Below, piece by piece: positions 1-64,000 of a stretch of 64,000 bases of DNA. Source of the stretch: Pagrus major (Eukaryota; Chordata; Actinopteri; Spariformes; Sparidae). The DNA lies in the NCBI RefSeq assembly GCF_040436345.1, contig NC_133219.1:19242958-19306957 (forward strand), given 5' to 3'. The notes under the pieces are model-generated. The model saw nothing but the letters and a program-made list of their open reading frames with translations. It did not search any database and was not told the DNA's origin. A program made the translations under genes and the position numbers. The first letter of the stretch is position 1. Each line of letters starts with the position of its first letter.

Positions 1-1800
1 ATACTGTGTGAATTTCCCGCTGAAACAGAGTAAAATTAATGTGATTAAATCTACAACGACTATAAAAAGCATATATATTACATTGAAGGCTGTTCACCTT
101 CGGAGTTCAGACACTTAAAAAACTTTTTTTTTTTTTAAAAATACCTCGGCTGTACTCTATTATATGATACACATTCAGTGTATGGGATAGAAGTCACAGA
201 CTGTTTGTTACTACGGCCCCTCCCCCTCCAGACAGCGTCAACTGAAAGTAAGTTGAATCCAGCAAGAGGTTTAGGTGACGTAGCTTCTTCCTTGCATCAC
301 AGGGAAGTGAAGCAATATGAGATTTAGCCACTGTTGTGTCACTCTAAACAACAAGCTAGTCTACGATGGCTGGTGGAATTTTTCCACATCAAAAGAACCA
401 CAAAACTCCCAGTGGCCTGGGCAAAGACGTGAGAGGAATTGGGACATAGTAGAAAAGGATATGTGTCTATCATGTAATGAGTTTTTACACATTTACAGAT
501 GACGTGTATCTTTTTTTTTTTTTAGGTATTTCAGACCATTTTTAGCCAGCTGTGACGAACCACAATGTATCTTCAACCATATTTTTAGATATTATTATCA
601 TTATTATAAGAGTTTGAATAGAGGGGTAGAGGATGCTTCCCTTATAATGTTTAAAACACATCGTCTTCTCAGCATTTGGCCAAATGTTCTTGCTGACAAA
701 CATATTTCTCTTTTTTACTATGATTTAAAATCAGATTGGACCGACTTCACAACTACAGTGTGTTTCAGTTAGTTAGTTAGATGAGGAGTTTAATACCACA
801 CATGATGACCCATTGACTGATGACTGTTTGATGACCCCGTCCCTGCTCCTGCTAAAGGCTGACAGTCAATCAGTCATCTGCCGTCATGCAGCTCAGAGCT
901 GTTCAATCACAATTGAAAATATCTGGAGAAAATTATAGAGATCTAACATTGGGAATCAAATGTTGAATCTGTTTGTGAGAAAGCACAAGAACTTCTTCAC
1001 TTTCTCGGAAAATGAACTCTTTTAATGATTGTGGCTCCATCATGACTCTGTTCTACCACAGTTTGATTTTTTTTATACCTTTAATTGCATTAAGTTCATA
1101 TTTCAGTGCAGCCAGGAGGTATCTTTTGTGTTTTTACTTTTCATTCATATTTTACACACCTAGTGATACAAAAATCAAAACGAACAGAACAAAACAAAAT
1201 GTAAAAAAACAAACAAAAACAAAGCTATACTATAACTATATTTACATATTCATCTATACATGGCCACACCTATACGTATATAAATGAACCTGCATATTTG
1301 AAAATGCGTTACATCATTTTATTAATGCCTATGTACAGATTGACTGAGAACACTGTCAAGGTAACTGGACAGACCTACAAGAAAGGAAAAAGAAAATAAA
1401 GTAAAATAATATTGATAATAGATCATTACAGGTGTTTGTGTATGTCTCCTCCAGTGCAAAATGCATAATTTTCCTGAAATCTGCCTCTGTTCTTGTGATA
1501 AGATATGGTATAAGATTTACTAAATACATTTTTAAGTATAAACATTATCATAAAACACAGTTTATTGAATCTGTTTTTATGATTTGGGATTTTAGTTCTG
1601 AGTAGTTCTGGAAAGCTACATGCAAAAAATACACATATATAATCTCTCATTCCTAAACAGTGTATGTAACACTCATTATCTACCTCAGTGCATCTACAGG
1701 TGTGTTTCACAATCAAACACTGCGTGCATTACGGCAGCATGTAAGTACAGTATTTCATCATCACAGTGAGTGACAGTGAGCACAGCGGTAGAGACCATCC
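1..1800. other. Intergenic DNA upstream of il1b
   Basis: This AT-rich stretch holds no open frame with recognisable protein similarity and no clear transposon ends. Short A and T runs occur, for example near 124-136 and 510-524. The distal il1b regulatory region probably lies in its last few hundred bases, but I see no site there that I can defend individually. Confidence 0.5.
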
Positions 1801-1950
1801 CACTTCCTGTCTGAGTGGTAAATTCCCTTGAACGCTGTGGCTTGTGTATAAAAGCTCTGCAGGTCGGCACAGGCAGGCAGAACAACACTGACAGAACAAC
1901 TGCTGGGAAAACCAAACACACTAAAACAACTTCCGATCTACTGACCTTCA
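1801..1950 (+). promoter_or_regulatory. il1b: il1b core promoter and non-coding exon 1
   Basis: A TATA box (TATAAAA) lies at 1847-1853, so transcription should start near 1875-1885. The first exon is non-coding and ends at 1950 in a CAG|GTAAAC donor. An ETS/PU.1-type core (ACTTCCTG, 1802-1809) sits about 40 bp upstream of the TATA box. Mammalian IL1B promoters depend on PU.1, so this site is plausible, but assigning it a function is inference. A weak kappa-B-like stretch (GTAAATTCCC, near 1818) has two mismatches to the consensus and is not convincing alone. Confidence 0.6.
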
Positions 1951-2416
1951 CAGGTAAACTGGCTTTCTTTTCTTGTCGTATATTTGGATCAGATTTTGTA
2001 TTTGCTTTGCTTTGACACACTTTAATAAAGTACATTAGTTTATTTAATGTACTTTGCTGCCTGCTGTGTCATTATAAACTGACAGACGATTCATTCTGTT
2101 GCTGTCAGAGGAAAATCAGTGTACTACGTCTAGAATATGGCAGCTTTTCTGGATGTGTGTTTTTAATCTTCATCTCATTCAGTATTACTGTAAAAATACT
2201 TTAAAGTCGAGTGTTGACAGTAGTGTGTCGTAAATCACTGCAGGAGCGTACAGAGATGTACTGTAGCCTTTGTAAATAATTTCATTCAAGGAAAATAAAT
2301 TTAAAAAATAAAAAAGCCAATAAAAAGACAGGTGAACCTAGAAATCCAGCTGTCTTTCCCAAAATGCTTTCTGATTGAGTGACACTGGAGATTGCTGTCT
2401 CTTTTAGAAAAAGAAA

Positions 2417-4317
2417 ATGCAATCCGAGATGACATGCAACGTGAGCGAGATGTGGAGCCCCAAGATGCCCAACGGGCTGGACTTGGAGATTACCCACCAT
2501 CCCCTCACAATGAAGCGCGTGGTAAACCTGATCATCGCCATGGAGAGGTTAAAGGGCAACGTGTCGGAGTCACCACGGAGCACTGAGTTCACAGATGAAA
2601 ACCTGCTCAACATGTTGCTGGAGAGCGCAGTAGAAGGTAACCACAAAAAAAGCTACTGAATCGATCTATATATGTAAAAACAAAATGCTCTCCTCCCTTG
2701 GGAACTGTTGGAAGTGACTTACTGACAGGGAGTGAACAGTTTGCTTTCAGATCTTGTTGGCTTATCTTCAGATAGGGAGTGTTTATCATTTTTTGTAACT
2801 GGAAACCAGTCCAGCTAACTGTAACACCTGGGGTGTTAAAGATGTTGATAAACAGCACTAAATGATGTGTATGCATTCAAGACTCACTCGTGCAGGAAGA
2901 TACCAAGTCTGTGGCTGTAGTTGCAATTCCTGCTTGAAAGAAGATGAGAATCATAGCAAACACACAACTGATCAGGTGTGCTTCTTTTGCCCTCAGAGCG
3001 AATTGTGTTCGAGCGCACTGCTACACCAGCTCAGTACAAATACAAGTTCCAGAACCTGTACAGCGTGATGGACAGCGAGCAGAGGCACTTAGTCCGAGTA
3101 CCAAACAGCATGGAGCTCCACGCGGTGATGCTGCAGGGAGGCACTGGGAACTGTCAAGGTAATTTCATGTGACAGATCGGTTTTGAAAATCATCCTCTGT
3201 GTCATGGCAGATATTTTCATTGAGGGCTGACAGGTGTGATATTTTAGCTGAAGCTATTTAAAGGTATTATTTTACAACATTTTTCCACACCAAAATGAAG
3301 TGTTGCCTCCAGTACTGCATTCTTTAAGTCTGGATCGAGTTAACAAGCCAAAAATCCTCAGAAAACACTACTTTAATCTTTAACTAAGTGCTATCATTTT
3401 ATAAGCTTGTTAAATGTTTATTGTGTGTAAAAGCTTAGTTAGTAAAGTAACTGCTGACAATACATGTCAAATAAAGGTAGTGGAGTAAGAGGTACAATGG
3501 TTCCCTTATAAATGTAGTGGAATAGAAGTATAAATGACTGAATGAAAGAACAGGTACCTCAGATTTGTAATTAAGTACACCACTTGGCTAAGTGTACTTA
3601 GTTCTCTTTCATCACTGCACTAGGTCCTGATTTGATGACTTGGATACAAATTTTCTAACCTCGAGCGCATCTGTTTGACCTTGCTTTAGCTCTGTTGCAC
3701 AAATCCAAATGTTTCTTCAGCAAAATGCACATTTGTAGCATCTTTCTGAGACACTGTCTTACCTGTATCCTCTGTTCTCTCCTCAGTTCAACTGAACATG
3801 GCGACCTACCTGCCCCCTACACCCAGTGCTGAGGCCGTAACTGTGACTCTGTGCATCAAGGACACAAATCTTTACCTGTCTTGTCACAAGGAAGGTGACG
3901 AGCCAACCTTGCATCTGGAGGTAAAACTCTCACATAAATATTAAACTGAATCCCATGTGCGACATTTCTCGAAGTGAAACTGATTACCTTATCTACCTAT
4001 TAATTAACTTTTGATATGAGCTGTCAGGTGTGATAGTCAAACCTAATGACATTTATATTTTCACACCTCAGGCGGTGGACGACAAAGACAGTCTGTTGAG
4101 CATCACCCCGGGCAGCGACATGGTGCGATTTCTCTTCTACAAACATGTCACCGGGCTGAACAACAGCACTCTCGTGTCTGTTCCCTTCAGCAGCTGGTAC
4201 ATCAGCACAGCAGAGGAAAACAACAAGCCGGTAGAAATGTGCCAGGAGACCACCAGACGCCACCGGATCTTCAAATTCCTGCAACCAAATCCGGAAGTGG
4301 ACGGTGGAGAGTGTTAA
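2417..4317 (+). CDS. il1b: Interleukin-1 beta precursor
   Basis: This is the pro-inflammatory IL-1 cytokine, released from myeloid cells to act on the IL-1 receptor. The coding exons are 2417-2636, 2997-3158, 3787-3920 and 4072-4317, all with GT-AG borders and matching phases (1, 1, 0). They total 762 nt, or 253 aa, a normal teleost length. The start ATG lies 10 nt inside exon 2. The N-terminal pro-region has the conserved fish segment around [20 protein letters not shown] (residues about 27-46). The IL-1 family signature FSSWYIST is at residues 211-218, within the beta-trefoil domain. There is no signal peptide, as expected for IL-1. I see no convincing caspase-1 aspartate site in the pro-region, as is usual in fish. 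The gene lies just upstream of ckap2l, its neighbour in mammals too. I am very confident of the identity. Confidence 0.96.
3470..3615. repeat. Dispersed teleost repeat in il1b intron 3
   Basis: This stretch has the 'adding tags' of a common fish interspersed repeat: GTAGTGGAGTAAGAGGTACA, then GTGGAATAGAAGTATAAATG, then AATTAAGTACACCACTTG. The same vocabulary (AAGTACNNNTACTCAAGTACT, CCACTACATT) recurs near 27,410, 41,225 and 56,940, here in the opposite orientation. It is probably a decayed non-autonomous DNA transposon. Confidence 0.45.
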
Positions 4318-4700
4318 CTATAGTGCACTTCAGATATTCTTCATTTCAAAGTCAGGAACCAAGATGTATTTTGTTTTTAAAAAGCACCACCACTGATTGC
4401 TAAGACCACTTCTGCAAGTTTTACAGAGAGTCAATTTACTGTATGTACCAAGTACAGAAAGTGAAATGCTATTGTATTGACATAGTCAAGTATCACCACA
4501 AGGGGGCATTGTTGTGCTGTCTGGTGAGCACCCTGTTTATTTATTTTGCTGAATGACAAAAAAAACTGTCATTGCTATTATCTATTAATGTATTTATCTA
4601 TTTATGCATCATCTTAACATATTTATTTATTTGTTAATCTGCTTACTAACAATATTACTATCTAATATGAAGTGAATCTTTAATAAAGCCATCTGACTTA
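4318..4700 (+). promoter_or_regulatory. il1b: il1b 3' UTR with AU-rich elements and poly(A) signal
   Basis: The 3' UTR carries five ATTTA pentamers (4539, 4592, 4600, 4621 and 4625). The last two overlap as ATTTATTTA. AATAAA lies at 4682-4687. Clustered ATTTA motifs are the classic destabilising element of inflammatory cytokine mRNAs, bound by TTP-type proteins, so a short-lived transcript is expected. Confidence 0.85.
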
Positions 4701-5268
4701 CAGTGTTTGGATTTGTGTTTTATATGCTCACTCAGGAGTTGGTAAATGACACAACTCAAACTTGGATAAATGACATCACACATTAGCTGTGCAGCTCAAT
4801 TCTAAACACAGTAACCTTAAACAGATTTTGAACTTTAGCAGTCCGTTCTCCTCCAACTCCAACTTTTACTCTCTATATAGTAGGCCCAGTAGTATAAATT
4901 TGTGGTACTCATACTTTATTTGACTATTTTAATTTTCTTCCTCTTAGGCAGCTGGAGTTGCAAAATCATCTGACGTGTCTTTTTGTTCTACTCACTCACT
5001 ACACCACATCTCATAGGGAAATATTGTATTTATGACTCCACTTATTTGACAGCTGTACTTGGCAGAAAAAGATTTTACATGCAAAATAGCTAATTATCCA
5101 ACCAGTTGATACATTTATGATATCAATCAAATAAAATTGTTTTTGATAATTTAACACTCTGAAGGTGGTCATTCTGCGTTAGCATATTCACTTTTCTCTG
5201 ATAATACTTTGGCACCAAAAAATTTAATGAGGTAGATAACTTCTTTACTACTTATTTACTACTTTTAC

Positions 5269-6641
5269 TTAAAGGTGCACTGTGTAGTTTTGGGGAAGAA
5301 ATTTTAATCAGAACCTGAATTGGCGAACCTCCGCTGCAGAGATAATGCAGAGTCTCTGTGTGAAAAGGGCTGATGAATGAGCCTATGGCCCACTGATGAA
5401 AGCCCTTGCATTTGCTGTATTACCAAAGATGTACACTGGGTGTCGGTGGAAAATATCACAAGCGGCACACAGTTAGTGACGCGTTCACCCAGCAGTGGTT
5501 GGTCGGCCAGAGAAAATAGGTGGTTTGCATCATAATGACTGGAATAAGCCTAATGTGAGAAAATGAATAAGCATATACTAGGGTTGGGCTGATGGCTGAC
5601 AGCCATGGACTACTAATCCCTAACCATCGTAACATCGTGATTTAAAAGACTCCCCACCAGAGAGCACAATTAAGAGGCGTGTCCCCTCAAAGTTGATGTA
5701 GGGCAAGAGTTGTGATATGTGGGGAGAGGATATGAAAAGAAGCATGTTGTTGCTCAGTGCACTAACATTACATCTCCATGTTTTATTTTCGTATTAAACT
5801 GGTTTGGCGAACCCAAAACACTCGGTTAAATTTGTGGCAGCAGTGTTTCTTTTCCTGTGGGCTGCTGTTTCTCTCAGTTGTGCCATTTTTATACACAAGT
5901 TTCTTAGGTTAGCTTCTTAGGGTAGTTGGCCAACGTTGTTTTATGAATATGAGGCTGAACAAAGCTACGTTACGGACATGTGGTGCAGAGATGAGGACAC
6001 TTTTAAACATGGCACAGGGATGTATGTTGGTGGTAACGTGAGACACTTTCCACTGCAGGGTGAGACAGTTGGAGATTCATGTCACAGCAACAGTGGGAAA
6101 CAACGGCAGCTACAGTGGTGAGCTAATATGCGTACAATATACAACAATGTCAGCGTCCGTCACAATGTTTCACTGTCGCCCAACCCTATGTACATAATGT
6201 TACTTTTATAGCAACCATTTTTTATTCAGTAAATAGTAAGTGTTGTAATGACTGTCTCAGAAGACATCATTCCCTTTTCGCTTTCATGTGGTGTTGTTAT
6301 GGAAGCGTGGAAAAGCTGCACAGCAGGCGACACTGGATCTCTGGGAAGCAGTGAGGCCCAAAAATACACCTGCAATTGCCGCTTCAGGAAATCTCCGAGA
6401 TTGCCACTTTGAAGGACAACACAATTTCATACTGTTTTACTTTGTTTATATTTGTCGGACCCTGCCACCTTTCTAGCTTCAAACAGTGTTCTGGGGACCT
6501 TATTATCCTCTGAGAACAGCTTGTTTATTCAGTTACGGAAAAGATAAATATTTCTGAGTTTGTATTATTACCTCATCACTATTGTAAATAAGTAATTCTG
6601 AGTTCAGAATTCTTCTCCAAAACTACATAGTGCCCCTTTAA
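5269..6641. mobile_element. Non-autonomous TIR DNA transposon (about 1.37 kb)
   Basis: The two ends are imperfect inverted repeats of about 35 bp. The left end reads TTAAAGGTGCACTGTGTAG and the right end, on the other strand, TTAAAGGGGCACTATGTAG; both continue into TTTTGGRGAAGAA. No transposase frame is visible inside. A shorter, inverted relative lies at 26,933-27,251 and shares the internal segment 6,400-6,535. The right end lies about 220 bp upstream of the first ckap2l CCAAT box, so the insertion abuts that promoter. The TAAAG terminus would suit the hAT superfamily, but I found no clear target duplication, so the class is uncertain. Confidence 0.7.
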
Positions 6642-6854
6642 AGGATCTCCATCACTATAGAAAAATCAAGTTACACTGCTATACTTCATAGGCATTTAGT
6701 TTACATAAGCATCAGTCTGCGTAATCATATAATTTTAGAAATATTTTTTAACTAACAGCTCGAGCAAAAGTTAATTTAATATACTTTAGCACTGGTGCAT
6801 CCATAATACAGCCTGTATTACTTTGCCTGGCTGGTTGTACTTTTTGTTTACATT

Positions 6855-7097
6855 CTCTGGTCCAATCAGCGCGGTGTCTTTGCGCATGCGTGCTGATTTT
6901 TCGAAATTTCAAATCATCCAATCAGAGGAGAGAAGGCGTCCACTCCCGGCAATTTCAAAACCGGATGCGCGAGCGCAGTTGTTATGAAGCTGTTTTAACG
7001 TATCGTAAACTTCCACAACAAGCTAAACGAGGCATTTGAGTGTTTTTTTATCACTATTCTGGATAAAGTCGAGCGAAGAAACTGAACTCTTATAAAG
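6855..7097 (+). promoter_or_regulatory. ckap2l: ckap2l promoter and 5' UTR (CCAAT and CHR-like boxes)
   Basis: This CpG-containing, TATA-less stretch has CCAAT boxes at 6862-6866 and 6918-6922. It also has two TTCAAA motifs (TTTGAA on the other strand) at 6908-6913 and 6954-6959. CCAAT boxes paired with TTTGAA 'CHR' elements are the usual layout of G2/M genes bound by NF-Y and DREAM/MuvB. CKAP2L is a mitotic gene, so the match is meaningful, though use of these sites is inferred. The 5' UTR probably begins around 6,980. Confidence 0.55.
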
Positions 7098-7734
7098 ATG
7101 GAAGAAGGAGAGACCGTATCGATACCTTCCAGAAAAGGTTAGCGAGCTTGGGCAATTGCATAAAAGCTAGCTAGGTTATGCTAGCGTAGATGGTTGTTAG
7201 CTACACCATGCTAACGCTAGTTATACGTTAGTAACAAAAGAGGAGACATTTTTATGTTTAGCTAAATAAATAACGATATTGGTTTGGTAACTTAGCTTCA
7301 AATCTGTGTTTGACGGACCACCGTGAAAAGGCTTTACAGTAGTTTAACGTTAAATAATTACCTCAACGTAAACACTAGCTAGTTGGCGTTACAGTACGAG
7401 TCTGGGCTCCCCTCTTCTGATGCTGCACTTGTATGATAAAGGATGAGAAATGAGGCGGAATAAACAATGCCGTGATACTACTTAATTGTCTGCTATGCCT
7501 GCTTACTTTCCCATTAGCCTTATTAATATTGTTAATTTTTGAATAAACGCTACACGCCAGTGGTGACAGTTACATCTTTAATGCACTGCAAACAATGCAT
7601 GAAGTCAACACTCTCCACGTCCCGTTCAGTATCGCTATCTTGATGACATATAAGATGGGGGGTGTTTATTTATAGTTGAAAACATGCTCTTCTAGGCTTG
7701 AATTGAGTCCTGAATATTTGACAGGATTTGACAT

Positions 7735-7777
<43 letters not shown>

Positions 7778-10700
7778 CAAACTTCATTTATATAGCACCT
7801 TTCAACAAATCAAAATGCAATTCCAAGGGCTTTACAAGTGATTGAAATAACGTGGTATAAAAACAGGTTTAGAGACAAATCCACAACTTTTGCAATGAAA
7901 TTAATTGTTAAAATATTAAAAGATAAAGAATAAAAGATAAAGACAAGCAATACAAATAGAATATTGCACGTAAAAGCTTATTTAAAAAAGTTTATAAATA
8001 TAACATAAGAATTATCATAATAACAACGGTAAAATGTAAATAAAATCTATATAAATTATAGTAAAACGAATATAGGGCTATGATACAGACAAAATAAATT
8101 AAGATAAGTACATACATTAAAACCATAAAAAATTATAATACACTACATAAAAGCCAGACTGAATATATATGTTTTTAATTTATGTTTTAAAAGTATGAAT
8201 GAAAAGACAAGTTAGTAGGCGTTCCTCATGACGAAGGACAGCACTGGACACTGGAGATTATCTTGCTTGTCATTTTCTATATTAATTGTTGGGCTATAAA
8301 CTGAACAAAATGCCAAGTGTCCTAAACTTTTTTTTTTCATCATTACACAAGCAAAAGCAGAAAACATTCACATTTTCAAAGTAATTCAAAGTGCTGTATT
8401 GTAGGCAACTGGACTTGTTTCAGTTTCTTGAACTTCACCTCTCATCCAAGAGGCTTCTTCACGCCTACCAACACGCTGAGGCAGAAACTTGTCCATCCTC
8501 AGGTCACCCAGTCATAAACTGAGTAATGTAGTTTATGCTGTGTAAATGCAACCAGGACTGCACAGATTTGTACATTGGTGAGACAAAACAACCTCTCCAT
8601 AAACGAATGGCGCAACACAGGAGGGCCAACTCCTCAGGTCAAGACGCTGCTGTCCACCCACATCTGAAGGAGAAAAATCATTCCTTTGAGGACAACAGTG
8701 TAAACATCTTGGCCAGAGAAAACAGAAGTTTTGAAAGAGGTGTAAAGGAATCCATCTATGTCAAACTGGAATGACCGTCTTTCAACAGAGGAGGTGGCCT
8801 ACGACATTACATACTATCACCCACCTACAATGCTGTACTGAGTTCTCTCCCCAGATAGCTTAACAACCATTCACACCTGGGCTCACCTACCCCAGCAACC
8901 CAAATGAAGGCCAGTGAAGTCAATGACCCCCAAGTGGCCCTAACGACACTAAAACCCAGAGCTTACACGTGTCCTTAACGACTCTGTAAGGTCACACCCA
9001 CACAGAGTGTAAAAGCTTGCAACTCCCCTTCAGTTAGTTAAAACTGAAGAAACCTCTTGGATGAGAGGTGAAACGTCTTCAAGAAACTAAAGTCCAGTTG
9101 CCTACGATACAGCACTTAGAATTCCCTTTTTTAAAAGCTGTACATTTTAGGTTTGAAATATTTATCAGTTGTCAAAGGTGCTGTAGATATTTTCTAGTCT
9201 ATCAACTAATCATTTAAGCTCTAGTACGTAGGCACTTTCCAAATTAAAATTTTCTACAAGAGTAAAATGTTTCACGAAACCTGCAGCCAGATGTCAGTAT
9301 TTTTCTGTGGAAGTCGTCTATGTACTATTCAGACATTTGAGTAGTCACCTACATCCACTAGGGGTGATATTGTGGATGATGGTGAAAGCAGAGAGTCAAT
9401 TAAGATGACTCACCTGCTGCTGTTACAGTCAAATGAAAGTAAATATTCACTTTCTCTATTCTGTTCTTCACAGTTCAGTAGACAATTGAACTGTTGACTG
9501 TTTGAGCTTATTTATTTATTTATTTATTTTTCACTTACATAAGCAGAACTGAACTGTAGTTCACGTGTTGCCTCTGATAAATAAACTATATTGGTAAATT
9601 GTGTTGTGATTTCTTTCTCTGAAGTTAAACTAAAAATAGGATCCAAATCTTTTAATGTAATCTGCATTTATACTGAATATACGTATGCAGACACATTTAT
9701 GAATTTACAATTCATGGGACCGGTGCTACTAAATTCCTGTTTTATTTGCTGTCACAGAGTTGCGTAAGCAGAAGCTGATGGAATACTTGGCAGCAAAAGG
9801 AAAGCTGAAACAGCCCAACCCAAAGTAAGAAAAAAAAATTCCATGCATGATGTGATTAATGTTGTTCATCATATCTGGAGTAAATTAATACATTAAATTG
9901 TACTTCCCAGGCAATACATCCATGATGACTGTCGGGGTAAAAAGCCTGTGACGTCTGCACAAAAGGTTCGTAGGAACCATTATTTGGAATAAGTGACTTT
10001 TATTAGTTGTGATACTGATAGCTAGACTGGATTCCTCATACTTCACTTACTAGCCAATACTAATAAAGGTTGTTATTCAGAGCTCTGGAGCCAGGGTAGA
10101 AGTGGGTCACTATTTTTCCAATGTTTTTGTTTTCACAGGTTGGGCAGGGAAAAGAGAACGAGGCTCCAGCAGAGAGATGTCACTATGATGTCACTATACT
10201 AAGCACAAAAGCTCCAACTCTGGCAGCTAAATCCTCAATTCCCCCTGCCAGAAGAGTATTTGGTGTAAATAATAAAGTGAATGTTAAAAGCAGCATACTG
10301 ACTGGACAGAAGAATACCAGTCGTCCATCTGCAACCAATGGTCAAGCACAGCCGAAACTTAACCCTGTGCTCACAAGAATGTACACTGTTAAGTCCTCTA
10401 AAGCCAACCAGAATACAGCCAGCCTTCTCAAAAAGCAGCCGAACACAGGAATACAATCTTCAGGCAGATCCTCTTCAAATGCAGCTCATACAGATGTGAC
10501 AAAATCAAACAGCAGATTCAGTAGTACCTCAAGTGCTACCTGGACATGTCCAGTGAAAACACTCAGTGCCAGGATGAGTCTCGGCCCTATTGTCAAAACA
10601 AAAACGGGACTCATTCCTGCAGTGACCCAGCCAAGAAACAGTCAAAACTTAACACACACCTCTGCCACTGCAGGTAATACCACCACCACCACTTCTACTA

Positions 10701-13700
10701 CTTCTGTTGCTAACAAGGTGCGATCCAGCACCTCTTCATCAGTCTTTGTTTCCAAGAGGTCTTCCATGGCTCAGAGGAAAACATTACCTACCACTGCTCA
10801 AAACAACCCTGTCAATGAGAGAACAACTGTTTCTTCGAGCGCAAGAGCTGGGATTAAAGTTCAAGATCGGAACAAAACTAACTCTAAACTACTTTTGGGT
10901 AAACATTCTCAGCCATCTTGTAAGAGTCAGTTGTCAAGTGGACTGAAATCAACATCCAGCTCCTCCAAGTGCACAACAGCACCTATTAAGCCAGAGGAGA
11001 GAGTAGGGATGTCAAAAACTAATAAATCATCTGGGCAACCCATAGACAGGTCCACAAAGCAGAGGTCTGAGGGTGAAGGACAGAAAAATGGCCCACATTG
11101 CAATGTTGTCTCCCAAATGTCCTCGGGACCCAGCAAGCAGGTGCATTTCCAGAATGGTCGGCGGGGTTAGGCCAGCTGCTGTGGCTGAGCTGGGAGGGAA
11201 AACCAAGACATGTAAAGACACAGGTGGCAAGAGGGGACACGGCTCAGCAAATGCCCCTCAACCACAGACAGGTATAAAAAGAACAGGTGCTCCAGTGATG
11301 TCACAGACAGTGCCCCGGCCTACTAGGACTATCAGACTTACAGGCCAGGCCATGGACATCAAGACGACAAAGGTCCCAGTCAGGGTCATTCCCCAGACCG
11401 AGGGAAAGAAACTGACTGCTGCCCAGGAGGAAAGAATGTAAGTAGAACAGTACAACTCGCACTAAATGTAAAGCATGCAACTTTGATACCACCACCACCT
11501 TTGAATTTTCTTTACATTTCCAGCATCCATTGTGGTGAACCGTGTGTTACAGTTTGGCTTGTGACTTTAGCACTTACCAAAGAATTCTATTAGTATTATG
11601 TTCATGATTTCAACCACATTGTGAACCCATTAGCGGTATTTTGCATTTCGGTTGTGTTCGGTAGCTAGTGATGACTCTAGCCATTCTGCTGAAATAATAA
11701 TAGGGCTTTTTCATTGATGAATTTTGCTCATGTAGTATATAGACTGGGTATTCTTTGACTTTTACCATATGGGTTCAAAATAATACAGGAGTTTCTGTTA
11801 CAAAACAGAAAAGAACACTTAATTTTTAAAAGACTGAGGTAGGTCTGAAAAATTTATCAAAACCCAAATCAGAGGAACTGGAATATAAAGGTCAAATGTG
11901 TTACTCTTTATCATTACAATTGAAGACTTATGGTGCTATGGAGAAGCCTATAAATCGTATTTTCCAGGCGTAAGGTAACGTCATAGCAAAAATCACACTT
12001 CAAATCGAGAATCTGGATGATTACAAAGTTGCAAATAGCACTGGTGAAGAGGTGGAGGCAAACAATGAGACACCCTTTCTTTTTCCATTTCTCTTCTTGT
12101 GCACTTTTTCGCTTAGCTGAACAGCCAATCAACCAGTCACTGACAGTCTGGACATTGCGGCCTGGTGCGACGAAATAAAATTATATTTTTTAAGCAAAAA
12201 ATATCTAATAAAAGAATTGGAAGACAAGTATTTCATGCCAAGTTTTGATTAAAGTCGAAGACAAAGTGTAAAGACAGTGTATTATTCCCTGATAACATAA
12301 TTAAATTGGGAGTTGAAAAAGTTGAAACATGCAGGATAGTTTGTCTAATCGAATGTCAGGGCATATACGGACTATGCTTTCATGGTTTAATACCACTCGG
12401 GTATACCACAGGGACTGGTTTCACCCATAATCTACACCACAGTTTGTTGTGACAGATGGTTACTAATGATAATACAGAAATGACAAACAGGAAATTCAGG
12501 TCATGTTTTACAGTAGTTCAGTTTGGCTTTCAAACCTACCTCAACTGAATGAGTTTATTTTGCAATACTTATAAGTGTCCTTGTGCAGATGTCCCAATCA
12601 GTTTGTGCCCCGACCCAATCTGAGCTCATGATAATTCACATTTGGTTGATGGTGATTAAGATGCACACACATTAGTCTATGAAGCTGTGTAGCAGCAAAT
12701 TAAAGCAAAACATGGCACTCAAAAATATAAGTGATCCATATCAATATTCAAAATGTTCCTTTACAACATTTGAATCTCACATCTCTGCATGTGTTTGCTA
12801 AAAAGCACAGTAAAAACAACTGTTAGAACTGTTAAGTAGAAACCAAGGGTTATTCACCCACAATACAATGGAAAGGGAGTCAACCCCAGTTTTCATTTCC
12901 TCCCATTTCCCGCATTTCTCTGCTGTGCTGTCCAATAAAGTAATAAAAAAATAGTAAAATAGGTGTTAACATAAAACTACACTCTCTGCTCTATTATTTG
13001 GTGTCAAGGAGAAAACTACAAGAATGGCGGGAAGCCAAGGGCATTTCCTACAAGCGTCCTTCAATGCCAGTGAAACCTCAGGTTAGGCGCACTGTTGCCG
13101 TACCCCAGCCATTCTGGGTCACCATGAAGGATGAAGATGAGGCCCACTCCCTTATTGCTGCTGTGGACAGATCCCTGGCTGATTGCATGAAATTGCTTGG
13201 CGAGGTATATGCCGGGGAATGTTGGTTTTGTTTTTTTGCCTTTTTTGACTTGATGTCATTTCCCACTGGTTATTAAATTTTACTGAAGTCATTTGTTGTA
13301 CATAATTTGTTAGATGGGTGTTTACATGGAAATCGTTTTTTTTACGGGGAGGTGTACCCAAAAAGAAAATTTTTGTACAACATTGTTGCAATGAGACATG
13401 ATAATCATTTAAGTAAGTCATTTCAAAATTGAGTGAAAAGATTGCAATTTAGATCCTGGATCGTCAATGTGATTAAATACATCATGATATTATTTTTTGA
13501 CCAGATCACCCACCGCTAATGTTAAAGGTGTGTCAGGTTTACATGTGGTTCAACCATTCTATAAACTTTCGTTCTAGCATACTGATGTCCTTTCTTGCTG
13601 TCTACAAGTGTGTATGTATTGTCCCCACAGGGTTTCCCTCCAGAGCAGGTGAAGGAGGTTCTCTCAAGGCTGCCAGCAGTATCCCAGAAGTTTGCCAAAT

Positions 13701-16700
13701 ACTGGATCTGTCAGGCCCGCCTGATGGAGCAGGAGGGCAACCTGGATGTCCTGCCCATGTTTGAAGAGGCTGTTCGTGTTGTGTTGGAGGTAAGACATCT
13801 GTGATATTCAAACTTGAGACTTTTTATATTTATGTATGTATGTATTTATTTTTAAGTATCTTAGATCTAGCATTGTTTACATGCATGATTAGTTGCTTGC
13901 AGTCTACTTCTCCCCTGTCTTTGATGCTGATTGCTGCATATTTTGGTGTGTTAGTTGTCCAGTATTAAACCTCTGGGAGGAATGTACAGTACATTGCGTC
14001 AATGCTTGGCTATGTACGTGCATGTGCGTCCACAAGCTAAACAAAATTGACACTCAGTCATAAAAAAAATCTCCATATTTCTACTAATAGATGTTAAAAT
14101 CTCCACCTTTTAATTAGAGGACTCTAGTTGATTGGGGGCTCTTGTGGGTAAATTTACAAATCAGTGAGACCTGGCTTCAAGTAGTGTCACATTTACATTT
14201 GCCTTGGGATTGATGAATTTTCAGGAAATGTACTATGATCTGTAGGGGTTGGCAAAAAGACAAGCTGATGGGCATAAGTGAGCCGTCCGATGAATCACTT
14301 GGGCTGACATCATGTGTACTTCAGTTGAAAAATTAATTATCAGTAAAGGAATGACAAAGATATACTTGAGGTTATTTGGAAACAGTGACGCCGTTACACA
14401 CTTTGCACCTGGAAACTGTCCCGCTCAGTACATGACTTTGGCCACAAGTATCAGCCAGTATATCTCTTTTAGGTTTTGTAAACTCTGAAATATTTATCTG
14501 CCTAATAAGTCTAGTATCAGACAGCCAATTCATTAATATGTCTGGTGTATTGTTGTTGTTTGACATGTCACTGACAAGTCAGACGCGAGTCACTGAGCAT
14601 GGGAGTATATTTCATTCACTGGCTGAGCCACAAACACTCCCATCTGCTTATTTTCTCCATAAACAGCAACTCAGTGTAAGATTACATAAAAGAAAGGAGA
14701 ATATATCTATATTGCCCATTCCTAATGTCATGATATACATTATATCACTATCACAGTATAAAATGTCCATTTTAGAGGACTTGATTAACATCACTTACCT
14801 GTGATACTCGGTTCCAAGGCTGTTCTGTACTTCAGAGGTGCTTTTTGTTAATTGACCACAGACATACTGTAAGAGGCAATAGGAACCCATCCCAGGTTTT
14901 GTGTTCGTTAATGTGTGCGCACAATTATAGATTTGTGCATACGTGTGATTTTTGGAGTATCATAGTAACAAAAAACGGCATCACTATATCTATATGTAGG
15001 ATATGTAAAGATTGTAATATAATCTGTAAAAGTAATTTTGGTCATTGGTATCAACTACAGAAGTTTCATATAAGGACTTGCTTAATCAAATTGCTGGTCA
15101 AATAAAAAATCAGACTTTTGTTATTTAAGCAGTTGATTTATAATCATGAGTGACAGCATCCAACAAAAACATCCAATGTAGCTGTAAGCCATGAGCAGGT
15201 CAAGCACCAATACCAGATGTTGAATTACCTCTCAGTGACAGCTCAGTCTTTATCATCAGTGACAGGAAATGCCAGGAGTTTGACTGCAAAATGCCGGCCA
15301 GCTCTGATAGCTGACAGGGTCTGAATTTCATTGTGCCTCTGAGAGTCAGAGAGTACAGACAAAACTTATCTGAGTGGATCTTCTGCTGTGAGGAAAACAG
15401 TTACTAGTTAAAAAAAAAAACTAGTTAAAAAAGTTACTACAAGGGTTGAATTGACAAGATTGAATCTGTATGAGTGTATTGATATTTATATTTCCATTTA
15501 TGGATATTGACTACTTGTGCTGTTAAATTTCAGTTAAATAATAAGCATTTTTGTTATTATCAGGAGGCATTCAATACTGGTATCGTTATCAGAACAACCC
15601 TATCACAAAAGTTGGCTCCATGATCTGTACAGCATACTAAATTGTCAATCCCTCAACCCTTGATTTGGATGATAGTCATCCAATCCAATCCAACTTTATT
15701 TGTTAAGCACTTTAACACAACCAAATTTGACCAAAGTGCTGTACAGAAGAATAAAATTACATATAAAATACAAAAATAAATTAAAAGACAACAAAACATG
15801 AGTAAAAAATAATAAAAGCCACGCAATAGAAAGCAATGAAAACAAGGAGATAAAATTGACGTCTTACTGGGTGTCAAAGGCCAAGGAGAAGAGATGGGTT
15901 TTAAGAAGTGATTTAAAAACAGACAGAGAAGAGGCCTGTTTAACGTGCTGAGGCAGATCGTTCCATAATTTAGGAGCCAACACAGCAAAGGCACGGTCCC
16001 CTCTGAGCTTCCGCTTAGTTTTAGGCACATTCATGACCTCTTTTCCACTATGGAGACCTGGAAAGAGGACAGACTATACAACAACTATTTATCTTTTCAA
16101 TATAAGATTTCCAAGTTGTGGACAATAGCCCGTTTCTGTGACGTTTCATCACTCTGCAGAAATGTTTTATGAATAACTTCTCATATGTTAGAAGATGTGT
16201 ATTATCCAACCAAAAAAATGTCCTCCATTCTGCAGTATGAAACATGTCTGTTACAGTGACAGACAACGCGTCTTTTAGTATGGTGCAATCACAGCCCAAT
16301 GGAGCAATACATACCTGAGGCAAATTTGTTTTCGTGAGAGATCTTATCTTAACCTGACATTTCCCTGTAAGTCACTGTCTCATAATGAGATACAGGGAAA
16401 TGTCACGAAGTTAAGGTTCTTTGCAGTTATGACTGTTTAAAAGTTCAGGATTTTCATTTGTATGTAAAAGAAGCTAAATTTTAATCTATGAAATGATCAT
16501 TGAGCTATGCTGGTTGATATTGTCCCTGATAGCTTGATTTCCCCGACACACTCACAATAATAAATCTCTGTTTCTGTCCTTCTATTTCATTCTAGCCTGT
16601 GGACGAGCTGCGGACTGTGGTGTTTGAGATTCTGAAGAAAAAGGACGAGATCCAAGGTAGTAATCTTGCATGTCTTGTTTGTAACCACAGTGGTACAATG

Positions 16701-19700
16701 TACGAAGATATCATATACGGTGTTGCACACCTCAGTCACTCTGTTTGCTTTATACTGTATGCAGCTGATTATCATGGTCCTGTTCATGCAATAAATCGTG
16801 CTACATTTGTCTGCCCCCGTGCAGACATGGTAGCTATAAATTCAAAATAAAGTGCTCACTTTTTGTGACATAAAACAACAAAAACACAATGGGAGAAATC
16901 TTTGTTTTATGTATTTTGGTTTCATGTTTGCATCTCTTTGTTTTAGCATTAGTTAGATGCGATACTGTTAGGTATTTGTCTCCAATCAAATCTTTACTCA
17001 CAGTAATGGCAGCCCACATGCCTGAATTTGAAATGCCAAGTCAGTCTTTTCAGAATAAAACACAGTCAATTGCACAAACCACTATCACATAGTGTTAAAC
17101 TTGGCCAAATCTTTTTTTCTTTCTGCAGAAGAAAGCATGAGGGCTGCTTTTACCATCTCTGTCTGAGGATGATGGATGAGAGACCCTGTTTTCCCATTTA
17201 TAAGAAAAGTATTGACTAGTTATTATAAATGCCTCTTAGTTTACCACATAATTCAGCATCATGAACTACAGCCTCCAAAACTGTGAATAAACAACTCTAA
17301 AAAAGGTTGAACATCACTGTTTTGATTTACAGCTGGCAGCTTTACTGTTTTGATTCACTTTTAGTGCTCTACTCAGTGTAGTTTTCAGTATAAAGCTCTA
17401 AAAAACAACTGTACACTACACTGCTATCTGCAAATGGCAGAAAGGCAATGTTAGACACTGGCTGGTAAATATAGTTGAGCACTTTGCAGCTAAATACCCA
17501 AGATTTTATTCTCAGGAGTTGGAGACCAAGCCTAAAACAAGAGTGAATAAAGGACACCAAATGAATGCTAATGTTAATCGAAATCTGCAAGATTTGTAAA
17601 TAAGCCACTGTTTGCTAACATGTTCACCAAAACTACTTTGTCAATGTTGTGTTTACATCATTTTAACTTCTTATGTTTTTGTCAGCGTCTGATGAAAATG
17701 GAAAAGAGGATGACCAGGTTTCAGGAGGTGAAAGCACTCCTGAGAGTATCAACAATCCACTGATGACTCCTAAACCTGTCAGAGCCCTCATTTGTGGGGA
17801 GCAAGGAGAGTCATCTGTAGTAAAGTACAAGATCACAGCAACTCCTGGGTATGTTTGAGTCATTTTTACAACTTCCAGCAATATATTTAATGTTTTTCAT
17901 GCCAGCCAGTTTGTAAGAGTAAAACACATTTGTTAGTGATCCAGAGCTGAATGAAAAAAAACTGGACACACCTGATAATCCCTTTAGTGTCATGTGAGTT
18001 TGACCGTGGGATCATTTGTGTTTATCCACCCTTAAAAAGCCAGATTACTTTACATTAACCATAAACTAGTGAGCAATGGCACCCCGACATTTTGTCTGGC
18101 TGGTACGCATTTTGACATTTTGTACAAAGTACAAAGTACACTGGTGCACTTTGTCACTCTAAATTATGCAAAAAGCTTGTGGCGCTATGTGAATTTGACC
18201 AAATGTGCAGCAGTAATTGTGCCTAATAGGAAGAGGCAGTGGCAATATGCCAATAAGCCTGTAGCATGCCGAAAACCAAAAGAAGAGGAGGAGCTCGACC
18301 AGTCATAGCGCCGGATTTGTTGTCATGCTACAGTTGGAAACCAATATTATAATCACTTCTGCAACATTATTTAATAGAAAAATGTCCCCGAATCAAGCAA
18401 AGTGATGGCCCTGTAAAATTCAGATGGATTCTGATTAGCTGTCACTGTTCATCAAATTGCTCTGAAGTGAACCCAATAATATCGTTCGCCACTGTCGATT
18501 TTGTTATTGTTCTTAGTGTGGATGGCCCATAAATGCGTAATATAATTTCAAGAGACTGGCTGGGCTCTGCCAATTGACAGCAACATTCTTGAACCTGATT
18601 TGTCTCATTCTCCCTCCTCATTCTGGCAGGCTGTGAAGACTAAAGGTAAACAGACTGGTGTGTGTGGGAAGAGTTAAGTTCAACGGGTCCTGGGGCTAAA
18701 TTATAACTATTAAAAATCCTGATGTTGGTGTAAGCTCTGTTAGCAGCTCTTATATTGGTACATTTTAAATTTTTGTGGGCTGTCACCTCTGACGCAGACG
18801 CCTCTGCCCACCTGTGTCGAGTCGAGGAGACGCTTCCCTCCTAGTAACCCCTGAGGACTGTACGTGTAATAAAACCTGCTTATGTAAAAAGGCAGTACTT
18901 GCATACACATGTAGAGAAGCAATATTTCAATCTGCTCTGTCAGCATAGCACGTCAGCAAAACATTTATTTATTGATTTATTCTTTTTAAAGTATTTTTTT
19001 GGCCTTATTGATAAAACAGCTCAAAGTAGACAGGAAACAGGATGAGAGAGAGGGGGGGAGTGACATGCAGCAAAGAGCCCCAGGCCGGGACTTGAACCCG
19101 GGGCCGCTGCAGCGAGGCCAATGAACTGAGCTAAACGGTGCCCCAGGAAAACATTTATTTTAACACCATTAGACATAGATTTATTATTGAGTTTATCCAG
19201 TGACTTTACTGTTGTAAATATTACTGTTGCTACTCTAGAAACAACTTTTGTGGTTCACATTACAGTACATAAACACCTGAAAATGGAGGTCGTCTCTGTG
19301 GATCACTGCTGCAGTCAGGTTGATAAACAGTAGTAAAGATAATTCCACTGTTTAATTCCAAAAGTTAAAAAGTATCTACATTTTAAAAAAAAAAGTTTAA
19401 CCTACTTGTTTTTCTGGTGACCGCTAGAGAGTGTACCAACGTTTAACCGACTAGACAACTAAGCACGCACAACCGAAGTAAAACGTGACGGTGATGATGG
19501 GCAACTTGTTTTGTCAAGAAGAGCCTCTCAAGCCCCTCATAACAGTATAAGTGAATGACGCTTGTATACAGTTGTCCTGAGAGTCAACACACAAAAGACT
19601 GAAATGGCCGGATATGTCTGTCCTGTTGAGAAGGTCCAGACATTGACCTGAACTAGCTGTAGTCACTGGGTCAGGTCATAATGACTAGAAAGTCATTATT

Positions 19701-20070
19701 TCTCAGAAGCTGGATAATTGAAAATTGTCACTGATTTTTTTCCCCTTTATTTTCTTTCAGCGGCCTTTCAAGTCAACAGCAGGAACCGGCACGGGTCAAC
19801 GGCCAGGAGGTTCGCTTCTTCACTCCAGTTAGACGCTCAGTGCGCATCAAGAGAGCCTCACTGCGATACCCTGTGTCCCTCCAGGACCATGATCTCTGCG
19901 TGGCCTCCTACAATGACCTGATCTCCGAAGAGGATAAAGAGAGAAGTGAAGAACAGAAGGATGGGGAAAACAGCCCATCTGCTATCAACACGCCGATGTA
20001 CATCTACAGAGAGAACGAAGCACTTAAAGACAAAGTGTTCGTCAAGCTAGTCTGCGATGAAGGCATTTAG
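7098..20070 (+). CDS. ckap2l: Cytoskeleton-associated protein 2-like (one frameshift in the big exon)
   Basis: This is a microtubule-associated protein of the mitotic spindle, needed for spindle organisation in dividing progenitors. The exons are 7098-7137, 9758-9824, 9911-9965, 10139-11437, 13009-13204, 13631-13789, 16596-16656, 17686-17848 and 19761-20070. All have GT-AG borders and matching phases. The N-terminal motif KLMEYLAAKGKLKQPNPK is typical of CKAP2 and CKAP2L. A KEN box (residues 59-61) at the start of exon 4 fits APC/C-driven destruction. The middle is basic and rich in Ser, Thr and Lys. The C-terminus, from KLQEWREAKGISYKRP to the VRFFTPVRRSVRI segment, is the conserved CKAP2 domain. 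Exon lengths sum to 2350 nt, one more than a multiple of three. The exon 4 frame stops at 11,168-11,170, while the family-conserved frame resumes just after, so one extra base lies near 11,160. Without it the protein would be about 782 aa, close to the family. Confidence 0.9.
7737..7830 (-). repeat. ATCA microsatellite with LINE-type 3' end
   Basis: About ten ATCA units are followed by a stretch reading CTTCATTTATATAGCACCTTTCA and CTTTACAAG on this strand. Read on the minus strand this is the common 3' end of fish L2-like LINEs and related SINEs (GTGCTATATAAAT, then a tetranucleotide tail). It lies in ckap2l intron 1. The AT-rich DNA after it, to about 8,330, may belong to the same insertion but shows no coding trace. 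Confidence 0.6.
8391..9115 (+). mobile_element. Penelope-like retroelement fragment with GIY-YIG endonuclease
   Basis: An open segment at 8,535-8,774 contains DLYIGETKQPLHKRMAQHRR, the YIG half of a GIY-YIG endonuclease domain in the form found at the C-terminus of Penelope-like elements. The Arg and His that follow fit the family. After a stop codon the frame resumes in the conserved PLE C-terminus (LSPTYNAVLSSLPR). The reverse transcriptase domain is missing. The fragment is bounded by an inverted repeat of about 70 bp (8,391-8,460 against 9,047-9,115). Penelope elements often carry such a pseudo-LTR in inverted order at a truncated 5' end. It sits in ckap2l intron 1 and is inactive. Confidence 0.82.
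15655..16050 (-). mobile_element. L2-type LINE 3' fragment in ckap2l intron 6
   Basis: On the minus strand the sequence encodes the C-terminal end of an L2/CR1-type ORF2. It includes KRKLRGDRAFAVLAPKLWND, then a segment ending in LLKTHLFSLAF. The 3' UTR has AAAGTGCTTAACAAATAAAG and a TTGGAT tail at 15,675-15,690. The 5' part, with the reverse transcriptase and endonuclease, is absent, as is usual for 5'-truncated copies. Confidence 0.8.
17339..17625. repeat. Dispersed repeat family A, copy 1
   Basis: This stretch in ckap2l intron 7 shares an ordered series of words with segments at 34,835-35,270 and 40,055-40,210. The words include AAAGCTCTAAAAA, CTGGCTGGTRAAYATAG, CTCAGGAGTYGG, GGAGACCAA and GAGTGAATA. 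It is non-coding and probably a decayed non-autonomous DNA transposon. Confidence 0.55.
18971..19147 (-). mobile_element. tRNA-derived SINE with intact target-site duplication
   Basis: On the minus strand the head reads like a tRNA gene, with an A box TAGCTCAGTTCATTGG (19,118-19,133) and a B box GGTTCAAGTCC (19,088-19,098). A teleost SINE body follows (GCATGTCACTCCCCC, then CATCCTGTTTCCTGTC). A perfect 13-bp direct repeat, AAAACATTTATTT, flanks it at 18,958-18,970 and 19,148-19,160. This is the target duplication expected from LINE-driven retroposition. It lies in the last ckap2l intron. The unbroken duplication suggests a fairly recent insertion. Confidence 0.85.
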
Positions 20071-20320
20071 CTTTAGGTGCTTACTTCATCAGCATGTAAT
20101 TAAGACAAAATTCAGATGTTTGGTCACTGGCAGGGAGAACAAAGAACAATGTTTTAAAATGTATGTTTGAGGTTTGTCTTTGTAAGGATGGAACCTGACC
20201 GAGGTAATCAAATGTTTTATTATTAAGTTAGGTATTTCTCTTCCTTGCTTATGGAGAACTTGATGTTTTTATTCCTTTGGTGCCTGTATTATTTTATTCC
20301 TTTAAATAATGTGGTGTACA

Positions 20321-20340
20321 TAGCAATGTAAAAATAAATG
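20321..20340 (+). terminator. ckap2l: ckap2l poly(A) signal
   Basis: AATAAA lies at 20,333-20,338, about 265 nt after the ckap2l stop codon. It is the first good signal downstream, so the mRNA probably ends near 20,355. Confidence 0.65.
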
Positions 20341-20355
20341 GCCGTTTGTAAATAC

Positions 20356-21365
20356 TGTACTTTTAATCTTTATCAGGCATAGGACTTTGTTTCCTGCACT
20401 GGGCTGCACATCTTTTAGTCAAGTCAAGTGTCTTATCAAACTGGTAATTTCAAACCATTGTGCTACAGAAAATACGAGGCTTATTTTGTAAGCATCTAAC
20501 TGAAACTATGCATATTGCCATGTGCATGAAACCTCAGCAGAAGGGTTTTCACCACACCTGTAAATTGTGTGCGTCACTAAGTGGCAAAACATGGGGAAAA
20601 AAAACTGAGTTGCATCAGTCAAAATCAGCTCCTGACTGTAATCCATTTAATACTCTGCCCACTGTTGTTTGTTTTAAAACATGATAAACATGCAGTTTAG
20701 CAGGTTTGTTTTTAAAGCTTAGCATTATGACATTTTTCTGATTTGAGACACTATACAGTAGATACTGCACGAGTAGAAGTACTCGTCTTCTGACATCTTG
20801 CAGGTGTCACCACCTCTGTGTTTTAAATTATCAGGCCATTCTGTCTAAGCTGCTAAAATATTAAGGACACCAGATCTAGGTCAAGATTACGTTTAAATGT
20901 TCCTCATACCGACTCTGAACTGGTTTCTTTAACTGCACTTACCTCACTGAAATGAAATGCAAAACAAATTTGACACTCATGAAAGGTGCTCTGTGTGACA
21001 ACTTCTTGCATTTTACATGTGTTAATCACGGATAAGTTAAGTGTTCAGCGGATTGTAACATGACGTGAAAAATGAGACCTTCCTCACCTCTCACGGTTGC
21101 CTATACGAGTCTGTGGACGATGTGTTTAAGTTATTTAACGCTGCTGGACTGTGGATTTCTTCATGAAGAATATGGGTTGAGCTTTCCTCGACAGTCTAAA
21201 AAAAATTGACTTTATGCATGTTCACGAGTGCCTTGTCTGAGATGGTAGCTAACGTTAGTTTAGAAATAGTCGGCTTACACAAACTAACGACCGACATCCA
21301 GCACATTTTTAAAGGACAGACTTTACATTTTTAATTTAGAACTGAAAAAGTCAAGGCAGTCCTTC
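20356..21365. other. Intergenic DNA after ckap2l
   Basis: I see no gene or clear repeat ends here. The last 250 bases include a GCTAACGTTAGTTTAG stretch of the kind seen in teleost TIR elements, but I cannot define an element. Confidence 0.4.
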
Positions 21366-22672
21366 TCAGACATTATTATGTGTCCTGTTTGCTACTGTCG
21401 ACAGGCTAACAAACCCTCCTGTGCCAGTAGCCTCTGAACATCTACTGTATCTACCAGGGCCTGTAATGAATTTGCATCCTTCTTCACTGCCAAAATTCAG
21501 AAAATTTGACAAGTGGTCAGTGCCACCGTACCAGGTACAGGAGGTATGTTGTCCATGTGTCAACCTAAAACCTAAAACCAACTCCAATACCATTACACAA
21601 TTATATCCAATGAATGACAAAAACCTACAAGAGATAATAAAGCATTTGAAATCTTCCTCCTGCTGCCTTGATATTTTACCAGCAGGGTTCTTCAAAAAAG
21701 TTTCAGACTGCATGACTCCAGATCTGCTCCAGGTTGTCAACATGTCTCTTCTCTTAGGTGTCTTCCCCCAAGCCATGAAAACTGCAGTTACTAAACCACT
21801 CCTGAAGAAGAACAATCTAGACACATCAGTAATGAATAATTATAGGCCCATATCAAACCTCTCAATTTTAAGTAAAATCACTGAAAAAGCTGTTTGTCAA
21901 CAGCTGAACAATTACCTAATAATTAATGGCTGTTTTGACGTCTTCCAATCATGATTTCGACCACATCACAGCACTGAGACCGCTCTAGTCAAGGTCCTCA
22001 ATGGCATTCATGTAAACACAGACAGTGGCAAAATTTCACTGGATCTCAGTGCTGCGTTTGACACAGTCGACCACAATATACTACTGGACCAACTGGAAAA
22101 CTTGGTGGGACTCTCTGGTACAGCACTAAATTGATATAAATCCTATCTAAATGATAGAGACTACTTTGTGTCTATAGGTAATTACACATCTCAGTGGATG
22201 AAAATGACAAGCGGAGTACCACAGGGCTCCATTCTGGGGCCTCTACTATTCAACATTTACATGCTTCCTCGAGCTCAGATAATGGAAAACAACAAAATAT
22301 GTTACCATAGTTATGCAGATGACACACACATTTACATAACCATATCACCAGGGGACTATAATCCCATACAAACGCTGAGTAGATGCGTTGAACTTAACCA
22401 AAGATAAAACTGAAATTATTGTTTTGAGAGCCAAGGAAGAACGACTAACAGTCTTTGCTCAGCTTCAATCTGTAATGTTGAAAACTACAAACCAAGCTAG
22501 AAACCTCGGTGTAATCATGGACTCAAGTCATTCTGTAACTCTTGCCAACAATAAAGAAATGAGAGGGAATTTTGTTATAAGAGCCAAAAGGAAAATGTCT
22601 CCTATGATTACCAGGACAGTGCAATGCCTGTTGCAGACTACATATTTTTGTCATTTAATAAGATGATGACAT
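21366..22672 (+). mobile_element. L2-type LINE, reverse transcriptase region, degraded
   Basis: Three open pieces read as consecutive parts of an L2/CR1-clade reverse transcriptase. They show NNYRPISNLSILSKITEK (RT block 1), then FRPHHSTETALVKVLNG, LDLSAAFDTVDHNILL (first catalytic Asp) and [28 protein letters not shown] (catalytic DD) and NLGVIMDSS follow. In-frame stops at 21,952-21,954 and about 22,131, plus a frame change near 22,390, interrupt it. The endonuclease and 5' end are missing. The copy is dead. It lies between ckap2l and the IL-1-like gene. Confidence 0.88.
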
Positions 22673-22793
22673 GCACATTTCTTCATTACATGATAGCTCC
22701 TCCCTTTTTAATAAACCTGTCTATTGTATGTCTCTTTCTTTCCATCTGTACTGAGTTACTTACTCTCCCATGTTTACCAAACAAAGCACAAGA

Positions 22794-22794
<1 letters not shown>

Positions 22795-22838
<44 letters not shown>
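22795..22838. repeat. TA microsatellite
   Basis: About 20 uninterrupted TA units follow the LINE fragment. Confidence 0.95.
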
Positions 22839-22839
<1 letters not shown>

Positions 22840-23514
22840 TGTATAAAGATGCTCTTTTATTTTAGGATTGAAAATCTGCAGTTTGTATATCATCACATAT
22901 TTGAAAACATCATATTTGAAATATTTCGGTCTTCAGGAGATTTTCATTTTTGCGGACATGAAACCTGCCCCATGCACTGTTACTTTCATGTGTGTGGGGT
23001 AGGTTTCAAAGAAGTACTTTCTTTTAGTCATCATTTAAAACATGTTATTCTGTGTGATACTATTTTGAACAGCTTGTCACAATGTTCTTTAAATGTTCTT
23101 GGAATTTCCTCACAGATGGATTCTGTGTAGGGGGTGCTTTTTGAGTCAGGCAGCACATCCTCCCAGACAAATCCTTACTTCCTTTACTGGGTGTTGCCGA
23201 CCAAACCTTAGCTATGATGCTACAATCTAAATCTGTATTCATTATTATTTATTTGCAAAGACAACATACAGGAGTTTTTTCTCGATATAGAAAATTTAAA
23301 TATTTTGTCCTATATTAAGAAGTCAGCCTGACATCACTTACCGTGCTGTCATACTCTTTTCTAAGTATTTTATAAAATGCTGCCAGATAGAATCACATTT
23401 GGAAACCTGAGCTTTCCCCTAAATTGATATAGATCTGACAGAAACTGACACATCTATGGTTATCTAATCATCATGCCCTGGCTTGTTGGTGTACATCTAA
23501 TCTATAAAGTACAA

Positions 23515-23770
23515 CACTGCACTATCTAAACTGGATTATGGAGAGATCCTGTATGCTCATGCTGATGCCACTGATCCCCTTTAACCAAGAGCCATTTGAT
23601 TCCTTTAACCGTCAGGGTGGGAAGCTCAACTGTGGTACCTCTGTGTTCCAGATTGCAAGCCGTGTAAACACAAGGAATCCGACAAATCGTTATCATTTCA
23701 CTGCTTCCAGATTGATCAGCAACTGAAAAGACAATAGGTAGTGAAAATCTGGAGGGATTTTTCAAGGTGA
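23515..23770 (+). mobile_element. Possible LINE ORF2 C-terminal remnant
   Basis: The phrase KLDYGEILYAHADATDPL, read from 23,530 or so with shifts, resembles the LDYGDxxYxHA motif of fish LINE ORF2 C-termini. Frames break soon afterwards. This may be the far end of the LINE at 21.4-22.7 kb after an internal insertion or expansion. The call is tentative. Confidence 0.4.
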
Positions 23771-23924
23771 AATATCATTTTTGATGAACCATTAACTAAC
23801 GTTTGCATTAAACCACTTCCTAGCTAACGTTACTGTTTGATAGTGTTTAACAATATGATAGGAAAGGCATAAAATATCTAAATATCTAAAATATCAACAC
23901 ATATCTTGGACACATTTCTTCTAA

Positions 23925-24536
23925 GTGCTGTATTGTAGGCAACTGGACTTTGTTTCAGTTTCTTGAAGACGTTTCACCTCTCAGCCAAGAGGCTTCTTCA
24001 GTTCTAACTAACTGGAGGGGAGTTGCAGGCTTTTAAACTCTGTGTGGGAGTGTCCTTACAGAGTTGTGAAGGACACGTGTGAGCTCTGAGTTTCAGAGTT
24101 GTTAGGGCCACTTGTGAGTTGTTGACCCAACCGGCCTTTGTGTGGGACGTGAATGGTTGTTAAGCTGTCTGGGGAGGGAATTCAGTAAAGCATTGTAGAG
24201 ACAGAAAAATGTAACAACATCATCATTCCTTATGTTGCAGGAATATCTGAGAAACTCAGGAGGATCTTTAATAAACATCATATCCTGGTTCAATTCAAAC
24301 CCAGCAACACGCTGAGGCAGAAACTCGTCCATCCTAAGGACAAAACACCCAGGCAGGAGTTTATGCGGTTCAATGCAGCCAGGACTGCACAGATTTGTAC
24401 ACTGAGGAAACAAAACAACCTCTCTATAAGCGAATGGCACAACACAGGGGTAGTTCCTACCACAATAAGAGTCTCAAGGACCACATTTGACATGATGACA
24501 CACACAGATTCCTGAGGTGAAAACAACACCAGTCAA
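23925..24536 (+). mobile_element. Second Penelope-like element fragment, inverted head
   Basis: The first part (23,925-24,200) is the Penelope pseudo-LTR and ORF C-terminus on the minus strand (LPRQLNNHSRPTQRP, then the same terminal repeat as at 8,391). It is followed head to head by the linker between reverse transcriptase and endonuclease on the plus strand, about 24,190-24,500 ([18 protein letters not shown] and [17 protein letters not shown]). The YIG endonuclease core itself is lost. This inverted order is usual for PLE insertions. It is a dead copy of the same family as the ckap2l intron 1 fragment. Confidence 0.78.
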
Positions 24537-25139
24537 GTTGTCGCAGCTGGTATAAACTTTAAACTTTAAATGTTCCTCATACCAACTCTGAGCTTGTTTC
24601 TCTAAGCTCCTTTCAATTGCACTGAAGTGCAAAATAAACTGAGGTTTGAGAGTGAGGCGGAGGCGGCTATATAATGACTATCAAATTCCAATCTGATCAT
24701 GACACACTTTTCTGGTATTGATTTCCTGAATCCTCCTGTGATGCAGTACTTCTGCTGTGTCGAGTCTCCTCAGCCTTGTTGCTCTGGGACCAGATTTTGC
24801 ATAAATTGTCTCTCACTTTTTATTTGGTTAAAAGTCATAATGTTCCCAACTGGCAAAGTCACATTTGGTTTGTGCCTAGAGCAGTTGCTATTGCTTAAGT
24901 CTTAAAAAACAGAGTGAGAATGAATAATGTGACTTTGTGGCAGTTGCTTGCCATCCCCTGTGGTTGGCTTTCTCAATAGTATTTCATTTTTGCAGCCAGT
25001 TGCACCAGTCTGTCTGGTCAGTTCAGTTGTAGAGTAGTTTGAGTGTAGTTTTAGGGTTCCCATACAAGTTTGTAACACTGTAGTGCTGAGACACAACTTA
25101 AAGTTTACACCTCCTTCAAGAAAGTGTGAAGTTATTCTT

Positions 25140-25385
25140 TAACTGTTAACAACAGGTAGTGAAGTGAGAGGGACTTATATTGGAAGCGCTGAAAGAAAAA
25201 TGTCTGCTATGTTCATTTGGAAAGTGCAATGTCTGTTGCAGATGGTCGGCACACCTCCAGAGTATTTTCACAGCTTGGCCTTGCTGTCACGCAGCACTTT
25301 CCAAGGGGACACTGAAGCTGTTATCCCTCAATGCTCTCTCCAAAGCCACCAGACTCCTCTGACAAAAACATCCTTTTTACTTTGC
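25140..25385. repeat. Fragment shared with the LINE tail region
   Basis: The segment 25,160-25,245 closely resembles 22,558-22,645: GAGAGGGA, then GGAAAATGTCT-like and GTGCAATGYCTGTTGCAGA words in the same order and orientation. The following bases contain AGCCACCAGACTCC and TGACAAAAACA, common words in teleost interspersed repeats. No gene is supported. Confidence 0.45.
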
Positions 25386-25404
25386 AGAAAACAGGAATTG
25401 TTCA

Positions 25405-25409
25405 ATCAG

Positions 25410-25444
<35 letters not shown>

Positions 25445-25520
25445 GACTTTATTTGTATAGCACTTTTCATACATCAAAGTAACACAAAGTGCTTCACACA
25501 ATGAGAACAATAAAACCAAT
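25405..25520 (-). repeat. ATCA microsatellite with LINE-type 3' end
   Basis: ATCA units are followed by GACTTTATTTGTATAGCACT and AAAGTGCTTCACAC on the plus strand. On the minus strand this is again the conserved 3' end and tail of an L2-like element or its SINE partner. Confidence 0.65.
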
Positions 25521-26370
25521 ACCTTCCATACATACAGTACATACATTACAAGCAATACAAAACAGGAACTCATGAACTGTTGTTCGCTGTCTTGATGACA
25601 ACACATAGATAAACCAGTCATTAATAGAATAGAGTGACAATACACTGTCATTAATACTTAGTAAAAACGCCATAATTAATTAATTAATTAAAATAAATAA
25701 ATAGTTGGTCTACCCCCGCCTTGATTGGTTTGCTCGTGTGTGTTACTGTCACTGAAATCAGTGATGACGGGAGGGCGGCGTGCAATGACGCAAAAAATAA
25801 AACCGATGAATCCCCTCAAATGAAACAACACTAAAGTAACGAGCCTGTCTATGCAAGTACAGTAATGAAGTATTTGTACTGCTATTATAATCCCATAGTT
25901 TTGTTAATAATATGTAATCTGCTGTGTGGATTGCTAACAGAACAAGATGAGATACACAGTGCACAGTCCCCCCCGGAGCCCCCTTGTGTGTTAATCCGGC
26001 CCTGTCTGTACTACATCCAAAGCACATAAACAGCCACTTTACACTTTAACTCTGGTGTTTACAAGGCTGCAGACTTACAGCTGCAACCAGGAGAGATATG
26101 AAGAGTAAAAGAAGAACACAAGAGAAAAGAGGGAAAGCATGGACTGGGGGAAGTTGACTCAGCTCAGCTGTGGCATTTCCTTGCATTGGCACACATCATC
26201 GTTTCTAAGTTAAATCACCCAGCTGTTGTTGAATATGATGAACCACGATCGTTATTTACCAGGATTTCATTCCGAGAATACACAATGCGGTGTTGGTCCT
26301 TCCCATTACTGTCACGACATGCTGGCACAGACTCAACCGCCTGTGAAGCGCTTGCGTCACCCAGCAGGTC
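25521..26370. other. Upstream flank of the IL-1-like gene
   Basis: A short TAAT run lies at 25,675-25,700. Otherwise I see no gene. The final 250 bases probably hold the promoter-proximal region of the IL-1-like gene. Confidence 0.4.
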
Positions 26371-26500
26371 CGTGCGTTTATAAGAGCCTCCGGTGTGCAG
26401 TCTTCAGAGCAAGCCGCGCTGTCACGCACCCGCAGCCGCCTCCACCAAGTACACACTCTCCAAGACGCACTTAGAGCGCATCAAGACTTCAGCACAGACG
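26371..26500 (+). promoter_or_regulatory. TATA box and non-coding exon 1 of the IL-1-like gene
   Basis: TATAAG at 26,379-26,384 predicts a start near 26,408. The presumed non-coding first exon ends at 26,500 in a strong ACG|GTGAGT donor. This layout (TATA box, short non-coding exon, ATG in exon 2) is the same as in il1b upstream. Confidence 0.55.
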
Positions 26501-26932
26501 GTGAGTGACTATTGCATTATTTCCAAAACATGCACATTAATCTTGCATTGCTTCTCCCTCTGAGGCTTAACGCGGTGTGGGTTCACCTGTAACCTGCAGT
26601 GAGGTGAAGTTAGTGCACGACTTTACTGTCTGCCACTTCAACCTGCTGCTTAAATAGACATATAGACAATAGTAACTCGAATCTGCAGGAGAGGTTTCAG
26701 TGAGGATTTTGGTTTGTAGTGCTGAAATAGAAAGCTGGGGAGATAATTGCTCATTATGATGCTGTCCTGTGTGGCAGTGTTGGCAGATGAGAAGCTGCCA
26801 GACACAATAAACAAGCCAGTGTTGAAGGACGTGAACCAGCTATTTGGCACTGCAGCATTAGACAGGTCTTCTCCAACTGAATTTAGACAGTGAGTGGAGA
26901 GAAATATTAGACTACGTTACTTACAGAGGCAC

Positions 26933-27251
26933 TATTTAGTTTTGAAGAAGAAAATTCACACTCAGATTTTTGTGTGTGTTTTTTTTTCATGAATGAATGA
27001 ACAAGCTGTTCTCAGAGGAAAGTAAGGTCCCAGAACACTGTCTGAAGCTTGAAAGGTGGCAGGGTCCGCCACATATAAACAAAGTAAAACAGTATGAAAT
27101 TGTGTTGTCCTTTGAGGTCAGTTTGTTTATTCAGTTGTACAAACAAGGAGAGTATGTTTATTTAGTTTGTTTAGGAAAAAAAAAATCAGTAATGAAGATC
27201 TTTCTCTTCTGATTAAAATTTCTTCCTGAAAACTACATAGTGCTCCTTTAA
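26933..27251. mobile_element. MITE, deleted relative of the 5.3-kb TIR element
   Basis: The right end, read on the minus strand, is CTTAAAGGAGCACTATGTAG. The left end is AGAGGCACTATTTAGTTTTG. The interior (about 26,998-27,115) matches 6,406-6,530 of the larger element on the opposite strand, including GCTGTTCTCAGAGGA and CAGTATGAAATTGTGTTGTC. It is thus an internally deleted, inverted family member, in intron 1 of the IL-1-like gene. Confidence 0.75.
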
Positions 27252-28093
27252 GCAAAAGCAACACAGTGTTAAAACACTCCAATTAAAGATATTAGGCAAC
27301 TTAAAAGTACAGATTAGGCTACCAAGGTAATCATTACGCAGTATGTAAGTTATTATAGCCTATATAATTGCAGTGAAATGTAATTAAGGACACTTACACA
27401 ACTAGCCTACTGTGCTTAGGTACAAACTTGAGGTACTTTACTTGATTATTTCATGACATCCTATAGTTAATGTACTACACTTCAGTTGTAAATGTTTGTT
27501 GATAAAAGTTCCCAGTCAACCAGGTCATGGTAACTCTTAGAGTTATAAATATTCTTCTTTTTACTCCACTGCAATCATCTGACAGCTACAGGTACTTGTT
27601 ACTTAAATCTTTAACAAAACATATGAAAAAGTTTTTCAAATGAGCTCCACCATGAGAGTAAAATGCTGCTCAAACATCAATTCATGAGTAATAATAATCT
27701 TGTGATAGACTAGATACAGTATATATGAAGTGAATCATTAAATATATACACACATGGGGACTTTTTCTCTGCTTTCAGTACTTAACACAACATTTTCAGT
27801 GCAGTACTTTTACTTGCAACACTTTTTTTTTACAGTGTAGTTTTGGTACCTTCATGTGTAACTAGAATGTTAGTGCTGAAGATGGTTGACGTAACTACTT
27901 TGTGGCTAATAGCTAATCTACAGTACAAGAATGAGAAGTAAGCTAATCACATAGTTGAAAAGTAAAGGGGAAAGCTGCAAATACAAATACAGCAAAGACT
28001 TGTAGGAGTGTTTTTAAGTACTGCACATTGTAATTCTGGTTTATTAAAGGTGTTTCTTTCCCCTCATGTCAGCACGCCACTGAAGAAAACAGC

Positions 28094-29920
28094 ATGGTCC
28101 GGGCTTTTCTGCAATGTGAAGGGAAATATTTGACAGTCAAGAGGTTTAAAGGAAAACTAGAACTGTGTGCTGTTGAGGTGCAAAACGGTACCATGAAGAA
28201 AAGACGTACTAATGGTAAGCTATTTGCTAATGACCACAACTATTTCAAAATAATATATAATAATTGTTGTGAAAAGGTACAAATTTGATGCCCCCTTGAT
28301 CTGTGTAGTACACTCCATCCTGACTGTGCCATTTGAAGTCTTTATATGGGGCATTTGCAGTGTGATCTGATTTTAATCTGATTTGGATTATTATGGCAAA
28401 TTCATAGACTCAGACACAAAGTAAAAATATGTTGTCTTGTTTCTGTCCTTAGGATTGAATTATACTGTGGACATATGCGAACAAGAAAACAAGATGGCTT
28501 TCTGTTTCTGGTATAAACATCAACAATACCTCCCAAAGGTGGATGGAGACACCCTGGAGGTAAATATAAACATATATACAGTACATACATAAACAGTACA
28601 CACACACACACACATGCACGTGGACACGCTCTCTCCCTCCATCTCTGCCCACAGCTGATTTCTGCAGCATACAACAAATGAAAAGAAACAAATGAAATGA
28701 CAGAAAAAGTAACTGAAAAACTGATATTATTGAATGTGCACATTCCTTGCTTTTCTCTGCTAAATGTGGGTTTTGTGTGTTCACAGTTGGAGAAGGTGGC
28801 TGGTGATGCTGTCGATGGCAGCTCAGATAATGCACCTGATATACCTGATAGTTCCTGGTTCGAGAAGGAACCACGTGGACGCTCTGGATTTTACACCTTG
28901 AAAACTGTGGCTGAACCCAAGCAATACATCGCACCGAATCATATAGGCAGCCAATGGAAATTCAAGCTGTCTCAAAACGGTTGTGAGGGCATTGTGGTCA
29001 AACAGAAAACCGTAAATGTACGTTTTCATTATTCTTATTTGTAATGTACTTTGTAATGTTTTACGTTGCATCAACTTCTACCTGTTCTGAAATGTTTCCT
29101 CGTAACAGACACGACTAAAAGTCTACACTGTGGGCGGCAGATTCAATCTTCACCATGGTCACCATCTTAGTTTGCCGTGTTAATATGCTAACATATGCTA
29201 AATAGCACAAAACAAAAAGCACAACTGAAGCTGATGGGAATGCCATTCATTTTGCATGTGCTTGATTATAAACCAATTTATTGGACGAGTTGAAATGTAG
29301 ACCAGATGATGCTTCTAAATAAAAAAGTCATAATAAAAGTGATGACAGTTCAATCCAGAGGGCAGCATAAATCTAGGCCAAATTTCATGGCAATCCATCC
29401 AACAGCTCTCAAGATATACCACTCAAAACCGCATGCAAACCTCATGCTGGTGCTAGAAGAAGGGTCAGTAGGATTCATCTTCAGGGAACCACGAAAGTCT
29501 GTTCCAAATTCTGTGCATATACGTCCCGTAGACATTGAGATATTTTACTGGATAAGAGAAAACTTTGACCAACTGGTGGAGTCAGAAGAAAAGTCAAGGA
29601 GTCACCAAAGTCAGCCTTCAGCTGTCTGTAAGAACTTTTCCTGAATTATTTCTGAACACATTGCCTCTGAATCTCTCAGTTTGTCACCATGTTGGTTATC
29701 AATGAGAGCATCATCTGCACACCCTCTATATGCATGAACGATCCAAAAGTTTAAAGTGACACAGAGCCAATTCTCAGTGAAGCAGTTCTCTCTGATCTAG
29801 CCTCTCTTCCTTCCTTCCACTCTGTCTCATTCATCCAATCATTATCTGCATTTTTGTTTCTAGTTATTGGTCCTGACCTGTCTTCTCTGTGTTGTTTTTT
29901 TCCCTCAGGCATCCAAGTGA
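28094..29920 (+). CDS. Putative IL-1-family cytokine (beta-trefoil, no pro-domain)
   Basis: The coding exons are 28094-28214, 28453-28559 and 28787 to about 29011, then a short last exon 29909-29920 that adds Ala-Ser-Lys and a stop. This gives about 154 aa. If the last splice is not used, exon 4 reads through to a stop at 29,042-29,044 and gives 161 aa. Intron phases (1, then 0) match the two trefoil introns of il1b exactly. The conserved C-terminal IL-1 region is recognisable at residues about 99-139 (SSWFEKEPRGRSGFYTL, then YIAPN and WKFKLSQ), aligning with the il1b segment SSWYIST. There is no signal peptide and no pro-region, like mammalian IL-36 and IL-1Ra-type members. The position beside ckap2l and il1b supports membership of the IL-1 cluster. 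It could correspond to the teleost novel IL-1 family member, but I cannot confirm that from memory. Confidence 0.62.
29130..29625. repeat. Common teleost interspersed repeat in the 3' part of the IL-1-like gene
   Basis: The sequence has the familiar words of a widespread fish repeat: CACCATGGTCACCATCTTAG, then AGCTGATGGGAATGCCATTC, AAATTTCATGGCAATCCATC, GTCAGTAGGATTCATC and AGTCACCAAAGTCAG. These words explain the 112-codon open frame at 29,306-29,644, which is therefore not a gene. It lies in the proposed last intron of the IL-1-like gene and lengthens it. Confidence 0.7.
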
Positions 29921-30930
29921 GCATAACCTTTTACGGCGTAACTCAAGATTTCCATGCTTCCTCTGCACCCTGACAGTTCGCTCCAGCTCTGGAATGAGCA
30001 AGAAGTGAAGTTATTCAGATCATTTTTCTCTCTTGGGTGGCTACGTGTCTTCTTGTTAAACTTCATCAAATGGGTACTCTTGCAGTTAAAGTTGGGGGAC
30101 TTGGAAAAGACAGATGAAAAGGGAATGGTCAGCATTGAAGCAGGAGAAAAAATACCAACACTCCCCTGGTCCTCTGAAGTCTCAGTCCGGCCCACTAGCT
30201 GCACGGCTAACTGAGCTAACTAGCTTGTAGTTAACTCAGTTGACGTTGTATATTTGTAATTGTTAACTTGACCACAGAATTAGAACATGTACTTTTTACA
30301 TGTATGCGATGACGGGTTTATTATACTGCGTTGCTGCTTGACGAGTAAACTGATCCTCATGACGGTAGAGTTTCCCTCTTGATGTGAAAATGTTCCTCAA
30401 ATGCTTTTTATGTGTTGGTATTAATTGGGTTTTTTTCTTATTGTTGTGACACATTTGTATGACTATTGTATGTTTGTGAGGCTGGTTTGACCAAAAGATA
30501 TTGGTGAAGTAGAGCTCCACATCAATCTCTACTGTAACAGGCTGTTTGGGGTTGTTTAACACTCCAATATTCGTGATCCACTACACTGATTGGCTGCCAG
30601 TAATGCTGACCTAGCTTGATCAAGACTTACTTGTGTACAAGCCTGATGCAGACCTTGACATGTATTCATTCATGTATTCAAATGTATATCATTCATGTAT
30701 TACATCATTAATGTATTCGAATGTATATCATTCATGTATTACATCATTCATATATTCGAATGTATATCATTCATGTATTACATCGTTCATGTATTCAAAT
30801 GTATATTATTCATGTATTACATCATTCATGTATTCGATTATGCAGTTATGTTTTGTTTTTATCACTTGTGTGTCATTTTCATGCTGTAAATATAAACACA
30901 TTTTGTAATAAACAGCTGTATATCCTGAAT
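29921..30930 (+). other. Probable 3' UTR of the IL-1-like gene
   Basis: This runs from the putative last stop to AATAAA at 30,907-30,912. It contains a copy of a dispersed repeat (30,150-30,235, sharing ACCAACACT and CTGCACGGCTAACTGAGCTA with 48,770-48,835) and a 39-bp minisatellite. Few ATTTA motifs occur, in contrast to il1b. Confidence 0.4.
30665..30838. repeat. 39-bp minisatellite
   Basis: The word AATGTATAT recurs at 30,681, 30,720, 30,759 and 30,798, an exact period of 39 bp, giving about 4.4 copies. Each unit includes CATTCATGTATTACATC. As 39 is divisible by three, the array makes an open frame with a 13-residue repeat, but this is an effect of the repeat and not a protein gene. Confidence 0.92.
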
Positions 30931-30987
30931 CGTGTCCTGGTGCCTCGGCAAGTTGTGTGAGAGACTTCAGTGGTTTAGTGGTTATTT

Positions 30988-31200
30988 AAAGGTGCAATAT
31001 GGAAGAATTTTAGTTTAAAACATTCAACAATTATATAAAATTATCAAAAGAATGTGAAGAAACATAGTTTTGACGTTATTTCAAAGACGTCTATGTATTG
31101 TGTTTCAGAGATATCCACTGAAGATAGCAAGCACAAAAACCTCTTTCTTCCAGCTGTCCAAAGGTCCTGTGCCAGTAAACGCTAATCAGGTTAGATAAAA
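30988..31200. repeat. Dispersed repeat family B, copy 1
   Basis: It starts TTAAAGGTGCAATATGGAAG and continues with AAGACGTCTATGTATTGTGT. Related segments are at 37,250-37,470 and 48,611-48,840 (GACGTCCATGTATTGTGTGG). The start word is the terminal repeat of the element at 49.1-50.3 kb, so these may be non-autonomous members of one family. Confidence 0.6.
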
Positions 31201-32216
31201 TTAAACTCTCTTCCCATACACTTTCATGTTTCTGCTCCAACAAATCAACCCCTAGAGCAATAACTCCTCTGTTCATCCTCTAGCAGGACTGGTTCTCACA
31301 AACTTTTCTAGTTATTGTTGCACACTCAAGTCTCAACCTGTAAAGCAAAAGCTATGAGACATGATCACCGTTGCCGTTTGTACATGCAATATATCACTCT
31401 CAGCAGACCGAGACAGACTTTCGGTCTTCTCTCTTTGATGATGGTTGTCCTTGCTTGAAAAATAACTATACCAATGTGACTTTTGTTCGGATATGAGGCA
31501 TGAAGGGTATGAGCGGTGTTCGGATGCATGAGAGTGATGGAGCAGAGTGAGAGCACAGGAGAGCACAAAATATAAACAGTTGAATGCTGATTTGATTGTT
31601 TTCAGATCTGTATCTTATTTTCTCTTGCTTCCTCATTGGGAATTAAGTAAAGATTTTATTGATATGGTAGCACAAAAAAAAAAAAAACAAGTTACAACTG
31701 GCTCACAGTAAAAGCACTTAACATGAAAATGTCTTTACAATCAAGATAGTAGCAAAACTGAATCAAGAAAACAAAAACAAGTGCAAGTCTTGTTTAGACA
31801 CTGAGGATAAATCTAAATAGTTTTGCGTCACAGTAAGAAGTAATCAGTTGAATGAATGCTGTTATAACAATGAAAACTCACTTTTCAGCCAAATTATAAA
31901 ATCAGTGTGTACTGAGACGTACTGAGGCTAAATGCAGCATTCAACGGTCAGTATGATGTTCTAGAAGTTTTAAAATAGAAAGGTCGGACAAAATTAACAG
32001 AAATGACTCACAGCACTGTAGTCTGTTAATATCTCCCTGCAGCTTCAAGCAGTGACCACGGTGAATCAGAGTCACAGCCACACCTCATACGACGTAGATA
32101 TGTTGGGTTTTAGTGTGTTTCTCCATGCATCTCTGGTAGACATAAATACAGCTGTCACCACAGTCTGACCCCAAAGCAAGATTCAGTAGCATAATGACTC
32201 ATCCTTCTTTTTTAAG
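31201..32216. other. Gene-poor stretch
   Basis: An A run lies at 31,674-31,687. I see no coding similarity or defined transposon. Confidence 0.4.
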
Positions 32217-32421
32217 TTCCTTGAGATGGTGTTACTTTTCCTCAACACCACAGAGGAAGTTTATCACCTTTTATCACATACGCCGACGTCCCTCTTGGAC
32301 ACAAGGAATGCTGGATGTCTGCACCTATCAGCAGAAGATTGCCAGGAATGGATCCAAACGTTGGATGCCAAACGTTTCATCTCCCAGGTGTACAGCAACA
32401 GAACATGTGATGCGGATGAAA
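32217..32421 (+). other. Isolated exon-like open segment, unrecognised
   Basis: A pyrimidine tract and AAG acceptor (32,214-32,216) precede 205 nt of open frame (68 codons plus one base), followed by a GTATGT donor at 32,422. The peptide has a leucine-rich start (FLEMVLLFLNTTEEVYHLLS) and three cysteines, in NAGC, AEDC and NRTC. Its composition looks like real protein, unlike nearby frames. I cannot name a family, and I found no partner exons. It could be a lone exon of a gene, a pseudogene relic or chance. Confidence 0.3.
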
Positions 32422-34760
32422 GTATGTTTAGTGAATATGTGTACTTTTCTGTTGTGTTACTTTTATTTTTCGTGTGTTTAAAATTACTCGGCAAAAATGT
32501 AAAACAAAATAAATAAATAAAAAATCAAATAAAGCACACTCCATGCATAAAAGAAGTGACCTTATTTTTGTTGAATCTTGGTTTGTGCTAAATGGATCAA
32601 ATATATTTGCCTTTACAAAGGCAAAAGTGACAATAATTGTAATGCTACCTGTTGCTAGCGATTTAATGTTGGCGGAAAAATATCAGTGTTTGGGTACAAC
32701 AACAATTGACAACGACATGGCAAACATTTAAAGAATGCTTTATTACTAGGTCAAATTGAACCAAATAAGACCAAATTAGAATACCAAATCAGTAAAGTCA
32801 GTGATGTGGGATGTGCAAAACAATGCAGAAAGAAATGAATACAACAGGGCTAGAGCAGAGATAGAGAGAGAGAGTTTATGAAAGGCTGCAGCGGGGGCTG
32901 AAGTAACATCAGGACACAAGGCCCATGTGCAGAGATTAGAAAGTAACACACCCCCAAGATAAACAGCAGAACGTCAGTGAAGAGATGTGGGTTGAGAGTT
33001 TTGATAAAGAGAACTTGCATAGAGAAACGTGACTTAGCAAGTGCGAAAAAAATGGAAACAAGATACATTGTTTTGACCATAGACAGCACAAAGTGTGTTT
33101 TCTGGACAAAGGAGGGACAGTGGTTGCAAAAGACATTGGATTGTTTCAACTCTAAACATAGCAGTCCGTGACTTTTATTCCAAGCAGAGGTTGTTTCTGA
33201 AATGCAATCTTATCCTGAGCTTTTTGGCCGACAGGAGACATGAGGCAACACGTGAGTCTGCCTGCAACTCAAGTACTTATTTCCGCCACTCCTGCCCTTA
33301 TCTTTTGTGTGATTGTACACAACGGAAGCAGTCATGCGAATAATGAACCAAGGGTCAGAGTATGCAGCCATGCAATTGGCTCTGTAAGACTTTACTAGGG
33401 CAAATGGGTGAAATTGAGATCCATGAATGTCTGCGAACAGGAAGCACAATCTGTTCTGTAGTTGTTAGTCAGTCTGGGTGGAAGTGGCGGCGCCGACACG
33501 ACCAACTAACACCGTCACCCTTACAGCCGCGACAGTAGTGCACTAAAACGAGTGAAGGAGTTTCAAGCCCGGAATCCTTGGACCTTGAGTTAGAACGGAA
33601 ATTGACGATTGTTATTGTTATTTTATATTACCACTTTATTGCAAACCACTTTGTTCCTGTTTTTAATGGCTGTGGTGTCCTGTGTTAACCTCTAGACTCT
33701 TGAGAAGATGAAAGCCTCTGTGCTGTACTGACAGTGGGAGGAACAGGACAGTTTTCATGAATGCTCGGGGAGGACAAACTAATGCAGATGAGTCTTTTAT
33801 GAGTCTGACTCACATGAGTGTATTTAGATATCAGTTATCAGCTTTGGGTCTTTTCCAGCTCTTATCGGCGCTGGTTCCTCCCGTACAAAAGCAGACAAAC
33901 ACTTTACTTGTGAAGCCATATTTACTTTTTTTTCATTTTGACATTTGCCTATATTTGACTGGATTCAAACTAAACACATATGTAACACAGGTCCAACTTT
34001 ATTTAGCATTTTAAGGATTGCAATGTAAAATGATTTCCTCTTTGTCAACAGATAGGCGTGGAGGAGGAGTGGCAGGTTTTAGTGTCCTATTTCCACCACA
34101 ACAATGCTAAAAATCAAGCAAGACAATAAATCCTTTTGATGTTGACAGCTAAATCAATCATCAATGAATCATTGTTCTCTACAAAGGCTTTTGCTATCAG
34201 CAGATTGTTTTCTCTGTAGGTGCAAGTAGGAGTTGACAGCAGCTTGAAATACCACGGTTCTACACCTCAACGCTTCCTGCAGCTGCACCTGACGTCTCAC
34301 CTTTTAGTCACACAACAACTCCTTAAATGTAAACCTCATGCCAAAATGAGCTACACAGTAGAATAGGAAACCACTAAAGCAAAACAAAAAAAGTTACATA
34401 AGCACTGGAAATCCTCCAAAGTTCATGCTATGAGAAAATACATTGAAAGCGTGTTTTTTGTTTCTTCCGGCGTTATCTTTCTTGTACATGTTTTATATTT
34501 TTTCATGTCATTTCCTTATGTCACATTTGGGGAAACACCAGATAATATGTCAGAGGGTGAGGAAGGATGTCAAAGAACATGATTAAATGTAGCACAAATA
34601 AAACTTTGTGAACATTTCTGCCTGAGGCACGATACATTTTCATCAGCAATGGTGGTTGTTTAATGATGACGAAGCTACTCCCATGATCCAGCGCTACAAA
34701 GTCATCAAACGCTCTTTTGTTTTGATTATTTTGACTGAGAGACCCCCGTGGTAAATTACA
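32422..34760. other. Gene-poor stretch
   Basis: There is no supported gene. A GC-rich patch occurs at 33,480-33,560. An inverted TTAAAGGCACAGTATGTAA terminus at 34,756-34,776 looks like one end of a TIR element whose other end I could not place. Confidence 0.35.
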
Positions 34761-34834
34761 TACTGTGCCTTTAACAAGACACTGTATGGCACTGTTTTTC
34801 TAAAGGAAGAGTCTAGTTTTCTAGTTTTCCTAGT

Positions 34835-35270
34835 GAGCTTAAGCTCACTGTCAAGTTGTCCGGCCCACAACTTTACTGTTTAGGTTCGCTCTCACCGCTC
34901 TTATAGGCTTGTTCTCAGTCGCAGCAGGAAGCTATTTTCAGAGGAAAAAGCTCTAAAAACACAGTGTATATTACCTGCTCAGCATCAGATGCTGCTCAAC
35001 AGCAGAGAGTCACTAGCTGGTGAACATAGTGTAGCACTGAGCAGCTTAAGAGTCAGATATTTTCCTCAGGAGTCGGTGGAGACCAAAAACAGAGCTAAAA
35101 TAGAGTGAATATTGGACAGCCCAGGCGGATGGTAAAGTCCCTTTGTAGCTGCTGGATGTGTAAACAAGCATTAAGTTCAGCATATCATCTTAAAGGATGA
35201 TGATATTTCAATTTTGTGTTCACAGCTTGTTTCTGCTGGCCAAGAGTGGCCAAAAAATCAGTTATTGCAT
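34835..35270. repeat. Dispersed repeat family A, copy 2
   Basis: This is the longest copy of the family seen at 17,339-17,625. It includes AGAGTCACTAGCTGGTGAAC, TTTTCCTCAGGAGTCGGTGG and AGACCAAAAACAGAGC. It is non-coding. Confidence 0.55.
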
Positions 35271-35841
35271 GTTTAATTATTCAAAAGCTGATGAAATGTA
35301 TCACAATTTACAGTCATCAACCTGAATAATGTCGATATGTTGCGTTTATGTAGACAAAAAGTTCGTCATTGAGCAGTAATGTGCCTCTACATACTTATTT
35401 TTGAGCAATCAGTGAACGCCTCTATGTGAACGTCTCGTGGGCATGGGCAAAGAAAGTGTTGAATCTTGTCATTTCATTCGAAGGACTTGTTGGGAATACT
35501 AGCAATCCTGAGTCATTATTGATGTGCGGTAACTGTTGGCTGAACCATCCACCTCAGTTGAGACACTCAGGGAACAGTAGCGCTCTGGCTCCTGCCAGAG
35601 TGACAGTTTGTTTAGAGCTGCAGAGTGGCATTTCCAGCATTGTTTAGTTAAACTAATTAAGGATGGAAAGTTCAAATGAGCTGAGCACACTCCTTCTATG
35701 GGATTACTCAACTCTAATTAGAACAAGCTTTGGGGCAATCAGCCAAGAATGTGTCCACATACAAAATATACGATCCAGTTATCCAGTTTTCAAGTCGCTC
35801 TCCACGTACGTTCGCACAATCCCATGCGCCATTTATAGGTT

Positions 35842-35842
<1 letters not shown>

Positions 35843-35895
<53 letters not shown>
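35843..35895. repeat. AAT microsatellite, tail of a LINE
   Basis: About 17 AAT units form the 3' tail of the minus-strand LINE fragment that follows. Confidence 0.92.
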
Positions 35896-35897
<2 letters not shown>

Positions 35898-36360
35898 TAC
35901 ATTTAGTTTATATAGCGCCTTTCAGGGTACCCAAGGACGCTTAACAAAGTGAAACATACAAAACAAAGAACAGATGGATAAACAAAAATACATATAAGAT
36001 AAAGAACTAGGAAAGTTGATTGTTGGAGCTGAAAGGCCTTATTGAAGTGTTCCAGAGAGTGAGGGCTGTCACACAGAAGGCTCTGTCGCTGAGGATTTGC
36101 AGTTTGGTGTGAGGGATGGAGAGCTGGTGTGTGCCTGATGAGCGCAGCTTCCGAGACTGGGTATAGGGGTGGAGGAGGTCAGACAGGTATTGGGGTCGAG
36201 GGAATGGAGAGATTTATAGGTCAGGAGGAGAATTTTGTAAGTGATGCGTGATTTGACTGGGAGCCAGTGAAGGCGGATGAGAGTGGGGGTGATGTGTTGC
36301 CAGGGCTTGGTGCAGGTGAGGACCCCGGCAGCGGAGTTCTGCACATACCGGAGCCTGTCC
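35896..36360 (-). mobile_element. L2-type LINE 3' fragment
   Basis: The minus strand encodes the ORF2 C-terminus: QNSAAGVLTCTKPWQHITPT, LHWLPVKSRITYKILLLTYK and, after a frame change, further LINE sequence. The 3' end is AAAGGCGCTATATAAAC with the AAT tail at 35,843-35,895. The copy is 5'-truncated and dead. Confidence 0.85.
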
Positions 36361-37245
36361 AGGGTCGTTTATGGTTATTTCATCTCAACTAACCACCTGT
36401 AAAGTTACCGTTTCCTACTTCCTACCTCGCTAGTTTCGGCACCCTCGCTTGGGCGACACCCATCACCTAGTGACTACAATAAGTGTCTCAATGGCCACAT
36501 ATTGCCATGAGGACACACACACACAAAGTGAAGACATCAACAACGAGTATAGACTCATTTATGCTCCTTTTACATGCGAAAATAGATACGTCCATTTTAA
36601 AATATAACCATCACTGCCCACATACTTCTGTGGTCCTTCACGTTGGCATGGATGTTAAGCAATACAACCACTAGAGGGCGCCGCTCTGAGTCAAATCTGT
36701 CTTGCATGTACCTCCATTTTTCGACTGTGGAGTAACATCATACGAATGTTTAAAAGGTGATACCAGATAGGCACAACCTGAGCCACATGACCTCCTCTCA
36801 ACCACGGAGACCTGAAAGGAGGACAGACCACTCAAACACAGATAGATTCACTGACACTGAGATCGACCCATTGTAAGGATAATGGTAAAAGGAACATAAC
36901 AGGAAGAATGAGCTGTAATTTAAGATGGGATGAGTCAGATTGTCTGATACAAATGGGTAATTCCACAGAAAAGGGGAAAGTTTTGGATGGATATGGTATG
37001 ATGAGTCAGATGTGAAATGGTGAGACTTACAGTGGCGGTCCTAGCTTGCATGATGCCCTGGGCGAACCGCACCTTCAGCGCGCAATTTGTGATGTGATTG
37101 ACTTTAGCCTACTAATTGCATTAATTGTGCACTATTAGATGAATCCCCTGCTTCACCGCTTCCCTGCACCAGTAGGGAGAGCTGAGGTTCAGAGGTGAAT
37201 CTATCCCACGCCCTAATATAAGTTCACATCTATTTCCCTAAAATG
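36361..37245. other. Gene-poor stretch
   Basis: I see no coding similarity. Short common words (CACTAGAGGGCGCCGCTCTG near 36,670) suggest old repeat DNA. Confidence 0.35.
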
Positions 37246-37249
37246 AGCA

Positions 37250-37470
37250 GTTTGTAAGGTATGGCCAGAATTTAAGTATAAAGTAAGAGTGAGTCAACAG
37301 AAAGTTGACAATATGGCAAAGACGTCTATGTTCTGTCTTACGGAGATGTCTAGTTAGCAGGCTAACAAGCTAGCCCTGGCCCGTCCTATCTACCTATACC
37401 ACATTGTACTGGCAAGAGGCGACAGTCAGATAGTCTCGTACTTTCAGCTAGCAGATATATGCCATCGGTT
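37250..37470. repeat. Dispersed repeat family B, copy 2
   Basis: It shares AAAGACGTCTATGTTCTGTC and the AGCAGGCTAACAAGCTAGC block order with the copies at 30,988 and 48,611, but is more diverged. Confidence 0.45.
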
Positions 37471-40050
37471 TGCGTGGTAAATGAACAATATAAAATCACA
37501 AAAAGTCCACAAAAAACAAAAAACTTTTAATTAAGCTTCAGATTGAGAAAATAAATTTAAAAAATGAAAACCTGCGATGTGCCACTGTAATATGTGATGA
37601 ACCGAGAGGGCAAAATTGGGGCTTTGACACTGACAACTTTATCAACATTGCACCAATGAAAAGGAATTACACATATTGTAACTGCAACACATTATACAGC
37701 GCCAAGCATGGTGGCACAATGGTGTCTAAAATATATAAAAATATATCAATATTATACCAATCTGTATGGTGAAACATGGTAAAACATTAAAAACAATGCA
37801 TACTGTGTGTGTATGTACTGTATATATGATGTATGTGTGATGAATAATTACAATGGAGTATAAAAAAATATTTTTAAAAACAAATTTTACCCAATTAATA
37901 ATATGGATTAATAAATAACTTTCTTATTTTTAATGTCACGTGTTGATTGAGTGTGTGGGTTCACATCTGCTAGAAATGTCTACTTGTTTAACTGTTTCAC
38001 ACAAGTTTTGTTGTAGTCTGAGCATTTGAAGAGATTGCAGCTTTAGTTCATCAGAATAATTTCAAATAATTCCAGGAAATGTACCTTCACCAGTTTACAG
38101 CTTATCTCACCCCAACAGGGCACTTTTCTCACAAACAACACTATAGTTTTCCACCTCTACCGATTGGCAGCTGAAAGCAGTGTAAGCAGTTGGCTGACAC
38201 ACAGTGCTATAATCAGTGTGTAACACACTCTCTGAATATAAGCCAGAGCAACTTGATAACTTTGGATAAACTCCAAAGTTCTGATCCATGTCCTGCTTAA
38301 GTTGCTGGAAGCTGCAACAAATACCTGAACAAATATAAATATAGACCTTACTGGCAACATATTTCACTTTGCCCTGGTGATATCTGCAAATAATTTAGAT
38401 CTCCATCGGTGAGACTACTGCTGCAATACAAATGAAACACTGATAACCATGTAAATACACGTGGTTGTACTTTCAATCCATAAAGCAACTAACCACAGCA
38501 AGGTCTGTGGTTTATTATAAGGATATTGGCCTCCATTTATCATTGTGACATTGTTACTTTTGGATTAAGCACCACAAGTCAAATTCCATCTCCGGCCATT
38601 GTATTAGGGTGGTGGGTGGGTGGTGTCTTCGCGGCTAGACACCATTTAAAGCAGTGTTCATTTTGTTGTAAATGCAATATCAACACATCTCACCGAAGCT
38701 ATTGAGGCGACATGTTTGAGTACATGATCTGATTGGACAATTGTTTTTTCCAGACTGGAATTGTGTAAGTATTTTGCCAAAATATAAAAAAATATAATAA
38801 TATAAATATATAAAAACTGTCCCTGTGGTGTCCTTTTCTGTCAGAAGTAAGTTATAAACTCAATATTGACTTCACATCACCTTTTCAGTTCAAGCAGATA
38901 CGGAGCAACATTAGCCTTCCTTTGGAGTCATGTTTTTGACCACTACTGGGGGCTGGGTACGGATGTGTAAAAAGAAAAGCTCCGAGCAGCTCATTTAAAA
39001 GAAATTAATGTGAACTCGTTGATTTTTGGGAGCGTGAGCTGTGTTCAAAACTCAACGTTTTGAACTACAAATGTCAACTATTCATTTTAATCGGTGTGAA
39101 TGGAAAGAGTGAACACACCACAGACAAAGGACCTCGTCCTGCCAATAAGGGGGCCAGATCAGAGCATCATGGACAAATGATTTATTTTGTTGTATAATTT
39201 GAATGTGTTGCACAGGCAGATCTTTGCATTGTTATATAGAAAGGGAAATAGTGTTTAAATGCAGAGAAAGAAGAGAGAAAGGATTTTAGTGATCCACATT
39301 ATATCACTTCTGTGCACCGTATTTTTGTATAATATACCTAGATTCGAATCATCTTTTGTGTATGTTGATGCTTTTCTGTCTCTGTCGAATGGATGAAACT
39401 TATAACCTGATAAACATGTAAATCTGTCACACCTGCTTTGAGTGTTTGTCATGGAGGCCTGGTGACTCACCCAGATGTCAGCTCCACGAGAAGAGTGATG
39501 AGTGAATTTCCTTCTTCAAAATATTTAACTATGGAGGAGGTTTCCGAAAGATAAAACAGCAAACAAGGTGTTCACCCTTAAATTACACTCCAGTTCTGCC
39601 ATAAGAACACAAACTGTACCGCCGGCAAAATGGATAAAATGACAACATATATATTCTGAATGCGTTTGCTGGTATTGGGATGACATGATACTAATGTGCA
39701 ATTCTGCATGATTGCACATAATGCTTTTAAAATATTTAGGCTGGGTCTAACCTAGATTACACATTTTCTTCAATATTAAAAAACAACAACTTAATAATGT
39801 CTAAATTGATATACCAGAAAAGTCAGGAGTAAAATACTGAGATACTTGTAGGTTCCAGTTTATTCGCTCCATCTGGCTAAAAATAAATTAACAGCCCTGC
39901 ACTCTACAGTCATGAAGGTAATAATTTTCTTTTTTTTTCTTTTTTCTTTTATGTTTTAAAGCGGAAACATCAAACATGGATCAAATGACCAAGTGTCATT
40001 CACCCCATAAACTTTTTTTTCAGCTCAGTTGGCAACGTCAGAGAAAAAGC
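37471..40050. other. Gene-poor AT-rich stretch
   Basis: I see nothing that qualifies as a gene. Numerous AT-rich runs occur (37,730-37,930, 38,780-38,815). Confidence 0.4.
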
Positions 40051-40054
40051 TGTG

Positions 40055-40330
40055 ATAAAGCCATCATGCACTACTTGTTCAGCAATCAGCAGCAGACATA
40101 ATTAGAGACTGGTTGAACATGTTGGAGCATTAAGCAACTAATGTGCGTGAGTTGGTGGAGACTAAACAAAGGGCTAAAAGGAGGGTGAATGTTCAGGCCC
40201 ACACGTACTAAAAGCGATAACTGACGCGCCTTAATTGAAGAGTGTCATTTCATGCTCCTATGGCACACTGCAGGCATCAGATCTGAAATGCAAACATGAT
40301 CAGAAGTATTTTGTGAAACATCTTCCTGCC
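40055..40330. repeat. Dispersed repeat family A, copy 3
   Basis: It matches copies 1 and 2 through GAGTTGGTGGAGACTAAAC, AGGGCTAAAAGGAGGGTGAA and the preceding GAGACTGGTTGAACATG. It is the most diverged copy. Confidence 0.5.
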
Positions 40331-40439
40331 TAGTTGCACTTGCGACAGATGATTATTACATTTACCTCAGTATCAAGTATGACATCTCTCTCCTTCTTTT
40401 TTTTACATTTACATTTTTGTTTGCCATCAAATTTTATTA

Positions 40440-40685
40440 AAGCAATTTTAAAGCTTTGGTCAACTTGAACTGCACTCTTACTTTTATTGTGTTGTCTCTT
40501 TTAAACCTATTCTAGCTTATTTTTCAACTTGTTTCAATATTGTGTGTCTTGATGTCTTCCAACTTGTTTCTAATGTCTTTTAAATGCAATTTGTAATGTG
40601 TTAATGTAATTTTTTGCCCCCATAAAGCACTCTGAGCTGCCTTGTGTCTGAATTGTGCTATACAAATAAACTTCCCTTGCCTTTC
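40440..40685 (+). mobile_element. LINE-type 3' UTR tail
   Basis: The end reads AAAGCACTCTGAGCTGCCTT, then GAATTGTGCTATACAAATAA. This is the plus-strand version of the conserved L2-like 3' end seen elsewhere in the window. No coding part remains. Confidence 0.65.
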
Positions 40686-41224
40686 TCTCCTTTTGTTTTT
40701 TTCTTTCCTTTAGCTCTCTCCGAACAAGTGGAGACACTGGGGGTCATTTGAGGCTCCAATATGGAAACGAGGTCGTAGTTCAGGTGTCAAGGCAGTTTGA
40801 CGCGCCTCAAAATGCTTTTGGCCACTTAAAACAATACTTTCCCTTCAAAATGCAAAAGTCAGACACTTTCAGTGCATTTGGCCTTTTAGACTTACATTCA
40901 TGAGGTGGATACAAACACGTGTCAAAATGTTACGACATCTCTGCAGGGAGTGTCTGCCAACACATTCGCCATATAACAACTCCGTGAGGTGATAATATGC
41001 CAATCTTGTGTTTACAGCTTGTAATATCGCCTTCAAGTGACCACGACAGAAGTGTGTTGTACTGATTTATTGAATATTGATGTAACTTTGACAACTAAAT
41101 AAATCTAAAACCCCTTGCTTACTAACTGGTTATATTAACAGATGTCTAAATTCTTGCTCATCCTTTGCATTAAGCTGTTTCGTTATTGACTACTGTAGGA
41201 CACATTTGCAGTGACAGAATGAAC

Positions 41225-41400
41225 TAAGTACATTCACTCAAGTACTGTACTTATGCAAAATCTTGAGGTACTTGTACTTTTACTGAGTATTTACATTTTC
41301 TGCTACTTTATAAGTCTATTCCACTACATTGTGGAGGCAAGTGTTGTACTTTTTACTCTGCTACATTCATTTGATAACTTTAGTTTCTAGTTAATTTGCA
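41225..41400. repeat. Common teleost 'TACTTGTACTTTTACT' repeat
   Basis: It reads AAGTACATTCACTCAAGTAC, GAGGTACTTGTACTTTTACT, TATTCCACTACATTGTGGAG and TTTTTACTCTGCTACATTC. This is a very common interspersed repeat in fish. Diverged relatives are near 3,470, 27,410-27,600 and 56,940-57,065. Confidence 0.65.
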
Positions 41401-44400
41401 GGTTGCACGCTGCAGCAGAGCCAAAACAGCACATTTTTAATTAACTTATTTTATCAACAATTGGATAAAGGCCGAAAAAAATAAATAAAAACCCAACAAA
41501 AAAGCAAAAAACAAATGCTGAATATAGGATCTGGTTAGTGGGCAAGCCAAAATTGGTTGACCTATAATATACAGTATATACAGTACATACATGTAAATAT
41601 ATATATATAATTAACTTTTACTCGCATTTTTAATTCTTAAAGCAGCATTTTGTAACTTTTTTTACCTTAAACCTTAAACCAACAAAATTATTTTTTGATG
41701 GTACAGTGTCTTGTAAAAGGGTGAATGGTGACCCAGTTACATACATGTTTACTTCAAGATACATTGTTATGATGTAATGAGTTTTGTTTGTAGTTCGCAC
41801 CTACATTATGTCTGACAAATTGTTACAGACCTGGGATTTGTATTTACAAAAGTGGGGCACAAAATGCCAATTTCTACACACTGTAATGTTGCTTATAGTA
41901 CATTTTTGGCAGAAAAAATACTTCTGATACTCAGGTACATAAAAGCCAGATACTTTTGCATTTACAAATTAGTTTCACTACGAATTTGCAATGAATTCTT
42001 GGAAAATTAAGACAAACACAACCATGAAACCACTCAGCTCTCCTCACTCTGAATTAAGGAAATGTTTTCTATCTGGAAGGATCCATGTTTTACGAGGAGA
42101 ATATAGTTTTAATATAGGCTTCTTCACATATCAGGGCTCAGCACTTCTGCAGACAGGACAGCTTCCTTGGAAACAATAGCAACAGATAGCTAGGCTAGAG
42201 AGGGATGCACTTTTGATGGCCTTGGCAGTGATGTCAACGTGTGTCAACCACACCTTGCACCACACCAGATTTAGGCCAAGAAAAACAACATTTTTTAACT
42301 GCCAGTAGGTTCCTCCTTGTGCTTTGGAACAGCTACAGGTCAACATCATCATTGCCGTTCTATTGATTTTGGTCCAAGGATTTGTTCCTTATTACTGTTT
42401 ACTCCCTCCTTCAGGCTGAATCTCTCTGCAAAGACACATGAGCGTTTTCAAGTTGTAGTGAAGTCATGTATGCTTTGCGGCTCTTTGTGTTTAGGTATTA
42501 CTGTTTTGATACAATATTTTTAAATGATGAGTCTGGAATAAGAAACAGTAAAAAGACACACACATCTAAGTGTCCAATAGGAGGGGTGCTGAATAAAAAA
42601 AAATATCTAGAAGAGAAGAAACAAATTGTGATCTTTAAGTACCTTTTGTGTTAATATTGAAATATATCTCCTTCCTACTTTTTGACTAACATATGTAATA
42701 TGTTTATTATATGCATTTAGTATATAGTATATGATGATTTTAGTGGGGCAGTACTTGGTTTGTACTGTGCTTTTCCTTTGTATATATTCATGTAGCCTAG
42801 ATATATGAATCTTTCAGCTTTATTTGAAATGTATACTTTTGACTGACTATTTAAAACAAGTTGGCTATGTGTCAAATGCTTGGAGCCATTAACTCGTAGG
42901 ACCCAACCCTTCAGCAGACTGTCGAGGCCTTTCAACTGAATGATGACACTTGCTTAATGTGTAGAAGTCAGGTTACTCTTGTTCTACCTGCATGTAATAT
43001 CTATGTAACGCCACTGTTTGTTATCCTGACAACGTTCCAAATTAATCAAAGCTGAAGGTGGAGCAAACCTCAGTTTGTGGGCACAGTGTGTAGAAAGAGG
43101 CAGAGAACAAAGCCAGGGATCAGTGAAGGAAAGGACAAGACTTTTATTCAGCATAATCAATTTAAAAAAGTATTCTTTTAGCCAACTGTATATTTGAGCA
43201 TTGTCCTTATCCTCTGATCTGAAACCTTCCTGAAATTGCCACAACATTGCAACATACTTTTAGACCACTAGCATGCAGTTCTGGTGTAACCCAGGGTTTT
43301 TCTCAAAGCAATTCTGTAGAAGGGAAGCTCTTTTGCTGTCAAAGCAGAATAAAAGTGGTATTTTTGCAACAGATCCAGTCAAGACTTAAATTCCTGAAAA
43401 ACACATTTTGTTAGCATTTCTGTCTCGGAAACACCTGAGAGGTTCTGCGGCCCCAGAGTCATCCCCAGTTTTCACTCTCAGGGGATTCCCTCACTGCAGG
43501 TGAGGCTGATTAGGTTGTGTGTTGCCAGCAGCAGATTAGCACCGCAGTCACTTGATCTCTGCTACCAACTTGTGGCATCAATGTGGTACTGCCACTCTGG
43601 CTAACGTTTGGTGGGCATCACAAGTGAGTCAGTGCAGCAGGGATCCACTAGCAGGCATTTGTAAAACTGCTGGCCATTTCAGGAGGTGCAACAAAAAAGG
43701 AGGATCAGATATTTCTGAGTGTATCACCAAGTCATATAATAATGTGAAGGGAATGCTGAAAAATTAGGCAGAATATGTTTCTTTATTACACATCGAGATA
43801 ACAACTTAATTATTGTTTTATCTTGGAATAGCAAAGCCATTTTCTCCTCATGACAGGATGATTTATTGTTATCACATTTATTTTTGAGTTGTTTTTAAAT
43901 TAGTCTTTTAATTTAGGTGTAGGTGCTGCATTTTTGTAAAAAAAAAAATTGCATCTCCTTACTTACAGAAGATGCAATAAATACACAGCAGTGAAAAATG
44001 GGAAAAAAGAATAGGAATACAATTTTATATGTAAAATCATAGCATGACTGTAGCTATTACTATTGCAGCTTTTCGCCATTTAAGCAGACAGAGAAAGGAA
44101 GAAAGGAAAATAAATAAAAAGCAAAATAGAAAAAGACACAACCTTTGGCAAAATACATTTTCTTCAGCTGTCATGCACAGTGGATTGAATTAACATGAAG
44201 AGCAGGAAAGAGACAGAGGAAGAAAACATTCAGAAACAGGGAGAAGAGGAGATACAGAGACAGAATGACAGAGATACTGAAAGTGTGATATGTGTCATGC
44301 ACTGTGCTGCGTTTCTCAGCAGTTCAGCTCTGTGGAATCGACCTGATCATTTCCTCCATTCATGGATGGGATTAGGATGACGCTGTGTCATGCGCGTAGA

Positions 44401-45180
44401 AAATGTAGTTTGCCTGAGCGTGCAGCAGAGAGTATTCCTCACACATGGCAACACGGGCTAAAAATAGCTCGAAAGCCCCTCATTCACCACTATAGGATAT
44501 TTGCATCAGCAGGCGTGGGATCCCCGGCCGCTCTGGTGCAGATTTGATGTTTGCAATCTCTTTGGTTACCTCACACTTTCCTCTCCATCATCACCTCTGT
44601 CCTCTTTGATCTGTTTTCCTCTTCTCTTTACCACTCTACCCTTTTCTGAATCTCTTACGGGGTTTTGCAAACCAGCTGCTGATGGATTCGATCAAGCAGG
44701 CTGAGCATGAAACCCAGCAGGACAGAAAGCCCTTCCAGCAGCCCAGGGAGTCACCTCTGTCCCTCCTCCTCATGCTTACACTGTTCCAGAAACATGTGGG
44801 AGGACTTCCCGCTTCATGTTATTACTTAGGGCATCTCGGAAAGAGTTGTTTTGCAGGTTCATTAGAGTGAAATCACATACCTTTCTGCTGTGTGTTTTGC
44901 TTGTCATGCACTTTATCTTTTTGTGTTGAATTTCCAGAATCTGTTTCTTGTCATAGTGACTCATATACTGATTATTCCATTTAGTTTAACATCTGATATA
45001 TAACATTTCCAGGTTAAAAGGTCTGAAATAACTATTCCTTTGTTATATATTTTGTGGAGTTGTGTACTTACATTATAATTTTCTTCAAGGTTACAGTGCG
45101 TCGTCTGTTGCTATAACATCAGATACATCTTGAGTATGCTGCACTGAACAAATGTGATGCTGATGATCACAGTCGATTAA
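41401..45180. other. Gene-poor stretch
   Basis: Small open frames occur, but none shows recognisable protein or flanking splice logic. A short TA run is at 41,598-41,610. There is no defined transposon. Confidence 0.4.
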
Positions 45181-45260
45181 TAATAATAAATAATAATAAT
45201 AATACATTTTATTTGTACAGCGCTTTTAAAAACTCTCAAAGACACTTTACAAGAATAGAA
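45178..45260 (-). repeat. AAT tail and LINE-type 3' end
   Basis: AAT units are followed by ACATTTTATTTGTACAGCGC and GACACTTTACAAG. This is the minus-strand L2-like 3' end again, with no coding remnant. Confidence 0.65.
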
Positions 45261-45379
45261 AACATACAAGCCATGTTCGTATCAAATGGGATGGATGATC
45301 ATGTTACCTTGTGTTTTTTTTTTAACAACTAACAAATATTTTTGTTGTTGTTGTTTTCTAGCCCTTCTGTATTATAAAG

Positions 45380-45560
45380 CAGTGGTTCTCAACCTTGATG
45401 AGTTACAACCTCTCCAAAAGTCCTTCAGCCCTGGGACTTTTACTCACGACATTCTGAATGAGCCAAAATCATGCGCCCAATCAGAATTAATGTGCTCACA
45501 CACTTTGATGCTCACAAAACACTAAATAAAATATATTTTAAGGCAAATTATATCACTGGT
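45380..45560. repeat. Possible hAT-type terminus
   Basis: CAGTGGTTCTCAACCTTGAT starting near 45,383 has the CAGTGGTTCTCAA start shared by many hAT non-autonomous elements. I did not find the matching other end nearby. Confidence 0.4.
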
Positions 45561-45929
45561 GCTGGTAAAAAAAAAAAAAAATTTTCTCCACATCCATCTG
45601 GCGACGTCCAGAAATTAACTCGCAACCTCTTACTATCTTGAACCAGTCTCAGTTTTACAAGAAGCTACCCTCTAACAAAGCCCACAGAAATCTCTATGAA
45701 TAAGAAAGTCTGTCAAACTTGCCTGCTGAAATATGTTTGCATGCTGTGGCAAAAAGAAAAAAAAGACAGAAAGTAGCTTCAAGTGTGTAAGGCTGTAAGC
45801 ATGGCTGCCGGCCTACGTTGCCCAGGTTTCTTCATTTTTTCATTCTTAAGTTTTGTTTTGTGAATTTTTCCTTATCCAAACCCTGTACAGACTGTTAAGC
45901 CTTTGTGGTTTGTGAATTTGGGCAACATA

Positions 45930-47532
45930 CAGTGGTGGCCAAAATTATTAGAACACTTGGCATATTTAAGTTTAAGTTTGTTGAATTGTCCATTAAAATA
46001 CCCATAAAACAAATGAAATATCTACAAAGTCATCATGATGCTCTATATACCATAGAATAGAGCCATCATAAGGAGATTTAGGTCATTTTCCTTACAAAAA
46101 ACAAGCTAGGCCTATTTCAATCATGTTCCTTCACAGAAGAGGCCAAACTACTTGTGTAATCATTGTCAGGTGTGATCGTGGTTGAATTGATGGTGATGCA
46201 AGAGTCTTAGGACACAGCTGTGTGATTCTTTTGAACATACAAGGCCTATCCTGCTCATTAAGTGATTGGTAACTTCAGGGTTTTGTCACTGAGGCCACAC
46301 CACCAACTGGTATAAATTCAAAGCCTCTAGAAGTAGTCTTGAAGCACATGTTGCTCTTTGAACATGGCTAAGGTGAAGAAGGAGCTAACGAGTGAGCAAC
46401 GAGTTCGAATAAAGGCCCTTTTTGATGCTGGCTGGAGTTACTGCCGCATAGCCAAGGACTTGAGATGCAGTCCAAGCACTGTAAAGTACACTTTAGACCA
46501 CCATGATGCCACCGATTCACACCAGAACCTAAAGGGGTAGAAAAAAAAACTTTCAGACAGACACGTGAAGCATCTCAAAATTCTCAGTCTTAAGAACCGA
46601 AGAAAGACCTCACAAGAACTGCGTGACGAGATCAACACCACAATGACTAATGGTGCACCAGTGTCTAACTGTGCATTGGAAACTGGGAGAAGAAGGACTT
46701 GTTGGCAGAATAGCAGCAAAGACACCATTACTGAAAGAGAAAAATGGAGTGAAACACCTGAAATTTGCAAAAGAACACAAGAAATGGACAGAGGAAGATT
46801 AGTATAAAGTGTTGTGGACTGATGAGTCCAAGTTTGAACAGTTTGGCAACAAGCGAAGAGTGTATGTACGACGGAGGGAGGGGGAGAGATATAAAAATGA
46901 GTGTCTCTTGCCAACAGTTAAACACGGAGGGGGTAGTATTATGGTGTGGGTGCCATTTCAGCCTCTGGAACAGGTGACTTGGTGAAAATTGATGGCATCA
47001 TGGATAAGAAAGTATACCACAACATTCTGGTGAGGCACGGAGTACCATCTGGGAGTCGTCTTATTGGGCCTGGATTTATTTTCCAAGAGGACAAAGACCC
47101 AAGCATTCTTCTGACTATTGCCAGGAACTAAATGTGACAGAAGGAATCTGCTGGAACATTGAAAATGATGGACTGGCCCCTCGAAGTCTGGACCTCAACC
47201 CCATCGAACAAATTTGGGGCGAGTTGGAAAATAAACTGGCCAGATCTATTGTACATTCAAACAAAAGCCTTTGGCTTGAGTTGCAGAAGGCATGGGATAA
47301 CATTAGTGTTGAAGTTCTCAGGAAATATATTGACACTATGCCAGAGAGATGTGTTGCTGTAATTCCTGCAAAAGGTGGACATACCAAATATTAAAGTTAA
47401 AAGTGGATAAAAACAGTAGGACTCACTTCATCTGATATTTGTTGTGCTCAGAGCAACCATCTGCATGTTTCATGAACATTATGAAATGAAATCATGTTTT
47501 GGAGGCAAAAAAAAAAATTTTGGCCACCACTG
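45930..47532 (+). mobile_element. Tc1-like DNA transposon, near full length, inactivated
   Basis: Inverted termini CAGTGGTGGCCAAAATT mark both ends, each flanked by TA (45,928-45,929 and 47,533-47,534), the Tc1/mariner target duplication. At 1,603 bp it is of normal length. The transposase starts at ATG 46,364 with a helix-turn-helix region (SEQRVRIKALFDAGWSYCRI). The frame then breaks at a stop (46,538-46,540) and several shifts. The three catalytic acidic positions can still be located: the Asp in the WTDES-like block near 46,821, the Asp in the QEDKDP block near 47,095, and the Glu in LNPIEQIW near 47,205. The element is dead unless supplied with transposase. Confidence 0.92.
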
Positions 47533-47534
47533 TA

Positions 47535-48605
47535 TATAAAACTGACCTGTTTACAAAAATGTGCTATTAAATTTCAGGAAATTAGAAAACTATTTGTTTA
47601 AACCAGATGCATAACAGCTGGTGCGTTCAAGTTTGCACTTAATGCCAAATTGAAGTTTCCTTCCTCTGATCTAGTGTGGAAGAAGTGCTTTTGAAATTTT
47701 CCTATGAGCCATGGTCCAGGATTTAACTGACCTGAATCACAGAATTACACAGTTGGATCTCTCTCTGAGCTTTGTTTTCACCATCAAAATAAGAATGTGC
47801 TGGAATTCTAGTAAAAGCACAGTAACAGGAAAGAATGGTCAGTTTAATGGAGATTTTGTTGATGACTTTTCATGGCTGCATTCCTTAAGTGGTTTACTGC
47901 AGGAGCCATCATCACCAAGTTAGAAGTCACACCTCTGCTTTTCGAACTGTAATAAGCATGAAATGTCTGCTGTGGCTCTGTGACGCGAGCCCCCATTTTT
48001 AAAGTCTTATTTCTGGGAAATATTGACCTCTGAGGTGTCAAACCTTTGAGTTGTCAAGTCATGCAGGCGTAAGACTGAGCAAAAAATCCAAGATCAGCAC
48101 AGCTGGTTGTGTTTCACACGGCTCCCTCGCTTAGTAAGCAGTGAATCACCATACAGTGACCTGGATGTCAAGCCCTGATTTGAATCTAGTCTTTTACTGC
48201 CTTGTGATTCTAAGCTGATTCACAACATGACTCCTAGAGTTCGGATGTCTGCACTATAACATGTCTGCAATGATCAAAAAATAAACTGCAAGTGCAAATG
48301 TCTTCACATTTGTAAAATAAATATTGTATTGTAACTTTGATACAAGTGTGTTCACGTCATCAGTTGTATGATTGCAGAGTTGGTTGTGTGTGTTAAAAAT
48401 ATTGCAAATTGACAGTATAACAGTATATATGTAACCGTAGTTACTGCACACATTACATCTCCATTATCTTATCACTTGATTTTGCCTTTACTGATTGTGT
48501 GATTACTGTGGTAAATTATATTAATACAGTAGGAATGATTCCACAGCATTATGTTGGACTTACATGACTAAGTTTGCATACAACAATTATTTCATCATTA
48601 TTCAC
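47535..48605. other. Gene-poor stretch
   Basis: I see no gene and no clear transposon termini. Confidence 0.4.
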
Positions 48606-48610
48606 AGCAC

Positions 48611-48840
48611 TTTAAAGGTGCAATATGTCAGAATTATGGTTGAAACCACTTAAAACTTAATTAAAATGATCAGCGAAGGCTATGACGTCCATGTATTGTG
48701 TGGCAAAGCATACTTAGCATACTTACCAGCTAGCTCCAAATCTCCTGTGCTAGCAGTCTTAAAACCAACACTTCCGTGGTGCTCCAAGCTCCCAGTTTGG
48801 TCTGCCAGCTGCACGGCTAACTGAGCTAACTAGCTTGATT
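48611..48840. repeat. Dispersed repeat family B, copy 3
   Basis: It begins TTTAAAGGTGCAATATGTCA and includes GACGTCCATGTATTGTGTGG, ACCAACACTTCCGTGGTGCT and CTGCACGGCTAACTGAGCTA. The last two words are shared with 30,150-30,235. Confidence 0.6.
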
Positions 48841-49115
48841 AAAAGAATATCAAAGAAAATAAAGACAAATTGTAGCCTGCTTATTGCCCACAGCCCATAG
48901 AGACTGGAGAATGCTACCAAACCAAGGAACAGTTACATATCCATTAAATTTGGGTTTAATCTCCATGGATATCAGACTTTGGCTAATGTGAGGTGTCCAT
49001 ATCTGTTTGATTTTTCAGCTACTTCCAAATTATTTAGCTCCAGGTCTCATATATTGATGATTTCATAAGAACATGACTGGTCTTACTGGGACACTTGAGT
49101 TGAACACAGATGTTG

Positions 49116-50327
49116 TTAAAGGTGTAATATGTAAGATTGGCCACCTGTTGAAATCATACTCCCACACAAAGGGGAAGTATATCAGCAGAGTAACTGCTAA
49201 CTACTGCTAACTGTCTTCTGTTTATACATCCATGACTGCAGCTACTGTTAGACATGCAGCTAGCCAGACAACATGAGAGTGTTGGTGTTTATGCAGCAAT
49301 CCAGATGCATGGTACACCACCCGCCCGAGTTGCAAAGTGTGAAATCTTCCAGCTGTCTCGCGACATTTCGAGGCACGCCCCTTTTTTTCGTAATATCAAC
49401 TGTCCCACTCGGGGCTCCTGAGAGTACACTGAGGAGAGCGAGGATAACCGTACGACTAGACAAACAAAGATGGCTGCGCCCGTAATTGATGGTAAGTTGA
49501 GATGTATTTTCTTTGTATTTGTACCACGTTGGTCGTTTTAATGATTTGATTTTAAATGCTCTTACACACTTGATTACATTGCTGCTTTAGTCTGGTCACC
49601 AAATTATGCATTGCACGGTCTTGCTGTGCGTGCAATACAATGTAAAGTTTTGTTTTCGAGCTGGTTTGCTAAAGAGGCTAATGTAGCTAACAATAACAGA
49701 CAGCACTTGTTGAAATTGAAATAGGCGAAAATGGCAAAATATTATTGAAATGTAAGGCTTGCAATAACGGAGTTACTTGAAATGTTAGTGTTTCTGTAAA
49801 AAAAAAAAAAAAAATTATTATTTCACATTGACCTGACACAGTACCCAAAAAGGTTTTTTCTATTTTTCTTCTGTCTCCTCATCCCGGAGCTTGTTTAGAT
49901 GAGCCATGAGCTTGCTCTCGTGTTCTAGGCAAGCGTCCAGCACTACCGAGACAGCTGCTGCCCTGATGGCATCCATGTTCTTCCCCGACTCGTCGTGTAG
50001 CGATGCCCACAAAGACAAACTGGAGTGCTAAAAGTGCTACAAGCCAGAAAATTATGTCACATTCGCGCTTAAGAGCAACTCGGGCGGGTGGTGTACCATG
50101 CATCTGGATTGCCGCATTACGCTGCTAACGGAGCTTTGGACTGCTGGGAGAAAGAGGTTTTCAAGCCCGGGGCTAACTGGTTAGCATGCTAACTTCAACA
50201 GAAATCGCTGCAATACAGTACATAGTTGACTTTGACATAACTTCAGAACTGTTATTTCTTCACATTCTGGTGATTTTAGTTAATTTTTAATATCTTAAAC
50301 TAAAATTTTTACATATTGCACCTTTAA
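49116..50327. mobile_element. TIR element of about 1.2 kb with internal palindrome
   Basis: The termini are inverted: TTAAAGGTGTAATATGTAA at 49,116-49,134 and its near-complement ending TTACATATTGCACCTTTAA-like at 50,327. Inside, a 38-bp sequence at 49,295-49,332 (centred on the CCACCCGCCCGAGTT word) recurs as a perfect inverted copy at about 50,067-50,104, about 735 bp away. The region between is GC-richer than the surroundings and includes an AAAGATGGCTGCGCCCG segment. No transposase frame is visible. It is probably a non-autonomous, hAT-like or foldback element. Confidence 0.72.
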
Positions 50328-50329
50328 TG

Positions 50330-52680
50330 TAATATGTAGCAAGCGGGCTTCTTCTAATGATGACTCACATGTCTGCTGAGAAGAAGGCCCGTCTGACTGT
50401 CAGTAATGTCCTTCAAGACGGCTTGTTTTTACCATTTCCAGTATTAGGAGAGTCAACTTGGGCACACACACAATACAGCTGCGTGCGTGTTGGATCCTGA
50501 TTGTAACCTAAGATGTAAATTACTTTCTGGTAAACCTTGAAGGGCTCATTACCCAACCCTCGCACATTTCTCATTTACACAACACTTACTCCTTACGCAC
50601 ATGCAGCTTAGCACATCAGTGAATCTCACATCCAAAATGCACTGATGCAACAGAAAACACAGTAACACTTTGTAGTGCATTATATAATGACCTAAAAAAC
50701 ACTAACAACAGGTAGCATTGCAATTAGTGTCTTTGTAAAAGTATATTTTATTTGTTTTTCAAATAAGCATAAACCAACATTCAAAAAAAAAAAAAAAAAA
50801 AATTTTGGCATGGATTGTGCTTTTTTTCTCTTGCAGGATACTGGAGAGAAAAACTTTTTGCATGCCTGATCCATCCCTGTCAATCGTCTGCAGATAATTG
50901 CTGACATCCTGCAATCATTGTGTCCAAGAGGGACCTCTGATTATTTTGATAGTGGTTTTAATAAAGATTAAAAGATTAAATAATATTTCCTCTGTGGTAG
51001 GAATGGGGCGTAAGGTCTGTCTTGAACAGTTTTGAAAAAGTGACTCAGTTTTTGTACTGCTGCTCACTTGTAAAAGATGCATGGGAACATTTAAACCCTC
51101 AAACAATGATGTCTTGACGTGTTTTCCAATGAAACACTCTCAGTTCTCCAATTACTGTTACTAATAACTTCTTGCATCATCATGCAGTACTGATGGGTAG
51201 CATGTGTCCACACATGTGTGTGGGGTTGTGCATAGGTGTATTCAATACCTTACAGCCTTAACTAGCTCTGACTCCTCGCCTGCTCAGAACGATGGATGGG
51301 CAGCTTACTGCGGCTCGTATCTCTGGAGCAGGCCATCAGGACACCAAGGCCATGAGAAATAATCCCCTCTTTCACTGGCACACGGCTCAGCGTGGTATTA
51401 CGTGCCCTTGAGCTGTCCTCTTCCTCTCACTCCCACACATTAGTGCTCTGTGCCTCTTCATTTTTCATCAGTCAGCGCTCAGAAAGGTCACGGAGGCTGT
51501 ATCTAACACAGGGAGGATGGGCGGGTGCTCGTTTATGTGAATGAAAGCGAAGGCTAAGAGGAAGTGGAGTACTCGGCAGTGGATTTAGCTCATCCTCACA
51601 GGGTACTGTGGATCACAGAACGTGCTGATGGCGCTCTGGTGAAACATCAGACAGACAGCAAGCCTCGAAAAACACTTAGTCATGTTTGCAACTACCCAAA
51701 TGCTTACTCAAAGCACTTGTTTACATGACAATCATCATTCTGCATATGATTGCGAAACTGTGGAAATTTGATGAGGAACCAGGTCACCAGTTAGTTTCCA
51801 CACAGCTCTGTCGTCATGTTGCGCCGTGACCCTTCCTGTCTGGGTCACTTTACGCCCCATATGTCTCATGACCAATACAGGCGACCAAGGGCCAATTCTT
51901 TTGCAAGGCACTGTGTTGTGAAACAGCATCCAGTACGTGATGGCCGTGATGGATGCTTTGAATGGTCAGCATTTCTACGAGCACAGCGTGTTTGCTAACC
52001 TGATGTACCAGGCGGTTTGTTACACAGAAACGTAAGTGAAGTCATCCTTAGAAACTTTTTGGAAGACGGCAGACAGTTTCAAAAAGTTCTTGGCAAGGGA
52101 TTATAATGAAACATCTGTCTATCATGATGTTTCATGGGCTAACTATAACCAATCACATCAATGATCCATATGATGTAGCAAGGGAGTGCTACCAGTGGAG
52201 CCAGTTTGTAGATCACAGTCTTACCAAAGCCAGTTGGGAGAAGAGTGAAAAAAAACTTTCCCATTGAGAAAAGCCTTCAGTGCCGTTCTTTGCTATTCTT
52301 TCAATGAAAAACACTCTCCAGTTCTGATATAACAGATAGAAGCATCTATGCTAACCCCGTGAGGAGCCATTATTGTTTTCAAACAGTCACTTCTCTTGCT
52401 GGTCGTCACACCTAACACATAGCTGCAGGTAGTTCCTCATAGGACACTGATTGGTCCGAACAACTAGCAACAAATACAGCTGCCTCTCAAGCTAACATGT
52501 TTGCTCTGCTGCATAAGCATCATCCAGTTTGATGACTGAGGGGTTTCTCAAACACGTCATGCATAATTATGAAGTTAGTTGCTCCAACAAGCAGTTCACG
52601 TCCAGAAACCCCAAACAAGCAGGTTGTGTTCCCTCTGAGCACAACTTTGCTTGCTTGTACATGCTTCCCCTGCAATTTAC
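50330..52680. other. Gene-poor stretch
   Basis: An A run is at 50,783-50,802. There is no supported gene. Confidence 0.4.
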
Positions 52681-52682
52681 TT

Positions 52683-53208
52683 GAGAGCCACAATTCTCGA
52701 ACTGTGGTACGAGTGGTATGCAAGCTCCCTCTAGTGGTACGTGGGGGAATCCCAGATGTGTTTTTTGAAAATTAAATAAGTTAATATAAAAACATACAGT
52801 ATAATTAATCAAAATAGTGCAGAATTATGTATTTTAAAAAATAAAAAATAAATGTTGTCCTTCCTAAATATTTTTCATGCACGTTGCGCATGCATACATC
52901 ATCCATAATATAAAAAAAGACGAGCTAAACTTAAACTGTGACAGCAAAATATTAAGATAAAATGACAGACAGGGAAATGGGGAAGAGAAATGTGGAGCGT
53001 GAGGAGAATTTTTCAAGCAGCCCTGTTACGAAGTCAACAGCACCTGCTAACATTAGCAGCAAATGGAGAAAACAAGTTAAGCTGATTAGAGTAGATTGAC
53101 TGTACTGTTTTAAAATGTTGGTTGCTATGGTGGTAGTTGGAGACCCTGATATTTTCTGAGGTGGCACACAGTGTATAAAGTTTGGGAAACACTGTTTTAG
53201 AGGATTTA
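52683..53208. mobile_element. Probable hAT-type non-autonomous element
   Basis: The left end has ATTCTCGAACTGTGGTACGA and CTCCCTCTAGTGGTACGTGG. The right end, on the other strand, reads CAGTGTTTCCCAAACTTTAT. Both resemble termini of common fish hAT elements (CAGTGGTTCTCAAACTGTGG type). No coding frame remains. The match between the two ends is only approximate. Confidence 0.45.
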
Positions 53209-53442
53209 CAAAACCCCAAAAGCTTAAATACTATATTTTTTATTCTACAAGACAATTCACAATGTCCAGTGCCAAGGTTCAGTGTCAATGCAGGAAGTAG
53301 CAAGAGAGAAAGTAAGGTTCAGCTTTACGCTAGATCAGAACTAGTTTGTAAGACATGTTGTCTGATCAAATGTGTTTATAGTCACCAACGCCAGCACTCA
53401 AGGGTAAATATTGTATTTGATATATTTTAAATATGGAGATAA

Positions 53443-53471
53443 CGTATATATATATATATATATATATATAA
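53443..53471. repeat. Short TA microsatellite
   Basis: About 14 TA units. Confidence 0.9.
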
Positions 53472-55990
53472 TGTGCATATTTTCTGACAATCTCTCCTGG
53501 AAGACATTCATAGTGTTGAACTCAGTTGTTCACATGATACAGACATAGTTGTGTAAAGAATGAAGAAAAACAGAACCAGAGAGATAAGGCCAGAGATATT
53601 CTTTGTCAGACACAGCCTCTCCCTAATCTGACAACAGAAAGCTGTGGATGGAGGAGTTTCTGAAGCTATTTGACTGTCTGACAGACATTTCTTACAGGGT
53701 GCAGCTGCAAGGTTCGGAGGCAGGTCAGTGGATAGAGAGACATGGGGTTTGTGTTCTCTCACAGACATGCAAAATAAAGTTCAACTTTTTATTAACCACA
53801 ATCTTTCCTTACCCTTGACCATGATTTAGTTGCAATGCACTGACATTGTAGAAAGTAAGACTTAGGTGCAGGTGTGGCCCAAATTTAGCAAAGCATGTCA
53901 ATCAAAAAAACTTGGGGAAACAGTTTTCAAGGTTGTGTTGCTGTGAGTTTTTGCTGCTGCCTAGTGGACAAATAGTTTAAGGTTTATTTTTTTAAGGGGG
54001 CCGAATCTAAAAAAGAATCTAAAATTTGCATTAAACTTTAAAACTGGAAAATTATTTGAGGTGATTTGATCACAAATATATTTATAATATAGATAAAATA
54101 CATACATTGCAAATGTATTTGCTAATTTGCACCACTAATGCCCAATAGGGACCAGTTCATTTTTGCCAGAGGGATGTCCTTGAGGTTTCATTCGGCCTGG
54201 TATAGATTATAAACTGCTCCATAGACTGAATGATAGCAAAGCTAAAGTAAACATCAAAATGATGAAGTTGTTATTGTCAGATAAGGCAAACACGGATACT
54301 TTTCTCATGATTTACTTTAGCCATCTCCACTGCTATTCCATTTAAGACCAGGACACTGGTGCACTGGCTTTACTGGTGTATGGACACATTTTATGACGCT
54401 ACAACTGCATTCAACTAAAACTGATATTGATAAAACGTCTCAAAGCAAAACTTTCAATCAGGCCGCTGAGGTCAGTCAGTGTCAGAGGTGCAACTCCACA
54501 AAGTGTCACCTGATGGCATCATAAGACTTCAAGACAGCATTTCTCAATACTGAGTTCCCTATTTCAGCTCTCTTCCCACAGTCAGCACAACTGAAGTCAT
54601 GCTGACCAAATTGTGGATCACACAAAATGCAGTCAGTGACCACATCCTTCAAAATTCAGAATCTGTTTTCTCACTTAAACTCAACCACTGAAAGCTTCAT
54701 TTCCTTCCTTGATGACCTCTATAGCCTCGTTTCCACCAGGCAGTATGGTTCAGTTCAGTTTGGTTTCTTTACACAATTGTTTGCGTTTTGATGGTCAAAT
54801 GTTGTGAATGGTACCAAAAGAAAAAAACCAAAACCATTCTGTACCATCTTGATTTTCATAACCATTCGGTTAAGGTACCTAGCACACTGATCTGGCGCGT
54901 AAGGGGTGGAGCTAGACACACTGCAGTCTGTTGATTGGTGGACAGAATCGTCACTTCCGTGCAACAGGAGGAATAAAGGACAAAACACAAACGCGCCATT
55001 TTGAAATATAACATTGCTTTCAAGAGTAAAGAGAGTAATTACAGGCTGTTCCTTTTCTGTGCGTTTAAATGTTGGCGTGCAACTCCCAGGAGGTGCAGAC
55101 GTTTAGCTAGAGATCGTTCGAGTATAGGAAGAGAGGGCGGGATCGACAAGGCCAACAGTTTGAAACACAATGCAGGTTAGGGTTTTGTGTTTTGGTTGCA
55201 CTAGTGTATTTCCAATGTGAGATTAACTGTTGTACACATTGTTGCTGCACATCGAAAAAGAGGACTGAGTGAAGAGGTTTGAGGAGAAATCAGCAATGCT
55301 CTGTTTTCCAGCTCACAGGAGGACACTTTTCAGGAAAGGGAAATTTTTAGGTCCAAAATATTCTCAATATAATAAATTCTCTTTTAGTACGATTTTCCGT
55401 TTAAAAAGTAAAATGCACCTGGATACATGAAATATTTGTCTTTTACTTGGCATTACCAGCATACCAGCATTCTCCTCCATCCTTTTTTATTTTTACTGTG
55501 AATCCTCCTGCCTCTGTCTAGGGATTGACAAACTGCAGACAGCTGGGTCATTTTCAGTACCTCTAAAATAAAACTGCACAGTGGAAGCTGCCCCGTCAGG
55601 CCTTTCACACATTGCCCTGTTGACCTGCGCCATGTAGGCCTGCGTACAGCAGAGTATTTTTAGCTCTCAGGCAAACCTCGAAGGATACACCGGCCTCAAT
55701 CGGCCCTGCTTCCCGGAGGTTAAGTTTGACAGTTTGTCAATTTCAGATAATGGCAGGTACATACGTGAAGGTCCAAATCAAACCTACATTAAGTAGATCA
55801 GCTGATGTAAAAGTACCATTCAGATTTCTCATTCAATCATGCCATTGAAATGATGTCATTGAATGAAACAGTTAAGTGAATGTGTGCATCAGGTTATTTA
55901 CCCGTGAAGTAATTGTCACAGTTTTAACACAGTACTGTACTCTGTAATCTTTTATTGCTGTCAGGTTTTTTGATGCACCTCTGCACTTTG
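53472..55990. other. Gene-poor stretch
   Basis: I see no coding similarity. The part around 54,725-55,250 has repeat-like words (GTTTCCACCAGGCAGTATGG, GGTACCTAGCACACTGATC) but no defined ends. Confidence 0.35.
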
Positions 55991-55994
55991 GATG

Positions 55995-56155
<161 letters not shown>

Positions 56156-56934
56156 ATGTGTGTGTGATAATACAGTATATGATATTACAGGAACATAAAA
56201 ATGTATATTTGTGATAATGAATTATTGATTAAATACATCGTATTTGATCGTTCTTATTTATAGACTGTAACTTAGGTAAGGTTTGAATACAGTACTTTTA
56301 CTTTGAATGGAGTATTTCACACTGTCATATTGATTATACTTAAGTGAAAAATCTCAACTACTGACACCACTGTCCTCCTCACTGATTGCCATCTTCATAC
56401 CTCACAGCCGATAATGTCTATCACCTGAGAGTATCTCAATGTATCAGAAACACAAGCTGACATTTAGGCTACAGTAGATCTCCAAAACAGATGTTACAGA
56501 TGATACTGGAACCACTTGACCTGATCAGTAAGTTGTGTTCGTCACCACAAAAATGTCTTACATGTAGTCTCAGAAGGATGACAATGCGCAACAGTCAGCC
56601 AACAAAAACAAAGAGCACTGCAAGGGACTTCACTCACACACTTTCCACCAGAGGGGAGAATCTGATCTGTCAAACTGCCAGCTGTTATCTCTTATTTGAA
56701 CTCGACACATAGCATTTTGTACATGCTGATTTATGTAAACTCCTATGTGACACGCTGTTGCTGACAGAGATTTGTCTTTCATTCTTCTTCTTTCCTTTCA
56801 AACTCAGTGGTGAAGTGAGCACTACAAACACTGCACTTGTGTAAACTGTCTTTGTTCAGCTCTTTGAAAAAAAAAAAGGATCCTAACTATTGTGGGATTT
56901 CTGTTTTTATTAAACTCCTTCTCCAATGTTTACC

Positions 56935-57065
56935 TGCCAGTGGTAGAAAGTAACTAAGTACATTTAATCAAGGGCTTTACTTAAGTATTTCTATTTTATG
57001 TCACTGTATACCCTGTTTTTTTTTACTCCACTATTTTTATTTAATAGTTATAGTAACAAGTTACT
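56935..57065. repeat. Diverged 'TACTTAAGTATTTCTATTTTATG' repeat
   Basis: It contains GTAGAAAGTAACTAAGTACA, GGGCTTTACTTAAGTATTTC and TTTTTACTCCACTATTTTT, as in the copy at 41,225. Confidence 0.5.
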
Positions 57066-57904
57066 TTTCATATGAAGATTTTACATGGAAAAAAAACATG
57101 ATAGGCTAGAGATCAGAGCAGAGACTCACAGCCTTCTTGGTTTGTAACCCCTTACAAAAAGCTTGTTCGGGCTGCTTGTTACATTTTAGATGTATGTGAG
57201 TCAGCTTCACTAAAGAGACTCTCATTTCTGAATATCTTAGTTTGTTTCATTTAAATAACCCTTTCAGACCAAAAGAGGTGAACGCATTTGGATATTTTAA
57301 AACACAAAAACATATCAGATTTTAGTTTTTTCCTTTTATCTCCCATTAATCATCTTAAATGATGGGAATCAAAAAACTAAACCAGCCAACTGCACATTAA
57401 ATAGTTAAAACTAACTCTACCTCCAGCAGCTGGCAGTAAAATTTGAGTACATTTTAAGATGCGTCACTATTAACAGTGTGATGATGTCATATGTAATAAT
57501 ACATTTCTTACAGGGGCCATTTTATGCATAGAAAGATGTTTTTCCTTGGAATACGTTTCTTTAGCTCATCGTTTAGGCCATTTTTTAAAACAAAAATGAA
57601 CTAATTTTAATTTACTTACAGTTCTATAATTATAAATTGAATATCTGGGTTTTGGACTGTGGCTCAGACAAATCAAGGAATTTAAATTTTAAACACATCT
57701 CCTTGAACTCTAGAAAATTGTGACAAGCATTTTTCATTATTTTTTGGACAAAGTGATTTTGAGAAAATTACCTGCTGGTTAATCAATGATGAAAACAAGC
57801 TGTTATCTAAAACAAAAAAATTGGTGACACCTTTGTTGCACTCACCCCGGAAAGTCAGCGATCTCTGGGGGGATAAAAAGACCACACCTCTCCTGAGCAA
57901 AAAC

Positions 57905-60169
57905 CTTTTTTATTTCTCGTTGAAAGGAACTTGGTAGAATATTACAGCAGAACACACGACTGAAACAGCTGCCATTTCACGTAACACAGTACAGGAAGAA
58001 GGATGTAGTTCAATCTCATGTGTAATATTATATATAGTATATTTATATCAATAGAAAAGAAAAAAACTATTGCTCCCAGGTGTTTGTTTTTTTTCATATG
58101 GCATTTCTGCGTTTGTTGTGTTGAAGTGGGTAAAGTAAAATTCAACAAGAGGTTTACACACCAAAGGAAGTGGGACAATGAAAGTGACATTCCCCAAAGC
58201 ATGGGAACTTTGTGGCTTTTTTTTTATTATTAGGCTGAGAAGTAAACTTTTTTCCATTGCAAGAAAACAAAACTTTAAACCGCTCTCAAAAATGGATAAA
58301 TACCATCATACAGCAATCAGAATACGCAAAAGAAAAGAACACAAGGCAGCTCCGCGTAAGAGCAGGCATGCAAAAAAAGAGATTGTATTGTTAAAAAGGA
58401 GCACTAAAGACAAAATGTTGATGATTGCAGGTGTTTGCGTCGTATGGCAACTGATGGAAAGCCAGTTTGTGACAAAACATGGTTAAACAGTTGGACTGAA
58501 ACGAGGGGACAGCTCGATGCTATGTAAAGTGAACTGGAGTGCTGAGTGTTTGCTGACAAACTACTTCAAAGAAGTCGTTTCTAGAAATTGCTATAACATA
58601 CTGTGTTATCAATTTGTTGTACTCTTCTTAATTTCCTCTAAGGAATAAAAGAAATGTTAGGAAAAAAAGCAGGTATGAAATATCACCCTGGACAGTTGCA
58701 TCCAAGTTTAGTGTTTTAAATAAGCCACTTTAGGCAGCATTATCTAATAAATGTCTCATATTTCTAAGACATAATTCAATATATCTCTTTTGAAAAATAA
58801 TTCTATCTATACTTGATCTTTTTAGTAAGTAAATCTCTTCCAGTATATATTTTTTATTTATTTTTTTCTTTAGGTACAGCACCCCCACTGTGGGTTTTGT
58901 TTTCCAAAAGCACCTAATTTTTCTTACAATCAGACTGAATATTGCTTCAGTCATTAATGGTCTGAGTTCAAGATTAAAGGATCCAAATGGCGCACTCTAA
59001 ATACGTCAACAAGGTCAATTCCCTTGAGACCGTAGCTCAAGCCCGGCGATATTAAGCTTTTAACTCGAAAAATTGTGACCAGTGCAAGAGGCCTGAGCTC
59101 ACCGCTTCCCCTTTGATAAAAAAAGGTCATAGGGGTCAGACATGGGCCTGCATCTTATGAGACATCATCAGTTGCCACAGACGTCTCTGCTGCAGCAACT
59201 GGCTGAGCAGCTCTGCACCCAAGACCTCTTGAGGATGATGCACAGGCACAGGTAATGCTGATATACCCCAAAATACTGAGACAAAAGAAGCAACGCGTGA
59301 GCATGCCTCACCACATTTCAGCTATCGGAGCAGAAATTTAGCACCTGAGGGATGGCCCGGGAGGGAGAGAGACAGTGAAGGAAGCAAGGAAGGAAGAGGG
59401 AGGGAGGTCATTTTTGACTTATTTGGATTGTCCATAGAAATCCAAATGAGTCATGTGCTTGTAACAGATCACCTTACGGGACCTCGCTGGGCCAAGCGGA
59501 TGTCCTGCGATGCCAAGGATTCCCCCTATAGCTGAGTCTGTGGCTCCGGGTGTTGTGGGTCTGTCTTGGTAAGCGGTCCATTACAGGTCGTTTTAGACTT
59601 AAAAACACACACAGCCATGGTGAGTGATGCAGGCGCTCTGTCTCACTCCCACTCTGCACCTGCTTCTGTGAGTATGTCAAGCTTCCTTATTATCATCACA
59701 GACTACAGGTCAGCACCAGGTGAGCTCTTACCATTGGATATCAACCAGGAAGTGAGACTGGCAGCCTACCGCTGTGTCTTGAGCACTGTCAAACTTAATT
59801 TGCTGGGCTAGGTGTGTGACCTTATCAAATAGACAATCAATATATATATATGTTAAGATAGATATATATATATATAGTGATAATTTTTTTATACATTTTT
59901 TTTTTTTATCAATGGGGAATCTCATACAGGAGCTGACTTCTGCAGTCCGCACTCATTTAGCTATAACATCCACCTAAACTTTAGGACATGATTCTCTTAT
60001 ATAGACAGTAATTTCTCAGTCAAATATACTTTTTTTTTTTTTAATCCGTTTGTTTTAGCATTTTAAACTTCGATTCGTCATGCACAGAATAGTCGTTCCT
60101 CTCTCTGTTTCTCGTCAGGCTTTGCATCATGTTGTCAGCTTCATCACAACTAAGTTAGCCACCTCTCCA
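57905..60169 (-). other. purb: Possible long 3' UTR of purb
   Basis: PURB mRNAs usually have long 3' UTRs. On the minus strand a candidate AATAAA lies at 57,909-57,914, and no other gene is visible between it and the purb stop. A short TA/GATA patch is at 59,838-59,878 and T runs lie near 59,898 and 60,030. That this whole stretch is transcribed is inference. Confidence 0.35.
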
Positions 60170-61093
60170 TCAATCGTCTTCCACGTCGTCGCCCTCCGAC
60201 TCCTCTCCGGCTCTCCTCTCGTACATCTTATCCCGGTGCCGCTCCTGGATCTCTTTCATTTCCTCGGCGTAGCGGCTGAACGCTCCCCCGAACTTGCTCC
60301 ACGCCTTGAAGGGGATTGTTATAGAGTTTCTGTAACTGGGCTTCACTTCGCTCACCCGTAAGAAAACTCCGTACTTGTTGGATCCCACGTCAAAGAAGAA
60401 CCGCTTGGAGTCCACCATGATCGAGGTGCCCTCCGGAAGCTCGCTGTAGCCCCCGGCCCCTCCGCCGCCGGCCAGCTCCTCCTCATCGCCGCCGTAGTCG
60501 TCTATCAACTTGGCCAAAGCGTCGCGGAACTCTATTAAGCCCTGGGCCGGGAGTGCGATGGTTTGCCCGGCCTGCATGCCAGCGCCGGGGATGCCACCCA
60601 CTCCGACTCCGAAACCGGGGCCTCGGTTGACGGTCTGTCGGATCCGGAGAAACCGACCCCGCTGGTTCTCCTTCAGATCGAGGTAGTATTTTCGGTTCTC
60701 ACGCACCAGGAACTCGCTCTTCAAGGCCCGTCTAGGCCCGGTGTCATCCCCACCGGAAGATTGAGCGATCTGCTCCGGGGTACTAGGCCCAAGCTGGGCG
60801 TAGTGCTCTATGAAATCCCCCAGGTAGTCGCGGAACTCTGCAGCAACTGACATCGAGAGGGTCAGCCGACTTTTCGAGCCCCCGGCGCCGACCTCGGCGA
60901 TTTTGATGAACCGGCCTTTGGCGTTCTGCTTCACGTCAAGGTAGAAGCGTTTGTTCTGAATGTCCAGCCGCTTCGAGGCCAGCTCCTGGGTCTCCGAGTC
61001 TCGCTGGTAATGCTGAAACCCGCCGCCGCCTCCTCCTCCCCCTCCGCCGCCGCTGCTGCCACCGCGCTCACTGCCACTGTCCCCATCCGCCAT
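60170..61093 (-). CDS. purb: Transcriptional activator protein Pur-beta
   Basis: This is a purine-rich single-stranded DNA and RNA-binding protein, active in transcription control (including repression of smooth-muscle actin) and in mRNA handling. It is a single exon of 307 aa, as in other vertebrates. The start ATG at 61,091-61,093 has a good context (A at -3, G at +4) and gives the conserved N-terminus [11 protein letters not shown]; a frame extension upstream would need GTG. A run of 11 glycines (residues 15-25) precedes three PUR repeats. These begin near residues 38 ([20 protein letters not shown]), 122 ([20 protein letters not shown]) and 222 ([20 protein letters not shown]). The acidic tail ends [11 protein letters not shown]. 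It lies head to head with h2az2. Confidence 0.97.
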
Positions 61094-61833
61094 CTTCGCC
61101 ACCAGCAGCCCGTTTCACTGCGTATCTTTGACCCCCACCCCCCCTTGCTTGCCGAGCTCGCAGAGGAAACCGGACGCTGCCTGCTGAGCTCTGATTGGCT
61201 GCTTCAGCCGCCAGTCAAAACATCAGATAGAGAGCTTGCATTTGATTCGCCAGTTGTCCTGTCTGTCATTAAAACATAACCGCCTCCTGTGTGACATTCG
61301 AGTACATATTATATTTGCAATACATACCAGCTCTCCGTGTAAGTATTAAAGTCGTGTACTGACATATATTCGCAGTGGATATTTTGTCCTTTGATGATAA
61401 ACTGTTGCCATTACCAGTTCCCCTATGCAGTCAGTACAAAAGTACCTGTATGTGAACACCTGATGAGTGTCCTTGTACTGAAATTTAGGAGTGAAATTCA
61501 ACTACGGCCTCCTGATTATGTATTTTTTTGCAATTTTGGGACGGATGCCCCTGGAAGGACACTCCACTCACAGTCCCGCCTACTTGTTGGTTTCGTGCGC
61601 AAAGGCAGGCACGGCGATCTTACGGTGGGGGATGGGTGAATGCTCTGCAAGCCGTCTGGCGATTGGTCGGAACAGAGATTCGAAGTAACAACACACTCTG
61701 TGATTGGCTGTCTAGACTCCCACGAGGGGTCTCATCCAAAAGATTTCCGAAAGGGTTTATTGTTTCTTTGCTTTCGGGAGCCGAAATTGTTTGCTATCTA
61801 CTCAGTTCTACAATCAAATAAAGAGACGGAAAA
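61094..61833. promoter_or_regulatory. Shared purb/h2az2 bidirectional promoter region
   Basis: The two start codons are 740 bp apart on opposite strands. The interval holds GATTGG boxes (CCAAT on the minus strand) at about 61,192, 61,661 and 61,700, and no TATA box at a fitting distance. The purb-side end is CpG-rich. CCAAT boxes are usual for H2A.Z-type and other cell-cycle promoters through NF-Y. That one region serves both genes is inferred from the layout. Confidence 0.6.
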
Positions 61834-63737
61834 ATGGTATGTGCGCCTCGGCAAATATTACATGTATCATCAAGGGTATCGGCACATTAGTGCTGCAATT
61901 AATTTGCTACTGTAGAAAGTGTTGTTTTGAATTTAAACTGAGGAAATTCGAGCAGAAGGTGTGTGGTTAAAAAGCTTGCTAAAGAGCTAACTGTCAGCTA
62001 ACACGTTAGCATTACCATTAGCGCGAGAAGTCTGAATTTTGTTGCCTTCCCGTCAGAGGTAACATATTTGCCGCGGTTGGTTTGTTTTTCGGATAGTTCA
62101 TCTTTTGCAGAAACGAAGAGCTTGATTAGAAGTATAAATCCGGTGACATACTAACGTGTTTTTTCACTCGGTGTAGCCTGAGCCCATCTGAAAGGTGGAT
62201 TAGCAACCATTAGCAACCAAGAAGCTAAGTTTAGCTATTTCATTAGCTTAACGGTTGGTTAACTGCTCGTAGTTGACCGTAAGTCGTGCACAATACGTCC
62301 ATAAACTAGTAAAATGGAGTAAAATTCACTCTATGCTTTCTCTGCGCCTAGCTTAGTTGACTTTGAGGCAAACTTTTCTCCTGTTGGAATTTGTGAATGA
62401 GAACTCACAGTTGACCGTCTTAAAGCGGCGCGTCTGTTTTGTGTTTGTCGCGGGGTCAGTGGCAGCAGCCCGCTAACAGCATCTCATGGTTTTTGTTAGA
62501 ATGAGTCTGTTAGTTTTTTCAACTTAATCGGGTTATTTTTTTGTATGATTTATGCGGGCAATTTCTGGCAACCACTATCAATGCCGCTCTTCTATGTTTA
62601 TGTTTTACTTTTGATTGGCGGGAAAGCAATACTAGTTTAATCGGGCATCTGTTACCCATTGACGTGCTAATGCAGTGCGTTCAGTGTTGACTTTATTTGA
62701 TTCATTTCCCTTTTTGTAATTGAGCCACTTCATCCGCTATTATTTGGTTAAATGTCATTCAAACATATGAGGTGATGCTGTTTAGTTCTTGTTATGCAGG
62801 GCTTATTCTTTCGCAAAGTACAAGCACTGTAGCCTGACATTTCTGCTTCAGTTTTTTGTCTCGCTTGTCTGATTTAATGTGCTTGTTTGTTATTTCACCC
62901 CATGCAGGCTGGTGGCAAGGCAGGAAAAGACAGTGGCAAAGCCAAGGCGAAAGCAGTGTCCCGCTCCCAGAGGGCTGGGCTGCAGGTAAATCTCTTTCGT
63001 TCCCATACGCCCATTTGTGGTTTTACTGCATATCTTGCGTGTCACCCTCCCTGGCCACAGAGGGGTTGCCCCTTTTTTGCTTGACTCAAACCACTGTCTC
63101 GTGTCTGTTTCCTGCCAGTTCCCAGTGGGTCGTATCCACAGGCACTTGAAGACTCGCACAACCAGTCATGGTCGTGTAGGAGCCACAGCAGCTGTGTACA
63201 GTGCTGCTATTCTTGAGTACCTCACTGCTGAAGTAAGCGTTCCTCATTTTGTGCATGTTTACTGATAATGTTGGGCACTGGTTATCACATCATGCCGTGT
63301 TTCTGTGTGAGATGGTGCTTTTTGCGTCATTTGTGGTCATTTTTTTTTCTCAGGTACTAGAGTTGGCGGGTAACGCCTCCAAAGACTTGAAGGTGAAGCG
63401 TATCACTCCCCGTCATTTGCAGCTGGCCATCCGTGGTGATGAGGAGTTGGACTCTCTCATCAAGGCAACAATTGCTGGAGGAGGTGAGCTGGCAGTTTCC
63501 CAAACAGAATTCTGCTTTTTCGTTTTTGTCTTCAGTGTATGTGCATCACGCTGGCTTTGATGCCGCAGTGATCTGCTCACTCTGTTTGTTACATTCAGTA
63601 GAAATATTATTCTGCCTATCACAGTTGCCTTTGCATTAAACATTTGATCTCACCAATGTTTTCTTTTGTTTTCAGGTGTCATTCCCCACATCCACAAATC
63701 CCTCATTGGGAAGAAGGGCCAGCAGAAGACTGCATAG
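61834..63737 (+). CDS. h2az2: Histone variant H2A.V (H2A.Z.2)
   Basis: This histone variant replaces H2A at promoters and regulatory DNA, influencing nucleosome stability and transcription. The exons are 61834-61836 (the ATG alone), 62908-62985, 63119-63232, 63354-63483 and 63676-63737, with GT-AG borders. Together they give 387 nt, or 128 aa, the exact H2A.Z length. Exon 1 ending right after the ATG (ATG|GTATGT) fits the join to GCTGGTGGC (Met-Ala-Gly-Gly). [20 protein letters not shown] near the N-terminus (Ala rather than Thr after KAK) and the ending GKKGQQKTA (Ala rather than Val) point to the H2A.V/H2A.Z.2 form. The acidic patch region and docking domain ([20 protein letters not shown]) are intact. 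The gene has introns and would be polyadenylated, unlike replication-dependent histone genes. Teleosts often have two copies (h2az2a and h2az2b); I cannot tell which this is. Confidence 0.97.
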
Positions 63738-64000
63738 ACGCCATGTTGACCAGAAATTTCGGGGCTTGGGCTTTGATAGGACCAGGAGTTCACATTTGTT
63801 CTTTTTTATTAATATTATAGCAAAAGAAGAGTGATTGTTAGGCTTTGTGTTGTAATATTTTCCCATAACTAGAAAAAAGTACAGAAAATCCCTTAACGAC
63901 AAAAAAAACCCTTTGTATGTTATTGTAGTACGTTTGACTGGGGAGTTCATGATTATTTCAAATGGTGACAGTGAATTTGTTTGATTGGCCTGGGACTCTG
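63738..64000 (+). other. h2az2: h2az2 3' UTR (cut by the window end)
   Basis: The stop at 63,735-63,737 is followed by AT-rich sequence. I see no histone stem-loop element and no AATAAA before the window ends. Confidence 0.6.

Follow-up and report, generated by a model that had tools for sequence, protein, structure and literature searches.

Beyond ckap2l, on the side away from il1b, the genome of Pagrus major likely carries a single-copy, fast-evolving gene whose predicted product is a leaderless protein of 161 aa built on the exon plan of an IL-1 trefoil. This protein is too unlike the known IL-1 proteins for kinship to be established from sequence alone, and it is kept out of the IL-1 family here because the profile test returned no match. 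The likeliest single reading, which is held tentatively, is a strongly diverged, pro-domain-less IL-1 relative. The window referred to throughout is the entire stretch of 64,000 nt that was analyzed (GCF_040436345.1, NC_133219.1:19,242,958-19,306,957, forward strand).

Locus and gene model

The gene order in the window is il1b (2.4-4.3 kb), CKAP2_C exons up to 20.1 kb and the candidate gene from 26.2 kb (Table 1). Linkage to il1b and ckap2l, one criterion for the IL-1 family, is thus found for the candidate, and the CKAP2_C matches lie between the two genes as had originally been described. Going by exon count and neighbours, the il1b of the window is type II, while type I il1b appears to reside on a separate contig of the same genome (C12; type called by eye from an extra exon). 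The available portions of the literature list DAPK1, ATP8B5A, CNNM4B, CKAP2L, PURB, and H2AFVA as neighbours of fish il1b type II, with which the presence of ckap2l and purb around il1b agrees (PMC7144542). Exons of a histone H2A gene (PF00125; H2A.Z-like by eye) are located at ~63 kb. The same portions of text describe a single IL-1 ligand at the il1b type II locus and name no second one (PMC7144542); likewise, among the matches listed from open-licence PMC, none describes a second IL-1 ligand adjoining fish ckap2l in its title or abstract opening.

Three coding segments (28094-28214, 28453-28559, and 28787-29044) splice via GT-AG into a single frame. Both joins of the original prediction, 28214/28453 and 28559/28787, keep this frame, and the predicted length of about 154 aa is corrected to 161 aa, counted from the ATG at 28094 up to the stop codon, which ends at 29044. 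The ATG has a good Kozak context by eye. The candidate introns are of phases 1 then 0, as are the last two introns of il1b (3158/3787 and 3920/4072), which bears out the predicted match in phase to the il1b trefoil introns. A signal peptide is not apparent by eye, and the three-exon model has no pro-domain, in line with the pro-region reported missing at the outset. Candidate and il1b type II thus share a linked locus, the strand, a presumed non-coding first exon and the phases between their last three exons; they differ in that the candidate has no pro-domain exon and a middle exon of 107 nt instead of 134 nt (27 nt shorter).

Table 1. Features of the candidate gene and its neighbours (positions within the window).
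Feature	Position	Strand	Basis and remarks
il1b (comparator), coding exons	2417-2636, 2997-3158, 3787-3920, 4072-4317	+	PF00340, E 2.1e-18
ckap2l, exons of C-terminal half	12950-20064	+	PF15297 (CKAP2_C) at 12950-13270 and 19738-20064
CpG-rich stretch with TATA box (26379) and presumed non-coding exon 1 ending 26500	26200-26500	+	CpG count, splice score; TATA box by eye; donor after 26500 6.4 bits, next acceptor 28073; putative transcription start
Candidate exon 2	28073-28214	+	short 5' UTR, ATG 28094, first 40 codons, phase 1 end; acceptor (28073) 6.6 bits, donor 5.0 bits
Candidate exon 3	28453-28559	+	107 nt, phase 1 to phase 0; acceptor 7.1 bits, donor 3.7 bits
Candidate exon 4, coding part	28787-29044	+	85 codons and stop; acceptor 1.5 bits
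Presumed 3' UTR, repeat-bearing	29045-30930	+	AATAAA 30907 by eye; putative transcript end
purb	60173-61111	opposite to il1b, ckap2l, and candidate	PF04845

The promoter-like stretch at 26.2-26.5 kb contains as many as 15 CpG in 200 bp, at an o/e of 0.92 and compared to a mean of 3.4 for the window; among the best 25 sliding windows, similar clusters occur only at purb (~60.1-61.1 kb), at 49.3 kb and at 6.85 kb, a position 5' of ckap2l by eye. A genome search found 26140-26520 to be single copy. The combination of TATA box and donor was dropped as a gene marker, as 69 such TATA-like sites occur within the window. No likeness of this stretch to the il1b promoter was detected (136/300 shuffles equal or better), and comparison of exon DNA between candidate and il1b gave 12/300, 18/300, and 225/300 shuffles equal or better for the three exons. 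The presumed 3' UTR holds one of two repeat copies (30151-30227; the other at 48761-48837) and a 39-nt tandem array (30666-30835). LINE remains are also found near the candidate gene.

Evidence for a coding gene

Since the exons had originally been picked by eye, three-exon chains of the same plan were ranked by splice strength alone (a minimum of 34 open codons in the first piece, ~28-50 codons in the middle exon and 65-110 to a stop in the last; introns of 65-1200 bases; both strands). The candidate chain is the 12th of 55,687 in the window, preceded by ten chains of the il1b locus and one histone H2A chain. When all nine phase patterns on both strands are considered under the size limits given for exons and introns, at least 17.25 bits are reached at only three loci of the window, namely il1b, ~63 kb and the candidate. 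The other two match Pfam families (il1b PF00340, H2A PF00125), although the first piece of the ~63 kb chain is out of the histone frame at a locus which carries H2A exons. As background served 226,715 bp elsewhere in the same genome (20 pieces and three stretches), where two loci exceed 17.25 bits. A protein kinase gene (PF00069) accounts for the first; the second, the L026 chain, appears to be a false frame, with a non-coding-like codon score (-0.172). When the background was dinucleotide-shuffled 12 times (113,812 chains), the top score was 14.0, compared to 17.3 for the candidate.

Searching the genome with the DNA of 28050-29120 showed it to be single copy except for a short simple-repeat stretch directly 3' of exon 3, which rules out repeat-derived exons, and a search at the protein level found no paralogue of the candidate in the genome. 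Due to the splice ranking, the CpG-rich single-copy TATA stretch and the single-copy exons, the candidate is probably a real coding gene.

It is unlikely that no protein gene exists here and that open frames and good splice sites came together by chance in a repeat-rich stretch, perhaps one with a promoter-bearing non-coding transcript. Some good chains are to be expected among the 658,804 of the candidate's plan in the 227 kb background, as the L026 chain illustrates, and the LINE remains, repeat copies and tandem array close by would suit such an origin, as would a synonymous codon use near the non-coding level. The latter is weak in the candidate (p 0.157; true exon joins 0 to 0.003), and whole-codon use gave p 0.0165 (true joins 0/2000) with a zebrafish codon table; an earlier codon test trained on 1390 codons of the window and C12 gave p 0.079 and, for synonymous use, p 0.322. 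On the other hand, the candidate resembles real proteins in its amino-acid composition (p 0.003, judged by 2000 joins of open pieces of non-coding DNA; il1b 0.01 and 0.012), the exons and the promoter-like stretch are single copy, and the other two window loci of equal splice strength are genes.

Likeness to the IL-1 family

The candidate protein matches no family in Pfam at E<=10, whereas il1b hits PF00340 in the same type of search (2.1e-18), and none in NCBIfam at E 10. A PDB sequence search returned two weak, irrelevant matches, neither of them IL-1, while il1b found human IL-1 beta at ~2e-14. As a control, nine of ten human IL-1 members were assigned to PF00340 by Pfam, and IL-33 was assigned to its own family instead. 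PF00340 searched against the genome at E 10 retrieved just the two il1b genes and no IL-18 or nIL-1F. The profile search which the original prediction proposed as its check therefore gave no IL-1 match, one half of what it had named as speaking against itself.

A profile of 13 IL-1 members (11 human and two fish) scored the candidate at -0.9 bits (726/3000 shuffles equal or better), and a human-only profile at -1.4 bits (1213/3000). When each member was left out in turn, 12 of the 13 beat all 500 shuffles; the exception was IL-33 (5.3 bits, 1/500 equal or better). IL-33, when left out, is hence nearly as hard to detect by the IL-1 profile as the candidate, which in contrast lacks a Pfam family of its own, and a direct comparison of candidate and IL-33 revealed no clear likeness. 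Since these tests barely pick up even IL-33, which is a true member with the trefoil, the missing profile match is compatible with kinship.

The "recognisable IL-1 C-terminal block" first claimed for exon 4 is not upheld, given the empty Pfam search and a rank of 74th/282 on the IL-1 block profile (exons 2 and 3 ranked 126th/1349 and 812th/1761 among window pieces). The claim may have been prompted by the by-eye likeness of TLKTVAEPKQYIAPN in exon 4 to TLESVAFPDWFIASS of IL-36, which is non-significant by local hhalign. Among comparisons of exon 4 with the 13 single members, two or three, according to the scoring used, gave p<=0.05 uncorrected for the number of tests, the lowest being 0.005 for IL-36A. 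The IL-1 signature as printed in the available part of PMC7144542 ([FC]-x-S-... -T-x(7)-[LIVM]) is absent, the F/C, S, and T positions being L, T, and P by eye. Across its six reading frames, the window contains 12 matches to a relaxed core, among them VAEPKQYIA of the candidate, and two to a longer relaxed form, again including that of the candidate. An internal three-fold repeat spotted by eye in the candidate was non-significant at 5/5 window lengths (99/200 shuffles at length 6).

Local hhalign of the candidate against the profile also remained at chance (15.2; shuffles: mean 12.4, sd 2.3, max 25.1). Aligned end to end, the candidate scored 8.9, reached by 21/800 shuffles, and IL-33, when left out, scored 8.3, reached by 16/300 of its own shuffles; removal of IL-33 from the profile lowered the candidate's score to 6.7. 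In this alignment, which is blind to introns, both introns fall within ~2-3 residues of the IL-1 introns by eye. The candidate thus shows the pair of trefoil introns, phase 1 then phase 0 and conserved in position, that serves as a criterion for the family, a finding prone to selection as the exons were chosen by the reader. Anchored on the introns, the candidate reached z 2.0 (4/200 shuffles equal or better), compared to 3.3 for IL-33, 7.8 for IL-18 and 12 and more for the other known members when left out.

Intron-anchored IL-1-profile scores as good were found in 1190/52,701 non-il1b chains of the window, at 58/133 3' frames, and in 4811/658,804 background chains, with 173/448 3' frames holding one; among the 243 background chains with a splice score of at least 8, 5.8% score as high as the candidate. 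The exon-by-exon sum against the neighbouring il1b is equalled by 101/52,701 window and 289/658,804 background chains; it is driven by the first exon and equalled at 14/448 background loci. With type I il1b as the comparator, 38,002/52,701 window chains are as good, and there is no likeness. An apparent resemblance between exon 3 and il1b (z 3.6) was dropped, for the score of 21 against the matching il1b exon is seen in 29% of background chains. In a three-way alignment, the raw identity between candidate and il1b is 27%, and their likeness by profile is non-significant.

Taken as a member of the IL-1 cluster, as originally suggested, the candidate retains the gene, the exon plan and the place, but not the membership, with no IL-1 match in Pfam, NCBIfam or PDB and the profiles at or near chance. 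That it is a real coding gene of an orphan or unrelated family, its intron phases and proximity to il1b being coincidental, is a serious possibility, if a somewhat doubtful one: the gene-structure evidence is good while Pfam, profile and local hhalign tests are at chance, yet a weak, repeated, in-order likeness to IL-1 along the protein and the exon plan speak against it. Fish are known to carry nIL-1F and type I il1b (PMC7144542, as far as its available text goes), and an already described ligand of this kind would offer a further reading, which is very improbable in view of exon count and place. According to the accessible parts of the respective reports, nIL-1F (nIL-1F/nIL-1Fm) has a pre-domain (PMC4929537) and seven coding exons (PMC7144542) and, being the antagonist of fish, occupies another locus (PMC4090809). 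The candidate differs from these proposed fish IL-1 ligands in having three coding exons, no pre-domain and another place, and the suggested identity with the "described teleost novel IL-1 family member" is rejected. Type I il1b is likewise rejected, given its apparent location on contig C12.

Proposed function and meaning

The mammalian proteins IL-1Ra, IL-36Ra, and IL-38 comprise 152-155 aa and have no pro-domain. The candidate, at 161 aa, is close in size and likewise pro-domain-less, whereas its profile match to them is non-significant. If it is the strongly diverged IL-1 relative tentatively preferred here, the protein would fold as a beta-trefoil in no need of cleavage, be released without a signal peptide and bind an IL-1-type receptor; having neither signal peptide nor pro-domain, it would resemble an IL-1Ra/IL-36-like ligand independent of caspase cleavage. 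The middle exon of mammals encodes the beta4-beta5 region, which lies close to the accessory receptor and is short in IL-1Ra. The 27-nt-shorter middle exon of the candidate would trim this region, so that an antagonist or weak ligand would be more likely than an agonist, and an antagonist is, by this analogy, the likelier guess for an IL-1 relative.

Gene duplication starting with il1b is the proposed origin of the IL-1 cluster in mammals (PMC5861070), and fish have been reported to be without orthologues of other mammalian IL-1 members (PMC4929537). A more specific and rather improbable proposal sees in the candidate an additional ligand for the IL-1 receptor in ray-finned fish, one that arose without a pro-domain at the il1b-ckap2l locus and acts as an antagonist evolved apart from mammalian IL-1Ra. 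Should the candidate prove an unrelated orphan gene, the finding would be local and modest. If it is instead a second, pro-domain-less IL-1 ligand, fish would possess a small cluster of IL-1 genes at a locus for which the accessible text of PMC7144542 has one ligand, and the growth of the cluster would have occurred independently in fish. The gene might then help to explain how IL-1 beta is kept in check in fish, a question of importance to aquaculture immunology.

Repeats and transposon remains

The interval between ckap2l and the candidate gene holds fragmented LINE reverse transcriptase remains, of which 21349-22128 are spanned by a PF00078 match below the cut-off, while the extension to 22404 was judged by eye. 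A weak, sub-cut-off match to DDE_3 at 47011-47391 marks what by eye is a Tc1-like transposase remnant. In the candidate gene, the presumed first intron contains one member of an inverted repeat pair, and a tandem array ends a little upstream of the AATAAA.

Features located in the window and, for the second il1b, on contig C12 of the same genome
Feature	Position	Strand	Basis or details
LINE reverse transcriptase remains	21349-22404		PF00078, by eye
Inverted repeat pair	6412-6495 and 27029-27112		95%
Tandem array	30666-30835		39-nt unit, 4.4 copies, 93% matches
Second il1b (L006)	C12:25770323-25779000	minus	PF00340
Histone H2A.Z-like gene, exons	about 62900-63800	+	PF00125, reading frames

Second il1b and the histone neighbour

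The last exon of the second Pagrus major il1b matches PF00340 at 36.6 bits, and the gene, assigned to type I by eye, shares 33% identity with the il1b of the window in a three-way alignment. H2AFVA is given as an il1b-locus neighbour in other fish (PMC7144542), and the H2A.Z-like gene is this neighbour.
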